Shown here one piece after another: positions 1-64,000 of a DNA stretch of 64,000 nt. The translations under genes and the position numbers were made by a program. Source of the DNA: a virus; the IMG/VR virus record IMGVR_UViG_3300042452_000282, positions 1-64,000 of that record; one strand, 5' to 3'. The notes beneath the pieces were generated by a model. It did no database searches and was not told where the DNA came from. It saw only the letters and a program-made list of their open reading frames with translations. Every line of letters starts with the position of its first letter. Within the stretch, counting starts at the first letter, position 1.

Positions 1-1
1 A

Positions 2-109
2 TTCTTCCCATTCTTCCCACCGTTCTTCCCGTACTTCCCATTCTTCCCATTCTTCCCACCGTTCTTCCCGTACTTCCCATTCTTCCCATTCTTCCCACCA
101 TACTTCCCA
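2..109 (+). repeat. Phe/Pro-coding tandem repeat (FFP/YFP array)
   Basis: Low-complexity array built on TTCTTCCC units. A 39-base (13-codon) higher-order unit is present at 20-58 and 59-97, followed by a partial copy. It encodes FFP, FFPP and YFP blocks in the frame of the Hint protein. It runs off the left edge of the window. A related array lies at 44748-44924. Confidence 0.9.
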
Positions 110-583
110 ACTTTCTCTAAGGGATATAAGTGTGTCTATGCAAAATCTAAAATCCTTACCAACAATGGATATGTTAATGCTGAAGACATTAAGGTAGGAG
201 ATATTTTGCTTACAGTTGACCCAAGTTATTTAACAAATTCTGATACACTAAACAACGTGTCAATATCTGATAATGTTGAATTTATTGAAACAGAAGTTGT
301 TAAGAGCGAGTTAAGCCAAAAGCAGTTAATTAAATTAAATGATGGTGAAAATTTATTCTCACCATATCAGCCAATCTTTATTAAAAATGAAGTTGGAATT
401 GGTACTAAAGAACCTAAAGATATTGTTGTAGGAGATATTCTTGTAAATATTGATAGCAACTCTGGAAAGGTTTCATATGTTCCAGTTGAAAAGATTGAAA
501 TACTTGATGAGGGAGATGTTTATGAAATTAGAACAGCCCCACATGCTTGGTTCCTAGTTGGAAATTATTTAGTAATTTCGTAA
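2..583 (+). CDS. Phe/Pro-repeat protein with C-terminal Hint (intein-like) domain, 5'-truncated
   Basis: The frame is open from the window edge, so only the C-terminal 193 residues are seen. It starts with an array of FFP/FFPP/YFP units (about 36 residues). A Hint-type autoprocessing domain follows, beginning at a Cys (codon 131-133, context YKCVYAKSK), with the usual block ILTNNGYVNAEDIKVGDILL. A second GD-containing strand is KDIVVGDILVNID. The C-terminal block is PHAWFLVGNYLVIS. Hint domains perform an N-S acyl shift at the Cys and cause cleavage, splicing or ligation. Here the usual TxxH block B reads SPYQPIF (Gln where His is expected), and the chain ends in IS instead of HN. Full splicing is therefore unlikely, and N-terminal cleavage is uncertain. 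The same Phe/Pro array occurs in the tail protein at 42417, so this is probably a virion or tail-tip protein. Domain call fairly sure; role inferred. Confidence 0.72.
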   Translation, partial: FFPFFPPFFPYFPFFPFFPPFFPYFPFFPFFPPYFPTFSKGYKCVYAKSKILTNNGYVNAEDIKVGDILLTVDPSYLTNSDTLNNVSISDNVEFIETEVVKSELSQKQLIKLNDGENLFSPYQPIFIKNEVGIGTKEPKDIVVGDILVNIDSNSGKVSYVPVEKIEILDEGDVYEIRTAPHAWFLVGNYLVIS

Positions 584-584
584 C

Positions 585-1208
585 GTGGATTCATATATCT
601 CATCTTGGCAACAAGATGCTAAGTTTGTTTCATTGTTTAATCAATTTAACATTCTAGCAGGAATAAATAATGAAATTAATAATTCTTTATATGCCAGATT
701 ATATATATTAAGACAACTAGCCACTCAGCAAAAAGACAAAGGAAATTTTGCTGAGTGCGGTGTTTATGCTGGAATGTCTATGTTTTTTGTAGCGGATCTT
801 TGTAAAAACAAATTTATAGGGATAGATTCTTTTGAAGGCGTTTCAGAACCTGGTGAATATGATAGCGATTATTTTAAATCTAAAAAATTATCTATAAGTA
901 TCTCATTTGCAGAGAAAATATTAAAAAACTTTGACAATGTAGATTTATATAAAGGCTGGATTCCAGAAGTATTTAATAAACTTAATGATGAACAATATTC
1001 CTATGTCAATATAGATGTTGATTTATATGACCCCACCAAAAATTCTATAGAATATTTTTGGCCAAGACTAATTAAAGGCGGGGTATTGATATGTGACGAT
1101 TATGGATCAGATAAAACCCCAGGAGCACGAAAAGCAATGAATGATTTCTTTGGAGTAGATAATATTTTAGAATTACCTACTGGACAAGCATTAGTCTATA
1201 AGATATAA
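585..1208 (+). CDS. TylF/MycF-family O-methyltransferase-like protein
   Basis: 207 residues, GTG start one base after the upstream stop. It looks like the macrocin O-methyltransferase (TylF) family of SAM-dependent, metal-dependent sugar O-methyltransferases. Visible motifs are ECGVYAGMS (SAM-binding glycine loop), GIDSFEG (acidic residue after strand 2), KGWIPEVF, NIDVDLYDPT and CDDYGSDKTPGARKA (metal and SAM pocket). The family methylates hydroxyls of sugars, and in phages and bacteria it is often found near glycan-modifying genes. Its neighbours are a DUF6065-like protein and a radical SAM protein. The substrate is unknown. Family assignment is strong, function is inferred. Confidence 0.82.
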   Translation: MDSYISSWQQDAKFVSLFNQFNILAGINNEINNSLYARLYILRQLATQQKDKGNFAECGVYAGMSMFFVADLCKNKFIGIDSFEGVSEPGEYDSDYFKSKKLSISISFAEKILKNFDNVDLYKGWIPEVFNKLNDEQYSYVNIDVDLYDPTKNSIEYFWPRLIKGGVLICDDYGSDKTPGARKAMNDFFGVDNILELPTGQALVYKI

Positions 1209-1209
1209 T
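1204..1209 (+). promoter_or_regulatory. -10 box placed for leaderless start
   Basis: TATAAT overlaps the stop of the methyltransferase gene and ends 6 bases before the ATG at 1216. A transcript starting 7 bases after the box would begin at the start codon. No Shine-Dalgarno is present. No TGn extension is seen here, so this is the weakest member of the leaderless set. Confidence 0.4.
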
Positions 1210-1215
1210 CTTAAC

Positions 1216-1821
1216 ATGCAGCTTGAATTTTACTGTCAAGAAAATGAGACAAATATGAGTCTTGTACCTGCAAAAAAAATAATACCACAATGGTATAAAG
1301 ACGAACCAAGTTCATTAATGCTAAAACATTGCATGCCTTTTATAGATGGATTTATTTCTGGATACTCTATGGTTTTAAAACAAGACATAGATTTAAACAA
1401 TGATTTAGATGTTATTGGATTGCGTGATAGTAGCAGTATTGGAAATATGCCAATACCATTTAATCATGATAGCAGACAATTTTTATGGAAAAATCCGTAC
1501 ATTATAAAAACTCCTAAAGATTATAGTATATTAATTTGTCATCCAATAAACAGATACGATTTGCCATTTACAACCTTGTCGGCTATTGTAGATTCAGACT
1601 CTATAATGCCAAAAGGAAATCTTCCATTTTTTATAAAAGAGGGGTTCGAAGGAATAATTAAAGCTGGAACTCCTATATTTCAAATAATTCCTTTTATGAG
1701 AGAACAATGGGCAATGGAATTAAATGAAAATCTTTTAGAAGAATGTGATATTAGAAATAATAAATATAAAGAAAATAATTTTTATAAAAAATATTATTGG
1801 GATAGAAAACAGTATGAATAA
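1216..1821 (+). CDS. DUF6065-like protein, paralogue 1
   Basis: 201 residues of unknown function. It shares a signature with the protein at 6864: an N-terminal IPQWYK motif, a middle PFIDGFISGYSM segment (Asp and Gly-Tyr kept), HPINRYDLPF, and a C-terminal EGIIKAGTPIFQIIPF followed by RE.W and a closing W.R..Y. The 8308 protein keeps only the IKAGTPI..IIP part. The predicted character is a small beta-rich, cupin-like fold, but that is an impression, not a proven fold. I assign the family as resembling DUF6065 from memory. It may be translated from a leaderless transcript. Two paralogues lie among dioxygenases, which hints at a linked job. Confidence 0.7.
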   Translation: MQLEFYCQENETNMSLVPAKKIIPQWYKDEPSSLMLKHCMPFIDGFISGYSMVLKQDIDLNNDLDVIGLRDSSSIGNMPIPFNHDSRQFLWKNPYIIKTPKDYSILICHPINRYDLPFTTLSAIVDSDSIMPKGNLPFFIKEGFEGIIKAGTPIFQIIPFMREQWAMELNENLLEECDIRNNKYKENNFYKKYYWDRKQYE

Positions 1822-2812
1822 TTATATGATTAAAGCAGTTCAAATTGATGTCAATGGACTTTGTAATGCTGGCTGTTGGTTCTGCCCAGTTTCTTATGCG
1901 GGAAACCCTAAATCAGCAATAAGAGATATGGAGATATCTGAATTAGATAATATATTCAGACAGTTGACAGAAGGCAAGGGGGACTTTGTAGATCCAAATT
2001 TAAACTTAGCATACTCTGCAAATTATAATGAAGTTTTGCTTTATAAGCACCTTGAAGAAATGCTTCAGGTTTATAAAAAGTATGGGTTTAAAACAAATAT
2101 TTTAACAAACGGGGTAGCGTTAACTCCCAAAAAGGTTGATTTACTTATAGAGTATCAAGATGTTATTAACGGAATCTTGTTAAACATACCATCTTCCGAA
2201 CCAGAAAGATGGTCTAGATACGTTAATATGAACATAAAACTTTTTGATAAAGTTGTGTCTAATGTTAAATATTTAAATGAAAAAAAGAATAGTGGTCTTT
2301 TTAATCCTTATTTGCACCTTATGGTAAATGGGGTAAATAATTCATCTCTAACAAAAAATGGTGGATGGTTAGACCTTTTAAGCAATGCGCCAAAAGTAGA
2401 CCTAGATGATGATAACGGAGAGTTGGCAAAAGATGCAGAACAATTTAAAATAATGTTTCCAGGTTTAGACATTAGCACCTCTCATCATTTATATGATAGA
2501 GCTGCACACTTAGAAAAATATGGAATACTTACACAAAGGTTTGCCATTGATAAATATTTAAAGTCTGATAACAAAAAGGTTATAGGGTGTAATGGCGGAA
2601 TAGAAATAAGAAGCAGGACAAATGAGTGGATACACATAAATCCAAACGGAGATCTGTTCATTTGTTGTGCAGACTATGATTTTGAAACTATATATGGAAA
2701 TGTAAATTCTACTACCCTAAAAGATATTTGGAATAGTAAAGAGAGATCTGATATGATACTTAAGTCGTATTCAGACATGTGTACAAAATGCTCGGCAGCG
2801 ATATGGGGATAA
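1814..2812 (+). CDS. radical SAM protein with SPASM-like C-terminus
   Basis: 332 residues from ATG 1814, which overlaps the upstream stop by 8 bases; an upstream in-frame ATG at 1745 lies inside the previous gene and adds a low-quality Ile/Lys-rich stretch, so I reject it. The CX3CX2C cluster motif LCNAGCWFC (C17, C21, C24) binds the SAM-cleaving 4Fe-4S cluster. The C-terminal segment PNGDLFICCADYDF, then TLKDIW and MCTKCSA, is typical of SPASM or twitch auxiliary-cluster domains found in peptide maturases. Substrate unknown. Neighbours are a methyltransferase, a PLP enzyme and a very small Cys-rich peptide, so a peptide-modifying role is possible but only inferred. Confidence 0.85.
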   Translation: MNNYMIKAVQIDVNGLCNAGCWFCPVSYAGNPKSAIRDMEISELDNIFRQLTEGKGDFVDPNLNLAYSANYNEVLLYKHLEEMLQVYKKYGFKTNILTNGVALTPKKVDLLIEYQDVINGILLNIPSSEPERWSRYVNMNIKLFDKVVSNVKYLNEKKNSGLFNPYLHLMVNGVNNSSLTKNGGWLDLLSNAPKVDLDDDNGELAKDAEQFKIMFPGLDISTSHHLYDRAAHLEKYGILTQRFAIDKYLKSDNKKVIGCNGGIEIRSRTNEWIHINPNGDLFICCADYDFETIYGNVNSTTLKDIWNSKERSDMILKSYSDMCTKCSAAIWG

Positions 2813-2813
2813 G

Positions 2814-3872
2814 ATGACAGGATTTAATACTAGATCTATACATTCTGGAAGACCAGATAGAACTCCAGATGGTCCATTCAATACTCCAATATCTCTTAAC
2901 TCTACATATTATGCTGGAGGAGATATTGGCTATGCAAGATATGGAAATGAAAACTGTAAAGATTTAGAAAATGCAATATCATCTTTAGAGGGCGGAAAGA
3001 CATTAGCTTTTAGCTCTGGTATGTCTGCCGTGAGTTCTATTTTATCAACGATACCAGTTGGAGGTATTGTAGTTGCATCAAACCAAGGTTATGCTGGAGT
3101 AAACGCCACATTAAAAAAACTAAATGATGAAAATAAAATAATTGCAAGATTTGTGGATATAGCAAATACAGAAGAAGTTATAGAAAATCTTACAGGGGCG
3201 TATATGTTGTGGATAGAGTCTCCTACAAACCCAATGTTAGATATTGCAGAATTAGAAACTTTAATAAATTGCGCTAAACAATCAAATATTATTGTTGTAG
3301 TAGATAATACATTTGCGACACCAATTAATCAGCAGCCACTTAAACTGGGTGCAGATATTTCATTACATTCCGTTACAAAATATTTATCGGGTCATAGCGA
3401 CGTATTAATTGGATCTATATCTACAAATAACAATGACCTTTTTGAGAAGATAGAGTTTGAAAGAAAAATAAACGGAACTATAGCAGCACCATTTGAATCC
3501 TGGCTTTCTTTGAGAGGCATAAGAACTTTCCCTTTAAGATTTAAAAAGTCTGAGAATAACGCAAGAGGATTGGTTTGGAGACTACAAAACCATCCTAAAG
3601 TTAACAAAGTATATTATCCTGGATTTGGAGGAGTCGTATCTTTTGAAATTGATGCAACAGAAATCGAAGTTGATGAGATATGTTATTCTTCAAAACTAAT
3701 AGGATATGCTACAAGCCTTGGAAGCGTAGAGTCTTTGTGGGAAAGAAGAAGGCGTTGGCCACTAGAGAGTCCCCTGGTCCCCCACAACCTGATTAGACTG
3801 TCTGTAGGGTGTGAAGACATGGAAGATATATGGAATGATATAAAATATTCCATAGAAAAGGTGGTTGGATAA
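2814..3872 (+). CDS. cystathionine gamma-synthase/lyase-like PLP enzyme
   Basis: 352 residues, Cys/Met metabolism PLP-dependent family (MetB/MetC/Cgl type). Seen: TRSIHSG N-terminus, YARYGNEN, SSGMSAVSS (phosphate-binding loop), SPTNPMLDI, VVVDNTFATP with cofactor Asp164, and SVTKYLSGHSD with the PLP-lysine Lys189. The C-terminus has SLGSVESL and RLSVGCEDMEDIW, which looks like actinobacterial relatives. It is shorter than the usual 380-400 residues: the YPG and FGG motifs, normally separated by nearly 20 residues, are fused as YPGFGGVVSF. Enzymes of this family make or split cystathionine, or release H2S or methanethiol. The exact reaction cannot be told. One base separates it from the radical SAM gene, so the two are probably co-transcribed. 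Confidence 0.88.
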   Translation: MTGFNTRSIHSGRPDRTPDGPFNTPISLNSTYYAGGDIGYARYGNENCKDLENAISSLEGGKTLAFSSGMSAVSSILSTIPVGGIVVASNQGYAGVNATLKKLNDENKIIARFVDIANTEEVIENLTGAYMLWIESPTNPMLDIAELETLINCAKQSNIIVVVDNTFATPINQQPLKLGADISLHSVTKYLSGHSDVLIGSISTNNNDLFEKIEFERKINGTIAAPFESWLSLRGIRTFPLRFKKSENNARGLVWRLQNHPKVNKVYYPGFGGVVSFEIDATEIEVDEICYSSKLIGYATSLGSVESLWERRRRWPLESPLVPHNLIRLSVGCEDMEDIWNDIKYSIEKVVG

Positions 3873-3974
3873 ATGTGTTGGATGTGTGGATGCGCTGATC
3901 ACGTCGGATTAGGTAATGATAGACCCACAGATTCAGTTGACAATAATAATGAAAATGATATAATAGATACATGA
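3873..3974 (+). CDS. 33-residue Cys-rich peptide
   Basis: ATG follows directly on the stop of the PLP enzyme, and the stop overlaps the next ATG (ATGA). It encodes MCWMCGCADH, followed by an Asp/Asn-rich, acidic tail ending in NDIIDT. CxxCxC plus His could bind zinc or a metal cluster. Alternatively it could be a small substrate peptide for the nearby radical SAM protein. The tail is low in complexity. The tight spacing to both neighbours supports real translation. Part of its 3' end also serves as the -10 region for the next gene. Confidence 0.5.
   Translation: MCWMCGCADHVGLGNDRPTDSVDNNNENDIIDT
3956..3964 (+). promoter_or_regulatory. extended -10 promoter for leaderless start at 3971
   Basis: TGATATAAT; the hexamer ends 6 bases before ATG 3971, so transcription would start at the A of the start codon. 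No ribosome-binding site is seen. It lies inside the preceding small gene. Confidence 0.5.
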
Positions 3975-4513
3975 AAATTTGCGTAGTGTCATTAAACATG
4001 TCCAGAGGAGAAGAGATTGCATCTCTTTTTTCTCTTAAGAGTATAAGCTATGAATATTTTTTTAAAGGAATAGGTTATCAAACCTCTTTAGGTAAATATG
4101 AAGAAAATATCAATGGTGCAAAAGAATACTTTGATTCTAAATACGCAAATGTTGATGCCTTTATAGAATTCCCATCTTCTTTTATACACCAGTATGCTTT
4201 TGAAAAAGATAATAATACTAAGTTTATTTTTATTGATATAAGCAAAGAAGCTTGGCTTGAAAAAATGAATTATGTAAAAGACCTTTATGTTAGCCATGTG
4301 CCTGATTATTTATTTGAAGAATTTTTCTGCAACTTTTATCAGCAAACAGGCAAAACAAATATGCTTGATCTAACGAATGAAGAGCTTTCTACAATATATG
4401 ATGCTCACGTTAGCAGCATTAACAGTAATCTGTCAAGCAATCCTAATTTTATTAAAATTGATTACGACGATCCAGATTTAATAAATAAAATTAGTCAGTT
4501 TTTAAACATCTAG
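3971..4513 (+). CDS. unknown protein, possibly sulfotransferase-like
   Basis: 180 residues. I do not firmly recognise it. The segment VDAFIEFPSSFIHQYAF followed by TKFIFIDISKEAWLEKM resembles the part of sulfotransferases where the donor chamber strand (AKFIlxxRD..W) lies. The N-terminal CVVSLNMSRGEEIASLF sits where a phosphosulfate loop would be but lacks its Gly-rich signature. It may be a degenerate relative or an unrelated fold. It follows methyltransferase and radical SAM genes, so a decorating role would fit, but this is weak. Confidence 0.45.
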   Translation: MKICVVSLNMSRGEEIASLFSLKSISYEYFFKGIGYQTSLGKYEENINGAKEYFDSKYANVDAFIEFPSSFIHQYAFEKDNNTKFIFIDISKEAWLEKMNYVKDLYVSHVPDYLFEEFFCNFYQQTGKTNMLDLTNEELSTIYDAHVSSINSNLSSNPNFIKIDYDDPDLINKISQFLNI

Positions 4514-4515
4514 TA

Positions 4516-4544
4516 TTGACACATTTTTTTTAATGTGTTATTAT
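4516..4544 (+). promoter_or_regulatory. strong promoter with inverted repeat in the spacer
   Basis: TTGACA (4516-4521), 17-base spacer, TATTAT (4539-4544). The spacer holds the inverted repeat ACACATT/AATGTGT (4519-4525 and 4532-4538), which could be an operator. It would drive the genes from 4578 on; an AGAAGG ribosome-binding site precedes the GTG start. Confidence 0.7.
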
Positions 4545-4577
4545 TATAACCTCTTATTATTAGAAGGGTAATTAATA

Positions 4578-5048
4578 GTGGATGAATTAAGCAAGCCATT
4601 AAAAACATTTCAGGCTAACTCTATTGTGTTCACAAATCTTGTTCGGGGATTTGTTTGGAACACAGAGTCGGTTTTGATGAGACAATCTAGAATTGTATAT
4701 AGAGATATTTATGAAGATTCAGAAAAGGCAGTAGATGAAACTTCCAATTGGTTAAGGAAGCTAAACATAGAAGCATTATATACGTTAGAACAGTATGCCG
4801 AATACCAGACCTTGGGAAATGTAAAGCCAGACACTTATTGTGGAGTCGAAATGGCTGTTCATCTAGTTCCAATAAATAAAAAAATGATTGAAGAAATAAA
4901 AATATTAATATCAACCGCAATCAGATTTGGTGAGCACGGACTTGTTCAACATTTATCTCAAAGGTTATCTAAGCATCAAGAATGGAATTGGTTTCTGGAA
5001 TCAAGTTTAAAACTACCTCCAAACCCTTGGAAATCTTTAAAAGACTAA
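4578..5048 (+). CDS. Dps/ferritin-like protein, metal site degenerate
   Basis: 156 residues, GTG start with AGAAGG upstream. The helical pattern is like Dps (starvation DNA-binding miniferritin): NTESVLMRQSRIVYRD early, VDETSNWLRKLN in the place of D..AERI..LG, and the C-terminal HQEWNWFLESSL, matching the Dps ending H.EK..WML...L. The His/Asp/Glu ferroxidase residues expected in the first helices are not clearly kept. It may bind DNA or act as a scaffold rather than oxidise iron. It heads a unit with its own promoter. The family call is moderate and the function inferred. Confidence 0.5.
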   Translation: MDELSKPLKTFQANSIVFTNLVRGFVWNTESVLMRQSRIVYRDIYEDSEKAVDETSNWLRKLNIEALYTLEQYAEYQTLGNVKPDTYCGVEMAVHLVPINKKMIEEIKILISTAIRFGEHGLVQHLSQRLSKHQEWNWFLESSLKLPPNPWKSLKD

Positions 5049-5049
5049 G

Positions 5050-6096
5050 ATGCATCTAGACACTGCTATTAACAGCGTTTGTTTTGACGACGTCTTACTT
5101 GTTCCTAAAAAATCAAGTGTTGTTAGTAGGTCTAGTGTTGATGTTAAAACAAAATTAGGAAATCCAAATAACCCAGCAGCGCATATTAATTTAGATATTC
5201 CATTTTTAATGGCACCAATGGATTTTATAAGTACCAATGAAATGATTTATAAAATAATTAATAGAGGCGGGATGGGGTTTATAAATAGGTGGCAGAATTC
5301 TGCAAATAGATTTAGTCAGCTAAAAGAATTGTCTAGGCTGTTGCCATCAAACAATAAATTAGGATTCTCTGTAAATATTGAAGAGGCAAACAATTCTGAT
5401 TTTATTAATAATATTTTATCTCATAACATAAAAACATTACTAATAGATACGGCATTTGCTCACACAGATATTTGTATAAATGCTGTAAAACAACTTAGAT
5501 CGTCTGTTACAAATGACACTCATATAATGATTGGAAATGTTTCTTCCTATGAAGCATATAATGATTTAATGAATTCTGGAGCAGATTCAGTACGAGTAGG
5601 TATCGGTGGCGGAGCAGCATGCAATACCAGATTTGCTACTGGATTTGGAGTTCCAGTTCTTGCGTCAGTTATGGATGTTTATAACAATATTAAATCAAAT
5701 GAAATAAACGGATTGATTTCAGATGGCGCAGTAAAGCAAACTGGCGACATTGTAAAAGCTTTAGCCGCAGGCGCAAGTGCAGTAATGATGGGATCCATGT
5801 TTGCGGGTCATGAAGAATGTGCAAGTAATGAATTTAGAGGAACGGCATCTCTTAGCTTACAACTAGATTTAATGGATAAAAAGCCAGAAGATGCAAGTCG
5901 TTTGCATGTAGAGGGTGTTCATGGCAAAGTAGAAAAAAGAGGCAGTGTTGAGGATACAATTAATCAAATGATTAATAACTTGACAAGCGGAATGTCGTAT
6001 TGCGGATCTCACAACCTAAAAGATTTTCGTGAGAATTGTAAGTTTATAATAGTTTCTAGTCAGTCAGTAAAAGAATCAGGAACAAGAGTTTCCTGA
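5050..6096 (+). CDS. IMP dehydrogenase / GMP reductase family protein
   Basis: 348 residues, GMP-reductase length, without CBS domains. Motifs: FDDVLLVPKKS, PFLMAPMDFIS, RGGMGFINR, GADSVRVGIGGGAACNTR with the catalytic Cys loop, SDGAVKQTGDIVKALAAGA and MMGSMFAGHEE. The end, GMSYCGSHNLKDFRENCKFI, is closer to IMP dehydrogenase than to GMP reductase. The IMPDH flap is short, with SRLHVEGVHGKVEKRG. The enzyme interconverts IMP with XMP or GMP and would shift the host guanine nucleotide pool. Which direction it works in cannot be fixed by eye. It follows the Dps-like gene after one base. Confidence 0.85.
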   Translation: MHLDTAINSVCFDDVLLVPKKSSVVSRSSVDVKTKLGNPNNPAAHINLDIPFLMAPMDFISTNEMIYKIINRGGMGFINRWQNSANRFSQLKELSRLLPSNNKLGFSVNIEEANNSDFINNILSHNIKTLLIDTAFAHTDICINAVKQLRSSVTNDTHIMIGNVSSYEAYNDLMNSGADSVRVGIGGGAACNTRFATGFGVPVLASVMDVYNNIKSNEINGLISDGAVKQTGDIVKALAAGASAVMMGSMFAGHEECASNEFRGTASLSLQLDLMDKKPEDASRLHVEGVHGKVEKRGSVEDTINQMINNLTSGMSYCGSHNLKDFRENCKFIIVSSQSVKESGTRVS

Positions 6097-6098
6097 TT
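6074..6098 (+). terminator. stem-loop at the end of the IMPDH-like gene
   Basis: Perfect 9-base stem AATCAGGAA / TTCCTGATT with a 7-base loop, spanning the stop codon. There is no clear T-run, only AT-rich sequence, so termination is plausible but not certain. Confidence 0.45.
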
Positions 6099-6102
6099 AA
6101 AC

Positions 6103-6129
6103 ATAATAAAATATTTATTATGATACAAT
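6103..6129 (+). promoter_or_regulatory. extended -10 promoter with adjacent palindrome
   Basis: TGATACAAT places a -10 hexamer at 6124-6129. Immediately upstream is the inverted repeat ATAATAAA / TTTATTAT (6103-6121, 3-base loop), a possible operator. It probably starts the oxygenase cluster. Confidence 0.5.
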
Positions 6130-6153
6130 GTGTTTGTAAAGGTAGGAAAAACA

Positions 6154-6864
6154 ATGAATTATCAAGACCCACAAGACCACTGGTTTAATAAAGATAGATC
6201 TGAGACAGCTTCTAATAGGCTGCCAGAAAGAAGAGTTAACAGTACTATTACAACTACTAATCCAGGATTAGGTCTAAACATTTATCATAATACTTTTTCA
6301 AAAGAGGACGCAGAAAGATATATAAAGATACTTGAAGACAACTTAACTAATGGGGCCAGATATAGATGGTCAGAGGCTCAAGTAACAAATTCTGTAGTTC
6401 CGATTAAAAAGGCAAGGGACTGCGTAGATTTTAAATTTAAGCCAGAAAACCTTGGCCCTAAAAATGAATTTAATGCTCCATTAATTGATTTACATAATGA
6501 AATTTATGAGAAGTTAAAATTTTGTATTGATGATTACGCAAGATACTGGGGGATAAATGTTGTATATTATGAAGCATTTAACTTTGTAAAGTATGAAGGA
6601 GAAGGTAAGCATTTTAGAATTCATGCCGACCATGGGCCAGCATATAATTGTACTGTATCTGCAGTAATTTATATTAACGATGACTACGAGGGTGGAGAGA
6701 TACAATTTCCAAGATTAGATAATCATATTCATACCCCAAAAGTTGGAGATATTGCAATATTCCCATCAAACTATATTTATGAACATGCGTCATTGCCAAT
6801 GAAAGAGGGAACTAAGTATTGTGTTGTTATTATGACAGACATTAATGAAATCGGTCATAAGTAA
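6154..6864 (+). CDS. 2OG-Fe(II) dioxygenase A (prolyl-4-hydroxylase-like)
   Basis: 236 residues from ATG 6154, chosen because AGGTAGGA lies in good range; a GTG at 6130 has no such site. Double-stranded beta-helix oxygenase: the iron triad is in RIHADHG (HxD) and YEHASLP (distal His), and the 2-oxoglutarate-binding basic residue is in GTKYCVV. The P4H signature INDDYEGGEIQF lies between. The family couples 2-oxoglutarate decarboxylation to hydroxylation, often of proline or other side chains. First of seven intact family members within 7.2 kb, and closest in order and sequence to B. Substrate unknown. Confidence 0.88.
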   Translation: MNYQDPQDHWFNKDRSETASNRLPERRVNSTITTTNPGLGLNIYHNTFSKEDAERYIKILEDNLTNGARYRWSEAQVTNSVVPIKKARDCVDFKFKPENLGPKNEFNAPLIDLHNEIYEKLKFCIDDYARYWGINVVYYEAFNFVKYEGEGKHFRIHADHGPAYNCTVSAVIYINDDYEGGEIQFPRLDNHIHTPKVGDIAIFPSNYIYEHASLPMKEGTKYCVVIMTDINEIGHK

Positions 6865-7625
6865 TGAAAATAATTTTTAGGTCATTCAGGCCCTGGTTAA
6901 AAAAAGATAGCAAGTCAACTCCTGCCACAACACACTCCGTGATGCCAAAGTGGTACAAGGAGGCAGACAGATTTGCTAAGATGCCAAACGGAGATTATTT
7001 TAAAGCTCCTAAAGCGGTTTGTCCATTTCCAAAAGAAGGAACTAAGGATGATTATGGCAAGATCCCAACTTGGAAAGCTTGCCCAGCAATTATGGATGGG
7101 TTCTCAACAGGTTACGTTTTAAAAACACCATGCGACATAACATTTTTTAAAGACAGTCAGGGAAATATTGATGTTAAGGTTTCAGAATTAAACTGCAGAG
7201 ACTTCGTATCAAGAAGGCCACCCATGCCACAGTTTGAGCACCCAAAGGGTTACTACAAGTATCACTTTGCTTGGCAGCCAGATTGGGGTCTAGAGGTTCC
7301 AGAAGGATACAGCTGTATATATATGACACCAATGAATAGATTCGATCTTCCATTTTTAAATACTACTGGGATTGTAGATAACGATAAAGTTCATTTGTCT
7401 GGAACATTCCCATTTTTTGTTGTTGATGGATATGAAGGCACAATTAAAGCTGGAACCCCATATATGCAAATTATCCCATTTAAAAGAGAAGATTGGGAAA
7501 GTGAAATAGAGCTATTGTCTCAAAATGACATTTATGCTAAAATGAATGACAACATGAAAAAGTATAGGGTTCCCGACGGTGGGGTATACATAAAGAATGT
7601 CTGGTCAAGAAGAGAGTACAAGTAA
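6864..7625 (+). CDS. DUF6065-like protein, paralogue 2
   Basis: 253 residues, its ATG overlapping the stop of oxygenase A. Same signature as the 1216 protein: MPKWYK near residue 30, CPAIMDGFSTGYVLKT, TPMNRFDLPF, FPFFVVDGYEG followed by IKAGTPYMQIIPFKRE, and the closing VWSRREYK. Unknown function. It is sandwiched between oxygenases A and B with overlapping ends, so the three are surely co-expressed. No membrane segment or signal peptide is seen. The extra N-terminal part relative to paralogue 1 includes a Pro/Lys-rich loop with two Cys. Confidence 0.72.
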   Translation: MKIIFRSFRPWLKKDSKSTPATTHSVMPKWYKEADRFAKMPNGDYFKAPKAVCPFPKEGTKDDYGKIPTWKACPAIMDGFSTGYVLKTPCDITFFKDSQGNIDVKVSELNCRDFVSRRPPMPQFEHPKGYYKYHFAWQPDWGLEVPEGYSCIYMTPMNRFDLPFLNTTGIVDNDKVHLSGTFPFFVVDGYEGTIKAGTPYMQIIPFKREDWESEIELLSQNDIYAKMNDNMKKYRVPDGGVYIKNVWSRREYK

Positions 7626-8308
7626 TGCAAACATGGTCTAGCAAAGAAGAAGTGGCTACAGGAATTGTTGTTTATAGAGACGTTATAAAACCAGAAATTG
7701 ATGTTATAAATAGACTTGACAGCGTATTGGGAGAGGTTGCACCATGGGGACAATTATCTCCAGATGGCAAAAGATACCACTGGAATCCAGCTTATGTTGG
7801 ATACCAACAACTTATGCCAGACTATAGAGATTGTGTAGATTTTAAGTTTAAAAAAACAGACATAGAGGCAGATAAAAGCGAAGAGTCATTAAAGCTACAG
7901 TCTTTGTGGCAAGATGTGTATGATGCCCAAAATCCTGCAGTTGAAGATTATCGTAGAATGTTTAACATTATGCCATTAAAATATTGGGAAGCTTTTAATT
8001 TTATTAAATATGGACCAGGCCAACACTTTCAAGAACATCATGATCATGGATATTCTTATAACTGTACTGTGTCACTTGTAGCATACCCAAACGATGATTA
8101 CGAAGGTGGAGAGCTATTTTTTAGACTTCAGGGTTTAAACATAAAGCCAAAAGCTGGAGACCTGTATATATTTCCTTCTAATTTTATGTATCCTCATAGA
8201 GCTATGCCAGTAACTAGTGGAACTAAACATTCAATAGTTACAATGCTTGATTATAGCAAAAAATATCATACGCCAGATATGTATGATCCAAAGTGGGATA
8301 ATGAATAA
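7625..8308 (+). CDS. 2OG-Fe(II) dioxygenase B (prolyl-4-hydroxylase-like)
   Basis: 227 residues, TAATG overlap with the preceding gene. Iron ligands EHHDHGY (HxD) and YPHRAMPV (distal His), 2-oxoglutarate residue in GTKHSIV; signature PNDDYEGGELFF. It resembles oxygenase A along most of its length, including RDCVDFKFK, YWEAFNFIKY and IFPSNFMYPH, so A and B are recent duplicates. The shared RDCVDFKF block is not present in the other five, marking a subfamily. Confidence 0.88.
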   Translation: MQTWSSKEEVATGIVVYRDVIKPEIDVINRLDSVLGEVAPWGQLSPDGKRYHWNPAYVGYQQLMPDYRDCVDFKFKKTDIEADKSEESLKLQSLWQDVYDAQNPAVEDYRRMFNIMPLKYWEAFNFIKYGPGQHFQEHHDHGYSYNCTVSLVAYPNDDYEGGELFFRLQGLNIKPKAGDLYIFPSNFMYPHRAMPVTSGTKHSIVTMLDYSKKYHTPDMYDPKWDNE

Positions 8309-9027
8309 TGATTAATATATCGGTAGAAAAAATGCAAGGGTGTAAGTTTAAAATAGATCCAATGTCTATTAAAAGAGACTGGATGGATGTTACCTCAGAA
8401 AAGCATGCCTACAGATGTTTTCCAGTAACACAGGCCAACGTAGTAGGATGGAACTTATCCTGCACAGAAGATATAATTTTTACTTGGGATGGAATAAATG
8501 ATCAGACAGACCAGCATGTAAAGATAACTAAACCTGCTGATGCTTACTCTGGACGAGGACAGTCTACAATAAGTCTAAATACAGGTATGGTTTTTAGGAC
8601 AGACCCAGATGTTAGTATATGGACAATAAATCCAGTAAATTATTTTAATGAAGATTTTGAAACAATGTCTAATTTAATGAGCACATCTTTTTATGATAAT
8701 CCATTGCCTTTAGCAATCAAAGCTAAAAAGGCAAATGTAGAAACTGTAATCAAGGCTGGTACTCCAATAGCTACAATAATTCCAATATCTTTGAGTAACT
8801 TAAACAATTCAGTTATAGAGATTGTTCAGTATAGAGATGATGACAGGTCTAGACACAATGCTAATATGTCTTATGGAGAAGCCGCACAGGTTATAAATTC
8901 TTCTGGAAACTGGACGGATTGGTATAGAGACGCTGTAGATGAGAACGGTAATTCTTTAGGTTCTCATGAAACTAAGACTTTGAGGTTATCTGTAAATGAT
9001 AATACTGCTTCTAATGGAATGGTATAA
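8308..9027 (+). CDS. DUF6065-like protein, paralogue 3 (divergent)
   Basis: 239 residues, TAATG overlap with oxygenase B. It shows the classic-looking DUF6065 pattern: YRCFPVTQANVVGWNLSC near the start, a central RTDPDVSIWTINPVNYF, and IKAGTPIATIIP in the second half. It differs from paralogues 1 and 2 in lacking the N-terminal W-K motif. Unknown function. Placed directly between oxygenases B and C. Confidence 0.7.
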   Translation: MINISVEKMQGCKFKIDPMSIKRDWMDVTSEKHAYRCFPVTQANVVGWNLSCTEDIIFTWDGINDQTDQHVKITKPADAYSGRGQSTISLNTGMVFRTDPDVSIWTINPVNYFNEDFETMSNLMSTSFYDNPLPLAIKAKKANVETVIKAGTPIATIIPISLSNLNNSVIEIVQYRDDDRSRHNANMSYGEAAQVINSSGNWTDWYRDAVDENGNSLGSHETKTLRLSVNDNTASNGMV

Positions 9028-9028
9028 T
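9020..9028 (+). promoter_or_regulatory. extended -10 promoter for near-leaderless start at 9034
   Basis: TGGTATAAT overlaps the preceding stop codon; the hexamer ends 5 bases before ATG 9034. It may re-initiate transcription of the second half of the oxygenase cluster. Confidence 0.4.
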
Positions 9029-9033
9029 TAAGT

Positions 9034-9762
9034 ATGGAAATTGTAAACAAAGACATACACTTACACGCACCGAAATCAATAACCCCATCTGGATTTTTTG
9101 GGTACAGCAAGGATATGATTGTTGAACTAGAAAATTTTATGACTGAAGATGAGATAAACTTCCTTGAGTCAGCTGCTAAAAAGATTACAATTTGGGACTA
9201 CACAGAAGATCATGTAAATGAAAATGGAACAGTTATATATGATTCAAGTTATTGGAAAGACAGAGTTTGTAGTGCTCCATCTTTAAACAAAAATGATCCA
9301 AACATTGTTCCAGTTATAGTTGGACTCTTTCAAAGACTACAGCCAATCATAGAAGATTTTTATAAGGTAAAAGCTCAGCCAACTGGGCAGACAATCGTTA
9401 GGTGGCTACCTGGTCAATTCCAAAGACCACACGCAGACAAAGAATTACATGAAGGGCCAGATGCTGGATTGTCCAATGATTTTCCATGGTATGATTTAGC
9501 TAGCTTGTTTTATTTAAATGATGATTATGAAGGCGGAGAGTTATATTTCCCTAATCAAGGAATTCAATTTAAGCCTAAAAGAGGTGCTGCCTACTTTTTC
9601 CCTGGAGATATGAATTATATTCACGGTGTAACAGAAATAAAAGGTAGCATAAGATATACAGTTCCATTCTTTTGGACTATATTAGAACATACTGGAGAAG
9701 TTAAGCCAGAACCTGATAAGAAGTACTATAGGGTTTTAATAGATGGAGATAAGAATGTATAG
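9034..9762 (+). CDS. 2OG-Fe(II) dioxygenase C (prolyl-4-hydroxylase-like)
   Basis: 242 residues. Iron ligands RPHADKE (HxD) and YIHGVTE (distal His); 2-oxoglutarate Arg in SIRYTV; signature LNDDYEGGELYF with QFKPKRGAAYFFPG. The middle has RWLPGQFQRPHAD, the usual strand before the metal site. It differs from A and B in the N-terminal half, with NFMTEDEINFLES like the classic P4H start. Substrate unknown. Confidence 0.88.
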   Translation: MEIVNKDIHLHAPKSITPSGFFGYSKDMIVELENFMTEDEINFLESAAKKITIWDYTEDHVNENGTVIYDSSYWKDRVCSAPSLNKNDPNIVPVIVGLFQRLQPIIEDFYKVKAQPTGQTIVRWLPGQFQRPHADKELHEGPDAGLSNDFPWYDLASLFYLNDDYEGGELYFPNQGIQFKPKRGAAYFFPGDMNYIHGVTEIKGSIRYTVPFFWTILEHTGEVKPEPDKKYYRVLIDGDKNV

Positions 9763-10654
9763 CGAAGAAATATATCCATATATTATAGTTTATAACGGCG
9801 TATTAGAAGATGTTGACAAGATGTATAGGATAGCTAAAGATATTGGAAGTTCAGAAACAGGAATATTTGAAGACTGGAAACCATGGTACGAATTTGGAGA
9901 AAAAGTAGAAAAGTTCGGAATAAATTTTAACAAATCCGATAGAGAAATGAAGTTTGCCTGGGATCATGAAGAGCCTACAACCGATAAGGGAAGAGATCAA
10001 AAATATTTTATTTGTGAGCTAGTTAAAGGTTTTCATAAAGTAAATAATGATTTTATTAATAGGTTTAACCTAGATGTTGATCCTACTCATGTCTCTAATC
10101 CAGTAAACTCCTTGTACTCAGAAACTTATAACTCTGAGCAATCTGTAGTTTCTGAGATAAGCACCTGGAGATGGACTGGTCCAAGCCTATGCAAGTATTT
10201 TGATGATGCAGGAAAAGGACACCCATTGGCAATGAATTATCATTCTGACTTTATTAGAGAGCCTATTAAGACCCCAGGATATAAATTTGCAATTACAACT
10301 ACTACATACCTAAACGACGACTATGATGGCGGAGAAGTTGAATTTATTATTAATAATAAAATATTTTCTTACAAGCCTAAAGCTGGAGACTTTTTAGTTT
10401 TTCCTTCAGGGCACCCAGAAATTCTTACAGAAGATGGAAAGGTATACCTACACGGAGTTACAAATAACTTAAACGGAGAAAAGCTTTTTACTAGAATGTA
10501 TTGGCAAAAGTATGACCTTGGCGATAAAGAATGGTTTGAGAATGAAGAGAAGTATGGCAGAGATAAGTGGATATCAATGCAAGGTGAAATAATGTCAGAG
10601 TACCAGGAAAAGGTACAAAAGAAAAACCTAGATGGATTAGTGAGGATAAAATGA
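9755..10654 (+). CDS. 2OG-Fe(II) dioxygenase D (prolyl-4-hydroxylase-like)
   Basis: 299 residues from ATG 9755, chosen because GGAGA stands just upstream; it overlaps oxygenase C by 8 bases. Iron ligands NYHSDFI (HxD) and YLHGVTN (distal His); basic residues for 2-oxoglutarate in GEKLFTRMYW; signature LNDDYDGGEVEF. It is the largest of the seven, with a longer N-terminal half and a charged C-terminal extension (KEWFENEEKYGRDKW). Co-translated with oxygenase E through an ATGA overlap. Confidence 0.87.
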   Translation: MYSEEIYPYIIVYNGVLEDVDKMYRIAKDIGSSETGIFEDWKPWYEFGEKVEKFGINFNKSDREMKFAWDHEEPTTDKGRDQKYFICELVKGFHKVNNDFINRFNLDVDPTHVSNPVNSLYSETYNSEQSVVSEISTWRWTGPSLCKYFDDAGKGHPLAMNYHSDFIREPIKTPGYKFAITTTTYLNDDYDGGEVEFIINNKIFSYKPKAGDFLVFPSGHPEILTEDGKVYLHGVTNNLNGEKLFTRMYWQKYDLGDKEWFENEEKYGRDKWISMQGEIMSEYQEKVQKKNLDGLVRIK

Positions 10655-11394
10655 ATTTAAATAATCAAAATAGATTGACTAAGGACATAGTCCTTTATGA
10701 AAACTTTTTAACTGAAGAGCAGTGCGCTGCTTTAATAAAAGTTTTAGACAAGCAGGCTGAAACAGAAAAACTATCATGGACTCCAATTTCTTTTTATGAA
10801 TCTTACTCATCAGTTTTGCCACAAGATGGAGATCCAGAGATAGAAGAGTTTGGCTTGGAGTCAGACATATTTTCTCAAATTAGATCTGGAATTATAGATG
10901 CTGTTGCTTCAGTTCATGGACTAGATCCTAAAAAGGTAGTTCAAATTGGATACCATACTCAAAAGTGGGAGCCTGGAGCATATGCAAGAATACATTCAGA
11001 CAACACAGATGAAAAAGGAAACACTGGGCCATTTGCAAGAAGTAGATACGCAGCCTTCTTATATTTGAATGATAATTTTGAGGGTGGTATGCTTAAGTTT
11101 CCATCACAAGATATTAGCATACAGCCTAAGACTGGATTGTTAGCTGCATTTGATGGCGGATTTAATAACATGCATGAAGTAAGTATGATAACTTCAGGAG
11201 TTAGATACACTCTAGGGTCTTTCTGGGACGATAGAGAAGAATCAGATTATCCACAAGAAGTCAGAGATGCTTGGGCAGAAGAAATGCAGAAGATTAGAGA
11301 TCAGCAAGCAGTAGAAAAGGCGGAGTGGCAAGATCTTCTTAAAGAAGGTTATAAGATTGATCCAAATGGTAAGAAATATAAAATAGGAGATTGA
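10651..11394 (+). CDS. 2OG-Fe(II) dioxygenase E (prolyl-4-hydroxylase-like)
   Basis: 247 residues, ATGA overlap with oxygenase D. Iron ligands RIHSDNTD (HxD) and NMHEVSM (distal His); Arg in GVRYTLGSFW; signature LNDNFEGGMLKF, slightly altered from DDYEGGE. The N-terminus, YENFLTEEQCAALIKVLD, is the common P4H helix. It carries a charged helical tail after the catalytic core (WAEEMQKIRDQQAVEKAEW), possibly a coiled coil for partner binding. Confidence 0.87.
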   Translation: MNLNNQNRLTKDIVLYENFLTEEQCAALIKVLDKQAETEKLSWTPISFYESYSSVLPQDGDPEIEEFGLESDIFSQIRSGIIDAVASVHGLDPKKVVQIGYHTQKWEPGAYARIHSDNTDEKGNTGPFARSRYAAFLYLNDNFEGGMLKFPSQDISIQPKTGLLAAFDGGFNNMHEVSMITSGVRYTLGSFWDDREESDYPQEVRDAWAEEMQKIRDQQAVEKAEWQDLLKEGYKIDPNGKKYKIGD

Positions 11395-11395
11395 C

Positions 11396-12094
11396 ATGGA
11401 AAAAGAAATATTAGAAGAAAATGTTTACTATTACAAGAACGTAATACCAGATCCAAAAAAGTTTGTGGAGATGATTGATTCCACAGAAAATGAGGAATGG
11501 GGTAATTCAGTTACTAAATGGAATGAGTGGACAGCCTGTAGTGGAGAGATGTATCTTTACGGAGCTCAAAAAACTGTAAACCCATCTGATGAAGAGAGAG
11601 TAATTAAAACAACAGACAATAAGGCTGGATACATTTATAACACCATCATGGATGCCTTCTATGCCGTTTGTAAAGATTATGCGGAAGCTCACGGAGACAA
11701 CGAAACTCCCATCAATTTCCCATTATTTGATATTAAGAAGTATAGCCCAGGAACCTACATGGGAGCACACTTTGATCAGCAAGAAGGAGACACTAGATTA
11801 AAGTACTCACTTGTGTTTTATTTAAACGATGATTACGAGGGTGGAGAACTTTCATTTACCATTGAATCTCCAGACGCACCAATCATACAGGGCAAGCCAG
11901 AAGAAGATTTTGCCGTAGCAAAAGATGGAAACAGAGTTACTATAGCCATTAAGCCAGAGGCAGGGAGCGTTATTATATTCCCATCATCTCCACCATATCA
12001 TCACACCGCACACTTAGTTAAGAGCGGATTTAAGTATATGGTACCACTTCATTGGTATAGAACCATGGAGCCAGTAAATAATCCAACGATGTAA
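11396..12094 (+). CDS. 2OG-Fe(II) dioxygenase F (prolyl-4-hydroxylase-like)
   Basis: 232 residues. Iron ligands GAHFDQQEGD (HxD) and HHTAHLVKSG (distal His); Lys in GFKYMVPLHW; signature LNDDYEGGELSF. An insert between the signature and the next strand (about 25 residues with KPEEDFAVAKDGNR) is not seen in A, B or C. It starts one base after the stop of oxygenase E and ends three bases before the SDR gene. Confidence 0.87.
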   Translation: MEKEILEENVYYYKNVIPDPKKFVEMIDSTENEEWGNSVTKWNEWTACSGEMYLYGAQKTVNPSDEERVIKTTDNKAGYIYNTIMDAFYAVCKDYAEAHGDNETPINFPLFDIKKYSPGTYMGAHFDQQEGDTRLKYSLVFYLNDDYEGGELSFTIESPDAPIIQGKPEEDFAVAKDGNRVTIAIKPEAGSVIIFPSSPPYHHTAHLVKSGFKYMVPLHWYRTMEPVNNPTM

Positions 12095-12096
12095 AT

Positions 12097-12765
12097 ATGA
12101 AAACCGCCATAGTTACTGGAGCTAGCAAGGGCGTAGGTTACGAAACAGTAAAAGTTTTATCCCAAAATGGGTACAAAGTTATTGCTGTGTCACGTAATTT
12201 ATCTAAGTTGGCAGAGATTGCTTCTGACAACATAGAGACATACAGCTTAGACATTACTGATGAAAAAGCCATCAAGGCATTCTACGATAAATATAAAGAT
12301 ATAACTTTAGATCTATTAGTAAATAATGCTGGCGGTGGAGCAGGGCCAACATATCTAATAAACGAAACTATGGAAAACTTTAGAAGAGCGTATGATATCA
12401 ATGTTTCTGGACCAATGTATTTGTCTCAATTGTTTGTACCAGCAATGAAAAATTCTGAATCTCCGACTATTGTTTTTGTCACTTCCTTGTGTGGAAAAGT
12501 ACCATACCGTGGAAGCGGAAATTATTCAAATGCTAAACGTGGAGAAATGGGATTAATAGACACTATGAGAATGGAATTCCCAGCATATGGAATTAAGGTT
12601 ACGGAAGTGTGCCCAGGAACAATAGACACACAGTTAGAGAAAAAGGATAACGCTTTAACTGCTGCAGATATGGCTGAAACAATTAGATGGGTAGGATCTT
12701 TACCTAGTCATGTAAATATAAACCATATAGAGATAAGTCACATAAATAATAATAAATATAATTAG
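12097..12765 (+). CDS. short-chain dehydrogenase/reductase
   Basis: 222 residues, classical SDR. The cofactor loop is TGASKGVG near the N-terminus, then NNAGGGAG, the serine of FVTSLCGKV, and the catalytic YxxxK in NYSNAKRG. CPGTIDTQ follows the active site. It is NAD(P)H-dependent and acts on an alcohol/ketone pair. It is embedded in the oxygenase series, so it could oxidise or reduce a hydroxylated product, but this is inferred from position only. The C-terminal region after GTIDT is short, and the usual substrate-binding helices are reduced. Confidence 0.9.
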   Translation: MKTAIVTGASKGVGYETVKVLSQNGYKVIAVSRNLSKLAEIASDNIETYSLDITDEKAIKAFYDKYKDITLDLLVNNAGGGAGPTYLINETMENFRRAYDINVSGPMYLSQLFVPAMKNSESPTIVFVTSLCGKVPYRGSGNYSNAKRGEMGLIDTMRMEFPAYGIKVTEVCPGTIDTQLEKKDNALTAADMAETIRWVGSLPSHVNINHIEISHINNNKYN

Positions 12766-12771
12766 GAATTT

Positions 12772-13338
12772 ATGAAGATAAACAAGATATACGATGATGT
12801 TTATGAGGTAGAAAATTTCCTAACAGACTCAGAATTTGAAGAAGTAAAAAAAATTATAAACAGTTTTTCTGAAGAAGACTGGAATAATGAAGAGATGAGA
12901 GTTAAAAATCAAATTCCCGATTTCTGGTTTGGCAAACAGATAGTCTTTGAAGAAGAAAATGTATTCTCAAGAGCAAATAAAAAAATGGAATCCTTATTTA
13001 AATCTTATTCGTATTATCCTACTGGTATGATTTTACAAAGGTATAAAAAGGGAGATTTTATACAGCATCATGCTGATCAGTGGAGAACTGATATAGACTA
13101 TTATATTGGGTATGGACTGTGTCTATATTTTAACGATGACTATGAGGGTGGAGAATTGGACTACCCTGATCTAGGAATTACTATAAAGCCAAAAGCTAAT
13201 TCGCTATTTATACATGGAGGACATATAGTTCACGGCTCACTTCCAGTTTTAAGTGACGATATAAGATATTTCACCACTGTATTTGTTAGAGGCACAACAG
13301 AGCTTCCTACTAAACTAAACCCAGAACTGTTTGCCTGA
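12772..13338 (+). CDS. 2OG-Fe(II) dioxygenase G (prolyl-4-hydroxylase-like)
   Basis: 188 residues, the shortest of the set, AGGA ribosome-binding site. Iron ligands QHHADQW (HxD) and VHGSLPV (distal His); Arg in DIRYFTTV; signature FNDDYEGGELDYPD with TIKPKANSLFIHGG. N-terminus YEVENFLTDSEFEEVKKI. It closes the oxygenase cluster and precedes the LamG-like virion protein. Confidence 0.88.
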   Translation: MKINKIYDDVYEVENFLTDSEFEEVKKIINSFSEEDWNNEEMRVKNQIPDFWFGKQIVFEEENVFSRANKKMESLFKSYSYYPTGMILQRYKKGDFIQHHADQWRTDIDYYIGYGLCLYFNDDYEGGELDYPDLGITIKPKANSLFIHGGHIVHGSLPVLSDDIRYFTTVFVRGTTELPTKLNPELFA

Positions 13339-13344
13339 TATAAT
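13336..13344 (+). promoter_or_regulatory. extended -10 promoter for leaderless start at 13351
   Basis: TGATATAAT with the hexamer ending 6 bases before ATG 13351, and no Shine-Dalgarno. The promoter lies at the junction between the accessory block and the virion genes. Confidence 0.55.
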
Positions 13345-13350
13345 AAAATC

Positions 13351-15114
13351 ATGTCATACTATAGTGCGATATTAAAAGATTCTCCAGTCGGATTTTGGAA
13401 ACTGGATGAGTCATCTGGAACCATAGCTTACGATTCCTCTGGATGTGGAAACAATGCTACGTACTCTGGAACTATAAACCTAGTAGATATTCCTTTAGTA
13501 CCAAATGGGGCACATTCTAATAAAATAACAAACACAAATACAATATCTTTTCCAATAACAAAAGATTTTTCTGGTCAAACTGGAGTAGGCGGATTTGGGA
13601 TTGAAAAAACAGAAGATAATGATTTCTCATTAGAAATTTGGTTTCATCCTAAAAACATTACTACATTAACTCCTATATTTGCGGATCAAAATGGGGTAGG
13701 AATATATTGGGAAAAAGGAAACATTGTATTTAAGTTAGAAAATGAAAGAGTAGATTACGGCGTTCCATATAGGGATAAAGCATTTCATGTTGTTGCAGTA
13801 TATGAAATAAATTCTCTTAAGCTATATGTTGATTCAGAATTAGTTGCATCTAAATATGTAGGAGGTGTGACATTTACAAATCCGTCTCTTGAGATCGAAA
13901 GCGGCCCAGCAAACACATCAGAATATTTTTTAATAGATGCTCCAGCAATATACAGGTATGCTCTTAATATTAACAAAATACAATCTCATTATCAACATAT
14001 TCCAATAAATACAAATGTTCAAATAGTTAAAAGTAATTTTGGACAACTATTTAAATCTACCCTACAGCATCAAGACCAGCCAGATCAATTTTCCTGGCCA
14101 GCTTATATACCATTTACACTTTTTGAAAATGACAATATTGGTTTTAGAAGAGAAAAAAATAGTCTGTATTTAAAGGGAGCTTCAGGATCTTACTTAGAAA
14201 CTTCGATTGCTCCACTTCCATATAAAGACTATGTTTCTTCAAAAATAGAATGGTTTGGAACTGAAGGTATTTCTGTGTATTCTTCATTAGATTATGATGG
14301 TGAAAATACAGTATGGGAAGAATGCACCAACGGATCTGTAATACCAGGTATAGAATTAGGCGAAACATTCTTAAATGAAAAACAAATATACTTTAAGGTA
14401 GTGTTTGAAACACATGATATAAACACACATGTTCCAGAAATATACTATATGGGCGCATATCTTTATGAAGACAAAAAATTATTTTCTCATAACGGAAGAT
14501 CATTTATTTCGGTATCTCAACCTTCTTCTGGATCTAATTGGGATGTAGATTTTTCAAACAGAGAGTATCAGATAATATCGAGAAACTATGACAACGGCAT
14601 AAGACCTTTAGGCGCTGGGTTCTATTTGGAAACCATAGATGATATAAGATCTTTAGAGCTATTTATTGTCCCAGAATCTTTATCATCTGGATATCTATTT
14701 TATAATGAAACTGGCGGACAGGAGTATAGCTTGTCTTGGGCGGCAGGAGGAGTATTATCCAAATCAAATATATCAGGGCTATACATAAATGGACAAGACG
14801 TTTCTTCTATTACAAATATATCACAGTATATAAATATAGGAGAGCCAAATTATATTATGATCAAAACACCCTCAGCCATAACTGGTCAGATTTGGTTTAA
14901 TACAAAGTCAGATAATGGTGTCAGGTCTGGGTCCTTGCCAAATAATCTATATAACATAATAGCAATTTATGAAGACCCAAATGTAAATCATTTAACTAAT
15001 TATAATTTCTATATAGGGGATGAGGTGTTGGTAGCAGATGATTCTGCCTTCACACTGACAGATCTTGGGCCTAAGACCTATGATTTTGACTGGGTGGTTT
15101 TAGATAACGCATAG
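13351..15114 (+). CDS. LamG/concanavalin-like virion protein
   Basis: 587 residues. The N-terminal 215 or so show a LamG-like jelly-roll: GFWKLDESSGTIAYDSSG, then FSLEIWFHPKN, HVVAVYEINSLKLYVDSELV and a closing IDAPAIYRYALN. Such domains bind sugars and are common in phage tail or capsid decorations. The remaining 370 residues are beta-rich with no motif I recognise. The gene precedes the portal gene, so a virion-surface or adsorption role is likely. Probably leaderless. Confidence 0.7.
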   Translation: MSYYSAILKDSPVGFWKLDESSGTIAYDSSGCGNNATYSGTINLVDIPLVPNGAHSNKITNTNTISFPITKDFSGQTGVGGFGIEKTEDNDFSLEIWFHPKNITTLTPIFADQNGVGIYWEKGNIVFKLENERVDYGVPYRDKAFHVVAVYEINSLKLYVDSELVASKYVGGVTFTNPSLEIESGPANTSEYFLIDAPAIYRYALNINKIQSHYQHIPINTNVQIVKSNFGQLFKSTLQHQDQPDQFSWPAYIPFTLFENDNIGFRREKNSLYLKGASGSYLETSIAPLPYKDYVSSKIEWFGTEGISVYSSLDYDGENTVWEECTNGSVIPGIELGETFLNEKQIYFKVVFETHDINTHVPEIYYMGAYLYEDKKLFSHNGRSFISVSQPSSGSNWDVDFSNREYQIISRNYDNGIRPLGAGFYLETIDDIRSLELFIVPESLSSGYLFYNETGGQEYSLSWAAGGVLSKSNISGLYINGQDVSSITNISQYINIGEPNYIMIKTPSAITGQIWFNTKSDNGVRSGSLPNNLYNIIAIYEDPNVNHLTNYNFYIGDEVLVADDSAFTLTDLGPKTYDFDWVVLDNA

Positions 15115-15140
15115 TTTTGTCATTTAAGTTGACAAAAAGC

Positions 15141-15169
15141 TGGACTTGAGGCATTGAAAGTGGTAAAAT
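15141..15169 (+). promoter_or_regulatory. promoter for near-leaderless start at 15178
   Basis: TGGACT, 17-base spacer, TAAAAT preceded by TGG. The hexamer ends 8 bases before ATG 15178, and no ribosome-binding site is visible. A TTGACA at 15129-15134 is also present but is not well spaced for this -10. Confidence 0.45.
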
Positions 15170-15177
15170 AATTACCT

Positions 15178-15522
15178 ATGGATATTAAAAAGACAAACGC
15201 TAAATTTAAAGAAAATGAAACCAGGCTTGGAGTGTATGTCTGGGAAATGCCTGATGGTCGATGGATCGGCGATGACGAAGGCAACTTTCTTTCTATAGCC
15301 TCCATGAAAGATAACAGAGATAGAATAAATTTATTAGCCAAGGCGGTAAGAGGATATGGAATTTCCGAGGGCAACCCGAAGTTCCTTGAAGGAAGCAGAC
15401 AAATTGATGATGAAGAGTTTGAGTATCAAAAACAAAGACTGAGATGGGGACTTACTCCAGATCCTCTGGATATAGGTGTTCACAAAGATGAAATGGCTAA
15501 ATTGAGGAAGGGCAACAAATGA
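15178..15522 (+). CDS. conserved small protein upstream of portal
   Basis: 114 residues, unknown function. Soluble and charged, with GVYVWEMPDGRWIGDDEGNF and a later QKQRLRWGLTPDPLDIG. It ends in an ATGA overlap with the portal gene, so the two are translationally coupled. Similar short genes stand ahead of portal genes in other phages, but no role is known to me. Confidence 0.65.
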   Translation: MDIKKTNAKFKENETRLGVYVWEMPDGRWIGDDEGNFLSIASMKDNRDRINLLAKAVRGYGISEGNPKFLEGSRQIDDEEFEYQKQRLRWGLTPDPLDIGVHKDEMAKLRKGNK

Positions 15523-17099
15523 TTGAGTATGAAGAAGACACACCTTCAAACAATGTAGAAATATCTAACGCTGCAGACTGGGTTAGATTTAATTCTACTA
15601 TAACACAAAAGAATGATGACCCATTTTCTCTAGAAGGCGAAGAGATATTAAAGCTCTCTGGTCTTAGCCCAGCATTAAGAAGAAAAGCAAGCAGAGACAT
15701 TCAGAAAAAGTTTGTTGGTACAGATGGATCTGGAACACAGCAATTATTGATACAGCAGGCGGTAAGCGGATACGCACTATTTGATCTTGTTCAACCCGAA
15801 TATAATTTAGATTATCTGTCTACCATATATGAAATTTCTCCATACAATTATGCAGCAATTAATGCTAAGGTTTCTAATATCGTTGGCCTAGGATTTGACT
15901 TTATTGAAAGTAGAAAGACTACAGATTTATTAGATTCAATTGATGATGAGAAGCAATTAGAAAGAGCACGTAGAAAATTAAATAGAATTAAACAAGATTT
16001 ACATCAGTGGCTTGAGGACTGTAATGAGGAAGAGACATTTAAAGAGACCCTAATTAAGTTCTATACTGACGTAGAGGCCACTGGTAATGGCTATCTAGAG
16101 GTCGGTAGAACGACTGCTGGAAAGATAGGGTACATCGGACACATCCCTTCAAAGACAATGCGTGTAAGACGCCTCAGAGACGGTTTTGTGCAGTTGCTGT
16201 ATGGCAAGGCTGTATTCTTCCGCAACTTTGGAGATACTGAAACCCCCAATCCAATTGCAGGGGCGACAGACCGTCCAAATGAAATTATTCATTTGAAGAA
16301 ATATACTCCTAAGAATAACTATTATGGAATTCCAGATATCATTGCCGCACAGAATGCAATGGCTGGTAATGAATTTGCTGGCAAATATAACTTAGATTAT
16401 TTTGAGAATAAGGCAGTCCCAAGATATATTATTACTGTAAAGGGTGCTAAATTATCACCTGAGTCTGAGCGTAAATTATTAGAGTTTTTCCAAGTAGGTC
16501 TTCGTGGCAAAAACCACAGATCTTTATATATTCCGCTACCACCAGATTCTCCAGATTCTAAAACTGAATTTAAAATGGAGCCAATTGAGGCGGGAGCACA
16601 AGAGTCATCATTTAATGTTTATCGCCAAGCAAATAGAGATGAAATATTAATGGCTCACAGAGTTCCAATTAATAAGGTTGGAACGGCTACTGGAATATCA
16701 TTGGCAAATGCTAGAGATGCTGATAAAACATTTAAAGAGCAAGTTTGTGCACCAGCGCAGGATATTCTTGAAAAGAAACTAAATAAGGTTATTCAAGAAA
16801 TGACGGATGCCTTAGTTCTTAAATTTAATGAATTAAGCTTGACCGATGAAGATACTCAGTCTAAGATTGATGAAAGATATTTGAGATTACAAGTAATTAC
16901 CCCTAATGAAATTAGAATTAGAAAGGGTATGGTCCCAAGAGAAGGCGGAGATGAAGTAGTCGATTTAGCCGCTAAAGCTGCTGAAATTAAAGCTCAGGCT
17001 ATGCAAAGCAGAACTAGGGACGGAGAACGTGCCGCAAATTCCCCAGATAATTCAGGGGAGGGCAGGAACGCAAAGGGCGACGGCAGACAAGTCGAGTAG
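15519..17099 (+). CDS. portal protein
   Basis: 526 residues, PBSX/HK97-like portal. Segments typical of the family: YNYAAINAKVSNIVGLGFDF (clip and stem start), FYTDVEATGNGYLEVGR, IPSKTMRVRRL, EIIHLKKYTPKNNYYGIPD, and RVPINKVG near the crown. The C-terminus is rich in Ala, Gly and charged residues (KAAEIKAQAMQSRTRDGE). Portal dodecamers form the DNA entry and exit vertex and dock the terminase. Followed by promoter and protease. Confidence 0.93.
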   Translation: MIEYEEDTPSNNVEISNAADWVRFNSTITQKNDDPFSLEGEEILKLSGLSPALRRKASRDIQKKFVGTDGSGTQQLLIQQAVSGYALFDLVQPEYNLDYLSTIYEISPYNYAAINAKVSNIVGLGFDFIESRKTTDLLDSIDDEKQLERARRKLNRIKQDLHQWLEDCNEEETFKETLIKFYTDVEATGNGYLEVGRTTAGKIGYIGHIPSKTMRVRRLRDGFVQLLYGKAVFFRNFGDTETPNPIAGATDRPNEIIHLKKYTPKNNYYGIPDIIAAQNAMAGNEFAGKYNLDYFENKAVPRYIITVKGAKLSPESERKLLEFFQVGLRGKNHRSLYIPLPPDSPDSKTEFKMEPIEAGAQESSFNVYRQANRDEILMAHRVPINKVGTATGISLANARDADKTFKEQVCAPAQDILEKKLNKVIQEMTDALVLKFNELSLTDEDTQSKIDERYLRLQVITPNEIRIRKGMVPREGGDEVVDLAAKAAEIKAQAMQSRTRDGERAANSPDNSGEGRNAKGDGRQVE

Positions 17100-17117
17100 T
17101 CCTACTCAACTAGTTAT

Positions 17118-17146
17118 TTGCCTTTAGATATATAAAAGCCTATAAT
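17118..17146 (+). promoter_or_regulatory. promoter for near-leaderless start at 17155
   Basis: TTGCCT, 17-base spacer, TATAAT. The hexamer ends 8 bases before ATG 17155, giving a leader of about 2 bases, and there is no Shine-Dalgarno. It serves the protease-scaffold and capsid genes. Confidence 0.65.
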
Positions 17147-17154
17147 ATACACAT

Positions 17155-18561
17155 ATGACCATTGAAAAATCACATTGGTCTTCGAATGGAAATGCTATTA
17201 ATTTATCAGTTCCATTTACGAAGGTCAACAGAGAAAAGAGAACAGTCTCAGGTTTCGCAACACTTGATAACCTAGATCAGACTGGCGATGTGGTCACGCA
17301 AGAAGCAAGCATGAAAGCATTTGAAAGCTTCCGTGGAAATCTAAGAGAAATGCATCAGCCGATGGCGGTTGGCAAAGTTGCATCTTTTAGACCAGAAACT
17401 TATTATGATCCAAAAACAAAAGAATTTTATAACGGAGTGTATGTTGATGCATACATTTCAAAAGGCGCACAAGATACTTGGGAAAAAGTTCTTGATGGAA
17501 CACTTACAGGATTTTCAATCGGCGGAAAAATTATAGACTCAGATACGGAAGTAAATAAGTCTACAGGACAAAGCGTTCGTTTCATTAAAGATTACTCACT
17601 TGTTGAATTATCAATAGTTGATTCTCCAGCAAATGAACTCTGTAACATATTGTCTATTGAAAAAGTCAATGGTCAAATGATTTTCAAGGGCATTGCTGCA
17701 GATGTAAAAATGGAGAATATTTTTTATTGTGCAGAAAGTGATTCTGTATTTATGTCAACAGAGTCTGAGTATATTTCACCAGTTACTGGTAAAAAAACAG
17801 AACTTATTGGTTGGGTGGAATCAAATGACACTAACAAGTCAAAAGAAATAGATAAGATTCTTGATTCATATAAATCAAGATTGCAAACGTTGCCTGATAC
17901 ACAAACAATTGCAAAACAGGCAAACGCAGAAGGAGGTAATGAAGTGGAAAATAACGTAGATACCACAACAACTACCGAAGAGACAGTTGAAAAGCTACGT
18001 GCACCAGAGCCAAAGAAGGAAGCTCCAGCAGCACCAGCTGCACAAGCTCCAGCAGCACCAGCTGCACAAGCTCCAGCAGCACCAGCTACACCAGCAGCTC
18101 CAGCTTCAGATCTTAATAAGTCTGAAGAGGTAGAAAATACTACAGAAGAAAACACTTCTGCCGAAGTTCTGGAAAAAGCAGCCGACGTATCAGAAGCTGA
18201 AGTTAGTGAACCTGATTTTGCAAAGATGCTAGGCGACCTTAAGGGTTTCTTCTCGGAGACTTTGGAAAAAGCCTCTGAGGCAAACGCAGCTCAGGTCTCA
18301 GCTATTAAAGAAACAGTTGAAACTTTCAGCAAGGGCGTAGATGCTAGAATTTCAGAATTAGCAGAAAAGCACACAGCACTCTCAGAAGCAGTAAATGCGA
18401 TTAAAAACACCATTGATGGTGTTGAGAAGAGAGTAGACGCAGTCGAATCAGAGACTGCAATCAAGAAGTCCTCAGACCTTGGCGGGTCTCAGGAAGTAAC
18501 AATAAAGAAATCAAAATGGAACGGCACTTTCCTCGGTTCCGTTAGTGAATTGATAAAATAA
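17155..18561 (+). CDS. prohead protease fused to scaffold-like region
   Basis: 468 residues. The N-terminal 170 form an XkdF-type prohead serine protease: His in REMHQPMAVGK, Ser in LTGFSIGGKI, then YSLVELSIVDSPAN, the expected end of the catalytic core. A middle region carries zinc-free FYCAESDSVFMS, then an Ala/Pro-rich linker (APAAPAAQ repeats). A C-terminal predicted coiled coil follows (LGDLKGFFSETLEKASEANAA, and HTALSEAVNAIKNTI). This looks like a protease with a built-in scaffold, which would be cleaved after capsid assembly. The capsid protein gene follows. Confidence 0.85.
   Translation: MTIEKSHWSSNGNAINLSVPFTKVNREKRTVSGFATLDNLDQTGDVVTQEASMKAFESFRGNLREMHQPMAVGKVASFRPETYYDPKTKEFYNGVYVDAYISKGAQDTWEKVLDGTLTGFSIGGKIIDSDTEVNKSTGQSVRFIKDYSLVELSIVDSPANELCNILSIEKVNGQMIFKGIAADVKMENIFYCAESDSVFMSTESEYISPVTGKKTELIGWVESNDTNKSKEIDKILDSYKSRLQTLPDTQTIAKQANAEGGNEVENNVDTTTTTEETVEKLRAPEPKKEAPAAPAAQAPAAPAAQAPAAPATPAAPASDLNKSEEVENTTEENTSAEVLEKAADVSEAEVSEPDFAKMLGDLKGFFSETLEKASEANAAQVSAIKETVETFSKGVDARISELAEKHTALSEAVNAIKNTIDGVEKRVDAVESETAIKKSSDLGGSQEVTIKKSKWNGTFLGSVSELIK
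18022..18093 (+). repeat. 24-base tandem repeat coding APAAPAAQ
   Basis: Two perfect 24-base units and a diverged third, in the Ala/Pro linker of the protease-scaffold gene. Encodes an octapeptide spacer; Ala/Pro spacers are flexible and protease-tolerant. Confidence 0.85.
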
Positions 18562-18579
18562 GGGTAGGTGAAATAACTA

Positions 18580-19614
18580 ATGAGTAATGAACTATTAGCT
18601 AAAGCGGCTGCAGCAGATACAACCCTAACAGGTAGTATGGTTGGAGCAGCTAACCCCACCGATGGAATCCATGTCGGTTCCGAGGGTAAGGGTGGCTTGC
18701 TCAATCCTGAGCAGTCCGCAAGATTCCTTGATTACATGTTCGATGCAACAGTAGTCGGAAAGCTAGCACGTACAGTTCGCATGCGAGCTGATACCACTGA
18801 GATAGATCGTATTGGAGTTGGCGAGAAGCTTATGAAGCTTGCCGCTGAAGCCGAGAACACTGGCACAAATTCTGCCGTACAGTTCTCAAAGATTTCTCTC
18901 ACAACAAAGAAGCTTCGTTTAGATTGGGAGCTTTCAACAGAGTCTCTAGAAGACAACATTGAGGGTGCCGATCTCGAAGATCATATTGCAAGACTTATGG
19001 CAACACAGGCAGGTAACGACCTTGAGGACGTAGTCCTTAACGGAGATACTGCTCTTAGCTCAGACAACCTATACAAGGCTTTTGACGGCATTGTAAAGAT
19101 TGCTAAGGCTAACGGCCATGTCGTTGATGCAGATGGAGCAGTCATTGATCGCTCTATCTTCAATAGCGCACTTAAGGCTATGCCACGTAAGTACAAGCAG
19201 CGTAGACCAGATCTTCGCTTCTTGTCAGGATCTAACTTGATCCAAGATTATTTATATTCTACATCACAGAATATTTCTAACGTCAACCCACAAGATATTG
19301 CTGCAAGCATTATCCGTGGTGAGACCGCAGGTCTTGGTGGTCCAGCTGGATTCACAGCTCCATTCGCATTTGGTATTCCAATTGTCGAAGTTCCTCTATT
19401 GAAGGAAACCCAGGGTGCTGACAATGATCTCGGAGATGTCCACTTGACATTCCCAAATAACGTAGTTATTGGTATTAAGCGTGACGTGACAGTTTATCGC
19501 TTCTTCTGGCCGAAGAAGGACTCCATCGAATATACAATGTATACTCGTGTTGGATGCCAAATCGAGCAGGCAGATGCGTGGGTTGTTGTTAAGAACGTTA
19601 AAGTTGCTTCCTAA
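18580..19614 (+). CDS. major capsid protein (HK97 fold)
   Basis: 344 residues, preceded by AGGGTAGG. Typical major capsid pattern: GLLNPEQSARFLDYMFDATV (N-arm), then ELSTESLEDNIEG and RLMATQAGNDLEDVVLNGD (long spine helix), then NPQDIAASIIRGETAGLGG and a final beta region TMYTRVGCQIEQADAWV. It follows the protease-scaffold gene and is closed by a strong terminator, as expected for a highly expressed structural gene. The codon use is more GC-rich than its neighbours, consistent with high expression. Confidence 0.92.
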   Translation: MSNELLAKAAAADTTLTGSMVGAANPTDGIHVGSEGKGGLLNPEQSARFLDYMFDATVVGKLARTVRMRADTTEIDRIGVGEKLMKLAAEAENTGTNSAVQFSKISLTTKKLRLDWELSTESLEDNIEGADLEDHIARLMATQAGNDLEDVVLNGDTALSSDNLYKAFDGIVKIAKANGHVVDADGAVIDRSIFNSALKAMPRKYKQRRPDLRFLSGSNLIQDYLYSTSQNISNVNPQDIAASIIRGETAGLGGPAGFTAPFAFGIPIVEVPLLKETQGADNDLGDVHLTFPNNVVIGIKRDVTVYRFFWPKKDSIEYTMYTRVGCQIEQADAWVVVKNVKVAS

Positions 19615-19640
19615 TTAATAAATAGGAATTAAAACTGCTG

Positions 19641-19676
19641 AAAAGCCCTCAAATTATTTTTGGGGGCTTTTCCTTT
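19641..19676 (+). terminator. rho-independent terminator after capsid gene
   Basis: AAAAGCCC pairs with GGGCTTTT, with two further possible pairs and an AT-rich loop, followed by a T-rich tail (TTTTCCTTTT). Confidence 0.9.
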
Positions 19677-19687
19677 TAACCTACTAA

Positions 19688-19696
19688 TGCTATAAT
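19688..19696 (+). promoter_or_regulatory. extended -10 promoter
   Basis: TGCTATAAT directly after the capsid terminator; -35 region weak (TTTTCC at 17 bases). An AAGGAG ribosome-binding site precedes the ATG at 19722. Confidence 0.6.
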
Positions 19697-19721
19697 TTAT
19701 TTACATACCAAAGGAGTAAAT

Positions 19722-20120
19722 ATGTCATTTGACACACTGAAGGTAAAAGAGCTAAAGCAAATTGCTGGCGATTTTGCCGTAGAAACAGATGGACTAAAAA
19801 ATAAAGCAGATATTATTGCCGCATTGGCAGAAGAAGGCGTAACTTGGTCAGTCTATCAAAGCACACTAAAAAACATAGAAGACTCAAAAGAAGAAGCACC
19901 AGAAGTTTTACCAAAGTTTGACCCTAACCAAGAGTTAGAAGACGACATGGTTTTGGTTAGAATGACACGTGCAAATTATAGATATGATATTGCAGGACAT
20001 ACGTTTACAAAGGAACATCCTTTTGTTGCTATGAAGCCTGAAAAAGCACAGCAAATTTTTGACAAGGAGGAAGGGTTTAGGTTGGCTACGCCAAGAGAGG
20101 TACAGGAGTACTACAACTAA
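19722..20120 (+). CDS. SAP-like-domain head protein (connector region)
   Basis: 132 residues. The N-terminal 40 (LKVKELKQIAGDFAV, then LKNKADIIAALAEEG) resemble a SAP/HeH nucleic-acid-binding helix pair. The C-terminal half (MVLVRMTRANYRYDIAG, then GFRLATPREVQEYYN) matches a small conserved domain of actinophage head genes (DUF7302-like, from memory). It lies between capsid and connector genes, so a capsid or DNA-packaging accessory role is likely. Exact function unknown. Confidence 0.7.
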   Translation: MSFDTLKVKELKQIAGDFAVETDGLKNKADIIAALAEEGVTWSVYQSTLKNIEDSKEEAPEVLPKFDPNQELEDDMVLVRMTRANYRYDIAGHTFTKEHPFVAMKPEKAQQIFDKEEGFRLATPREVQEYYN

Positions 20121-20129
20121 ACCTGCTAA

Positions 20130-21107
20130 ATGGCAGAGATATTATTAAATTCACAATCTCCAGTAACGCATCAAATATTCTGGAATGGCGATATAGCAGT
20201 TCCAGAAAATGATCCTATCGTAAAAGTTTACGATGTTACAAACGACCCAGCAATAAATCCTCCAATTGCACCAACAACACTTTTAGAAACATTGACGGCG
20301 GTGGCGGATGAAACTAATCCTGGGTCTTATACTGTTTATATACCGTTAAACCACACCAATAGAAATAAAACACTGAGATTAAAGTGGGAATATTATATTG
20401 GAGAAAAATTTGTATATAAAGAGGATGAGGTTTTTGTAGTAACTCCATATGTGGATTTTAACCATATAGAAGATTTAGGGATTAGCATAGATCCTTCTGA
20501 TCCAAACTATAAATCATATAAAGAGTTATGTCGTGCAGAAAAGTATGCTAGAAAGCGTATAGAGGAATATACCCATCAAAAGTTTTATTTATATGATGAG
20601 TCTTATTCAATAACTGGATACAACTCAGACGTACTCCCCTTGCCAGCAAAAATGTATGATCTTCATGAACTATATGCAAACGATATATTGCTAGTAAATA
20701 ATATTCAAGGTATTAATAATTGGAACTACAATGTAGAAATTGTTACAACAGGATATGGATTAAGAATAAATCGTGCTGCTATGTTAGACAATACTGTTTA
20801 TACTGCAAACGGTATGGTTCCTCCCAGCATACATGATTCTAGCGGAGTATTTAGATCAGATACAACTTATGAAGTTAACGGTAGATTTGGTTGGGAAAAG
20901 GTTCCAGATAGTGTAGAGCTTGCGGGAATAGAGCTTATGAAAGACTATTTCTCAAACGATATTAACTGGAAGAATAACTATATAAAGAATATGTCTACTT
21001 TCGATTGGGATTTTGAGTACAATGTAGATGTATTTAGAGGAACTGGAAATGCTTATGCCGATAAATTGTTGGCAGACTACGTATTGTCTGGTGCGGCAAT
21101 AATCTAA
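20130..21107 (+). CDS. head-tail connector/adaptor protein
   Basis: 325 residues. An N-terminal beta domain (residues 1-115) is followed by an alpha-helical connector-like part: YKELCRAEKYARKRIEEYTHQKFYLY and VELAGIELMKDYFSNDINW are typical of head completion adaptors in siphophages. Position after capsid and before the stopper fits. It shares an ATG overlap with the next gene. Role inferred from position and helix pattern. Confidence 0.65.
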   Translation: MAEILLNSQSPVTHQIFWNGDIAVPENDPIVKVYDVTNDPAINPPIAPTTLLETLTAVADETNPGSYTVYIPLNHTNRNKTLRLKWEYYIGEKFVYKEDEVFVVTPYVDFNHIEDLGISIDPSDPNYKSYKELCRAEKYARKRIEEYTHQKFYLYDESYSITGYNSDVLPLPAKMYDLHELYANDILLVNNIQGINNWNYNVEIVTTGYGLRINRAAMLDNTVYTANGMVPPSIHDSSGVFRSDTTYEVNGRFGWEKVPDSVELAGIELMKDYFSNDINWKNNYIKNMSTFDWDFEYNVDVFRGTGNAYADKLLADYVLSGAAII

Positions 21108-21535
21108 TGAACACAATCGTAGATGCAGTTCTGTCTATGAAGTTAGATGTTTACAGACAAACAGATGAGCAGGATCCAGATACTGGAGCAATTAAAAAGC
21201 AATGGATATTTTACAAAACTTTGCCATGTCATGCAAAGGGAGTAATAAGTAACTCATCATCTACCAGAACAAGTGACAAACAGGTTATGGGAAACAAGTA
21301 TTATAATGATCAGGTTTTACAAATTAGAACTGCACAAAGACTAACCTTGAGAGAAAAAATAACAAACATTAGAGATGCTAACAACAATTATATATGGACA
21401 GAAATAAACTCACCAAATGATACACCAACAGTATTTGAAATAATGGGTACTACTCCTATAACAGATCCTTTTGGAAAAGTTATTGGATATAATTCATCAG
21501 TAAAAAGATCGGAGAATCAGCAAATTGGCTTCTGA
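21107..21535 (+). CDS. head-tail stopper/joining-like protein
   Basis: 142 residues. Start MKLDVYRQTDEQDPDTGAI and a compact beta-rich profile with LTLREKITNIRDAN and FGKVIGYNSSVKR fit small head-closure (stopper) proteins that plug the portal after packaging. Assigned mainly from gene order between adaptor and tail completion genes. Confidence 0.55.
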   Translation: MNTIVDAVLSMKLDVYRQTDEQDPDTGAIKKQWIFYKTLPCHAKGVISNSSSTRTSDKQVMGNKYYNDQVLQIRTAQRLTLREKITNIRDANNNYIWTEINSPNDTPTVFEIMGTTPITDPFGKVIGYNSSVKRSENQQIGF

Positions 21536-22316
21536 AGCAATGGCCCTTCAGGCTGCTAGCGGATTAGTTAATCTAATGGCTGGACAGCCAATTAGTGGTG
21601 CAATAAAAGATAGCACTGTGGCTCAGATATCTGCTGCCATATTCTATAAAACAAATGTGCTGGCTAAACTTTCTTCCAATTTAGCATTTCAAAATTCATT
21701 CAGTAAAACATTATTTAGACAGATAGACAAAGACTTTGGAGAATACATAGATGCAAAAGCTAGAACTAATCCAAAATCTTTTCACCATGTTTATGAGTGG
21801 GATCAGGCTGGAACAAAAGAAGCAAGACTGTTTAAGTTAAATAAGTTGGTTCAAGATGGATTATCATTTAAATTAAATTACGAGTTGTTAGATTCAAAAT
21901 CTTTTGTGCCTTCAGAAAATTCAAATCATAAACATGTATTTGTTAAAAAAGCTTTTATTATGGAGCAGGGCAAAACAGTTGTAATTAGTCCCAGAAAATC
22001 TGAACGATTAGTTTTTGATGTAAATGGCTATACTGTGTTTATGCCTAAAGGTCAATCAGTTACAGTAAATAAGCCAGGTGGAGCAGCAACTAAAAATTCA
22101 TTTTTATCTTCTTATAAATATTTTTTTACAGGACAATTAGTCAATATGTCTATTAAAAAGTCTGGCTTTCAAAGACTATTTAATTCTGCCATGACAAAGG
22201 CTCTGACGGTCCCTGTACAGATTAAAACGGTTAAGTATAAGTTCTCACCTAACAGTGTTGCCAGCGAGGCTGATGCGGCCCTTCTAGCAGCTTTTACGGG
22301 GGTATCTAATGCCTAA
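21525..22316 (+). CDS. neck or tail-completion-type protein (gp10-like position)
   Basis: 263 residues with a TTG start; GGAG stands 10 bases upstream and no better-placed ATG exists within the first codons (ATG 21540 is possible). No motif I recognise. The sequence has ARTNPKSFHHVYEWDQAGT and FVKKAFIMEQGKTVVISPR, a pattern also seen in neck proteins of other siphophages. The position suggests a tail completion or neck role. Confidence 0.55.
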   Translation: MASEAMALQAASGLVNLMAGQPISGAIKDSTVAQISAAIFYKTNVLAKLSSNLAFQNSFSKTLFRQIDKDFGEYIDAKARTNPKSFHHVYEWDQAGTKEARLFKLNKLVQDGLSFKLNYELLDSKSFVPSENSNHKHVFVKKAFIMEQGKTVVISPRKSERLVFDVNGYTVFMPKGQSVTVNKPGGAATKNSFLSSYKYFFTGQLVNMSIKKSGFQRLFNSAMTKALTVPVQIKTVKYKFSPNSVASEADAALLAAFTGVSNA

Positions 22317-22818
22317 CTATAAGCTAGACGCAGTGTTTGAACTTAGAAAGTTTTTATGGGAAAAGCTAAAGGCGGCTAATATATTTAATCCTAATGATTA
22401 TTATAGTGACAATTTAGACGAGACTATTATCCCAATATTGCCAATTCAGCAGGCTCCAGAGATGAATCAATTTTTGAGCGGTAAGAAGCACATAGTCTAT
22501 GACAAGGTAGGGTTGTCATATGAGAATAACTGGCTTATTTGCTGTGAGCAAATCTTATTTACAATATATTCTACAGAGGTTATAGATATAGTAGAAATAA
22601 GAAACTTCATGACAGACCAATTTAGAAGAATGGATGATTCAGCTAGGGATGTAAATTATTGGGATAAGCTTTCAAACAAGTTTAAATTCCATAGCATATT
22701 TATAGCAGACATTTCTCCAACAGCCCCATCCGAGGAGCTACAGGGCTTCTTTGCGGCGGACGTAATATTAGAGGTCAAATATTCAAGGATTACAGACAAT
22801 AATGGCAGGTTTGCCTAG
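22309..22818 (+). CDS. tail terminator-like protein
   Basis: 169 residues, overlapping the previous gene by 8 bases. Begins with VFELRKFLWEKLKAANIF; mixed alpha/beta layout with EQILFTIYSTEVIDIVEIRNF and FFAADVILEVKYSR, as in tail terminator and minor tail U-like proteins. It precedes the tail tube gene. Assigned from position and size; moderate confidence. Confidence 0.6.
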   Translation: MPNYKLDAVFELRKFLWEKLKAANIFNPNDYYSDNLDETIIPILPIQQAPEMNQFLSGKKHIVYDKVGLSYENNWLICCEQILFTIYSTEVIDIVEIRNFMTDQFRRMDDSARDVNYWDKLSNKFKFHSIFIADISPTAPSEELQGFFAADVILEVKYSRITDNNGRFA

Positions 22819-22819
22819 T

Positions 22820-22848
22820 TTGCTTTAGACTATCTATTACCCTATAAT
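22820..22848 (+). promoter_or_regulatory. promoter upstream of tail tube gene
   Basis: TTGCTT, 17-base spacer, TATAAT. The 73-base leader ends in the strong ribosome-binding site AGGAGG just before ATG 22922. Confidence 0.65.
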
Positions 22849-22921
22849 TAGACATAGAGGAAAGGGCCTAGCCAGCCAAATATATATATATTAATTTCAT
22901 GAAATAGGAGGATAAAAACTC

Positions 22922-23653
22922 ATGGCACAAAATACAGGTAATGCTAAAAATATTCTTGTTGGTGCTTCACCATTGTTCCTTTCTGTAGATGATTCTACAG
23001 TTGCAGGATATGATGAAAGCATGGAGGCAGGTGTTCTAAATGCTTTTACAGCAAATAAGAATACATATGTTCCAGCATTCGATACTGCGAAGTCGTATGT
23101 CGATACTTTAAATGCAGTAGATACTACAACTGCAGCAAGTGCTCCATCCCCAGTAGATAAGGGTGCAGCATATCGTAACGTAGGTTATACAAATAATGGT
23201 CTTCAGATCACTTATAATCCAACATATGACTCAGTAACCGTAGATCAGCTACTTGATACAGCTAAGCTGTTCAAGTCTGCGATGGAGGTTATGATTGCAA
23301 CAGAAATGTCCGAAGGTACATTGGAAAATATTCTAATTGTATTCGGTCAAGGAAAGTCAACATTAACCGATGGAGACAACGATGTTCTTGGATTGGAAGC
23401 AGGCGCTCTTGGCGCAGCTCCAACAGAGCGTCAATTAATTGCAATTGGAAGCGCTCCAACTGTTGCTAGCCCAAACACTGAGCGTGTATATTATGCACGT
23501 CGTGTGCTTTCGGTACAGCAATCACAGTTCTCGCTAGCTCGTACAACACCAACCACATTCCCAGTAACATTCCGTCTTCTACCATCTGGTGACTCAGCTC
23601 ACGCAGGTTCAGAATACGGTAAGATTATTGACCGTGCTTGGACACCAGCTTAA
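22922..23653 (+). CDS. major tail (tube) protein
   Basis: 243 residues. Located between the tail terminator and chaperone genes, with its own promoter, an AGGAGG site and a strong terminator, as for the abundant tube protein. Sequence: GNAKNILVGASPLFLSVDDS at the start, GLQITYNPTYDSVTVDQLLDT, and a C-terminal VTFRLLPSGDSAHAGSEYGKI. Such beta-rich proteins stack as hexamers around the tape measure. Call from synteny and sequence character. Confidence 0.8.
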   Translation: MAQNTGNAKNILVGASPLFLSVDDSTVAGYDESMEAGVLNAFTANKNTYVPAFDTAKSYVDTLNAVDTTTAASAPSPVDKGAAYRNVGYTNNGLQITYNPTYDSVTVDQLLDTAKLFKSAMEVMIATEMSEGTLENILIVFGQGKSTLTDGDNDVLGLEAGALGAAPTERQLIAIGSAPTVASPNTERVYYARRVLSVQQSQFSLARTTPTTFPVTFRLLPSGDSAHAGSEYGKIIDRAWTPA

Positions 23654-23672
23654 TAATTAAATTTAATTATTA
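23651..23672. repeat. 22-base perfect palindrome
   Basis: TAATAATTAAA / TTTAATTATTA overlaps the tail tube stop codon and sits just before the terminator. Could be a protein-binding site or part of a compound terminator. Confidence 0.7.
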
Positions 23673-23679
23673 ACAAATA

Positions 23680-23706
23680 GGCCCCCAGAAATGGGGGCTT
23701 ATTTAT
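23680..23706 (+). terminator. rho-independent terminator after tail tube gene
   Basis: GCCCCCA / TGGGGGC stem with GAAA tetraloop followed by TTATTTATT. Confidence 0.9.
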
Positions 23707-23734
23707 TGTATCTGCATAACCCTTATGCTATAAT
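23706..23734 (+). promoter_or_regulatory. promoter upstream of tail chaperone gene
   Basis: TTGTAT, 17-base spacer, TGC-extended TATAAT (23729-23734). An AGGAGG site then precedes the TTG start at 23761. Confidence 0.65.
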
Positions 23735-23760
23735 AATTTAGAATCCTAAAGGAGGATAAA

Positions 23761-24093
23761 TTGGCTACAAAAGTATATGATGTAGAAGAAATTGAATTAC
23801 AGAATGGCGCTAAAGTAAAGTTAAAGCCATTGTCAATCAAGCAACTACGCAAGTTTATGGAAGTTGTAAAAAAGACACAAGATTCTAATGATGAAAATGT
23901 CACATTAGGAATTCTAGTTGAAGCATGTGCAGTAGCACTGGAAACACAGTTACCAGACCTTGCTGCTGATAGAGAAAAATTAGAAGACGCATTGGACGTT
24001 CCAACAATCAATCGCATTCTTGAAGTTTGCGGCGGAATTAAGATGGACGACCCAAACCTGATAGCGGCAGCGGTTCTAGCTGGTCAGAACTAG
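23761..24093 (+). CDS. tail assembly chaperone (gpG-like)
   Basis: 110 residues with a TTG start after AGGAGG. Small helical protein (VKLKPLSIKQLRKFMEVV, then PTINRILEVCGGIKMDDP). It sits between the tube and tape measure genes, the place of lambda gpG. The -1 frameshift site at 24051 lies near its end, so a fraction of ribosomes make the longer gpGT form. These chaperones coat the tape measure protein during tail assembly. Confidence 0.85.
   Translation: MATKVYDVEEIELQNGAKVKLKPLSIKQLRKFMEVVKKTQDSNDENVTLGILVEACAVALETQLPDLAADREKLEDALDVPTINRILEVCGGIKMDDPNLIAAAVLAGQN
24051..24057 (+). other. -1 ribosomal frameshift site, CCCAAAC
   Basis: The heptamer fits X_XXY_YYZ with zero-frame codons CCA AAC (phased C_CCA_AAC). 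After slipping back one base the frame is open from 24042 to 24422. It lies 34 bases before the zero-frame stop at 24091, as in many siphophage G/GT pairs. Confidence 0.85.
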
Positions 24094-24422
24094 ATCTAGC
24101 CGCATTATTAGGTGAAGTATTTCTTCTGGGGCATTGGAAGAATTACGAAGAGTTAGAAGAAAATTTATCAATGCCTGAGCTTCTTCAAACGCTAAAAACA
24201 ATGCACGAGAAGGAGCATAACCAGCGAAAATTTGCAGCATCATTAAAAGGAATACAAATTGATGATGAAGCAGAAACAAAAGAAGGTCCTACTTTTGAGG
24301 ATATCCAAAGAAGGGCTCTTGGCATAACAGCTAGTGGAGACGACGTCGTTTCACTACAAGGAAGTTTTGCACAAGAAGCAGGTTTTGGAGTCGGAATGGG
24401 GTTAGGATACTCTAAGGAGTAA
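24057..24422 (+). CDS. tail assembly chaperone T extension (made by -1 frameshift)
   Basis: The -1 frame is open from 24042 but has no good start until ATG 24171, so expression as a fusion through the slippery site is more likely. The fusion would be 99 + 121 residues. It reads LDLAALLGEVFLLGHWKNYE and KTMHEKEHNQRKFAASLKG, then a Gly-rich end GFGVGMGLGYSKE. The T domain recruits the tape measure protein or tube subunits in lambda-type tails. The tape measure gene begins three bases after its stop. Confidence 0.78.
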   Translation, partial: PDSGSGSSWSELDLAALLGEVFLLGHWKNYEELEENLSMPELLQTLKTMHEKEHNQRKFAASLKGIQIDDEAETKEGPTFEDIQRRALGITASGDDVVSLQGSFAQEAGFGVGMGLGYSKE

Positions 24423-24425
24423 TTA

Positions 24426-27400
24426 GTGGCAGACGAACAAATTGTAACGAGTATAGTCGCCAAAGCTGACTTGTCTAGCCTTGTGTCCGAAGTACACAGG
24501 GCTACGGCCAGTCTACAACAACTTCAAAGAGAACTAGTAACATCTAACAAATCAATTGCTTCCGCAACAAAAATCGCCAACAACATGTTTAGAGATACGC
24601 TTGTTGGAAGCGGAATGTACTCAAGCCACTTTGTAAATTTACAGTCTGATGTAGATAAGTTTGGCAAAAACCTGGATGCGGGTAGATTAAAATTAAGAGA
24701 TTATTTTTCAACATTTAGAACACATGCAAGAACATCTAAGGGATTGATCAGAGAGCTTGCTCAAGAGCAGGTAATGTTACAAAATGCAGTAATGCAACCT
24801 CTGGGTAGAAATGCTCAAGGTTTAATGCAATACAATGTAATGATTCCAAGAGGACTAGATTCCGTAAGAAATGGAACCCAGTTGGCCAGAATGGAATTAC
24901 AGATAATGAATCGTGCATTATCTGAAGGTGCCACATCTTTAATTAATTGGGGTAAAAATACTCAATGGGCTGGTCGTCAGTTAACAGTAGGTTTAACAGT
25001 ACCATTAGCAATGTTTGGATCGCAAGCTGCTAGAGCTTTTAGAGAAGCAGATCAAGAACTAACAAGACTAGTTAAGGTTTATGGAGATATTGCTGGAACA
25101 GCTTCTGCAGACTTGAAAAAAATTAGACAAGATGTTGTTGATACATCTAAAGAATTGTCTAATGCAATGGGAGTTAATTTTAAAGAAACAATCGGATTAG
25201 CCGCCGATATTGCAGCAACTGGACAGCAAGGCGAACAATTGCTATCTTCATTAAAAGAAACAACAAGGCTAGCTGTTCTTGGTGAAGTAGATAGAGCAGA
25301 AGCAATGAAGGCTACACTAGCAATTCAAACAGCTTTTAAATCAAACACTCAAGAATTAACTGAATCAATTAACTTTTTAAACGCTGTAGAAAACCAGACA
25401 TCAACAACACTAAACGACCTTGTTGAAGCAATTCCAAAAGCTGGTACCGTTGTAAAGCAATTAGGCGGTGACGTACAAGATTTAGCATTATATTTAACTG
25501 CCATGCGTGAAGGTGGAGTTAATGCTTCAGAGGCAGCTAACGCACTGAAGTCTGGTCTTGCCTCCATGATTAATCCAACAAAGCAAACAGTTGCAGTTAT
25601 GTCAGAGTTCGGCATAGACATAATGGGATTAGTTCAGCAAAATGTTGGCAATACAACTGGAATGATAGTAGGCTTACAAAAAGCTTTAGACGGATTAGAT
25701 CCATTAAGTAAAGCAAGAGCACTTGAGCAAATGTTCGGTAAATTCCAATTTGCTAGAATGGCTGCACTGTTTAATAACTTGGGCAAAGAAGGTAGCCAAA
25801 CATTACAGGTAATGAATTTAATGAATGCAAGCGCATCGCAACTTGCAGAAATAGCTGGTCGAGAATTAACATTAGTAACTGAATCTGCTTCTGGTAAATA
25901 TAAAAGAGCTATTGAAGGATTAAGAGCTAGCCTTGCAGATGTTGGAGAAGACTTCTTAGGTGTCGCAACAAAGTTTATAAATGCATTTACTAAAGTATTA
26001 GATTTCTTTACTAATTTACCAGAACCAATTAAAAAGGCAGTCACATACCTAGGAGGATTTACGGCAGTTATTGGTCCAATAATTATGTTAACTGGTGTGC
26101 TAGCTAACTTCTTTGGTTATGTAACTAAGGGTATAGTTTCATTAAAAGCACTCTTCCAAGGATCAAAGGGATGGAAGATGCTTACTCCAGAAATAATTGC
26201 TGCAGAAAAAGCTTCTCAAATGGTGGAAAAAGCTTTTTATTCAGATGCAAAAGCTGCAGAAGTTTTACACGGAGCTTTAACTAAACTAGTTGGAGATTAT
26301 ATGAACCTACAGTCAGCAATGGCTAAAGGTACAATCCCAGTAAATCCAGCAGTTACCACGGTAGCTGGCTCAACAGTAATGGCTGGAGGAAGAAGAGTTG
26401 TTGATCCAAACGATCCATATTCTGGAGATTTAAATACAAGAGCAATGTCTCATATTAATCCAAGAGACCCAAATAATCCAGCTACATTTTTAGGCGGAGT
26501 TCCAGGAGCAATTCCTGTTAATCAAAAGATTGGAAGAACTCCACAGATATACATGCATGAAAGACTTCCAGGAATTCCAGGATTAACAGAAGTAAAGGGA
26601 GTTTCTACAGGAATAGTTTCAGGAGAAGCTGCAAGATATCATGCACTACTATCTACACTTGCTATGCAAACAGAAGCAGAAGTGGCAACATTAAAAAAGA
26701 CTATAGCTTTAGGCGGTACAGTAAGCAGCGAACTACTAGATACTTTTGATGATATTCTGCCAATTACGACTAGATTAGCAGATAATGCTGCGACACAATC
26801 TGCAGCAATAGTATCACAATTACGTGCTGGCAAAATGACTGTTGATCAAGCTAAAGCAGAAATCATAGCAATAAATGCACAATTAGAATCTGCAATGAGA
26901 GCTGAGCTAGGAGCATTTGCCGCAGCTCGTGGAAGAACAATTGATTTTACAAAAGCCCCATTGATGAATCAGCCAGTAGTTGATGCTAATGGACAATTCA
27001 CATTAAGAGATCTATACAAAAAAGAAGGCAACAGGGCTGTCATGGAGGAGTTTGGCAGACTCCGTGGAGTAAGAACATTTGGTGCGCCATACAGCATACA
27101 GACAACAAGACTTCCTAAATTTAATGATGGTGGAATGGTGGAATCTTTTGGACCAAACAAAACAACTGTATCTGGATCAACTTCAATAAATTATGACGAT
27201 AGGCTTGGAACAGTCCCATTAGGAGGTTATGTACTAAATCAAGGAGCTTCACTGGATCCACAAAATAAGGATTTGATTGCTATGGCTCCATATACATTCG
27301 AGGGTGGCGGAGAAATAACAGCAGCTCTTACTCCAGGAGAAGTTGTCTTTGGCCCAAAGATAAATAGAATTCCAGGGTTATATGATGCACTAGAAGCTGC

Positions 27401-30400
27401 TAATAATGGATATAATTTTGGCGGGCAAGTAATGAAAAATAAAGGTAACTATGGAGAAAAGTATAGAGAAACCCCTGCTTACTATAGAAAACAATTAGGA
27501 CAGTTAGTTAAATTTATAAAAAATCCTTTCTATGAAGATTCTGTAAGAATGAGAATGGTTATGTTGGATGCTGCAGAATTAATGGAATATGCTGGAATGC
27601 CAAAAGACCAGGCTGTAAAAGTCGCATTTGATAATTTTAATGCTGCTAAAACAAAATCTGGAGGTAATCTAGATTCATTTATTAAACATAGAATTAATCA
27701 GGTAAAGGACTTAGAAAAGAAATATCCTAAATTAAGTCATCCAAATAGAGCTGCAACAAGAACTCCAAGCAGTTCAGCTTTAAATAAACATATATTTATG
27801 TTGCAGAAATTTATGGCTGATGATCCAAGATTTGCAAATGTCTCAAATGAATTGAAACAAATGAAATTATTTGATCCAAAAGTTTTAAATACAGGCGGAG
27901 TTCCATATTTAGAAATGAGAGATGATCAAGGAACAAAGGTCGGTGTAGCAAGAGGCCACTTATTGAGACATGATCAGGTAGGTCATGCCACACGTGGACA
28001 CATGGGAGTCGCTGCGGTAATTGATTCAGAACTGAACTCTTTGATGAATAGACTAGATCAGATTAAACTAAGAGGAGATGTTTTACACTTAACAAAGGCA
28101 GATGCTGAGCAATCACTATCAGATATGATTAAGAAAGCTGGAATGTCTAGAATGACAACATTAGATGACATTGCTGTGGCATTGTCTGATCCAGGAAATA
28201 GATTCCCAAGTAAAAAAGAACTTGCCGACATAAAAGCTGGAAAGGCATTGCCATCTAGGGCGACACCACAACAGAAGCAGTCTTTGAAGATGTTGTTGCA
28301 GGCAATAACTGAAAGAAAGCGTTGGGTTATGGTTCCAAGAGGAAGACCTCCTATTATGACCCCAGTTCTTGCATCATTTAATTCTGGAGGTAGTATTCCT
28401 GGAGGATCAATATCAGGTGGAAGACGTAACTATGGAAACATTGTTCCTCTTTTAACTCCAGAAAAAATACTTAGAGTATTAAACACATCAAAACAACTTA
28501 GCTCAAAGAAATCTTTAGGAGAATTCTCTAACCTTCCTGTAACTCCATATAGTCATCAAATTGCACCAAGTTCTGGAAAGAGCTATCCTATTCCTGGAGT
28601 TTCTGGAGTTTATAGAAACGAAAATGGAGAATTAGTTTTCTTAAAAGGTGTTCCAAATGCAATAACTGCTAAATCTGAAATGTATGGAACAAGAATGTCA
28701 AGAGAAGTTTTTGGATTAGACTCTCCAGTTCAAACTGTAAGAGCTGTAAAAAATCCTTATGACCCAAGCGGAAAGAGTAAGTTGCTGGGATTGGAGTCAC
28801 CATTTGATCCAAAATTTGCAGCAGGTGGAACTAAGTTTACAGAAGATCAAATGATTAGACAAACAATAGCATCCCTCTTGCTTGGAAATAAAGATTTGTC
28901 AAAGTCTAATGTTTTTGGAAATGTATTAGCTGACGTTGGTCCTGCAGGGGTTTTCCCAAGAGCCTCCATGAATACAGAATACGCAGCATCAATGAATTCA
29001 ATGGAAAAGCAGGCAATGATAAACCTACTTGCTGTTCGTGGTGGCGCTAGAAAAGACTTTGCATATAATACAGCTCCAGTTGCAGCAGGAATGTCTCCAA
29101 GACAATATGGGGCCAAGATGAAGGCTGCAATGAAAGCAATGCATCCGAAACTTAGAGCATTTATAAATTCTTTACCAGAGTCAGACAGAGCTCCATATAT
29201 TTCAATGCTTTCAAGACTTGAAGATGGAATGAATGTTAATTGGAGTAAGTATCAACCAATTCATGCAAACCCAGCATTTAATCGTGGAGGATTAATTGGA
29301 GGAGGCAGAATTGTTTCTGGAAGAAGCAATTACGGTAGACCAGGAAATCCTGCAGCAAGAGCAAAATGGGAAGCCGAGCAACGTCAAAAACGAATTAGAG
29401 AAATGGAAGCTGAAAGATCTCGTGCTGCATCTCATCAAATTTATGGTCAACAAGCATTAACTACAGGACTTGGTAGAGAAGCAGTTAGACAAGGAACTAC
29501 AAGCTTTTACAATCCAGGAGCATATCTTAGAAGCTCATTAATAGACCCATTCACAAGTAGACTCGCTCAGCAAGCACAATACATGCAGGCTGTAATTAAA
29601 AATGCTGGCGTAGCCCTTAAACAAGGAATGAATGCTTTAGCAATTCAAAGTCTTGCTTCTGCCAAATATGCAGTGGCGTCATTTAAATCTGCAGGAGTGT
29701 CACTCGCTAACGGAATGAAATCTTATGTAACAGATTCAGCAGCTATTATAAAAAGAGGAATTGATAAAACTACACAAATACTAAGAAGGGGAGCTACTCA
29801 TGATTTTGCAAAGATGGGTTATTATAATGCTACCCCATCAATGCTTCCACCTCATTTACAACATTTAGCTGGAGCTAAAAATGCTTTACAGAGATATATA
29901 GGCCCAGTAGGTTTAACTGCTTGGACACCACAGGTTGGCGCTGAAGGTGCCATGCGTATGCATGACGGAAAGGAAGTTCTTTCTAGAAAAGCTGGACCTT
30001 TAGGATTTAGAAGAGAGCAGATTGCATTAAGAGATGCTGCGACTGGACAAGTAACGCAGATGTCCGCTTCTGCAGCAAGAGCTGCTGGATTAAGTGCGCC
30101 AACTGCAATGCAAAGATTCCAGGGAGCAATGTCTCGTGGTGGATCAAGCATGGGAATGAATATGGGCGCAAGCATGGCTGGAATGGCAGCAGGCTCTGCA
30201 TTAATGGCAAAAGGACAAACTGGATTAGGTATGGCAGTCATGATGGGCGGATCTATGTTGCCAATGATGTTGCCTGGAATTGGTAAAGGAATTGCTGGAG
30301 TAGGAAAAGGCCTTACTGCGATGAAGGGGGCATTCTCATCAGCTGGAGCTTCTGCAAGCACGTTTGCAAAAGTTATGAATGTACTCCGTGTAGTTTTATC

Positions 30401-33400
30401 TAAAGCTCTATTTGTTGGTCCGCTGGCTGGAATAGCAGCATTGACTGTAGGCATAGGCGTACTTATAAAGAAAACACGTGAATGGAATAGAGACGCACAG
30501 TTAAGATTTGGAATGAATGCCAAGGCGGCGGAGCAAGCAGGAATTCAATATACAAGTCTTGCAGATAAGATGAAGCTTATTGCACAAAGACAAACTCAAT
30601 TACAAAATGCTGGCAAATCTGGAATGGGTGGAATTTCTGGATTAAATATGTCAATGGAAGAATTAAAGCAGGCTAAAGAATTTGCTAAAGAAAATATGGG
30701 AGAATTCGTAGCATCATTTGATAGAGCAGATGCAAGTAATATTGCAGAGCTTGCTACAAATATAAAAGCTCAATTTATTGCTGCTGGAATGAGCGTAGAA
30801 GAAGCTAATAAGAAAATAATGGGAATGATAGCAGCATCAAAGAATTCTAAATTGGCTATAAATGTTATGACTAATTCAGCATTTGCAGGCGTAAAAGATT
30901 CATCAACTGCTGCAGAGTATTCTGTAAAACATTTATCTCAAACAATTAAGGCTGGAGATAAGGAAGTAGATCAGTATAAGACTAAAGTTATAGAAGGAAT
31001 GAGTTCTGTAATTGATTTAACTGATAAGTCAATAGTTTCAATATCTGGCCAAAAGAATGCTCTTGGAGAAGTTAAGGGAGAATATGCAGCCTTAGTTGAA
31101 GTTACAAATAAGATGAAGTCTCAGGGATTTGATCAAGTTGTAGGAATAGAAGCATTCCAAAAACTTCCATCAGAGTTACAGGCAATTGCTAAAGAAAGCG
31201 ATACTATTGCAGGAATATACGCAAAGTGGAGACTTTATGTTAAAGGTGTACAAGTAGACCTCAAGGGATTAAGTTCTGAAACAGCAGCCCAGCTTGATAG
31301 ATATTTAACAGCATTTACTGCAGCTCAAGATAAACTAATTGATGCTGGAAAGAAAGCATTCAGTAGTGGTCTTGGACTTTCTGGAATGGATGGAACCTTT
31401 AAACAAATTGGTTTCACCATGGCAAATTTACAATCTATAATCGACAAGACTGGAAGAGAGGCCGCTTTAGCTCAACAAAAAGCTTCACGTGCAGCGGAAG
31501 ATCAAAATGAGAAACTTCAGAAGCAAATAGATTTAATTAGAGAAGCTGCTAATGAGAAATTAAAAGCTTTGGATGCCACCGAAAAAAGAGAATCGTATGA
31601 ACTACAAATACAAAAAGCAAGACTAGATTACCAAGCAGCTATTGCAAAGGGTGACTTCCAAACTGCTGAAAGAGCACGTTTAGATTTAATTCAATTACAA
31701 AAGACATACCAGGCAGAGCAAGCCAGATTAGCTATTCAAGAAGACGCTGCAAGAAAAGAAAAAGCTTTACAAGATCAACAAAAGAAAAATGCAGAAGAAG
31801 AAAAGAAGAGACAAAGAGAGTTTCAAGATGCTCAAGCTGAAGCTGCCAGAGCTCAAGAAGCTATGGCTAAAATACAAAATTACACACAGCAGTATAAAGA
31901 TTTACTTTTACAAAAACAAACAAATGAATTTATACAAGATCCTAAACTAAGAGTAGATGCACAAAGACAAACAGACAATCAATTAAAGTCTTTAGTGAAA
32001 GAGATACAGGCAGCTGGCCTTGTAACAAAAGGAAATAAGGGATTTGATATTGCTGGAGATATCAAGAAAGCCTTTGGAAAATTCTTTGATAGTTCTGGAA
32101 AAGCTTTAAATTTTGATTCAGTATCTCAAGCTCCAACATATGATCCCAAGACAGGATTACAGTTAAATAGTGTATTTACTAAAGGAAAAATGGGGGATGT
32201 CCTTAATAGAGATTTAGAGTTAGTGAGATCTCAAGCTATGCTAATTACTGGCGGAATGACTATTAAGCAATTAGCAGAATCCATAAGCAGAGATATGGGC
32301 AATCAATTTACCCCAACAGGATCTGCTGGAGTAACCGTAAACCCAGGAACAAAACCTAAAGATGTCTCTAAATCTAAGGATCTTTATACTGCTGCTAGAG
32401 ATGCTGAGGCAGGAGCAAAGCAACCAGAAAGAGTTGAGATAGACGGAATAGTTTATAACGTATTTACCTATAAGGGTAAAAGATATGCTTCTCCAGTAGG
32501 AAGTACTGGTGAAGTTTATGACTATAGCGATGTATTAAAAACTAAAGGAAATAGGGTAAAGAATTTTGTTACAGGTGGAGCAGTTACTGGGCCTGGAACT
32601 GGAACATCAGATTCTATTCCAGCAATGCTTTCTAATGGAGAGTATGTAATAAATGCTGCCTCTGCTGCCAATATAGGATATGAAAATTTAGACCGCTTGA
32701 ACAGAATGAAAGATGGTGGCCCTGTAGGTAGATTTGGAGCTGGCGGAGATCCAGATCTTAAAAACATATTTGGAATGAATTTAGAAATGGGAACTAAGTC
32801 TGCAATGCTCAGAGTTGCGGAAAAGGCGATTGGTTATATAGAAAAGGCAACCAACAATCCAGTGGCTAAAGCTCTTACAGGAGCAATATCTAGAGTACTC
32901 CCATCCTTTGATTTATGGTGCGGTAGATTTATTAATTGGGTATCAAGTTTAGCTGGAGTTAAAATTCCAAATGTTGTTGGAACTGCAGCTGGATACTCAT
33001 CATTTAGGTCCAAGAAGAGGCTATATCAAAACCCAGAACCAGGAGATTTAGTCTTCTTTGACTTTGGAAGAAATAAAAATATAACAGACCATGTTGGTTT
33101 AGTTTCTAGAATAGTTAGCAAGAATGTTATAAGAACAATTGAAGGAAATACTTCAGGGTCAAATCAAACAAATGGTGGAATGGTTGCAGTAAAGAATAGA
33201 AAGTTTGGTCCATATAATCCTAGAGCTGGTATATATACAAGAGGCTTCGGAAGACCAGATTATAGAGATGCAACAAAAACAACAGACCTTGTAGGCGGAG
33301 ACCTTGCACCACATAATTTAGGAAATGCAAAAGATTACTCTGTTAACAGAGGAGATACATTATTTGGAATAGCAAGAAGATTTGGAGTTTCCTTAAATAG

Positions 33401-33704
33401 TATTATAAAGGCAAATCCACAGCTTACTGAAAATTCTAAATACATGGGCGGATTTAGATTGTTTAAGGGCACAGATATAAGAATACCTAGATTTGCAACT
33501 GGAGGAACTGTTGGAAACCCTCCAAGAAGAATGTACTCTACAGCTGGTCCAGTAATGGGTAATGTTACAATAGGTGATATAGTTATTAATGCAGCTCCAG
33601 GAATGGATGAAAGAGCATTAGCTAGAGCAGCAGCACAAGAAGTGTTTGCAGTTATGTCAAATAGAAACTTGCAAATGGGCGGACAAGTAAAGGTGATTAG
33701 ATGA
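24426..33704 (+). CDS. tape measure protein with CHAP and LysM domains
   Basis: 3092 residues, GTG start after AAGGAG; the largest gene. It sets tail length and enters the cell with the DNA. Residues about 180-470 are the TP901-type core (LTVGLTVPLAMFGSQAARAF). Hydrophobic segments at about 535-565, 1910-1970 and 1985-2015 could cross the membrane. A long coiled coil lies at 2343-2498, and the TMP motif SDSIPAMLSNGEYVIN near 2725. A CHAP peptidase follows: Cys2832 (LWCGRF), His2889 (TDHVGLVS), Glu2906 (TIEGNTSG). LysM is at about 2971-3022 (NRGDTLFGIARRFGV). Residues 1381-1511 show a kinase-like pattern. The cell-wall domains would open the murein layer. Confidence 0.93.
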   Translation: MADEQIVTSIVAKADLSSLVSEVHRATASLQQLQRELVTSNKSIASATKIANNMFRDTLVGSGMYSSHFVNLQSDVDKFGKNLDAGRLKLRDYFSTFRTHARTSKGLIRELAQEQVMLQNAVMQPLGRNAQGLMQYNVMIPRGLDSVRNGTQLARMELQIMNRALSEGATSLINWGKNTQWAGRQLTVGLTVPLAMFGSQAARAFREADQELTRLVKVYGDIAGTASADLKKIRQDVVDTSKELSNAMGVNFKETIGLAADIAATGQQGEQLLSSLKETTRLAVLGEVDRAEAMKATLAIQTAFKSNTQELTESINFLNAVENQTSTTLNDLVEAIPKAGTVVKQLGGDVQDLALYLTAMREGGVNASEAANALKSGLASMINPTKQTVAVMSEFGIDIMGLVQQNVGNTTGMIVGLQKALDGLDPLSKARALEQMFGKFQFARMAALFNNLGKEGSQTLQVMNLMNASASQLAEIAGRELTLVTESASGKYKRAIEGLRASLADVGEDFLGVATKFINAFTKVLDFFTNLPEPIKKAVTYLGGFTAVIGPIIMLTGVLANFFGYVTKGIVSLKALFQGSKGWKMLTPEIIAAEKASQMVEKAFYSDAKAAEVLHGALTKLVGDYMNLQSAMAKGTIPVNPAVTTVAGSTVMAGGRRVVDPNDPYSGDLNTRAMSHINPRDPNNPATFLGGVPGAIPVNQKIGRTPQIYMHERLPGIPGLTEVKGVSTGIVSGEAARYHALLSTLAMQTEAEVATLKKTIALGGTVSSELLDTFDDILPITTRLADNAATQSAAIVSQLRAGKMTVDQAKAEIIAINAQLESAMRAELGAFAAARGRTIDFTKAPLMNQPVVDANGQFTLRDLYKKEGNRAVMEEFGRLRGVRTFGAPYSIQTTRLPKFNDGGMVESFGPNKTTVSGSTSINYDDRLGTVPLGGYVLNQGASLDPQNKDLIAMAPYTFEGGGEITAALTPGEVVFGPKINRIPGLYDALEAANNGYNFGGQVMKNKGNYGEKYRETPAYYRKQLGQLVKFIKNPFYEDSVRMRMVMLDAAELMEYAGMPKDQAVKVAFDNFNAAKTKSGGNLDSFIKHRINQVKDLEKKYPKLSHPNRAATRTPSSSALNKHIFMLQKFMADDPRFANVSNELKQMKLFDPKVLNTGGVPYLEMRDDQGTKVGVARGHLLRHDQVGHATRGHMGVAAVIDSELNSLMNRLDQIKLRGDVLHLTKADAEQSLSDMIKKAGMSRMTTLDDIAVALSDPGNRFPSKKELADIKAGKALPSRATPQQKQSLKMLLQAITERKRWVMVPRGRPPIMTPVLASFNSGGSIPGGSISGGRRNYGNIVPLLTPEKILRVLNTSKQLSSKKSLGEFSNLPVTPYSHQIAPSSGKSYPIPGVSGVYRNENGELVFLKGVPNAITAKSEMYGTRMSREVFGLDSPVQTVRAVKNPYDPSGKSKLLGLESPFDPKFAAGGTKFTEDQMIRQTIASLLLGNKDLSKSNVFGNVLADVGPAGVFPRASMNTEYAASMNSMEKQAMINLLAVRGGARKDFAYNTAPVAAGMSPRQYGAKMKAAMKAMHPKLRAFINSLPESDRAPYISMLSRLEDGMNVNWSKYQPIHANPAFNRGGLIGGGRIVSGRSNYGRPGNPAARAKWEAEQRQKRIREMEAERSRAASHQIYGQQALTTGLGREAVRQGTTSFYNPGAYLRSSLIDPFTSRLAQQAQYMQAVIKNAGVALKQGMNALAIQSLASAKYAVASFKSAGVSLANGMKSYVTDSAAIIKRGIDKTTQILRRGATHDFAKMGYYNATPSMLPPHLQHLAGAKNALQRYIGPVGLTAWTPQVGAEGAMRMHDGKEVLSRKAGPLGFRREQIALRDAATGQVTQMSASAARAAGLSAPTAMQRFQGAMSRGGSSMGMNMGASMAGMAAGSALMAKGQTGLGMAVMMGGSMLPMMLPGIGKGIAGVGKGLTAMKGAFSSAGASASTFAKVMNVLRVVLSKALFVGPLAGIAALTVGIGVLIKKTREWNRDAQLRFGMNAKAAEQAGIQYTSLADKMKLIAQRQTQLQNAGKSGMGGISGLNMSMEELKQAKEFAKENMGEFVASFDRADASNIAELATNIKAQFIAAGMSVEEANKKIMGMIAASKNSKLAINVMTNSAFAGVKDSSTAAEYSVKHLSQTIKAGDKEVDQYKTKVIEGMSSVIDLTDKSIVSISGQKNALGEVKGEYAALVEVTNKMKSQGFDQVVGIEAFQKLPSELQAIAKESDTIAGIYAKWRLYVKGVQVDLKGLSSETAAQLDRYLTAFTAAQDKLIDAGKKAFSSGLGLSGMDGTFKQIGFTMANLQSIIDKTGREAALAQQKASRAAEDQNEKLQKQIDLIREAANEKLKALDATEKRESYELQIQKARLDYQAAIAKGDFQTAERARLDLIQLQKTYQAEQARLAIQEDAARKEKALQDQQKKNAEEEKKRQREFQDAQAEAARAQEAMAKIQNYTQQYKDLLLQKQTNEFIQDPKLRVDAQRQTDNQLKSLVKEIQAAGLVTKGNKGFDIAGDIKKAFGKFFDSSGKALNFDSVSQAPTYDPKTGLQLNSVFTKGKMGDVLNRDLELVRSQAMLITGGMTIKQLAESISRDMGNQFTPTGSAGVTVNPGTKPKDVSKSKDLYTAARDAEAGAKQPERVEIDGIVYNVFTYKGKRYASPVGSTGEVYDYSDVLKTKGNRVKNFVTGGAVTGPGTGTSDSIPAMLSNGEYVINAASAANIGYENLDRLNRMKDGGPVGRFGAGGDPDLKNIFGMNLEMGTKSAMLRVAEKAIGYIEKATNNPVAKALTGAISRVLPSFDLWCGRFINWVSSLAGVKIPNVVGTAAGYSSFRSKKRLYQNPEPGDLVFFDFGRNKNITDHVGLVSRIVSKNVIRTIEGNTSGSNQTNGGMVAVKNRKFGPYNPRAGIYTRGFGRPDYRDATKTTDLVGGDLAPHNLGNAKDYSVNRGDTLFGIARRFGVSLNSIIKANPQLTENSKYMGGFRLFKGTDIRIPRFATGGTVGNPPRRMYSTAGPVMGNVTIGDIVINAAPGMDERALARAAAQEVFAVMSNRNLQMGGQVKVIR

Positions 33705-34279
33705 GTTTTGAAAATTTACCCAAAGGCTCAGTCCTATACATAGAAGCAAAAGATCTACTGTTTATGACTCCAGGCTCAACTGCTTTTAGATATCCTGGAG
33801 AAACTACAGATAGAACAGCTGGAGGCCAAACTTATCCGCTTTCGGTAGCTACTACAAATAACTTAATTGAATCTAACAAAGACTCCTTAGCTTTTAGAAG
33901 AGTAACAGAACATAATAGATCAGATTTATCTATCAACACAAATAGAATTAAACAGTCTACAAGAATGGCTAATGGAACATTAAGAGAGTTTATTATTGCA
34001 GACAAGAAAACGTTTTCTACTTCATGGTCAATGTTGCCTTCGTTTAGAAATGAAACAGTAGACGGAGCTTGGGGAGCGGAAGATCTAAAAGCATTCTATG
34101 AAAGTTTAGCAGGAAGAACATCATTTAGAATTAAAATAAATACATCGGAATCAGCTTCTGCAGCAAACTCTTCTACTTCAAATATATACACAGTAGTATT
34201 TAGTGGCTTTGATTGCACTCTAGTTAAAAGAGGTCTTCAGCCATATTGGAGCGTTAATATTTCATTGGAGCAGGTATGA
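33701..34279 (+). CDS. distal tail (Dit-like) protein
   Basis: 192 residues, ATGA overlap with the tape measure gene. The C-terminal pattern FSTSWSMLPSFRNETVDGAWG, LKAFYESLAGRTSFRIKI and LVKRGLQPYWSVNISLEQV fits the small protein that follows the tape measure in siphophages and forms the first ring of the tail tip. Assigned from motif feel and gene order. Confidence 0.7.
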   Translation: MSFENLPKGSVLYIEAKDLLFMTPGSTAFRYPGETTDRTAGGQTYPLSVATTNNLIESNKDSLAFRRVTEHNRSDLSINTNRIKQSTRMANGTLREFIIADKKTFSTSWSMLPSFRNETVDGAWGAEDLKAFYESLAGRTSFRIKINTSESASAANSSTSNIYTVVFSGFDCTLVKRGLQPYWSVNISLEQV

Positions 34280-37200
34280 TAACCGCCTCAAGTACAATTC
34301 AGAATTTATTTAAAAAGAATAATTCAATTCAAGTTTCAACGGGCGGAACCATTGAATATAATTTAAATTTAATGATAGATAAAATTGTAGCCAAATCTAA
34401 TGGAACAGATCATGCGCTATCTAATGCATTTAAAAATTTATTTCCAATAGATACAATATACTCAGCTAACAGGCCATTAAGACCAGGAATTAAATATTAT
34501 ATTTATACTTCTCAATTGTCTCCTTACGGAGATCAAACTGATACTCCAAAGAATTCTTTTGAAAGCCCAAGATCTATCGGGATGCCAACCAAGCCAAGAT
34601 TATATTATCCAGGACCAGACTCATCTTATAAATATTGGGTGGGGCCAAAGAATGCTCCCATAAATATAGACATAGAATATTTTGATAATCAAGAAACTCC
34701 TGCTGTAAAACTATTTCCCTGTAACAAAATTATTGCAAGATTTGAAACGGGTCATGATACGCCAACTAGTTGGACAATTACTGCAACTAAATCTGATAAC
34801 ACCACAATATCTGTTACTGGAAGCTCGTCTGATCTGCAAAACGGACAAGCTGCAATATATTATAATGGAACCACTTGGTCAAAAACTCCACCAACTTCTT
34901 ACACAAGTACTCAATCATTTAAAAAAATAAACCTTACTGCTAGTAATTCTAACACTGGTAAATTTATAGGAGTTATCGAGTTTAGTCCTAGATGGGTAAT
35001 AGATATAAGTTCAGACATTCAAAATTTTGATATTGAAAAACAGACAACTATAGATGATGATTCTATTTTGCCAGTCGGAAGCTTAACATCAAATTTATTA
35101 AGCATTAATATAACAAAATTTAATGAGGCGGATAACACAATAACAGAATATAATAGAAACCAGTCCTTTGACTCATCTAAGATATACCTTGACAAAAATG
35201 CAATTGTTGAGCCATATATTGTTGTTAACGATGGAACCAATGATGTTAAAATCCCACAGGGTAAATATTATATGGTAGATTGGTCGTTGTCTGAATTTGG
35301 ATCGGCTTCAATAAGATGCCTTGATTCAAGTAAAATATTACAAGACACTATTGCCCCACTATTATTAGTTGAAGATACTCCAGTAACTGCAATCATAAGA
35401 AGAGTATTAGAGTCAATTGGATTTACAAACTATAATATTAATATTATTGAAAATGACACATCAGTTCCTACGATTAGATATTTTTGGACAAAAGATGGGG
35501 AAACTGTGTGGGAATCATTACAGGCATTATGTAGAGACGCACAGATAAATATGTTTGTAGACAATAATGATACTTTACAAATTTATACAAGAGATTCAAT
35601 ATACAGTCCAACCAGAGTTCAAGATTGGATTTTTACCAATGAAGACATATCGTCTGGGGGATCAGTTTCCTACATACCAAATATTATTAGGTTAAATAAA
35701 AAAGAAAAGGTTGCTGGAAATTCCGTAAAGGTTTTGTGGTCAGCCCCTGGAACCAGTGGATATGTTGCCAATAATGCTGCACCTGTCTGGATATCATCAG
35801 ACGATGCACTAGCAGCTGGAACATTGTCTCAAAATTTAACGGCATCTGAAGCTGACTTTATTTCTCTTAATCTACAAAGCGTTGATCAGCTAATAGATGA
35901 GTATTTAATTGTTCCAGACTTTTCAGGATATCTTTTAATAAATACTGAAATTATAGAATACGAAGGCATTGAATTTTCTTATTATAAACAATCTGATTCT
36001 ACAAGAGCAACAGTAGTAGTTAAAGATTCTTCAGATTTTTGGAAACACTATTCTCTAGCTGTGACAGATGCACAAAATATAAATACCTTTAAGCCAACAG
36101 GAAGGTATAAAATTAAAAAGAGAGGTGCTTTAGGAACAAGCGCCAAGTCACATGAAGTAATTTCTAGTTATGGTGTTCCTACATATGGACCAGTAGACTT
36201 AACTGTAGCCAATGAACCGCCCTTTAAAGGAAGCTTAACCAGCCTATATAATTCTGCCAAGAACTCGTGGGAAGCAAAGGCTCCAAAGATAGGTAAGGCT
36301 TTCTTGCCAATTACAAATTTTGATAAAAGCAAAACTCATTATACTTCTGGAGTAATACCTTTTAATGGAATGAATATTACAAATAAGCCAGGTTGTTTTT
36401 CTATGGGAACCAGAATGTTTTTTGACAATGAGTTTGATACTGGACTTCAAGATTCATATTCAACTGATCAAGTAGGAGGTATTACTGTTTTTGCTGGAGA
36501 TACTGGCAAGAAAGGGTACCACATTATTATTTCCACTACAGCTGGAGCTAAATCTGCAAAAGACATTAAAATTTTAAAAACTAATGTTAGTGGAGTTACT
36601 AGAGAGTTAAAAACATCTCAAACTTCTGCAGCCAGTGAATTCGCTGGAGTCTATGCAGCTCAGTCTTATAATCTAGATGTATTAATAAAGTCCACATATA
36701 ATAGTTCTAATGTATTAATAAAAAACACACTAACTATTTTTATTAATGGATTTAGAATAGATTGTGAAGATGATGATGCGGCAAAGTATGGCCAGCCTCT
36801 GGCTCCTTCAAATAAGGTCGGACTTTTATGTGGTCAAGGAATAGTTTATTATGATTATGTATATGGCATGGACATAAAAGAAAAAGATGCTACTTCAACA
36901 ATGGATTATGCTACTTTAAATTCAAAAGGATCTTATCAGTATAACGGAGTATTTTCAGACGACACAATATCCCTATTGTTTGGCGATTTGATATATAGTT
37001 CAGGAGAAACAAGAGAATCCAGAAACGGAACCCTTGTAGAATTTGGATCAGTTGTAAGACAAATTAAAAAAATAAAAGTCAGATACGACAGTGCAAATCC
37101 AGCAATCCCATTATACTTATCAAGAGGACAAAATAAAAATGTAACAATAATGGCAGATAAACTTCAGCCGTTTACTGCAGAAATGTTAGTTATGAATAAT

Positions 37201-37590
37201 ACTTCTGGAACTGTAAACCTGCATGATGGAGAATATAATACATTTCAAGTTATTGGAACACCAATTATGGATGGCGGAGTCGTTGAATATTCAACAGACA
37301 GCCCAGATAGCAGAGCTAAAAAATATCCAGTACAGTTTGACTCAAACTGGATACAATCTCAAACTGATGCGAAAAGACTAGCTGACTGGATTGTTTCAAC
37401 ACAATTAAATAAAGGAAGAAGTGTTGAGATGGAAGTATTTGGAAATCCACTTATTGAGCCAGGAGATATAATTGGAGTACACTACCCACTTCAAGATTTA
37501 TCTTATACAGATAAAAAATATATTGTTACTGGAGTAAGATTAGGATTTTTAGAGGGGGTTACTACGAGTATTAGCTGTAGAGCTATTTAA
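34276..37590 (+). CDS. tail tip / baseplate hub protein (Tal-like)
   Basis: 1104 residues, ATGA overlap. The middle (RYFWTKDGETVWESLQ, and QINMFVDNNDTLQIY) resembles the hub domains of minor tail proteins in actinophages and Tal-like proteins. Residues 720-880 form a beta-sandwich-like region (GMNITNKPGCFSMGTRMFF). The C-terminus (LADWIVSTQLNKGRSVEMEVF) matches the end of other hub proteins. Likely the central tip protein. No lytic motif is seen. Confidence 0.7.
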   Translation: MITASSTIQNLFKKNNSIQVSTGGTIEYNLNLMIDKIVAKSNGTDHALSNAFKNLFPIDTIYSANRPLRPGIKYYIYTSQLSPYGDQTDTPKNSFESPRSIGMPTKPRLYYPGPDSSYKYWVGPKNAPINIDIEYFDNQETPAVKLFPCNKIIARFETGHDTPTSWTITATKSDNTTISVTGSSSDLQNGQAAIYYNGTTWSKTPPTSYTSTQSFKKINLTASNSNTGKFIGVIEFSPRWVIDISSDIQNFDIEKQTTIDDDSILPVGSLTSNLLSINITKFNEADNTITEYNRNQSFDSSKIYLDKNAIVEPYIVVNDGTNDVKIPQGKYYMVDWSLSEFGSASIRCLDSSKILQDTIAPLLLVEDTPVTAIIRRVLESIGFTNYNINIIENDTSVPTIRYFWTKDGETVWESLQALCRDAQINMFVDNNDTLQIYTRDSIYSPTRVQDWIFTNEDISSGGSVSYIPNIIRLNKKEKVAGNSVKVLWSAPGTSGYVANNAAPVWISSDDALAAGTLSQNLTASEADFISLNLQSVDQLIDEYLIVPDFSGYLLINTEIIEYEGIEFSYYKQSDSTRATVVVKDSSDFWKHYSLAVTDAQNINTFKPTGRYKIKKRGALGTSAKSHEVISSYGVPTYGPVDLTVANEPPFKGSLTSLYNSAKNSWEAKAPKIGKAFLPITNFDKSKTHYTSGVIPFNGMNITNKPGCFSMGTRMFFDNEFDTGLQDSYSTDQVGGITVFAGDTGKKGYHIIISTTAGAKSAKDIKILKTNVSGVTRELKTSQTSAASEFAGVYAAQSYNLDVLIKSTYNSSNVLIKNTLTIFINGFRIDCEDDDAAKYGQPLAPSNKVGLLCGQGIVYYDYVYGMDIKEKDATSTMDYATLNSKGSYQYNGVFSDDTISLLFGDLIYSSGETRESRNGTLVEFGSVVRQIKKIKVRYDSANPAIPLYLSRGQNKNVTIMADKLQPFTAEMLVMNNTSGTVNLHDGEYNTFQVIGTPIMDGGVVEYSTDSPDSRAKKYPVQFDSNWIQSQTDAKRLADWIVSTQLNKGRSVEMEVFGNPLIEPGDIIGVHYPLQDLSYTDKKYIVTGVRLGFLEGVTTSISCRAI

Positions 37591-37598
37591 CACTCAAA

Positions 37599-37607
37599 TG
37601 GTATAAT
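37599..37607 (+). promoter_or_regulatory. extended -10 promoter for leaderless start at 37614
   Basis: TGGTATAAT with the hexamer ending 6 bases before the ATG, and no Shine-Dalgarno. Transcription would begin at the A of the start codon. Confidence 0.55.
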
Positions 37608-37613
37608 AAATAA

Positions 37614-37973
37614 ATGGCAGAAAAAAATAGTGTTCCTGGAATATCAACGCCTATCATAGGTGATGATATTGATAAATACTATTTAAATAAAGTATGGTTG
37701 GCAGATGTTAAGGATGTAACAAGGGCTGGAATCGTTACCCCATTTGGATCTACTGGAGGGGGTAATCCACCTCCACCACCTCCACCACCTCCGCCTCCAA
37801 AAGACAGACCTCAACTAGACGACATTCAAAAGCCAATTAGTCAAGAAATTTATTATGAAAACAATGTTGCAAAAGTAAAGGTCTCTATGAGAATTTATAT
37901 ATCAACAGAAGAACCTGTTAAAAAGTTTCAGGTAAAAAGCACTAAGCCAGTTTCACAGGGGGGAACAGCATGA
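37614..37973 (+). CDS. small tail protein with 11-proline run
   Basis: 119 residues. N-terminal half: STPIIGDDIDKYYLNKVWLA. Then 11 consecutive prolines (codons 37767-37799) and a charged C-terminal beta-like part ending in KFQVKSTKPVS. Polyproline stiff rods often act as spacers; the run would also be a candidate substrate for prolyl hydroxylases. Unknown partner; overlaps the next tail gene by ATGA, so it is a tail component. Polyproline stretches stall ribosomes without EF-P. Confidence 0.7.
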   Translation: MAEKNSVPGISTPIIGDDIDKYYLNKVWLADVKDVTRAGIVTPFGSTGGGNPPPPPPPPPPPKDRPQLDDIQKPISQEIYYENNVAKVKVSMRIYISTEEPVKKFQVKSTKPVSQGGTA

Positions 37974-38827
37974 TAACTAGATTTGGAAAAAGGTTTTTAA
38001 TTGATTATATTGCTGGCAATAGATCCTTCTTTGATAAGGTGTTGTCTGTAGGGATAGCTACAAATTCTGAGTATTCATTAAACGATACAAATTCAAGATT
38101 AGGATTTGAATTCTACAGTGTTCCAGTATTGTTTGGTGGAATAGATGTTGATACATCTACAACCCCATACACATATACAGCAATCTATAGTAGCAAGTTG
38201 CCACCAAATTTGGCGGGTAAGATTAATGAGATAGCATTATATCCTGGTAGAAGAATATCTAATAACTCATATGATAATAGATTTATAACGACATTTGAAT
38301 CCCCATTTGAATGGAGCCCATCTCCTACATTAAATGAAAATGATTATAGGGTAGGAAATAGCTCTTTAGATTTAGATTCAAACGGTACATCTCAACAAGA
38401 ATATGTTGCTATAATTCCAAGCTTTGATATTTCTGGATACAGCAATTTTGACACAATATCATTTTCATATAAGGCAAATGACGCAAATCTTTCTGCAGTT
38501 AAAGTAAGAATGTATAGCTCTGAATCTGATTACTTTGAATTTAATTTCACAGGACATTCTGTTGGATGGAACATAAAAGATGTTGCATTTGCAAATATGA
38601 CAGCCGTTGGCAATCCACAAAGATCATCTATTAGTAAATTAGGAATTGTAATAGTTCCTACTAGCTCAGCAACATCTATCACAGTAGACGGACTTAGGGT
38701 TAATGACGAAGACACTTTTGATCCAGCGTATGGAATGATTGCAAGGTCTAACATAGCTGAAGTAGAAAAGATTGCAGGAAGAGAATTAATTATAGAATAT
38801 AAATTGGATCTAGACTTTGGTGTATAG
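37970..38827 (+). CDS. minor tail protein
   Basis: 285 residues, ATGA overlap. The N-terminal ITRFGKRFLIDYIAGNRSFFDKV and GKINEIALYPGR pattern is known from minor tail proteins of actinophages. The middle has a beta domain (YSNFDTISFSYKANDANLS, then LGIVIVPTSSATSITVDGL) like a carbohydrate-binding jelly-roll. Probably a tail tip or fibre-attachment component. Confidence 0.6.
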   Translation: MITRFGKRFLIDYIAGNRSFFDKVLSVGIATNSEYSLNDTNSRLGFEFYSVPVLFGGIDVDTSTTPYTYTAIYSSKLPPNLAGKINEIALYPGRRISNNSYDNRFITTFESPFEWSPSPTLNENDYRVGNSSLDLDSNGTSQQEYVAIIPSFDISGYSNFDTISFSYKANDANLSAVKVRMYSSESDYFEFNFTGHSVGWNIKDVAFANMTAVGNPQRSSISKLGIVIVPTSSATSITVDGLRVNDEDTFDPAYGMIARSNIAEVEKIAGRELIIEYKLDLDFGV

Positions 38828-38829
38828 CA

Positions 38830-41800
38830 ATGGCTAATTTTTTTGACCTAGATCCCACTCAAACTAAATCTTCTGATGGTAAGTATATTGATTTAGTTTT
38901 TACTGGGTTTGTGCCAGATACGGATTATGGTTTAACTTTTGCCTGGGTTTATGAAGATGCAGAGTTAGGTGTTAGCGGAGAGTCTAGCATATATGATTTT
39001 AAAACAATTCCAGAGCCAGATCTTCCTCCACCATACTTTATAGAAAACAATTTAGATGCAATTGCTGATAAACTTTATGTAACATGGAATGGTAAAGACG
39101 CTACAAACTCTGACTATCCAGAAGGTGTGTTAAAACAAGTTAACATATGGATTAAGGGAGGAGACTTCGGAGAAGAATACGTACAGTTTGGAACTTCTTT
39201 TTCGGCAGCTGGAACAATACAGATATCAGCTACAAAGGTAACTACATACTGCGTAAAGCTACAAGCTGAAGCAAACACTCCAGGAAAACTATCTCCATTT
39301 TCTAATGAATTCTGCATAACATTATTAGAGCAACCAAGCCCTGTCTATGAAGTTAGACATGAATGGGTTAAAAGAGATTTAGTATTATTTTGGAAATTTG
39401 ATGTAAACTTACCTAAGAATGATTTAGCAGATTCGTTTGCAATTTCAATAATGGCTAACAATGAAGATCTTACTAAATATGTAGATGTTGATAAAACTAA
39501 AATTCCACCATTAGAACATAAAGTCGTATTTCCTGAAGGAGATCTAGCAGCAATCTTTGGGCAAGTAACTGCATTCCAAACAGACTACGATGCATTTATT
39601 TATGTAAGAGATAAAAATTTACAAACAAGCACAGTTGTTGGATACGATGTACCTGCTTATGTAGACCCACTAACGCCACCAGTTATTTCAGCAACAAAAG
39701 GCCCTATGTCTTATAATGTTTCATTCACAAATAATTCTGAGTTTGATAGAATATATATAGAGGATAGCACAAACAGTGGGGTTACTTGGGTAGATCAAGG
39801 ATCATCTACTTCAAATCCAGTTTATGTCCCAACCACAAACTCTCTTACTCGTCAAGTGAGGGCAAGATTTTCTAGAGTACGTGGAGGACTTACTGGATAT
39901 AGCAATACAGTTACAGTAACTCCAGATAAAATAGATCCAACAGATGAAACTCCTCCAGCAAATCCAACAAATGTTTCAGCAACAGCATCAGTTGATGAAA
40001 ATGATAAAACTGGATTTAGCCTTCAGGCAACTATATCTTTCACCAAATCAAGTGATCCTGATTGTAGGGGCTATAGAGTAAGGTGGACTACTCAAACTTT
40101 AAATCCTATCTATGAATACGGGTACGTTGACCATCCAGCAACTGGCAACACGGTTTCATTTACTGTTTCAGGATTAATTCCAAACACTACATATTACTAC
40201 CAGGTTGCTTCAGTTGATCAATTCAATAATACACAATCTTACACAACAGCAGGAACTTTTACAGCACAAGATTCTGTTGCCACAGCTGAAGGATCGTTAG
40301 CAAGACTTAAGTCCTATATATCTATTGGCGGTGCTACTGGAGATCAGTTTAAATTTGGTACTGGAATATTAGACTCAATAAATACAAGTATTACAACAAC
40401 GCCTTCTTTAACTGCTGCACCATTAACTGGATACCACGGTATACTTTTAAATAAAACTGGGAACAAGAATAACTTTTGGCTTACAACAGGACAACTAAGG
40501 GTCGGAACAGACACCCAATACATGTATTTCAATGGAACAGATTTATATTTAACTGGTGACATTAATGCTAGGTCTGGAAAAATAAGTGGAAACTTAACAA
40601 TAAATAATGGTGGATCTTTTATTGCTAGAACTGCTGACAATGTTTTAAATAAAGTTACATTAAATCACCTAGGATTATTTGCTTACGATGCAAATGGGGC
40701 AGAAACAACACAAATAATTTCAAATGCCGAAGCCAATGCCCCTACTTTTACAACAGATAGAGCTAAAATAGGAAATTGGACCGTAGCTCCAAATACAATC
40801 TCTTCAAGTAATATAACTTTAACGTCTGGATCAAATGCCTCTGCCACTTCTATTATTGCCACCAATTCTGGATCATATGTTGGAATAAAACCAAGAGCTA
40901 CAGCAGGGTCAGATATTGTTTTATGGGCAGGAACTGTAGAACCACAAGATTTAGTTGCAAACAATGCTGCAAGTGGGCAGGCTGGTTTTCAAGTAAATGC
41001 AGATGGACAATTGTATGCTACAGGCGCAATAATATCTGGAAAGATTACAGTAGAGTCTGGATCTTCTCTTGGTAATTTGTTAAACGATACCTCTAAAATT
41101 TATGCTCAAAATGACGAACCAACTGGCGGTACATATAAAACTGGAGATGCTTGGGTTGATACAAATGATAGTAATAAGCTTTATATATACGATTCTACAA
41201 AGGTTGCGCCTGCAAGTAAATGGGTGTTAGCCCAAGATTCTGCTAGTGCAAAATTAGTGGCAGATTCAAAAAAAATAATAATAAGGGCAACACAGCTTAC
41301 AAGTCCATTAAGACCAAATTATACGCCACCAGCTGGCGTATCTTTTACTGCTGGGGACGCTTGGTATAATACAAGCAACAAAAATAAATTATATATATAT
41401 GACGGAGCATCTTGGAATTTAACTGAAGATCCTGATATAGCCGATGGTGTTGCCGCCAAACTTAGTCTTCAGCAAAGATTGGGATCTGGAGTTGAGTTAG
41501 ACTTACTTAAAAGTTTAATTGTTAATACAGATGGAGCTCATATATATTCTTCATTTGTAGATAATAATAATCAGACTAAGTCAAAGAGCTCTTATGATAA
41601 TAATGCAGATCCTGGATTTTTTATAGGTTGGCACAAACCAGTTGGACAAAATAAAATATGGCCAGCAATGAATATAGGAACTGACACCAGCTATATGAAG
41701 TTTAGTTCTTACAACGGAGTTTTGGAAATAAAAGGAAATATTGTTAATGGGGGAGATTATTGGAATGCTGATGGTTCATTTAGATTAGGCGGAACTGCTG

Positions 41801-42408
41801 GAATAACAAAAGCAGCCAACTCTAATACAATTACTTTAGGCTCTGATACTGTCATACAAGGAAGCATAACAGCAAATTCATTAAATACAACATTTACCGA
41901 TATAGATACTTCTGGAAATCTAACCATTATTAATGGCACAAAGACAACTACAATTTCAAATAATGCCTCTATCTCTATGACAGATACTTCAACTGGATGG
42001 GATGCTGGAGGAGCTATTACTATAAATGCAATAAGGAATATAGGAGCAGGAGGATACGGGAATGAAAACGTATCAGCTACTTTTGGCGCAAATCAAATTC
42101 AGCTAACCAGAAGCGGTGGTAGTCCTAGTGCTACATATCAATCATATATTGCACATGCAGACGAATTGTCTGGTGTTTCTAGAGGAACCTTATTAATTTC
42201 AACTGGCGGATCATCTGGAATTGCTTTAAAGCCTGGAGTTTCTTCGTCTCAAGTTCAAATTTTAGGGAGACTTAATCCAGTATTTGGTATAATGCCTACA
42301 TACATACAAGGTGCAACATCTTGGAATTCAACATCAATTAGAAATATTACAGTAAGTAGTTCAGCGCCATCTGGTGGTTCTGAAGGCGATATATGGATAC
42401 AGATATAG
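38830..42408 (+). CDS. long tail fibre protein with fibronectin-type III domain
   Basis: 1192 residues. A fibronectin type III domain stands at about 370-485 (PPANPTNVSATASV ... YYYQVASVDQF); earlier regions are also Ig- or FN-like (YNVSFTNNSEFDRIYIEDS). A Gly/Ser-rich part contains two copies of a GDAW.(D/N)T..(S/K)NKLYIYD motif around 770-880. The C-terminal stretch (TGWDAGGAITINAIRNIG) looks like a trimeric fibre tip. Likely host-contact fibre. Fibres of this kind vary fast. Confidence 0.78.
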   Translation: MANFFDLDPTQTKSSDGKYIDLVFTGFVPDTDYGLTFAWVYEDAELGVSGESSIYDFKTIPEPDLPPPYFIENNLDAIADKLYVTWNGKDATNSDYPEGVLKQVNIWIKGGDFGEEYVQFGTSFSAAGTIQISATKVTTYCVKLQAEANTPGKLSPFSNEFCITLLEQPSPVYEVRHEWVKRDLVLFWKFDVNLPKNDLADSFAISIMANNEDLTKYVDVDKTKIPPLEHKVVFPEGDLAAIFGQVTAFQTDYDAFIYVRDKNLQTSTVVGYDVPAYVDPLTPPVISATKGPMSYNVSFTNNSEFDRIYIEDSTNSGVTWVDQGSSTSNPVYVPTTNSLTRQVRARFSRVRGGLTGYSNTVTVTPDKIDPTDETPPANPTNVSATASVDENDKTGFSLQATISFTKSSDPDCRGYRVRWTTQTLNPIYEYGYVDHPATGNTVSFTVSGLIPNTTYYYQVASVDQFNNTQSYTTAGTFTAQDSVATAEGSLARLKSYISIGGATGDQFKFGTGILDSINTSITTTPSLTAAPLTGYHGILLNKTGNKNNFWLTTGQLRVGTDTQYMYFNGTDLYLTGDINARSGKISGNLTINNGGSFIARTADNVLNKVTLNHLGLFAYDANGAETTQIISNAEANAPTFTTDRAKIGNWTVAPNTISSSNITLTSGSNASATSIIATNSGSYVGIKPRATAGSDIVLWAGTVEPQDLVANNAASGQAGFQVNADGQLYATGAIISGKITVESGSSLGNLLNDTSKIYAQNDEPTGGTYKTGDAWVDTNDSNKLYIYDSTKVAPASKWVLAQDSASAKLVADSKKIIIRATQLTSPLRPNYTPPAGVSFTAGDAWYNTSNKNKLYIYDGASWNLTEDPDIADGVAAKLSLQQRLGSGVELDLLKSLIVNTDGAHIYSSFVDNNNQTKSKSSYDNNADPGFFIGWHKPVGQNKIWPAMNIGTDTSYMKFSSYNGVLEIKGNIVNGGDYWNADGSFRLGGTAGITKAANSNTITLGSDTVIQGSITANSLNTTFTDIDTSGNLTIINGTKTTTISNNASISMTDTSTGWDAGGAITINAIRNIGAGGYGNENVSATFGANQIQLTRSGGSPSATYQSYIAHADELSGVSRGTLLISTGGSSGIALKPGVSSSQVQILGRLNPVFGIMPTYIQGATSWNSTSIRNITVSSSAPSGGSEGDIWIQI

Positions 42409-42416
42409 GATAAGTA

Positions 42417-45296
42417 ATGCCATCAGATATTTATGTTAAAAAAGACACTGGCTGGTCTACACCTGTAACAAAAATTTTTGCAAAAACAAATTCTGCATGG
42501 TCTTCAGCAATAAGATATGTTTATTCAAAAATAAATGCTGGATGGACTAGAGTATGGCCATTATCTGGTGTGTATCCAAATACAAATCCATTTATATCTA
42601 ATAACACAACAACAACTTCGGAAATATCTTATGGAACAGTTCTTCGTGTTGGCACAACTTACAAAGGAGATAGAGGAGATTGGAATCCAAATGGATACAC
42701 TATAGGTTCATATGATTATAAGTGGATAGCATTTACTAATGAAACTGGGTCTTCTACAAATTATGAGCAAACCTATGCTGCTTTAAGCGGATCAACAAAT
42801 ACATTTACTATAACTGGAACTACAGCAGCCAACTTTGATCGTGGCTGGATAACATTTCGTGTCAGGGCTAATGCATCAAACTCTGCTTACTCTGGAACAG
42901 CAGACTCATTAAGATATTATGTTGCCAGACAGAAACCAAGATTAGCAACTGGCGGGTCTCCTACTCTTAATAACACAAGCCCTAATGTAGGGGATACAAT
43001 TAGTTATTCTTCTGGTTGGGATATAACCGATGCCTATAAACCAGAAGCATCTAGGTCAACAATTAAGTGGTATAGGAGCACTTCTACAGGATTAACTGAG
43101 TCTCAGTTAAAATCTTTAACTCCAATACAGAGTAGTACATCAACTCCAGCACCAGCAAGTCCGTATTCATATGTTACACAAGCAGCTGATTCTGGAAATT
43201 ATATATATGCAATGGAAGAAGTATTTAATTCTGGAACTGATTTAGAATCATTAGTTAATGGAGTTACTGCAATTGTTAGAACAACAAACGCTGTTGCAAC
43301 AGCACCTAATGCTTTTACTTATACCATTAGCAATATCAGTTCTGTTACAACTCCAAGCACACCAACACAAACTAGGGTGTCTGCAACTTCCAATAATATT
43401 TTATTTGAATGGGCTTCAGCAATACCAGATGACACATTGGGATATACATTTAATGTTTCTGGCGCAGTTAATGCCACAGGAAATCAAACTGTCGATATTA
43501 TAAATTTATTTACAAATAGCGCAGACTATGAATCAACACTAGCTAGCACTGCAAATAATTCTGCAGTTAGTGCTTACGTTGTTGCAAGAGGAAAGACTAG
43601 AAGCTATCAGGCAAATGTCAGCACAACAACTGGAGCACAAAGCTGGAACATTACTGGATCTTATACAATAGGAGCGTTACAGGATGTGTTTGAGGTAAAT
43701 ACAAATTCAATGCCAGTAAAAATATTAGATGTTACTGGAGCTACTAATCCTACAGTTACTATAAATAGCGTAACAGCATATTCTGGACTTAATCAAACTG
43801 GATCTACTAGAGCTGGCACTGCTGGTAGTCCAGTAACATCTTCTGGAGTTGCAAGACCTACAGCGACTTCTGGCACATCTACATCAAATTATACATTTTA
43901 TGTTAACAACCAGGCAACTGGATCACAAAGAAGAATTAATTTACCAATAGGTACTTCATTTACAAGTGGAACAACTATATACGTTTCTACAAATGGATTC
44001 ATTGGTATAGGGTCAAGCTCAGACCCATCTGGAGCTTATTCATTCCCATCTACTGGTCTATACATAGCTCCATTACTACAAGATCTTAGACAAACAGCAT
44101 TATGGACTTTTTCTGATTCAAGTAATTTTTATGTGCGGTGGCAGGGTGCAAGATATAATGATGCCAATCAAACTGTAGATTATCAAGCCAAATTTTATTG
44201 GGATTCAAGAGGAATAGATATAAATTTTGTTGCAAATAATTTATCAAACAATAATCAACCATCTACTACTGCAGTATATAATAATGGAGTAGAAATTTTA
44301 AATTGGTCTGGGTCTACAGCACAAACTTCAACATTAATAAATACTTCTACTATGACAAGAAATACTACGCAGGATACAGTTGATGATTCTAGAACATTAA
44401 TAGTTGCAAGTCAGCAATTACCTAAACCAGTAAATACAGTACTCCCAGCTATTACTCCAACTACTGGAGTACAAGGTGTTACACTGTATACTGTAAGTAA
44501 TGGGTCTTGGACAAATTCTCCAAGCTCATATACTTATCAATGGAGATATTTTGACCAAGGTTCTATTTATCCAGCAGCTCCTAATAGCATAACTACTCCA
44601 TTTACAAGTACAGCTCAAACATATACGCCTCCGTCAAACTATACATCGATATATGGAAGTTCATTATATTGTGATGTGGTAGCTAGCAATGGTATAAGTT
44701 CAGACCCATCAAGATCTGTTGCTGTAACAGTTACCGTTCCTGCACCGTTTTTCCCACCATTCTTCCCGCCATTCTTCCCATTCTTCCCACCTTTCTTCCC
44801 ACCGTTCTTCCCACCATTCTTCCCGTTCTTCCCACCTTTCTTCCCACCGTTTTTCCCACCATTCTTCCCGCCATTCTTCCCATTCTTCCCACCTTTCTTC
44901 CCACCGTTCTTCCCACCGTTCTTCTCTTCGTTTGTCACTCCTTCTGCTCCAGCTCCAGCTTTACAGTTCCAAAGAAACACTACAAGCCAATTCCTAAGAT
45001 GGTATTGTGATTATCCGTCAGTTAGCGGAAGCGTAGATTCAATTACTGGTATGGAATTTGAAATAAGAACAACAGCAGGTGGAGGAACTTTGCTAGCAAG
45101 CGGAACAAGGCCTTATCCTGGAGACTTTACATATCCATATAATGTTGGTGGAGTAAATTGGGCCTTTAAAGCTGGCGTTGACGGGCAGGTTTCTGATATT
45201 ACATATAGCAGCTCTGCAAGATATGGAAGAGCTAGAGTGGTAATGCTGGGAACAAATGGTACTACTTACAGGGGGACATGGTCATCATGGATATAG
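42417..45296 (+). CDS. tail fibre-like protein with Phe/Pro repeat array
   Basis: 959 residues. The N-terminus repeats a W-V-Y motif (TGWSTPVTKIFAKTNSAW, then IRYVYSKINAGWTRVWP), known from fibre attachment domains. Middle: Ig/FN-like beta domains (QWRYFDQGSIYPAAPN, then YCDVVASNGISS). Residues 778-836 are the array FFPPFFPPFFPFFPP and so on. A C-terminal beta domain of about 120 residues follows (QFLRWYCDYPSVSG). No Hint domain here, unlike the window-start protein. The array probably acts as a rigid spacer or hydrophobic bundle. A surface fibre role is inferred from position. Confidence 0.75.
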   Translation: MPSDIYVKKDTGWSTPVTKIFAKTNSAWSSAIRYVYSKINAGWTRVWPLSGVYPNTNPFISNNTTTTSEISYGTVLRVGTTYKGDRGDWNPNGYTIGSYDYKWIAFTNETGSSTNYEQTYAALSGSTNTFTITGTTAANFDRGWITFRVRANASNSAYSGTADSLRYYVARQKPRLATGGSPTLNNTSPNVGDTISYSSGWDITDAYKPEASRSTIKWYRSTSTGLTESQLKSLTPIQSSTSTPAPASPYSYVTQAADSGNYIYAMEEVFNSGTDLESLVNGVTAIVRTTNAVATAPNAFTYTISNISSVTTPSTPTQTRVSATSNNILFEWASAIPDDTLGYTFNVSGAVNATGNQTVDIINLFTNSADYESTLASTANNSAVSAYVVARGKTRSYQANVSTTTGAQSWNITGSYTIGALQDVFEVNTNSMPVKILDVTGATNPTVTINSVTAYSGLNQTGSTRAGTAGSPVTSSGVARPTATSGTSTSNYTFYVNNQATGSQRRINLPIGTSFTSGTTIYVSTNGFIGIGSSSDPSGAYSFPSTGLYIAPLLQDLRQTALWTFSDSSNFYVRWQGARYNDANQTVDYQAKFYWDSRGIDINFVANNLSNNNQPSTTAVYNNGVEILNWSGSTAQTSTLINTSTMTRNTTQDTVDDSRTLIVASQQLPKPVNTVLPAITPTTGVQGVTLYTVSNGSWTNSPSSYTYQWRYFDQGSIYPAAPNSITTPFTSTAQTYTPPSNYTSIYGSSLYCDVVASNGISSDPSRSVAVTVTVPAPFFPPFFPPFFPFFPPFFPPFFPPFFPFFPPFFPPFFPPFFPPFFPFFPPFFPPFFPPFFSSFVTPSAPAPALQFQRNTTSQFLRWYCDYPSVSGSVDSITGMEFEIRTTAGGGTLLASGTRPYPGDFTYPYNVGGVNWAFKAGVDGQVSDITYSSSARYGRARVVMLGTNGTTYRGTWSSWI
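44748..44924 (+). repeat. Phe/Pro-coding tandem repeat (FFPP/FFP array)
   Basis: 177 bases of TTCTTCCCA-type units, encoding 59 residues of FFPP and FFP blocks within the tail fibre gene. Shares near-identical blocks with the array at 2-109. Confidence 0.9.
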
Positions 45297-45448
45297 AAAA
45301 AGAATATAAGAAGTATATAATTGATAGCAGAATAAAAGACTTACAGGGAAGGATTAATTCAGTAGGAACAGAAGAGGATACTGGAGAAAGTATTGAATTT
45401 CTTAATTCTGAGCTGGAGTCTTGGACAATAGCACGTGAAATGCTATAA
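45287..45448 (+). CDS. small protein (53 residues)
   Basis: Starts 10 bases before the end of the fibre gene. Charged and mostly helical: MDIEKEYKKYIIDSRIKD, then EFLNSELESWTIAREML. Its 3' end contains the promoter of the next gene. Unknown function; could be a fibre accessory. Confidence 0.55.
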   Translation: MDIEKEYKKYIIDSRIKDLQGRINSVGTEEDTGESIEFLNSELESWTIAREML

Positions 45449-45449
45449 T
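45421..45449 (+). promoter_or_regulatory. promoter upstream of 45466
   Basis: TTGGAC, 17-base spacer, TGC-extended TATAAT (45444-45449). AGAAGGAGGGG ribosome-binding site before ATG 45466. Confidence 0.7.
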
Positions 45450-45465
45450 ATAGAAGGAGGGGAAA

Positions 45466-45690
45466 ATGAGTATATTAACAAAACAAGAAATGATTGGAAT
45501 AATTGAATCTCGCCTTAAAGGATTAGAATATTCAAAGTATTCACTTGAGGTAGATCAGCTTGTAGAAAATGCAAAGGACACACCAGGTCCTGAAGTTTTA
45601 ACAAAGATTAGTGAGTCTTTAGAAGAAATAGCTAATCAGTTGTCAGTTCTAAATGCAGAAATGGCAAGAGTCGATTCGTTAACAGAATAG
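45466..45690 (+). CDS. small helical protein (74 residues)
   Basis: Strong AGGAGG site and own promoter. Helical: KQEMIGIIESRLKGLEYSKY, then ESLEEIANQLSVLNAEMA with heptad-like spacing, a possible coiled coil. Follows the fibre genes. Unknown function. Confidence 0.6.
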   Translation: MSILTKQEMIGIIESRLKGLEYSKYSLEVDQLVENAKDTPGPEVLTKISESLEEIANQLSVLNAEMARVDSLTE

Positions 45691-45696
45691 GAAAGC

Positions 45697-45867
45697 ATGC
45701 CAAATTTAGAATTAGTTGTTGCTGCTCTGCAAGAAAGAGTAGGCCAGCTTGTGGCAAATTATGAAACTCAGGTAGCCTTGCTTAGAGCAGAATTAACTGA
45801 ATTGTCACAGAAAGAAAAGGCTAAAGAAGAATATAATAAATCTTTAGATGAAAAACTAGGAGAATAA
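45697..45867 (+). CDS. small coiled-coil protein (56 residues)
   Basis: ATG 6 bases after the upstream stop. Almost wholly helical: NLELVVAALQERVGQLVANY, then ETQVALLRAELTELSQKEKA, consistent with a coiled coil. Possibly a partner of the neighbouring helical protein or a fibre chaperone. Its end carries the GGAG site of the next gene. Confidence 0.6.
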   Translation: MPNLELVVAALQERVGQLVANYETQVALLRAELTELSQKEKAKEEYNKSLDEKLGE

Positions 45868-45868
45868 A

Positions 45869-46309
45869 GTGTCAGACGTTTTTGCCGATGGAGAACCAGT
45901 AGATCCACAAAAGTTAAGAGCTTTACAGCAGCAGGTAAATGAAATACGTGCTACCGCTGGAAATGCATACAACTTAATTAGCACAACAATTAATGGTTCC
46001 ACAAAAAACTTTACTTTTCATCACAGATCAGGTTTTGTAGAATTTAAAAATCTTACAAGCGGCAAAGCAGACGGATACGAAATATCCTGTGGTTTTACTT
46101 GGGACTCTTCAAAATACGAAGACCCAGTTACTGTATGCACTCCAAAACTAAATAATCCTGGGGCAAATGATATTAGAGTTTCAGTACAAGGAGAGTTTGA
46201 ACCAAAAATTCAAGTTTGGTATAAGGACGGTAACACAAAGGCCCCAGCACCCTTCCCATTGCTTAGAGTAAATTGGATTAGTTCTGCTAAATATAAAGTA
46301 GAAGAATAG
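45869..46309 (+). CDS. small virion-type protein, C-terminal beta domain
   Basis: 146 residues, GTG start with GGAG upstream. N-terminal helix (DPQKLRALQQQVNEIRATAG) followed by a beta domain (INGSTKNFTFHHRSGFVEF, CGFTWDSSKYEDPVTVC). The layout resembles small tail-tip or fibre-base proteins. Function unknown. Confidence 0.55.
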   Translation: MSDVFADGEPVDPQKLRALQQQVNEIRATAGNAYNLISTTINGSTKNFTFHHRSGFVEFKNLTSGKADGYEISCGFTWDSSKYEDPVTVCTPKLNNPGANDIRVSVQGEFEPKIQVWYKDGNTKAPAPFPLLRVNWISSAKYKVEE

Positions 46310-46312
46310 GTA

Positions 46313-46340
46313 TTGACAGTTTAGAAATTAATGTTACAAT
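46313..46340 (+). promoter_or_regulatory. promoter of replication/metabolism block
   Basis: TTGACA, 16-base spacer, TACAAT. First gene downstream is the metallophosphoesterase at 46388. Confidence 0.72.
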
Positions 46341-46347
46341 TCTCTTT

Positions 46348-46370
46348 ACGCTAATATAAAGTATTTGCGT
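46348..46370 (+). other. 5'-leader hairpin
   Basis: 9-base stem with one mismatch (ACGCTAATA / TATTTGCGT), 5-base loop, near the expected transcript start. Could stabilise or regulate the message. Followed by the palindrome ACCTAGGT at 46375-46382. Confidence 0.4.
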
Positions 46371-46387
46371 TCATACCTAGGTGTTTA

Positions 46388-47194
46388 ATGACAAATGATT
46401 TAAGATGGATGCTTTCATCCGACCAACAATTTCCGTATCAAGATGACAAAGCCATAGAGCTTTGGTTTAAGGTCATGGAGTGGTTCAAGCCAGACGTGGT
46501 TGATATTCTTGGAGATACTGATGACCAGGCTTGCTACAGTAAATATACTGAAGGTAGATCTGCAGAGTTTCTTAAAATGTATAAAGATCAAAATGGAGCA
46601 GCAATTGTTCCGCTAATGCAGCATGAGGCAAAAGGTGCACGAGAATTTTATGCAAGGAACAGAGAAATTGCTGGCCCAAATGCAGAATTATTTACAGCAT
46701 TAGGAAATCATGACATACGTGTATTTAATTATATAGATGCAAAGCTTCCAGATTTTATTAATATAGTTACACCAGAGGCTTTATGGAATCTTGATTCATT
46801 AGGTTATGGATATATTTATTATAATGAACTTCCTAAAAAGAGATACGGGGACATACATGTTCATCACGGTATATCTATTGCAGATGCTGGAGCAGTAAGA
46901 TCAGACATGAATTCATTACAGGTTTCATTGATTCGTGGACATTCCCATAGACTTGCTTCACATTTTCAAACATATGAGTTGAGAAATAAAGGCAAGGGAG
47001 AAACAATTCGTGGGTTTGAAATTGGACATATGTGTGATGAAAAGAGTTCTGGAATGAAATATATGCAGCATCATGATTGGCAAAAAGGATTTGCTGTTGC
47101 ACATATTGAAAATGGAAAGTATCCACATATACAGCTAGTTCAAATTTCACCAGACTACTCATGTGTAGTTGATGGAAAGGTTTTTAAATTATGA
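46388..47194 (+). CDS. calcineurin-like metallophosphoesterase
   Basis: 268 residues. The metal-binding motif series is complete: SSDQQ (D near residue 11), DILGDTDD, TALGNHDIR, HVHHG and RGHSHRL. Acts on phosphomonoesters or diesters of nucleic acids, nucleotides or proteins; the substrate is unknown. It opens the replication block behind a strong promoter. Confidence 0.87.
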   Translation: MTNDLRWMLSSDQQFPYQDDKAIELWFKVMEWFKPDVVDILGDTDDQACYSKYTEGRSAEFLKMYKDQNGAAIVPLMQHEAKGAREFYARNREIAGPNAELFTALGNHDIRVFNYIDAKLPDFINIVTPEALWNLDSLGYGYIYYNELPKKRYGDIHVHHGISIADAGAVRSDMNSLQVSLIRGHSHRLASHFQTYELRNKGKGETIRGFEIGHMCDEKSSGMKYMQHHDWQKGFAVAHIENGKYPHIQLVQISPDYSCVVDGKVFKL

Positions 47195-47379
47195 TGAAAT
47201 GTGGTAAGTGTAAAGGTAGAGTTTTTGTCGACAGGGTTTTTTCACAAAAACTACATGTAGAGCTGTTTTGCATAATGTGTGGGAAACGGTGGATGATTAA
47301 CAAGGACACAAGTTCACTAGGACGATGGTTAGAGCAAGCAGAAAAAAACAAACTAAAAGATTTAGCTATTTCTTCTTAA
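47191..47379 (+). CDS. small zinc-ribbon protein
   Basis: 62 residues, overlapping the phosphoesterase stop (ATGA). Two CxxC pairs: KCGKCKGR and FCIMCGKRW, a zinc ribbon. A helix follows (LGRWLEQAEKNKLKDL). Possibly DNA-binding. One of several small zinc proteins in the replication block. Confidence 0.75.
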   Translation: MMKCGKCKGRVFVDRVFSQKLHVELFCIMCGKRWMINKDTSSLGRWLEQAEKNKLKDLAISS

Positions 47380-47807
47380 ATAATAAAATACACAAAGTAT
47401 TAAATTATTCTAGAGCAAAAGATGAATTAATTGCTTGGTGCTATCCAGACAAAAAGCGTGTATTGTATTCTTATTCTCAAGTAGTTAAGAATATGGAGAA
47501 CGCATATTCTACTAAACAGGTAGCTCAGGTTTTAAATAAGCATAAGATTACAATTGAAGATTATATACTTGACGGTAAAATAAAATATCCGCAAAAGGTA
47601 TATCCAATTGGAAACCCTGAAAGTGATTGGTATAAGTTTATGTATAGTGAATCGGACATAATGGACATACACCAGTTTATTTTAGAATCAGGATATTCTA
47701 AAAATATGCCGTCAAAAAATGAATTAAGAGCACTTCTCAAACACAACACTATATTGTATACTAAGACCACTGAAGGTAACTTCGTACCAGTATGGAAGGC
47801 GGATTAA
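47325..47807 (+). CDS. DNA-binding-type HTH protein
   Basis: 160 residues, starting 55 bases inside the zinc-ribbon gene; AGGA upstream. The middle (YSTKQVAQVLNKHKITIEDY) looks like an excisionase- or MerR-type helix-turn-helix. The C-terminal part (ESDIMDIHQFILESGYSKN, then LLKHNTILYTKT) is unknown. Perhaps a regulator or replication-initiation factor ahead of the helicase. Confidence 0.6.
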   Translation: MVRASRKKQTKRFSYFFLNNKIHKVLNYSRAKDELIAWCYPDKKRVLYSYSQVVKNMENAYSTKQVAQVLNKHKITIEDYILDGKIKYPQKVYPIGNPESDWYKFMYSESDIMDIHQFILESGYSKNMPSKNELRALLKHNTILYTKTTEGNFVPVWKAD

Positions 47808-47914
47808 TGTCTAGCAGGGTTGTAGTCTGCGAGATATGCAAGAAAGAAATAGAATTACGTTGGGGCATTTTTGGCCACGACACTTTGAGTAGACACCGAA
47901 AGGCGGAACACTAA
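47807..47914 (+). CDS. 35-residue C2H2-type zinc peptide
   Basis: TAATG overlap at both ends. VCEICKKEIELRWGIFGHDT with a later RHRKAEH forms a CxxC...H...H pattern like a classical zinc finger. Likely binds DNA or RNA. Tight overlaps support translation. Confidence 0.6.
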   Translation: MSSRVVVCEICKKEIELRWGIFGHDTLSRHRKAEH

Positions 47915-48123
47915 TGGCAGATAGAACTCAGGTTCGTGTAGATCTATCATTCACAAGAAATCTTGGAAACTTTGAAAGTATTAAAATTGGAATAGGCGTA
48001 GATGATTTTGTGCGAGATAATGAGACAGTTGATGCTGCAACAGACAGGGTTTATAAATTTGTTGAGAGTAAATTAATAGCAAAAACTCAGGAAGTAGAAG
48101 ATGAGTTAAATGGCAGCAAATAA
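47914..48123 (+). CDS. conserved small phage protein (69 residues)
   Basis: Short alpha/beta protein: QVRVDLSFTRNLGNFESIKI, GVDDFVRDNETVDAATDRV, then a helical end. Resembles small conserved actinophage proteins near the helicase gene. Function unknown. Overlaps the next gene by 14 bases. Confidence 0.6.
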   Translation: MADRTQVRVDLSFTRNLGNFESIKIGIGVDDFVRDNETVDAATDRVYKFVESKLIAKTQEVEDELNGSK

Positions 48124-48424
48124 AGAGCCGTATATATTGCTTACTATTTACATGGCACTTTATGAGCAAAAGTATGGAAAGAAGCCTAGAATAAATAAGT
48201 ATAAAGAAAAGTGGGCCATGCAGGATGTATTAGACAGCATAGGGTTTGAGCAGGCTAAGGATGTTTTAAACTATTATTTCCGTACAGGTAAAAGTGGTCA
48301 TCCTTTAAATTTCTTTTATAATAATTTTGATAGACTTGAAGACATGATGATACAAATAAATAAAGACGTTGCCAACAGGGCACGGCTACTTGAACAGACA
48401 AAGAAACTGGTTGAAGAAGAGTGA
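48110..48424 (+). CDS. probable helicase loader
   Basis: 104 residues, helical: YMALYEQKYGKKPRINKYKE, then DVLDSIGFEQAKDVLNYYF. Its stop overlaps the start of the DnaB-like gene by 4 bases. Small helical proteins in this position often load the replicative helicase. Inferred mainly from context. Confidence 0.5.
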   Translation: MAANKEPYILLTIYMALYEQKYGKKPRINKYKEKWAMQDVLDSIGFEQAKDVLNYYFRTGKSGHPLNFFYNNFDRLEDMMIQINKDVANRARLLEQTKKLVEEE

Positions 48425-49686
48425 ATACCGAAGCTGAATTAATTTCTGCAGTATGTAAGAATAAAGACATAAGCACACTTCTTGCCGACAATGCCGATGA
48501 TTTATTTACCTCTCATAAAGATATATGGGAGGGCTTAAAGAGTTATTATTATAAGTTTAGGGCTGTTCCAGAAGTAGGAATTCTACAAGATAAGTTTAAA
48601 GATTTTGAGCCAGTACAAACTAAGGCTGAGACAGGATATTATTTAGATAAACTTAAGAATGAATTTGTTTCTGCTAAGCTAAAAACAATTATGTTACAGG
48701 CAGGATCTTCATTAAAAGAAGATGCTCCGTCCAGAGTTCTTGGAGTAATGCAAAGTCAGTTAGCAACTCTTAGTAGATATACAAACAATGTAAGAGACGT
48801 AGATGTTACTGATATTGAATCTGCAGAGAGACATTATCAATCTGTAAAAGACAGATCTACGGTTATGGGTGGAAGCCCAGGAATTCTTACTGGCTTTGAG
48901 GCTATAGACAAGGCATACCCTACAGGAATGGCTCCAGGACACCTTATAGTGGCCATAGGATGGCCAGGAAGAGGAAAGACATGGTTTACCTCATACCTGG
49001 CCTGTAAAGCCTGGGAACAAGGCTTTAAGCCGATGATAGTATCTTTGGAGATGGCTCCAGAGAATATGCGTGACCGAATTTATACTATGCTTGGTTCTGG
49101 ATTATTCCGTGCAAGCGATTTTTCAAAAGGAGATATTAATTTAGATGATTTCAAATCATGGGGACAAAAAAAGACGGAAGGCAAGAACAGCTTTATTCTT
49201 GTTTCTAATGAGGGCACAGCAGAAGTCACACCTGCCACAATTCAAGGAAAGATTGACCAACACAAACCAGATTTAGTTATTCTTGATTATCATCAACTAT
49301 TTAATGATAATAAACGCAGCAATTCAGAAGTTGAAAGAAATAGAAATATATCACGAGACTTTAAGTTGCTAGCAGTAGCAAACAATATTCCAATTATAGA
49401 TATTACTGCTGCAACTGCAGATGACATATCAGATCAGGATGAGCCTCCTATGATGAGCCAGGTAGCTTGGTCCAAGGCTATTGAGTATGATGCTGATATG
49501 GCTATTGCTATTCATAAGCATGCTAATACAGATATGATTGAGGTGGTTTCTAGAAAGAATAGACATGGACATGACTTTAGGTTCTTCCTTGATTGGGATA
49601 TTAATCGTGGAATTATTAAGCCTATCTACGAAAATTTACCAGAATTAAATAATGACTCACAAACAAATAAAACGATTTCAAGTTGA
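48421..49686 (+). CDS. DnaB-like replicative helicase
   Basis: 421 residues, GTG start. An N-terminal helical domain precedes the RecA-fold ATPase. Walker A GWPGRGKTWF, H1a-type MIVSLEMAPENMRDRI, Walker B DLVILDYHQL, then KAIEYDADMAIAIHKH and the ARG-containing SRKNRHGHDFRF. Hexameric 5'-3' unwinding of the replication fork. Between the loader and primase genes. Its end overlaps the next gene by 35 bases. Confidence 0.92.
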   Translation: MNTEAELISAVCKNKDISTLLADNADDLFTSHKDIWEGLKSYYYKFRAVPEVGILQDKFKDFEPVQTKAETGYYLDKLKNEFVSAKLKTIMLQAGSSLKEDAPSRVLGVMQSQLATLSRYTNNVRDVDVTDIESAERHYQSVKDRSTVMGGSPGILTGFEAIDKAYPTGMAPGHLIVAIGWPGRGKTWFTSYLACKAWEQGFKPMIVSLEMAPENMRDRIYTMLGSGLFRASDFSKGDINLDDFKSWGQKKTEGKNSFILVSNEGTAEVTPATIQGKIDQHKPDLVILDYHQLFNDNKRSNSEVERNRNISRDFKLLAVANNIPIIDITAATADDISDQDEPPMMSQVAWSKAIEYDADMAIAIHKHANTDMIEVVSRKNRHGHDFRFFLDWDINRGIIKPIYENLPELNNDSQTNKTISS

Positions 49687-49951
49687 GGTAGAGTTTATTG
49701 ATGATTCTGATATTATTAGAATCAGAAATCAATATGAAAACCTATTAACTAGTCAGATGCGTGATGCTGGATATGTAAGGGTACTTGACATAGACCCAGC
49801 ATTTTCGGTAGAATTCACGGGCGAGACATGGAAATTCTTAATGACTATCCATGGAGTTTATGTAGGAAAGAAGAAGGCATGGCAATTAGAGGGTATATCC
49901 CAAAACAAACAAATCAAGCGGAATATACGCCAGCCCATATCAAATCAGTAA
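49652..49951 (+). CDS. small conserved protein between helicase and primase
   Basis: 99 residues, overlapping the helicase and primase genes. Motif-like stretch VRVLDIDPAFSVEFTGETWK, then FLMTIHGVYVGKKKAWQLEG. The segment beyond the primase start reads through in another frame and looks less natural (NKQIKRNIRQPISNQ). Conserved in pattern with helicase-flanking genes of other phages; function unknown. Confidence 0.55.
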   Translation: MTHKQIKRFQVEVEFIDDSDIIRIRNQYENLLTSQMRDAGYVRVLDIDPAFSVEFTGETWKFLMTIHGVYVGKKKAWQLEGISQNKQIKRNIRQPISNQ

Positions 49952-50877
49952 TTAAAAGTTTGGGTATAGATATTGCTGGAGAGACATCCAATGACTTTCT
50001 TTCTTATTGCCCATTTCATTCAAATAGGCATACTCCAAGTTTTAGTATAAGCCGTACCAAAGGTGCGTACATCTGTTTTAATCCCTCATGCGGCAAAGCT
50101 GGAACAATAATGGATCTTGTAAAAGAATCATTAGGTAAAAATGAATACCAAGCGCTGAGATATATTGAATCAAAGCAGGCGGAGTCCGTAGAAAATTTTG
50201 ATGAAGAACTAAAGTCTATGTTTGAGGATAAGCCAGACTTTGTAGAATTTTCGCAACAAACATTAGATGATCTTTATAATAACTTAGGGAAAAACAAACA
50301 TGCACAGGAGTATTTTGAGCACAGAGGAATTAATTTAGATTCTATGCATTATTTTAAATTAGGATACTCATCTAACCTCGGAATGGTTATTGTGCCAGTG
50401 CATAGTCCAGATGGAACTCCAGTCGGTTTAGTTGGCAGGTCTATATCAGAAAAAAAGTTTAAGAATAGTAACAACTTGCCACGAAGTAAAACCATGTTTA
50501 ACATTCACAGGGCCAAGCGTATTGGCGAGAAGGTTATTATTGTTGAGTCCACATTTGATGCAATTAGAATACATCAGGCTGGGTTTCCAAATGTTGTAGC
50601 AACTTTAGGTGGACACATATCGCATGACAATATTAAGTTATTAAATAGATACTTTAATACAATTATATTAATGACAGATTCAGATCAAGCTGGTAGAGAA
50701 TTAGGAGTATCAATTGCTTCAAAATTAAAAAATAAAAACATCTTGTGGGCTTCGCATTCATATGGTAAGATATATCCTAATGGCGCAAAAGACGCAGGCG
50801 ATATGTCAGATGAAGATATAAAGGCATGCATAAATAACGCAGTTTCCGATTTCGAATACCGATCTTGGAACCCATGA
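49879..50877 (+). CDS. DNA primase (CHC2 zinc finger + Toprim)
   Basis: 332 residues from ATG 49879, chosen because AGAAGG lies upstream and the upstream ATG at 49828 lies inside the neighbouring gene. CHC2-type zinc binding: YCPFHSNRHTPSFS, then CFNPSCGKAGT. Toprim motifs: VIIVESTFDAI, TLGGH, and ILMTDSDQAGREL (metal-binding Asp-x-Asp). Makes RNA primers for the fork. Lacks a helicase domain, which is provided by the preceding DnaB gene. Confidence 0.92.
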   Translation: MAIRGYIPKQTNQAEYTPAHIKSVIKSLGIDIAGETSNDFLSYCPFHSNRHTPSFSISRTKGAYICFNPSCGKAGTIMDLVKESLGKNEYQALRYIESKQAESVENFDEELKSMFEDKPDFVEFSQQTLDDLYNNLGKNKHAQEYFEHRGINLDSMHYFKLGYSSNLGMVIVPVHSPDGTPVGLVGRSISEKKFKNSNNLPRSKTMFNIHRAKRIGEKVIIVESTFDAIRIHQAGFPNVVATLGGHISHDNIKLLNRYFNTIILMTDSDQAGRELGVSIASKLKNKNILWASHSYGKIYPNGAKDAGDMSDEDIKACINNAVSDFEYRSWNP

Positions 50878-50883
50878 TATAAT
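50875..50883 (+). promoter_or_regulatory. extended -10 promoter upstream of 50932
   Basis: TGATATAAT overlaps the end of the primase gene. A leader of about 42 bases and an AAGGAG site lead to ATG 50932. Confidence 0.5.
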
Positions 50884-50931
50884 GGAAAGACAGACGGATA
50901 TATACCGTCAAATATATTAAGGAGATATAAA

Positions 50932-51600
50932 ATGGGTATAGTAAAAGGTCTAAAAGACTTAAACAAAGCACTAGACAAGCCACAACCAACAGGTGGCGAA
51001 GGAAGCAAGGCACGTTGGGTAAAGCTTGAAGACGGAGAAAGCGTTAAGATTAGATTTCTCCAGGAATTAGATCCAGACTCGCCAACATATAATGATAAAT
51101 TCGGTCTGGGATTTATTGCAGTAGAACATACAAATCCAAAAGATTATCGCAGAAAACTTCTATGCACTATGCAAGACCAAGGTAAGTGCTGGGGTTGCGA
51201 GCAACACAGAAAAGATTACAAGGCAGGCTGGAAAGGCCGTTCACGCCTTTACATCAATGTATTAGTTGATGATGGGAAGACAGATCCTTATGTTGCAATT
51301 CTTTCTCAGGGGTCAAGTGGTAAAACAGTAACCCCTACACTAATTGAGTATGCTGGAGAAATGGGCTCAATTACAAATCTAATGTGGAGAATTAAGAGAA
51401 CTGGTACAAAAACAGATACTAGTTACACTATAATTCCACTTGCAAAAGATGAGACTCCATTTGACGGTTCGTCCCTGGAACTGTACAAATTGGAAGAGAC
51501 TGCAGTTCGTGATATGAAGTATGCAGATCAAGAAGCTTTCTTCAACGGAGAAGGCGGAACCGAGGAGCCAGAGTCTACATCTCAAGATGTAAGCTGGTAA
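50932..51600 (+). CDS. single-stranded DNA-binding protein (gp32-like type)
   Basis: 222 residues. Core RWVKLEDGESVKIRFLQEL, EHTNPKDYRRKLLCTMQDQ with a Cys cluster (KCWGCEQHRKD) and SRLYINVLVDDGK, as in phage ssDNA-binding proteins related to gp32/gp2.5-style OB-folds. The acidic Glu-rich C-terminus ending in DVSW is the typical protein-recruiting tail. A separate SSB is encoded at 56948, so the phage carries two kinds. Confidence 0.75.
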   Translation: MGIVKGLKDLNKALDKPQPTGGEGSKARWVKLEDGESVKIRFLQELDPDSPTYNDKFGLGFIAVEHTNPKDYRRKLLCTMQDQGKCWGCEQHRKDYKAGWKGRSRLYINVLVDDGKTDPYVAILSQGSSGKTVTPTLIEYAGEMGSITNLMWRIKRTGTKTDTSYTIIPLAKDETPFDGSSLELYKLEETAVRDMKYADQEAFFNGEGGTEEPESTSQDVSW

Positions 51601-51620
51601 TTTAGAAAGGCGGAGAGTTA

Positions 51621-54600
51621 ATGTCATTTGTACATCTACATGTACATTCCTATTATTCATTAATGGATGGCCTTAACTCTCCTGCCGATCTTGTTAAGGC
51701 AGCAAAGGATGCTGGTCAAAATTCAATTGCCATAACAGATCACGGAACACTAGCATCGCATAGAGAATTTCAGATAGCCTGTAAAGAACAAGGCATAAAA
51801 CCTATTCTGGGTGTTGAGGCCTATATATCTCCAACCGATAGGTTTGACAGATCTTCTAAAACAGACAAATCTATTCAAGCCTACAATCATATAATCCTGC
51901 TTGCAAAAAATAAAAAAGGGCTTCAAAATATAAATGCTTTACAAGAATTGGCGTGGAACGAAGGCTTTTATCATAAGCCACGTATTGATAGAGAGATATT
52001 AAACGAATATGCGGAAGGTATTATTGTATTGTCTGGATGCCTTAATGGCTTGGTCAGCAAGGCTATTGAGAAAGAAGATTATTCAGAGGCACGACTTCTT
52101 CTTAAAAACTTTCAGAAAACTTTTCATGAAGATTTTTATGTTGAGGTACAATCTCACAATCCGCCACAAGTCAACGAAAAACTATTAGAATTAGCAGATG
52201 AATTAGGAATTAAGGCGGTGGCAACAGGAGATGCCCACTTTGCTAAAGGCGAAGATAAAGTATTAGAAGAAGCTATGCTTATATTATCCACAAACCCTAA
52301 GATGGATAAAGATGCGGACTTTGAAATGTCTCGTAATATGAAAGACATGCTAGATAGATTTAATTATCTATATCCAGATAGAAGAATATCATTTCAGGAT
52401 TATAATTTATTCATACAGACATTTGATGAGATTTCAGAAGACTTTCGTAAAGCAGGAATTCAGCGCACAGATATTTATTCAAATACACTAGAAATTGCTG
52501 ATAAGGTTGAGGAGTATGATTTTTATAGGGGTCTAGATTTATTGCCTGTGCCAAAAAGAAATGCAGATGAGAAGTTAAAAGAATTAGCATATGATGGGCT
52601 AAAGGCAAAAGGTTTAGACCAAGACATTAATTATATTGAGCGTGTTGAAGAAGAGTTAAAGATAATTAAAGATAAGAAGTTTGCTTCGTACTTTTTGGTT
52701 ATTGCTGATATGATTAATTGGGCCAAAACAAATTCTATCATGGTAGGCCCAGGCCGTGGTTCGGCAGCAGGTTCTCTAGTTTGCTACTCATTAGGAATTA
52801 CAGATGTTGACCCAATTAAATATGATTTACTCTTTTTCAGATTCATTAATCCAGAAAGAAATGACTTCCCAGATATCGATACCGACTTTGAGGATCGACG
52901 CCGCAAAGAGGTCAAGAATTACCTGAAGAACAAATTCAAACATGTTGCCTCCATTTCTACATATACATATTTTAAAGATAAGGGTGTAGTTAGAGACGCA
53001 GCACGAGTATTCATGGTTCCACTTTCCGATGTAAACCGTGCCCTCAAATCTGTAGACACATTTGAAGACTATCTTGAGTCTCCAAACACTAAAGAATTTA
53101 GAATGAAGTATCCAGAAGTTACATGGTTAGCAGAAAGACTACGTGGCAAGATTAGAAGCGTTGGCGTTCATGCTGCTGGCGTTGTTGTTGCTAAAGATGA
53201 TATAAGAAACTACGCACCAATAGAATCACGTGAGGATTCACAAGATAAAGTGTCTGGAAGAATTCCAGTAGTTGCTTATGATATGGATACAGTCGCCGAT
53301 ATAGGTCTAATTAAATTAGATGCTCTTGGACTTAAAACCCTTTCGGTTATTTCAGATACGCTGTCTTCTATAAAAGAAAGACATGGTAAAGAAATCAACT
53401 TGTCAAGTATACCACTAGATGACCCAGCAATATATAAAAGCTTAAGCGATGGATATACTATGGGAGTCTTTCAAGCCGAAGCAACACCCTATACAAATCT
53501 TCTAATAAGAATGCAGGTCTCGACATTCGAAGATCTTGCTGCTTCAAACGCCTTGGTTAGACCAGGTGCTATGGATACAGTTGGTCTTTCTTATATTAAA
53601 AGAAAACATGGCCAGGAAGCGGTTAAGTATATTCATCCAATTATGAGGCCGTTTACAGAGAATACATATGGAGTTATTATTTATCAAGAGCAAGTCATGC
53701 AGGCTTGCGTTTATTTAGGCGGAATGACCTGGTCTGAAGCAGACAAGGTTAGAAAAGTAATTGGAAAGAAACAAGATGCAAAAGAACTCAGTCCATTCAA
53801 AGATAAGTTTATTCAAGGTGCTACGAAGCATATCAGCAGAGATGAAGCCGAACATCTCTGGAAAACCTTTGAGGCCCATGCAGGCTATTCGTTTAATAGG
53901 TCTCACGCTGTTGCTTACTCTATGCTTTCTTATTATACCGCTTGGCTTAAGCATCATTATCCTCTTGAATTTTTATTCTCGATCCTTAAAAACGAAAACG
54001 ACAAGGACGCCAGAACAGAATACTTAATTGAGGCCAAAAGACTTGGGTTGGATATTAAGCTTCCTCATATCAATAAGTCAGATATTTATTTTTCACTGCA
54101 GGACAACTCAATTAGATTTGGATTGGCAGAAGTTAAGTTTATATCAGATAACATTGCCAATAAAATAATTGATCAAAGACCCTACGAAAACTATGCAGAC
54201 TTTATTGCTAAAGCCTCTAAGAAGGGAAGCGGAATTAATTCTAGAGCAATATCTGCATTAAATGCAGTAGGTGGAGCCACCTTTAATGATAATCCTAGAA
54301 CTGGAACAGAAGAGCAAAATTATTATGAATATTTAAATATACCACAGTTTAATGTTGGAATGAACCCAAAAATAAAAGCTCAGGCTAGACCAATAGTAGA
54401 TTTTGATGACCTGGGATCTTTTCCGATGTTTGGTATGGTCAAGAGTATTAAGAGAGGTTCTGGTTGGGCACGAATAGAGTTGGTAGATGAAAGCGGATCG
54501 GTTGGTCTATTCCATAACGAACAAACACAAATAGAGACTGGCAAGATGTACTTTGTTTTAGTGGGAGATAATCGAATAGCAAGATATATAAAGGTAGATG

Positions 54601-54887
54601 ATATTAAAGAAGAATCTAGCGATATGTTTGTACAATATCTCTATTCTAATGGTTATGATATTGACGAAGACCAGCAGTTTGTGATAAGCTTTAGCCCGTA
54701 TAAAACAAAAGCGGGTAAGACAATGGCTCATATAGTTATGTCCGATAAGCACAAAAACTTAACAAGAGCAATTGCTTTCTCTAGTATTTATCCAATAGCA
54801 TTGGCTAAAATGAGAGAAGGAATGATATGCAAGCCAGTTCTAAAGAAATTAGATGATGGCACTTTAATGATAAAGGAAATAAAATGA
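51621..54887 (+). CDS. dnaE: DNA polymerase III alpha subunit (DnaE)
   Basis: 1088 residues, ribosome-binding site AAAGGCGGAG before ATG. PHP domain at the N-terminus (FVHLHVHSYYSLMDG, then ITDHGTLAS). Polymerase core: GPGRGSAAGSLVCY and the catalytic Asp loop in FPDIDTDFEDRRR; later ALVRPGAMD, YQEQVMQA, FNRSHAVAYS. C-terminal OB domain (FPMFGMVKSIKRGSG). This is a bacterial-type replicase, which many phages lack. It copies the phage genome at the fork with the DnaB and primase above. Between the SSB gene and a small gene with an ATGA overlap. Confidence 0.95.
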   Translation: MSFVHLHVHSYYSLMDGLNSPADLVKAAKDAGQNSIAITDHGTLASHREFQIACKEQGIKPILGVEAYISPTDRFDRSSKTDKSIQAYNHIILLAKNKKGLQNINALQELAWNEGFYHKPRIDREILNEYAEGIIVLSGCLNGLVSKAIEKEDYSEARLLLKNFQKTFHEDFYVEVQSHNPPQVNEKLLELADELGIKAVATGDAHFAKGEDKVLEEAMLILSTNPKMDKDADFEMSRNMKDMLDRFNYLYPDRRISFQDYNLFIQTFDEISEDFRKAGIQRTDIYSNTLEIADKVEEYDFYRGLDLLPVPKRNADEKLKELAYDGLKAKGLDQDINYIERVEEELKIIKDKKFASYFLVIADMINWAKTNSIMVGPGRGSAAGSLVCYSLGITDVDPIKYDLLFFRFINPERNDFPDIDTDFEDRRRKEVKNYLKNKFKHVASISTYTYFKDKGVVRDAARVFMVPLSDVNRALKSVDTFEDYLESPNTKEFRMKYPEVTWLAERLRGKIRSVGVHAAGVVVAKDDIRNYAPIESREDSQDKVSGRIPVVAYDMDTVADIGLIKLDALGLKTLSVISDTLSSIKERHGKEINLSSIPLDDPAIYKSLSDGYTMGVFQAEATPYTNLLIRMQVSTFEDLAASNALVRPGAMDTVGLSYIKRKHGQEAVKYIHPIMRPFTENTYGVIIYQEQVMQACVYLGGMTWSEADKVRKVIGKKQDAKELSPFKDKFIQGATKHISRDEAEHLWKTFEAHAGYSFNRSHAVAYSMLSYYTAWLKHHYPLEFLFSILKNENDKDARTEYLIEAKRLGLDIKLPHINKSDIYFSLQDNSIRFGLAEVKFISDNIANKIIDQRPYENYADFIAKASKKGSGINSRAISALNAVGGATFNDNPRTGTEEQNYYEYLNIPQFNVGMNPKIKAQARPIVDFDDLGSFPMFGMVKSIKRGSGWARIELVDESGSVGLFHNEQTQIETGKMYFVLVGDNRIARYIKVDDIKEESSDMFVQYLYSNGYDIDEDQQFVISFSPYKTKAGKTMAHIVMSDKHKNLTRAIAFSSIYPIALAKMREGMICKPVLKKLDDGTLMIKEIK

Positions 54888-55108
54888 CACAGACACCAGA
54901 AGAAATTTTTCAAGCAATGAATGCTTCTAGAATTTTGGTAGCAATGCTAACTAAGTTAGGTACAGTAGAAATTCCTACAGAATTATTTATGGCTGCAAAT
55001 AATGAAGATAAGCAATTATCTGTCACATACAACGACGAGACCCTCTCTTTTGAATTTAAATTGCGTGAAGATGGAGAACAGAACGACTATGAACTCGTTA
55101 ATGACTGA
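54884..55108 (+). CDS. small unknown protein (74 residues)
   Basis: ATGA overlap with the polymerase gene. Helical start (EEIFQAMNASRILVAML) and a beta end (LSVTYNDETLSFEFKL), acidic overall. No family recognised. Overlaps the MazG-like gene. Confidence 0.6.
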   Translation: MTQTPEEIFQAMNASRILVAMLTKLGTVEIPTELFMAANNEDKQLSVTYNDETLSFEFKLREDGEQNDYELVND

Positions 55109-55430
55109 TTATGGTTTAGACGCACTGTCTGCCGTTTTGCACGAAACTGCAAAAGATAAAGGGTTTTGGGATGGAGAATACTCACATGACAAGATTGGCA
55201 ACAAGCTTGCGCTTGTGCATTCTGAAGTTACTGAAGTTCTAGAGGCTATCCGTAAGGATCAAGGGTCTGAAAAAATTGTAGAAGAGATAGCAGATATAAT
55301 TATTAGAATATTAGATTTATATGCTGCTATGAGAAATGAAGAGCATGTAGTTCATAGTTTAGATGAATCTCTACAAAATAAAATGAATAAAAACAATTTG
55401 CGTCCAAGACTTCACGGAAATTTGTTTTAA
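55089..55430 (+). CDS. MazG-like nucleotide pyrophosphohydrolase
   Basis: 113 residues from ATG 55089 (ATG 55101 is also possible; the track-like start at 55002 lies wholly inside the other gene). The helical motif LVHSEVTEVLEAIR supplies the E..E of the MazG metal site, and EKIVEEIADIIIRILD the E(E)xxD. Hydrolyses NTPs to NMPs and pyrophosphate, or guards against ppGpp or modified dNTPs; phage MazG genes are common. Confidence 0.83.
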   Translation: MNSLMTDYGLDALSAVLHETAKDKGFWDGEYSHDKIGNKLALVHSEVTEVLEAIRKDQGSEKIVEEIADIIIRILDLYAAMRNEEHVVHSLDESLQNKMNKNNLRPRLHGNLF

Positions 55431-55439
55431 TGCTATACT
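55411..55439 (+). promoter_or_regulatory. promoter upstream of recA-like gene
   Basis: TTCACG, 17-base spacer, TGC-extended TATACT, 19 bases before the ATG of the RecA gene. AAAGAGA forms a weak ribosome-binding site. Confidence 0.5.
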
Positions 55440-55458
55440 TATATAAAGAAAGAGAATA

Positions 55459-56463
55459 ATGACTATACAAATAGATGATATATTAGCAAAGCTTGACCCA
55501 AAAACTAGAAACAGAGTTCAGTCTGCAGTAGAGGTAACTGTTGATAAACAGCCTACGCCAAGCATAGGACTGAACCTTGCTCTCAGGGGTGGACTCGGTT
55601 TTGGTAGACAGGTTTTGGTTTGGGGCAATAAGTCTGCTGGTAAATCATCTTTTTGTCTACAAATGATAGCGGATGCACAGAAGGCTGGAAAGACATGTGC
55701 ATGGATAGATGCAGAGCATTCCTATGATAAAACTTGGGCGGAAAAATTAGGGGTTAACTCTGAGGAATTAATATATTCATCAGCAAAAACAGTAAACGAT
55801 ATGGTAGACGTTGCTACACAATTAATGGAAGCAGAAGTTGATATTATTGTTGTAGATTCCATATCTGCATTATTGCCAGCTATATATTTTGAAAAAGATA
55901 GTTCTGAGCTAAAGAAGCTAGAGGACACCAAGCAAATTGGAGCAGAAGCAAAGGATATGACCCATGCGGTCAAAATGTTAAATTATGCAAACAAAAACAC
56001 GTTACTTGTTCTTATCTCACAACAAAGAAATCAGTTTGGATCTATGCATGCCAGCCACATCCCAACTGGAGGCATGGCAGTCAAGTTCTTTTCCTCTACT
56101 GTTATTAAACTATGGTCTTCAGAAGCCGAAGCTAATGCTATTAAGTCTGGTGTTAAAGTTGGCGACAAAATTATTGAGCAAAGGGTCGGAAGGCCAGTCA
56201 ATTGGATTATTGATTACAACAAACTTGGGCCCCCGAATTTATCAGGACAATACGACTTTTACTTTCAGGGAGAAGCCCTAGGGGTAGATTCTGTTGGAGA
56301 AACTTTAGATGTAGCAGAAATGTGTGGGGTTGTAGAAAAAGGCGGTGCATGGTACACAATTGGAGAAGAAAGATTTCAGGGTAGAGCTAAGGCAGTGCAA
56401 TATTTAAGAGATAATCCAGATATGGTTGCTAAGCTTAGAGAGGAAATTAGTGCCAAACATTAA
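55459..56463 (+). CDS. recA: RecA-like recombinase
   Basis: 334 residues. Walker A GNKSAGKSSF, Walker B IIVVDSISALLP, and the loop ISQQRNQFGS. The C-terminal domain continues with GDKIIEQRVGRPVNWIIDY and MCGVVEKGGAWYTIGEERFQGR, as in bacterial RecA. Pairs homologous DNA and supports recombination-dependent replication. Clusters with nucleases Cas4-like, RuvC-like and HJR-like. Confidence 0.93.
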   Translation: MTIQIDDILAKLDPKTRNRVQSAVEVTVDKQPTPSIGLNLALRGGLGFGRQVLVWGNKSAGKSSFCLQMIADAQKAGKTCAWIDAEHSYDKTWAEKLGVNSEELIYSSAKTVNDMVDVATQLMEAEVDIIVVDSISALLPAIYFEKDSSELKKLEDTKQIGAEAKDMTHAVKMLNYANKNTLLVLISQQRNQFGSMHASHIPTGGMAVKFFSSTVIKLWSSEAEANAIKSGVKVGDKIIEQRVGRPVNWIIDYNKLGPPNLSGQYDFYFQGEALGVDSVGETLDVAEMCGVVEKGGAWYTIGEERFQGRAKAVQYLRDNPDMVAKLREEISAKH

Positions 56464-56644
56464 TGAGTTTATAGGTCCTAGGCCAACAAAAGAAAATGTT
56501 TCTGCCTTAGAGACTATTATTGGAACTAAGCCATGCGCTAAATGTGATTTGAATGTTGAAAAGTACTATTGGGATCCAGTGCAATTCATAATGAGTTGGA
56601 CATGTGATTCTGGGCACGTAAACAATGTAAAGGTTAATGGATGA
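56450..56644 (+). CDS. small zinc-ribbon protein (64 residues)
   Basis: GTG start at 56450 with AGAGG upstream, overlapping the RecA stop by 14 bases. CAKCDL, then CDSGH, forms a C..C/C..H zinc site. Unknown partner; the next gene overlaps by 4 bases. Confidence 0.6.
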   Translation: MPNINEFIGPRPTKENVSALETIIGTKPCAKCDLNVEKYYWDPVQFIMSWTCDSGHVNNVKVNG

Positions 56645-56955
56645 CAGAGCGTGGAGAAGCAAAGCGTGATGGCGCTAAGCAACAAAAGAATTCTGGACGT
56701 GGGCAATACCAAAAGGGTGATGCTCAATGGTACCAGTTTGTAGTAGATTATAAAGAATCAGCATCTTCATTTACTTTAAATAAGGATGTATGGTCTAAGA
56801 TCTGCACAGATACTTTTAAGGTTAATAGGAACATGTTCCCAGCCTTAAAGTTAATTATAGGCGAAGAGAGTAAGATTAGACTTGCCGTAATTGAATGGGC
56901 GTTACTAGAAGAGCTAGTAGAGTCCTGGGAAAACAAGGAGAATAAGAATGGCTAA
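56641..56955 (+). CDS. possible PD-(D/E)XK resolvase-like nuclease
   Basis: 104 residues. NSGRGQYQKGDAQW then FVVDYKESASSFTL resembles the Asp...Asp-x-Lys core of archaeal-type Holliday junction resolvases and other PD-(D/E)XK nucleases. The N-terminal Ser-Gly-Arg-Gly loop fits as well. It ends with a helix (IEWALLEELVESWENK). Overlaps the SSB gene. The call is a pattern match, not proven. Confidence 0.5.
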   Translation: MTERGEAKRDGAKQQKNSGRGQYQKGDAQWYQFVVDYKESASSFTLNKDVWSKICTDTFKVNRNMFPALKLIIGEESKIRLAVIEWALLEELVESWENKENKNG

Positions 56956-57325
56956 TCCAACTATCACATTAGTCGGAAGGCTTGGTCAAGATCCAGCTCC
57001 AATTGGAGAAAATGGTCTTAGACTGCGTTTGGTAACAAATGACCGCAAGAAGAATGAGGAGACTGGCAAGTATGAGGATTCCGCTACCTCTTGGTGGACT
57101 GTAAAGGTATGGGGGGAGCTTGCTAAGCAAACCAGGAATTCAATTAAGAAAGGCCAAGAGCTTACTGTTGTAGGAACTATTTATGAAGAAAGTTGGACTG
57201 ATAAGACTGGAACAAATAGAACTTCATATGAAGTTAATGCAAAAAGTATTGGCGTAACAACATATAGCATTTCAAAGGAAGCCGCTAAAGATCGGTTCTT
57301 TGATGAGGTAGAGGCTCCATTCTAA
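56948..57325 (+). CDS. single-stranded DNA-binding protein (SSB)
   Basis: 125 residues, GGAGAATAAGA upstream. OB-fold pattern: PTITLVGRLGQDPAPI, TSWWTVKVWGELA, KKGQELTVVGTIYEESW. C-terminal RFFDEVEAPF is a short form of the usual acidic tip. Binds ssDNA at the fork or during recombination. Second ssDNA-binding protein of the window. Confidence 0.87.
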   Translation: MANPTITLVGRLGQDPAPIGENGLRLRLVTNDRKKNEETGKYEDSATSWWTVKVWGELAKQTRNSIKKGQELTVVGTIYEESWTDKTGTNRTSYEVNAKSIGVTTYSISKEAAKDRFFDEVEAPF

Positions 57326-57486
57326 TGAAAGAAATTTTTCTTACAACATTGGTTGGAGCATTAGTTGGAGGAATATTTAGTGCATTTAAACTTCCAATTC
57401 CAGCACCCCCAGTTTTTGCGGGTTTGATGGGAATTGTAGGTTTATGGATTGGGTATGCCTTAGTAACAAAGATTGTAGTGGGCTGA
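57325..57486 (+). CDS. XapX-like two-segment membrane protein
   Basis: 53 residues. ATG overlaps the SSB stop (TAATG). FLTTLVGALVGGIFSAF is a first membrane segment; KLPIPAPPVFAGLMGIVGLWI matches the XapX pattern (SPAPP then a second segment). Role in phages unknown; a small membrane protein next to the SSB gene could be a holin-type or stress factor, but that is conjecture. Confidence 0.6.
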   Translation: MKEIFLTTLVGALVGGIFSAFKLPIPAPPVFAGLMGIVGLWIGYALVTKIVVG

Positions 57487-57487
57487 C

Positions 57488-57823
57488 ATGAGCGAGTTGA
57501 ATACACTAGAGTTAATCAGCAAGATAACTGAATTTAATGACATTCATGATTACATGAAAGATGAACAGCTGGATAAAGCATTAGCAATTGTTGTAAAGTT
57601 GTTAATGAATCCAGATGTGCCTGCATCAAAAGCTCCTATGCTTATAATTGAACTGCAGGCTATGTCTACCAAGTTTTCTATGATGGCTTCAGTGTATTCA
57701 ACTATTGCTAAGGATAAGGCAGGAACAATGAATAATAATAAAAAGAACATCTATTATTCAGCAAAAGAATCTATAGACAAACTAGTAGATGCTCTCAAAT
57801 ATGTGGTTAGGTATAATGGGTAA
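57488..57823 (+). CDS. unknown helical protein (111 residues)
   Basis: Starts 2 bases after the XapX-like stop. Helical throughout: TLELISKITEFNDIHDYMK, LAIVVKLLMNPDVPASKAP, then IELQAMSTKFSMMASVYST. No catalytic motif. Its stop overlaps the Cas4-like start by 8 bases, so it may be a partner of that nuclease. Confidence 0.65.
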   Translation: MSELNTLELISKITEFNDIHDYMKDEQLDKALAIVVKLLMNPDVPASKAPMLIIELQAMSTKFSMMASVYSTIAKDKAGTMNNNKKNIYYSAKESIDKLVDALKYVVRYNG

Positions 57824-58592
57824 AGAGATAGTAGCAAACTTAAAATTTAAAAAGGTAACTGGAAATTTTGATCCCTCTGCCTTTGCTAAGATGTTAGATG
57901 ACGCATACCTGTCTACAAAAAAGGGCGATCAAAAACAGACTAAGACTAGCTTCAGTCCAAGTTCTTTAGGATACGGAAGCGGAAATTGTCCAAGATATTG
58001 GTATCTTGCCTTTAGCGGAGCAATGTTTATAGATAATAATAATTCCCAGGCAATAGCCAATATGTCACAAGGCACCCAAGCCCATGAAAGAATTCAAGGA
58101 ATCATTAAGAAGATGGGCGTTATGAAGCATGAAGAATACGAAATAATAAACGAGTACCCTCCAGTTCGTGGCTTTATAGATGTCATTTTAGATTGGAATG
58201 ATCAAGAAGTAATTGGAGAAATAAAGACGGCTAAGCAAGAGAATTGGGATAGCCATCAGGCTAAAATGTCTCCATCAGCAAATCATCTACTTCAACTCTT
58301 AACATACATGAAGCTTAAAGATGTTAAAGAAGGATTCTTCTTGTATGAAAATAAAAACACACAGGAAATTTTAATTATTCCAATTCAAATGAACGATAAA
58401 AATAAAAAGATCATTGAGGATTTATTTGAATGGATGTGTACGGTTTATGACAATTTTAGGTCTGGAGAACTTCCTACACGCCCATTCATTAAATCAAGTT
58501 CAGCGTGTAAGAATTGTAAGATAAAGAAAGAATGCTGGTCTGGCGAAAATGGACTTATAGATATTCCAGCATATGAGCCTCCAAAGTTATGA
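57816..58592 (+). CDS. Cas4-like PD-(D/E)XK exonuclease with iron-sulfur Cys
   Basis: 258 residues from ATG 57816. RecB/Cas4 nuclease motifs: GNCPRYWYL (first Cys), VRGFIDVILDW (catalytic Asp), VIGEIKTAKQ (E-x-K), HLLQLLTYM (QxxxY-like). C-terminal SSACKNCKIKKECWSG gives three more Cys, the set needed for a 4Fe-4S cluster. Likely resects or processes DNA ends with RecA. It is not CRISPR-linked here. Confidence 0.82.
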   Translation: MGKEIVANLKFKKVTGNFDPSAFAKMLDDAYLSTKKGDQKQTKTSFSPSSLGYGSGNCPRYWYLAFSGAMFIDNNNSQAIANMSQGTQAHERIQGIIKKMGVMKHEEYEIINEYPPVRGFIDVILDWNDQEVIGEIKTAKQENWDSHQAKMSPSANHLLQLLTYMKLKDVKEGFFLYENKNTQEILIIPIQMNDKNKKIIEDLFEWMCTVYDNFRSGELPTRPFIKSSSACKNCKIKKECWSGENGLIDIPAYEPPKL

Positions 58593-58867
58593 TCTGTGCA
58601 AATAAAGAATGTGCTAAAGAGTTCGATGCAAAAACTCATAATCAAAAATATTGCTGTGACGAATGCTGTAGGGTTGCAACTAATAAAAAGATTATGGAAA
58701 AGTATTATGAGAAGAAGGCTATTAGATCTGGCGCAAAAAGAGAATGTAAGGTTTGTAAGTCTAGGTTAAGCAGATATAATCAATCTAAGATATGCGCTAA
58801 GTGTGAAAAGAATTCTGCTATTAGTAATAGATCAACTATTTTAAGGATGATAGATGACATTAGCTAG
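58589..58867 (+). CDS. zinc-finger protein with two Cys clusters
   Basis: 92 residues, ATGA overlap with the Cas4-like gene. First cluster CANKECAKEF then QKYCCDECCR; second CKVCKSRL then CAKCEKN. Positively charged, so it may bind DNA. Overlaps the RuvC-like gene start by 14 bases. Confidence 0.65.
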   Translation: MICANKECAKEFDAKTHNQKYCCDECCRVATNKKIMEKYYEKKAIRSGAKRECKVCKSRLSRYNQSKICAKCEKNSAISNRSTILRMIDDIS

Positions 58868-59420
58868 TCTAGTTAAAACAAAAGCAAGTAGAGTATTGGG
58901 AATAGATGCTTCTACAAACTCAATTGCTTTCTGTCTACTTGAAAATAACATTCCAATAAAATGGGGCAAGATTAATTTAACTGGTAACGATATATATGAA
59001 AAGATATATGATGCTAAATGCAAAGTGTTTGCAATAATGGATGAAATAAAATCAGACTATATAGCAATTGAAGGTGCGATACTTGTCAAGTCAGCAGATG
59101 CCGTGATAAAATTATCTTATGTATACGGTGTCGTCATTGCTGAGCTTATGTCTAGTGGGGCTAGTGTTATCACTATATCTCCTTCATCTTGGCAGGCTCA
59201 TATTGGAAATAAGAACCCAACAAAGTTTGAGAAAGACAGACTTAGGATTGAAAATCCTGGATACGCTGACTCTTGGTACAAGGCGAAGATGCGTGAAATC
59301 AGGAAACAACGTACAGTAGATTATTTTAATAAAAAATATAAATTAGAATTAAATGATTTTGATGTGGCAGATTCATTTGGAATTGCTTATTATGCGAATG
59401 AGGTTTTAACAAAAAGATGA
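58854..59420 (+). CDS. RuvC-like Holliday junction resolvase/nuclease
   Basis: 188 residues. RNase H-fold motifs: LGIDASTNSIAF (first Asp), YIAIEGAIL (Glu), and LNDFDVADSFGIAYYA (terminal Asp pair). Close in layout to phage RuvC-type endonucleases that cut branched DNA before packaging. ATGA overlap with the kinase-adenylyltransferase gene. Confidence 0.82.
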   Translation: MTLASLVKTKASRVLGIDASTNSIAFCLLENNIPIKWGKINLTGNDIYEKIYDAKCKVFAIMDEIKSDYIAIEGAILVKSADAVIKLSYVYGVVIAELMSSGASVITISPSSWQAHIGNKNPTKFEKDRLRIENPGYADSWYKAKMREIRKQRTVDYFNKKYKLELNDFDVADSFGIAYYANEVLTKR

Positions 59421-60178
59421 TTATACAAATTATTGGACTTCCAGGTTCTGGAAAGACAGAACTAGCTAAAGCATTAAAAGAAAGAATTAATGCAATACAT
59501 CTTAATGCTGATGAGGTTCGTGCTACTGTCAATTCTGATTTAGGGTTTACTTATGAAGATAGAATTGAGCAGGCAAGGCGTATGGGTGAAATGGCTAGGC
59601 TTATTTCAAAACAAGGCGTGGCTCCAGTCATTGTAGATTTTGTATGTCCAACGGATGAAACAAGAAAAGCTTTTGGTAGTCCAGATATATTGATTTGGAT
59701 GGATACAATATCGGAAGGAAGATTTGAAGATACAAATAAGATGTGGGAGTCTCCAAGTGGGACATATTTATCTTTTATTGATCATCAAATGAATCCAGAA
59801 GAAAAAGCATCTGCTGTCATTAAAACATTTAATATGCATGATTGGTCTAAACCAACTACATTAATGCTAGGCAGGTATCAACCATGGCATGAAGGTCATC
59901 ATGCATTATATGTTGAGGCTGGTAAAAGAACTGATCAGGTAGTGCTTGGAGTCAGAAACACATATAACACTAGCCCTAAAGACCCATTAAAATTTGATGA
60001 AGTTAAAGAATACATTGCTAAAGATATGTTTATGAACGGGGCAATGGTTTTGAGAATGCCTAACATTACTAATATTGTTTATGGTAGAGATGTTGGATAT
60101 AAGATTGAGCAGGTGACACTTGATGCTAAAACAGAAGCTATATCGGCTACTCAAAAGCGTAAAGAAATGGGCATATAA
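59417..60178 (+). CDS. P-loop kinase (APS-kinase-like) fused to HxGH nucleotidyltransferase
   Basis: 253 residues. N-terminal half: P-loop IIGLPGSGKTELAKAL and NADEVRATVNSD resemble adenylylsulfate kinase or polynucleotide-kinase-like enzymes. C-terminal half: LMLGRYQPWHEGHHALYVE carries HxGH, and AISATQKRKEM the ISxTxxR motif of NMNAT/cytidylyltransferase-type enzymes. Phages use such enzymes in NAD+ or nucleotide-sugar metabolism. The fusion of two activities in one chain is notable. Substrate unknown. Confidence 0.8.
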   Translation: MIIQIIGLPGSGKTELAKALKERINAIHLNADEVRATVNSDLGFTYEDRIEQARRMGEMARLISKQGVAPVIVDFVCPTDETRKAFGSPDILIWMDTISEGRFEDTNKMWESPSGTYLSFIDHQMNPEEKASAVIKTFNMHDWSKPTTLMLGRYQPWHEGHHALYVEAGKRTDQVVLGVRNTYNTSPKDPLKFDEVKEYIAKDMFMNGAMVLRMPNITNIVYGRDVGYKIEQVTLDAKTEAISATQKRKEMGI

Positions 60179-60211
60179 GTTGATCGCAAATGATAAAATG
60201 GAGTGGCCTTC

Positions 60212-60415
60212 ATGAATGTTACTAGGTCTAGATCTGCTTTAAAAGCAATTACATGGAGAATAATTGGAACACTAGACACCTTTTTAATATCATTGTTTAT
60301 AACAAAAAAGCCTTTTGTCGCAGCTAGCATAGCAAGCCTTGAAGTAGTTACTAAAACAATATTATATTATTTTCATGAACGTGGATGGAATAAAGTTCAG
60401 TGGGGTAGAAAATGA
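60212..60415 (+). CDS. DUF2061-like small membrane protein
   Basis: 67 residues from ATG 60212 (GGAG 8 bases upstream; GTG 60203 also possible). The sequence ALKAITWRIIGTLDTFLISL and ETKTILYYFHERGW-type end (here VTKTILYYFHERGWNKVQW) match DUF2061. Two short membrane segments. Function unknown in phages. Confidence 0.7.
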   Translation: MNVTRSRSALKAITWRIIGTLDTFLISLFITKKPFVAASIASLEVVTKTILYYFHERGWNKVQWGRK

Positions 60416-60552
60416 AATTATACAAAAGTAAAGATTGGTTATACCGTAGATATGTTGTACAGAAAAAGACTATGGAAGATATCGCTAAAGAGTGCGGGGT
60501 AACTGTGATGACTATTCATAGAGCCTTAAAGGAAAAAGGTATAATTAAGTGA
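60412..60552 (+). CDS. small HTH protein (46 residues)
   Basis: ATGA overlap. TMEDIAKECGVTVMTIHRAL is a clear helix-turn-helix, nearly the whole protein. Could be a small transcription regulator or an orphan DNA-binding domain. Next to the glycosyltransferase gene. Confidence 0.7.
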   Translation: MKLYKSKDWLYRRYVVQKKTMEDIAKECGVTVMTIHRALKEKGIIK

Positions 60553-61214
60553 TACCAGTAATATCAATACCAATTTTAAACAGATATGATTTATTGGATA
60601 AAAGTCTAGAGTCCATAGATTTTGACGTTAAAGAAATACTGATAGTAAATAATGGTAAAGAAATTTATGAGCCCAAGAGAAAAGATTTAAATGTAAGGGT
60701 TTTAAATCTTCCCTCTAATTTAGGAATGTCTGGGTCATGGAACCTTACAATAAAACTTTATCCTCACGAAAGTTTTTGGGTGTTTGCTTCTGCGGATACA
60801 ATATGGAAACCAGGTGCATTAAAAAAAATGTTTGATGTAAGTGGGAAATCAAAACTAGTCACCACCCATAGAGGGCTATGCGTGTTTTCTTTAGGAGAAA
60901 ATGTAGTAAGGGAAGTTGGTCTTTTTGATGAACACTTTTACCCATACTTATTTGAAGACTCTGATTATGTTGAAAGGCTAAATATTAATATAAGAAGCGG
61001 TAACGGAAAGCTTGAGTCTATAGACTTAGAAGATATTTTTGATAAAAGCATTGGTGATGGAACTACTGTTTCAAGCGACTCAAGATTAAAAGAGAAGTCT
61101 ATTGAAACATATAAAAAGAATAAAGATTATTTTGATTTAAAAAGATCACAAAACTTTCAACAAAATGGTGATTGGAATATAGACATAAGAAGGTCACAGG
61201 AATGGCTATCGTAG
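60549..61214 (+). CDS. GT2-type glycosyltransferase
   Basis: 221 residues, GTG start overlapping the HTH stop. The GT-A start PVISIPILNRYDLLDKSLES, EILIVNNG, then LPSNLGMSGSWNLTIKLYP fit family-2 transferases. FASADTIW stands where the DxD metal motif is expected (here ADT), a weaker match. The C-terminal HFYPYLFEDSDYVERLN is typical. Could glycosylate virion proteins or host wall; substrate unknown. Confidence 0.8.
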   Translation: MIPVISIPILNRYDLLDKSLESIDFDVKEILIVNNGKEIYEPKRKDLNVRVLNLPSNLGMSGSWNLTIKLYPHESFWVFASADTIWKPGALKKMFDVSGKSKLVTTHRGLCVFSLGENVVREVGLFDEHFYPYLFEDSDYVERLNINIRSGNGKLESIDLEDIFDKSIGDGTTVSSDSRLKEKSIETYKKNKDYFDLKRSQNFQQNGDWNIDIRRSQEWLS

Positions 61215-61870
61215 GAGTATTACCAGCTTCAGGTAAAGCTTCTAGAATAGGAGGGATACCTAAGTTCTGTTTGCCAATATCAGACGAAAGATCTTTGTTG
61301 CAGTGGCATGTTGAACAAATGCTAGAAGTTTGTGATGAAGTTCGTATAGCTACAAGACCTGAGTGGGTTCCAATTGTACAAAACATGGATATGAATATTA
61401 AACTTATGGTGCGTGAACCATCAACAATGTCTGACGCAATTAATTTTATGATTGGAGAATGTAATGATACGGTTATGGTTGGAATGCCAGACACATATAT
61501 TTTAAATGCTCCAGTAAATATATATAAAGACATGACCAAAGAAGACAAAGCAGACTTGGTTCTTGGTGTATGGGAGTGCGGAGAAGATATTAAAGGGCGT
61601 GTTGGGCAAGTCTTATTGTCAGGTAATAAAGTTATAGGCTCGGAAGACAAAGTGGATAATTGCGATTACCCAGATATGTGGGGTACTATGCTATTCAGAA
61701 AGAATATGATAAGATACTTAGACCCAAAATTAGATCATCCAGGAAAACAATTAAAAGATTGGATTCAGGATGGTGTAAATATTAGGGCGGTAAAACCAGG
61801 TGGGCGATATATGGATATCGGTACGCTAAAAGGACTTAAACAGTTATACAAGGAGATGGATAATGCTTGA
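61202..61870 (+). CDS. sugar-1-phosphate nucleotidyltransferase-like protein
   Basis: 222 residues from ATG 61202, chosen over 61172, which lies inside the glycosyltransferase gene. VLPASGKASRIGGIPKFCLP is the nucleotide-binding start of the RfbA/GlmU-type family; GMPDTYIL marks the metal region. Likely supplies an activated sugar for the adjacent glycosyltransferase. The chain is shorter than RfbA-type enzymes. Confidence 0.75.
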   Translation: MAIVGVLPASGKASRIGGIPKFCLPISDERSLLQWHVEQMLEVCDEVRIATRPEWVPIVQNMDMNIKLMVREPSTMSDAINFMIGECNDTVMVGMPDTYILNAPVNIYKDMTKEDKADLVLGVWECGEDIKGRVGQVLLSGNKVIGSEDKVDNCDYPDMWGTMLFRKNMIRYLDPKLDHPGKQLKDWIQDGVNIRAVKPGGRYMDIGTLKGLKQLYKEMDNA

Positions 61871-62192
61871 ACCAGTATTCCCTGACTCACAACAATTTAA
61901 ATGTGAGGACCTATACCTGCTTACAGTAGGTACAGAGGCGGGTAAAGAAATTTGGGAAACCTGTCATGAAATTGCACACATGCTTGTAAGAAAGAATATT
62001 GCCTACGGTAATTCAGCCCTAGACCCTGTGCGTATATTTTCAAAGGCGGGACCAAGAGAGCAGCTTCATGTCCGTATTGATGATAAATTAAATAGATTAA
62101 TGAAGGGCACAGATTATCCAGGAGACAATGATATTGATGATTTAATTGGTTATTTAGTATTATTAAAAATAGCCAAATCTTGGTCTGAATGA
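61863..62192 (+). CDS. Nmad1/DUF1599-like protein
   Basis: 109 residues. HEIAHMLVRKNIAYGNSALD then RIDDKLNRLMKG and DDLIGYLVLLKIA resemble the nucleotide-modification-associated domain (DUF1599). Such proteins are linked to modified-nucleotide metabolism in phages. Overlaps the nucleotidyltransferase gene by 8 bases. Family call moderate. Confidence 0.6.
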   Translation: MLEPVFPDSQQFKCEDLYLLTVGTEAGKEIWETCHEIAHMLVRKNIAYGNSALDPVRIFSKAGPREQLHVRIDDKLNRLMKGTDYPGDNDIDDLIGYLVLLKIAKSWSE

Positions 62193-62207
62193 TTTTAGTC
62201 AACTAAG

Positions 62208-62216
62208 ATGGTATAA
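62208..62216 (+). promoter_or_regulatory. extended -10 promoter for near-leaderless start at 62226
   Basis: TGGTATAAT with the hexamer ending 9 bases before ATG 62226; no Shine-Dalgarno. Opens the terminase block. Confidence 0.5.
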
Positions 62217-62225
62217 TGTATATAT

Positions 62226-62762
62226 ATGGATATTGAACTAGCAGATCATTTTGATCGCATGAATAAAGTAGTAGAGGAATTGCTCAAGGGCAATAATCCT
62301 ACCCAGATTGCCACTGTAACGGGTTTTAAACGAGCAGAGGTCATTGGGTATATAGACGAGTGGAAAGAGGTCGTTAAAAACGATTCTGGGGCTCGTGACA
62401 GGGCAAAGCAGGCTATCTCTGGAGCTGATCAACATTATGCCATGCTCATTAAAGAAGCCTGGAAGACCGTAGAAGACGCAGACCAGGCAGGGCAATTAAA
62501 CGTAAAGGCCACAGCGCTAAAACTTATTGCTGATATTGAAGGCAAAAGAATTGGAATGCTTCAAGAAGTTGGTTTGCTAGACAATGCAGAACTTGCTACA
62601 CAACTGGCGGAAACAGAAAGAAAGCAAGAGATACTTGTAAAGATATTAAAAGAAGTCACTGCTACTTGCCCTAAATGCAAGATGGAAGTTGCTAAAAGAT
62701 TATCTCAAATAACAGGTGTCGTTGAGCCAGTAGTGATACATGACGAGCAAGAAGCACTGTAG
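62226..62762 (+). CDS. terminase small subunit-like protein
   Basis: 178 residues. An N-terminal helix-turn-helix (LLKGNNPTQIATVTGFKRAE) is followed by a long helical region (MLIKEAWKTVEDADQAGQ) and a C-terminal helical region with one CxxC (CPKCKMEV). DNA-recognition subunits of terminases have this layout and stand ahead of the large subunit, as here after one small gene. Moderately confident. Confidence 0.7.
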   Translation: MDIELADHFDRMNKVVEELLKGNNPTQIATVTGFKRAEVIGYIDEWKEVVKNDSGARDRAKQAISGADQHYAMLIKEAWKTVEDADQAGQLNVKATALKLIADIEGKRIGMLQEVGLLDNAELATQLAETERKQEILVKILKEVTATCPKCKMEVAKRLSQITGVVEPVVIHDEQEAL

Positions 62763-62937
62763 ACATGTCTATGAATATGTTTATTCTACAATCTGTCCAG
62801 ATTGCGGAAAAGATACTCATGAACCTGACATAGAATTGCATAGTAAATTGTTTAAAGAATATTACGAAAGCGGTAAACATCTAAGCTGGAAATGTCCTAT
62901 AGATGGTGGAACAATTAGAGGATGGTGGTCAATTTAA
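62740..62937 (+). CDS. small zinc-binding protein (65 residues)
   Basis: Overlaps the small terminase end by 23 bases and the large terminase start by one base. HCRHVYEYVYSTICPDCGKD and later WKCPIDGG carry the possible zinc ligands. Sits between the two terminase genes; perhaps an HNH-like remnant or an assembly factor, but unproven. Confidence 0.55.
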   Translation: MTSKKHCRHVYEYVYSTICPDCGKDTHEPDIELHSKLFKEYYESGKHLSWKCPIDGGTIRGWWSI

Positions 62938-64000
62938 TGGAATTAAATTTTAATGACCTCATCGATATATTAGACGGGGAGGAATTTGATGAAAGACCAG
63001 TTGATCTCAGAACATTTGTCACAGGAAAAGAATACCTTGGACTACCCCCTCTTTCGGAGTACCAATATACGCTTATCGAAAAAAGCTCACAAATCTATAA
63101 ACAATCAACTCTTGTCAAACTATTTGGGGAAAGAGAAGGCGAAGATCGCTATAAACAAACCTGTAATGAGGTAGTGGCGCAGCTAGGTAAAGGTAGCGGA
63201 AAAGATTATTGCTCGACAATATCAGTAGCATATATAGTTTATTTACTATTGTGTCTTAAGGACCCAGCTACATATTATGGAAAACCGCCTGGAGACTCGA
63301 TAGATATTATTAATATTGCTATTAACGCACAGCAAGCAAACAATGTTTTCTTTAAAGGATTTAGAAATAGAATTGTTAGCTCTCCATGGTTTATAGGTAA
63401 GTATTTTGAAAAAGCTTCTGAAATTAAATTCAATAAAAATGTTACTGTTTATTCTGGACACTCAGAGCGAGAAGCTTTTGAAGGATATAACGTGTTAGTT
63501 GCGGTGCTAGATGAGATATCTGGCTTTGCTTTAGAAAGTACAACTGGTCACGATCAAGCTAAGACAGCTAGCGGTATTTATGAAATGTATAGGGCATCAG
63601 TTGACTCTCGATTTCCAGACTACGGTAAAGTCATATTGCTTTCGTTTCCTCGTTTTAAACAAGACTATATACAGCAAAGGTATGACGAAATTGTATCAGA
63701 AAAAGAAACAATACAAAGGTCACACAAATTTAAAATAGATCCAGACTTACCAGATGATACGCAAGGCAATGAGTTTGAGGTTTATTGGGACGAAGACCAT
63801 ATTGTGTCTTATAGATATCCTAAAGTATATGCCATTAAAAGACCTACGTGGGAAGTCAATCCAACAAGAAGCATAGAGGATTTTAAAATAGCTTTCTATA
63901 GAGACCCAGTAGATGCATTAGGAAGATTTGCTTGCATGCCTCCTGAAGCAATTGACGCATTCTTTAAATCTCGTGAGAAGATAGAAAAAGCGTTTAGCAA
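62937..64000 (+). CDS. terminase large subunit, 3'-truncated by window
   Basis: 354 codons, open to the window edge. TAATG overlap with the small gene. Walker A-like QLGKGSGKDYCS, then the acidic Walker B LVAVLDEISGF, then ILLSFPRFK (coupling motif region). Packages DNA into the prohead; the C-terminal nuclease part lies outside the window. It fixes the packaging module at the right end; if the genome is circularly permuted it would lead around to the window start. Confidence 0.9.
   Translation, partial: MELNFNDLIDILDGEEFDERPVDLRTFVTGKEYLGLPPLSEYQYTLIEKSSQIYKQSTLVKLFGEREGEDRYKQTCNEVVAQLGKGSGKDYCSTISVAYIVYLLLCLKDPATYYGKPPGDSIDIINIAINAQQANNVFFKGFRNRIVSSPWFIGKYFEKASEIKFNKNVTVYSGHSEREAFEGYNVLVAVLDEISGFALESTTGHDQAKTASGIYEMYRASVDSRFPDYGKVILLSFPRFKQDYIQQRYDEIVSEKETIQRSHKFKIDPDLPDDTQGNEFEVYWDEDHIVSYRYPKVYAIKRPTWEVNPTRSIEDFKIAFYRDPVDALGRFACMPPEAIDAFFKSREKIEKAFS

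Follow-up and report, generated by a model that had tools for sequence, protein, structure and literature searches.

The stretch analyzed here (hereinafter the window; 64,000 nucleotides, positions 1–64,000 of the IMG/VR virus record IMGVR_UViG_3300042452_000282) contains, within positions 6154–13338, seven intact 2-oxoglutarate (2OG)/Fe(II) oxygenase genes, A to G, accompanied by two DUF6065-type genes and an SDR gene (Table 1), as the first-pass annotation had claimed. All seven ORFs score above the Pfam cut-off for PF13640 (28.7–53.6 bits against 27), and a six-frame profile search of the whole record recovered each of them except D. The start of D lies at 9743; the previously given 9755 shares that frame. 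A MAFFT alignment of A–G showed the HxD motif, the distal histidine and the succeeding K/R to be kept in all seven. A, B, C, F, and G carry the NDDYEGGE signature, earlier described as near-constant, without change; D has NDDYDGGE instead, and E has NDNFEGGM. A and B are indeed the closest pair; at just 45% identity over 172 aa, they are not the close duplicates they had been taken for. In a search with the PADLOC profiles, the sole listing was a generic 2OG model labeled CRISPR-associated.

Table 1. Genes and repeat-bearing features of the window, with the evidence for each.
Feature	Position	Strand	Evidence
REP 3′ part (FFP/FFPP repeat, then Hint-like C-terminal part by eye)	1..583	+	sequence; TRF arrays 1-109
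2OG oxygenase A (sister of B)	6154..6864	+	PF13640 9.3e-11; catalytic residues
D65b, DUF6065-type	6864..7625	+	PHROG 7084 4.1e-33
2OG oxygenase B	7625..8308	+	PF13640 4.5e-14; AF2 model pLDDT 95.5
D65c, DUF6065, predicted dUTPase-like fold	8308..9027	+	PF19541 1.3e-28; AF2 pLDDT 95.0
2OG oxygenase C	9034..9762	+	PF13640 2.6e-8
2OG oxygenase D (weakest constraint among A–G)	9743..10654	+	PF13640 8e-7
2OG oxygenase E	10651..11394	+	PF13640 1.1e-8
2OG oxygenase F	11396..12094	+	PF13640 2e-11
SDR (short-chain dehydrogenase/reductase)	12097..12765	+	PF00106 3.7e-43
2OG oxygenase G	12772..13338	+	PF13640 2.7e-6
Second, distant FFP/FFPP-repeat protein	42417..45296	+	ORF; TRF arrays; repeat about 44743-44924

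The description of the two accompanying genes as DUF6065-like holds directly for D65c, which matches PF19541 with 100.5 bits (cut-off 26.6), but not for D65b, which has no match to that profile at E 0.05 and is tied to D65c via PHROG 7084; D65b is also 35% identical to a DUF6065-like gene at 1216. D65c had no match in 50,697 phage records (E≤1e-3). Its AF2 model points to a dUTPase-like fold: all the matches listed (50 Foldseek and VIA rows) are dUTPases, with a VIA Z-score of 11.6 over 124 aligned residues (rmsd 5.1; the next row has 117 aligned at rmsd 3.2), the match spanning model residues 1–176 of 239 and leaving the C-terminal helical part outside. We ran dUTPase motifs 3 and 5 as text patterns on the sequences rather than the structures: the motif-5 pattern is absent from all 281 DUF6065-type sequences, and the motif-3-like pattern GI[VI]DxD occurs in 123 of 125 D65b homologues and 13 of 17 D65a but in none of 139 D65c. 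Accordingly, we assign D65c a dUTPase-like fold and not the class of dUTPase enzymes.

Phe-Pro repeat proteins

The first-pass annotation overlooked two proteins with FFP/FFPP repeats (hereinafter REP), one flanking the block (1–583) and the other at 42417–45296, which together provide a specific candidate substrate for the enzymes. The repeat of the former (FFPFFPPFFPYFP..., at about 2–110) lies in ORF 2–583 (locus L008), a fragment whose gene start is beyond the window edge and which has a homologue in locus L007. The distant gene has its counterpart in a near twin of the window, G124, as a 959-aa repeat ORF at 6351–9230. Across loci, the repeat takes the forms FFP, FFPP, [FYHW]FPP, and FF[AGS]PP[GS], and is positioned at the end of tail-fiber-like proteins that often bear Fn3 domains. 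It is very hydrophobic. Between REP and A, the window phage carries an additional block of cargo genes, including those for a methyltransferase, a radical SAM protein, and a PLP enzyme. None of ten scanned repeat or proline-rich proteins (a set apart from the window REP fragment) exceeded the cut-off for the collagen-like PF01391, the nearest being the FFGPPS repeat of L212 with 23.3 bits against 27.2, and Gly-X-Y is absent from the window REP fragment.

Conservation of the block and its association with the repeat

In the 80 relatives fetched with gene B (the B-ascertained loci), the block recurs in nearly identical gene order as far as the contigs reach; the SDR ortholog cluster is represented in 32 of them. 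The H, D, H, and K/R residues are intact in 787 of the 814 2OG ORFs that could be aligned across all loci. Among the 27 lacking the full site, 12 are cut by contig ends, 11 belong to a single degenerate, F-like last paralog, and four entries trace to two short ORFs of a record that appears as both L014 and L106 (L106 is the record of L014, a slight overlap of the B-ascertained set with the repeat-ascertained one below). All seven genes are under purifying selection, with dN/dS of 0.013–0.156 between the window and L010, the highest value being that of D, and at most 0.32 over the other pairs run, that maximum again in D, with dS saturated in several pairs. These ratios rule out pseudogene drift. 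Recent local tandem amplification is likewise ruled out, as each of A–G groups with genes from other phages, A and B being the one close pair on the tree; local support for the clades is 51–100, weakest for F. Since relatives share the set in conserved order and under selection, and its genes are not found single and unlinked in them, the earlier proposal of a dedicated modification system, as opposed to incidental genes, is supported. Seven in a row is by itself unexceptional, positive repeat-ascertained records having 1–12 PF13640 matches; taken as a whole, the earlier interpretation thus stands in part.

Every one of the 49 B-ascertained loci whose upstream sequence extends to 1 kb or more has REP upstream of the block; the 15 of 80 loci without it all have less than 1 kb. 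Using the repeat DNA alone as query, we found PF13640 (E≤1e-3), mostly in several copies, in 68 of the 77 records listed (79 new loci minus L096 and L124, which are the records of L007 and L108). In neutral IMG/VR records the figure is 2 of 46, both with a single copy; this set is unmatched for habitat and consists of those of 80 listed loci that exceed 15 kb. Nine repeat-ascertained records lack PF13640. Three of them have merely 24–28 aa of repeat (L094, L097, L156), four have it at a contig end or no more than 0.5 kb from one (L102, L137, L140, L144), and one (L131) has a 2OG gene found by a custom profile. L119 is a genuine exception: on its short contig (7.3 kb), REP adjoins LamG and no block separates the two. 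A further three records with the repeat (L099, L111, L110) have one PF13640 match each in 25, 88, and 54 kb, respectively. Counted by ORF, 124 of 150 REP are followed on the same strand by A, B, C, or a DUF6065-type gene, at a distance of at most 2 kb in 122 cases; 14 of the remaining 26 have less than 1 kb left in the stretch. The other 12 (L094, L096, L105, L119, L122, L136, L138, L143, the second of L145, L152, L156, and L165) have no block gene despite more than 1 kb, and most of their records carry PF13640 elsewhere.

Among 80 relatives ascertained by their portal gene, 34 have at least 8 kb upstream (the 46 with less were set aside). Of these 34, 15 have both block and REP, 14 have neither (one with a single 2OG gene), and none has REP without the block, the repeat being absent from all 14 block-less loci. 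The five with a block and no REP all break off at the contig end or close to it; one of these has the repeat in another frame and one begins in a REP-like tail. In prokaryote MAG contigs, 55 stretches show the repeat pattern, 52 with one match only. Among the four MAG loci that carry comparable long FFPP repeats, two of which come from one MAG, three have 2OG genes and one DUF6065; the long-repeat ORFs L381 and L395 have neither in their stretch. On the portal tree, to which L126 (a very long branch) and L119 were added by hand, block presence changes three times, too few for a sign test; of two supported independent pairs, one agrees with the association and the other (L119) shows no REP difference. 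Independent-origin tests of the association are therefore weak, and linkage alone could account for part of it.

The presence of gene A matches the single-proline form of the repeat in 113 of 113 loci (54 after removal of near copies). Twenty-eight loci lack A, including L099 and L111, whose 'B' is only 29–31% identical; where a locus has two REP genes, the single-proline one was kept (L145), and the pattern counts SFPFF, L147 being an exception under a stricter one. This match represents one change on the B tree, and so loses most of its evidential weight. Distant repeat genes are present in six of eight A-bearing long records, with single prolines in six of these seven genes.

Affinities of the enzymes and the phages

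In sequence, and for B in predicted fold, the block enzymes are nearest to prolyl hydroxylases. The best solved relatives in profile searches are the bacterial prolyl hydroxylases 3itq and 5hv0 (E about 1.7e-14). B, the one protein of the seven modeled, displays a double-stranded beta-helix in its AF2 model, for which Foldseek retrieved PHD2 and the prolyl hydroxylases of Pseudomonas putida (4iw3), an alga (3gze), and chlorella virus (vCPH, 5c5t) with E-values of 1.3e-11 to 5.7e-10, the match being partial (TMq 0.47–0.64 among the 50 matches listed). These share the HxD...H...K/R site, and 3gze was solved with a (Ser-Pro)5 peptide. Unlike the known enzymes, the block comprises several divergent paralogs in an operon-like array linked to Phe-Pro repeats and DUF6065, and its substrate is putative. 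E is also weakly similar to the RiPP-type 2OG oxygenase YhhC (NF041706), at 26.8 bits, far below the cut-off of 150.

A PF04860 portal is present in 35 of 46 long records, and since its best named relatives belong to Streptomyces phages, an actinobacterial host is likely. The Streptomyces phage Yaboi (Stanwilliamsviridae) shares a 59% identical portal and the portal-protease-MCP order of the window; however, upstream of its portal it has RNR, endolysin, gp47, and gp48 in place of the block, and its 131 kb hold neither PF13640 nor the repeat pattern. A T4-like identity was rejected: Gp23 was found in none of 23 repeat- or block-bearing records, nor in Yaboi, and the positive control S-SCSM1 matched (a T4 portal search, 0 of 18, was run without such a control and has little weight). 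T4-like cyanophages (S-SCSM1, ACG-2014f) resemble these phages in having many 2OG genes and in PHROG 61, but B is less than 60% identical to theirs (25–37% among 40 matches listed), and the FFPP-repeat pattern is absent from both records searched. S-SCSM1, an isolated cyanophage reported in PMC9602691 to have 24 2OG genes (PF13640 alone recovers 13), has seven 2OG genes around its tail-fiber genes, without an FFPP repeat. Cyanophage P4H-domain genes have been proposed to act in DNA repair (PMC2984593), and phage 2OG proteins are likened to human EGLN3 (PMC12774648). A search of open-access papers by title and abstract opening retrieved no publication joining a Phe-Pro repeat protein to phage 2OG oxygenases; we found no mention of DUF6065 in the literature searched, within the same bounds.

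Candidate function of the block

A conserved oxygenase block beside a tail-fiber-like Phe-Phe-Pro-Pro protein suggests a dedicated finishing line for a phage surface protein. We accord a probability of about 0.6 to the block being a dedicated hydroxylation system for the Phe-Pro repeats of predicted virion proteins. It would be a trans-acting post-translational modification cassette, in which several specialized P4H-type 2OG/Fe(II) oxygenases hydroxylate residues of the repeat, most likely prolines; Phe, Tyr, or His could be oxidized instead. The principal substrate would be the adjacent REP, with distant repeat proteins (the second one in the window, for example) as additional targets. The paralogs probably differ in the sequence context or repeat position that they serve, and the DUF6065 proteins and the SDR may take part by binding substrate or further processing the hydroxylated product. 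In a more specific version, to which we give slightly short of even odds, the dioxygenases would write a hydroxyl pattern along an FFP/FFPP polymer of the virion, the enzyme set matching the repeat alphabet (A going with single-proline units) and an insoluble chain becoming a rigid or sticky fiber, a counterpart of collagen or extensin hydroxylation.

The block might instead be tail-fiber hot-spot cargo, that is, an auxiliary metabolic set acting on host 2-oxoglutarate, host proteins, or small molecules, and placed beside the repeat through a shared exchange hot spot. The published reading of cyanophage 2OG genes (PMC9602691), the further cargo between REP and A, and the few independent gains on the trees all fit this; we nonetheless consider it unlikely, given the excess of PF13640 in repeat-ascertained over neutral records, the extension of the association to very different blocks (best B match 37–45% identical) and to repeat proteins with another N-terminal part, and the related phages that have other tail-type genes at the site and lack both block and repeat. 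Still less probable is that the enzymes modify another virion or host-surface component (a glycan, a lipid, or another tail protein), with the repeat as platform or binding partner: a hydrophobic repeat could anchor, and the SDR and the methyltransferase- and sulfotransferase-like genes upstream would suit glycan chemistry, but most of the closest enzymes with solved structures hydroxylate prolyl or lysyl residues, and the presence of gene A follows a proline-related trait of the repeat, if in one event.

Least probable, and improbable in its own right, is nucleic-acid hypermodification, with TET/JBP-like oxygenases and dUTPase-fold DUF6065 proteins altering phage DNA or the nucleotide pool. 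It draws on the predicted fold of D65c, on the appearance of Tet-like proteins of Naegleria among the profile matches (4.5e-5), on matches to PHROGs annotated as DNA endonuclease or endonuclease V (for 2OG proteins, probably a misannotation), and on Tet_JBP matches of C (15.4 bits, 0.011) and G (16.7 bits, 0.0045), both below the cut-off of 34.9, the other five having no match at E 0.05. Against it, P4H-type enzymes score far better, the dUTPase motif-5 pattern is absent throughout and the motif-3-like one from D65c, family searches found no DNA methyltransferase, kinase, or glycosyltransferase among the ten genes of the block, and the repeat is left unexplained.

Many uncultured phages thus carry a conserved prolyl-hydroxylase-type block beside a tail-fiber-like Phe-Phe-Pro-Pro protein. 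The linkage offers a concrete and easily made candidate peptide substrate for a whole block of 2OG oxygenases, and with such a peptide to hand the question is testable by co-expression and mass spectrometry. If hydroxylation of the repeats is borne out, dedicated modification of virion repeat proteins would be common among uncultured phages, DUF6065 would be given both a fold and a setting, and Phe-Pro biomaterials of a new class, genetically encoded and hardened by enzymes, would come into view.

The oxygenase block and its conservation

The seven 2-oxoglutarate/Fe(II) (2OG) oxygenases of the window, A to G, all pass the cut-off of the PF13640 (2OG-FeII_Oxy_3) profile, and the HxD, the distal H and the K/R align in every one of them. 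The A–B pair shows 45% identity over 172 aa; the remaining pairs give lower or shorter matches. With two DUF6065-type genes (D65b and D65c) and a short-chain dehydrogenase/reductase gene (SDR), they form an almost gapless, single-strand block in an IMG/VR record of 65,620 bases (see table). A viral-contig scan with B as query recovered at least 598 relatives, and we kept 80 of these, 81–100% identical to B, as the B-ascertained set. The block is conserved: these loci repeatedly show the gene order A-D65b-B-D65c-C-(D)-E-(extra 2OG)-F-(SDR)-(G), although contig ends cut it short and some genes are lost, gained or repeated. Comparison of the window with locus L010 yielded dN/dS values of 0.013–0.156 for the seven oxygenases; the two DUF6065-type genes gave 0.015 and 0.058, the SDR 0.024. 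The maximum in the further pairs run was 0.32 (D). A tree built from 174 2OG rows places every window oxygenase in a clade with its equivalents at other loci, the local support ranging from 51 (F) to 100 (E). Counted roughly from best-hit labels, one change suffices for D and likewise for F, and the others take 3–7.

A last, F-like oxygenase paralog adjoining the LamG gene has repeatedly lost its iron ligands (11 ORFs: L123, L209, L225, L227, L231–L234, L236, L241 and L242) and might act as a binding pseudo-enzyme. Two short 2OG ORFs of L014 (same record as L106) lack the distal His region, reflecting either real loss or sequence error. Close to the N-terminus of C stands a TPSGFFG-like motif similar to the FFxPP repeat discussed below, present in 62 of 120 C homologues of >50% identity. 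The likeness may be accidental, or the motif may act as a pseudo-substrate.

Positions of the features (window coordinates unless a locus is named)
Feature	Position	Strand	Content
REP gene	1-583		window start falls within the gene
Hint-like domain of REP	117-583		replaces the Cys-rich tail
Cargo block	585-6096		between REP and A: TylF-type methyltransferase, DUF6065-like, radical SAM-SPASM, Cys/Met PLP enzyme, sulfotransferase-like and ferritin-like (both matches below cut-off), IMPDH/GMPR family protein
Oxygenase block	6154-13338	+	A (2OG), D65b, B (2OG), D65c, C, D, E, F (2OG), SDR, G (2OG)
TPSGFFG-like motif	about 9040-9110		near start of C
L014 short 2OG ORFs	8614-9225; 12479-12994		no distal His region
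L386 proteins	243-2886		three similar, ~290 aa

A proline-rich repeat protein linked to the block

Clustering of the ORFs neighboring the block revealed, upstream of it, an Fn3-type protein (PF00041, up to 1.3e-13), here REP, with a long C-terminal run such as FFPPFFPFFPPFFP. The repeat takes the form of FFP/FFPP mixtures, [FYHW]FPP or FF[AGS]PP[GS], and is followed by a Cys-rich end or, in some versions, a Hint-like domain (the window, L133, L206, L212 and L239, all but L133 by eye; the Hint_2 match in L133 is only 0.003, below cut-off), which suggests that the end of the fibre is self-processed or becomes attached.

REP occurs in 65 of the 80 B-ascertained loci and in all 49 of those with at least 1 kb upstream. 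Reciprocally, among records ascertained by repeat DNA, PF13640 was found at E<=1e-3 in 68/77 (44/50 and 24/27) and over cut-off in 67/77; a neutral 15-mer control had it in 2/46 records, one copy each. Taking every locus together, we counted 150 REP ORFs, spread over 147 loci. Of these ORFs, 124 are followed on their own strand by A, B, C or a DUF6065-type gene, which in 122 cases lies within 2 kb. The other 26 comprise 14 with <1 kb of sequence left and 12 with more; most of these 12 have PF13640 elsewhere in the record, and in some the block lies on the opposite side or strand. Ascertainment by the window's portal gave 80 loci, of which we counted the 34 with at least 8 kb upstream: 15 have block and REP, five the block without REP, one a single 2OG gene without REP, 13 neither, and none REP without block. 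The five are truncated: L209 and L283 start in a 2OG gene, L230 in a REP-like tail, L236 has the repeat in another frame and L234 has 0.9 kb. Whole-record searches detected PF13640 in one of the 14 loci without the block (L265, one copy) and none in L119. In L251, L260 and L266, other tail-type genes occupy the block site, by eye. Among 55 repeat-pattern matches in genome contigs, long FFPP repeats of the REP kind occur in L386, L397, L417 and L418 (L397 and L417 coming from one MAG), with 2OG genes in three and DUF6065 in one within the stretch. In L386, a Verrucomicrobiales MAG contig, three proteins with the look of TauD-type oxygenases by eye adjoin the 2OG/DUF6065/REP set.

Gene A tracks the form of the repeat: it is present in 85/85 loci with a single-proline repeat and absent from 28/28 without single prolines, L147 being an exception under a stricter pattern. 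The B tree (54 rows) accounts for this with one change, which makes the match a single-event correlation. We read through 17 long records, eight with A in the block and nine without. Six of the eight have repeat genes at least 8 kb from the block (two in G124; one each in G131, G002, G046, G045 and G139); six of these seven contain single prolines, the seventh being a contig-edge fragment. The nine lacking A have the linked repeat gene only (that of G063 split by a 20-kb cut).

The cargo between REP and A is whole only in L007, L008 and L010 among the 80 B-ascertained loci; L038 and L039 carry a radical-SAM gene (46%), and L009 breaks off at A. This cargo is probably a later insertion.

Likely chemistry of the block

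In a profile of 52 B-type and related sequences, H138, D140 and H191 are invariant. Among solved structures the profile is closest to bacterial prolyl 4-hydroxylases (E about 1.7e-14); PKHD-type hydroxylases, P3H1, P4HA2, LH3 and PHD2 come next. The AF2 model of B (pLDDT 95.5) matches the prolyl hydroxylases P. putida P4H, PHD2, algal P4H and vCPH (E 1.3e-11 to 5.7e-10, TMq 0.56–0.62), and the E protein shows weak likeness to the peptide oxygenase YhhC. Judging from these relatives, peptide, above all prolyl, hydroxylation is therefore the likeliest chemistry.

The AF2 model of D65c (pLDDT 95.0) retrieved dUTPases only among the 50 matches listed (best Foldseek E 6.7e-5); VIA gave Z 11.6, with 117–124 residues aligned over model residues 1–176. 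At the sequence level, the sole hint from a profile is a viral dUTPase at 0.14. Of the dUTPase motifs, a motif-3-like pattern occurs in 123/125 D65b and 0/139 D65c sequences, and the motif-5 pattern in 0/281 DUF6065-type sequences. We read the DUF6065 protein as having a dUTPase fold with another job.

Phage setting and proposed modification of the repeat

The window's portal is 57–59% identical to those of Streptomyces phages of Stanwilliamsviridae among the 15 matches listed, and the host is probably an actinobacterium. One such phage, Yaboi, shares the portal-protease-MCP order but has RNR, endolysin, gp47 and gp48 upstream of the portal instead of the block; its 131 kb contain neither PF13640 nor the repeat pattern. 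Phage 2OG genes are known singly and even as large sets, as in S-SCSM1 (PMC9602691). This isolated cyanophage (L284) has seven annotated 2OG genes around tail-fibre genes at 210.7–219.7 kb but no FFPP repeats; the fibres may represent a different kind of substrate. The literature searches turned up no conserved multi-dioxygenase block combined with DUF6065 and an FFPP-repeat protein.

Collagen and extensin are known to contain hydroxylated proline-rich repeats. The chemistry of the block is of a known type, and the repeat is a candidate substrate. We propose that REP and a few other repeat proteins would be made as tail or surface parts and that the oxygenases would hydroxylate the repeat, each paralog in a given context; this putative hydroxylation step has good circumstantial support. 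As guesses, DUF6065 may bind substrate or product and the SDR may oxidise a hydroxyl. Such processing could yield a fibre that is soluble, rigid or adhesive.
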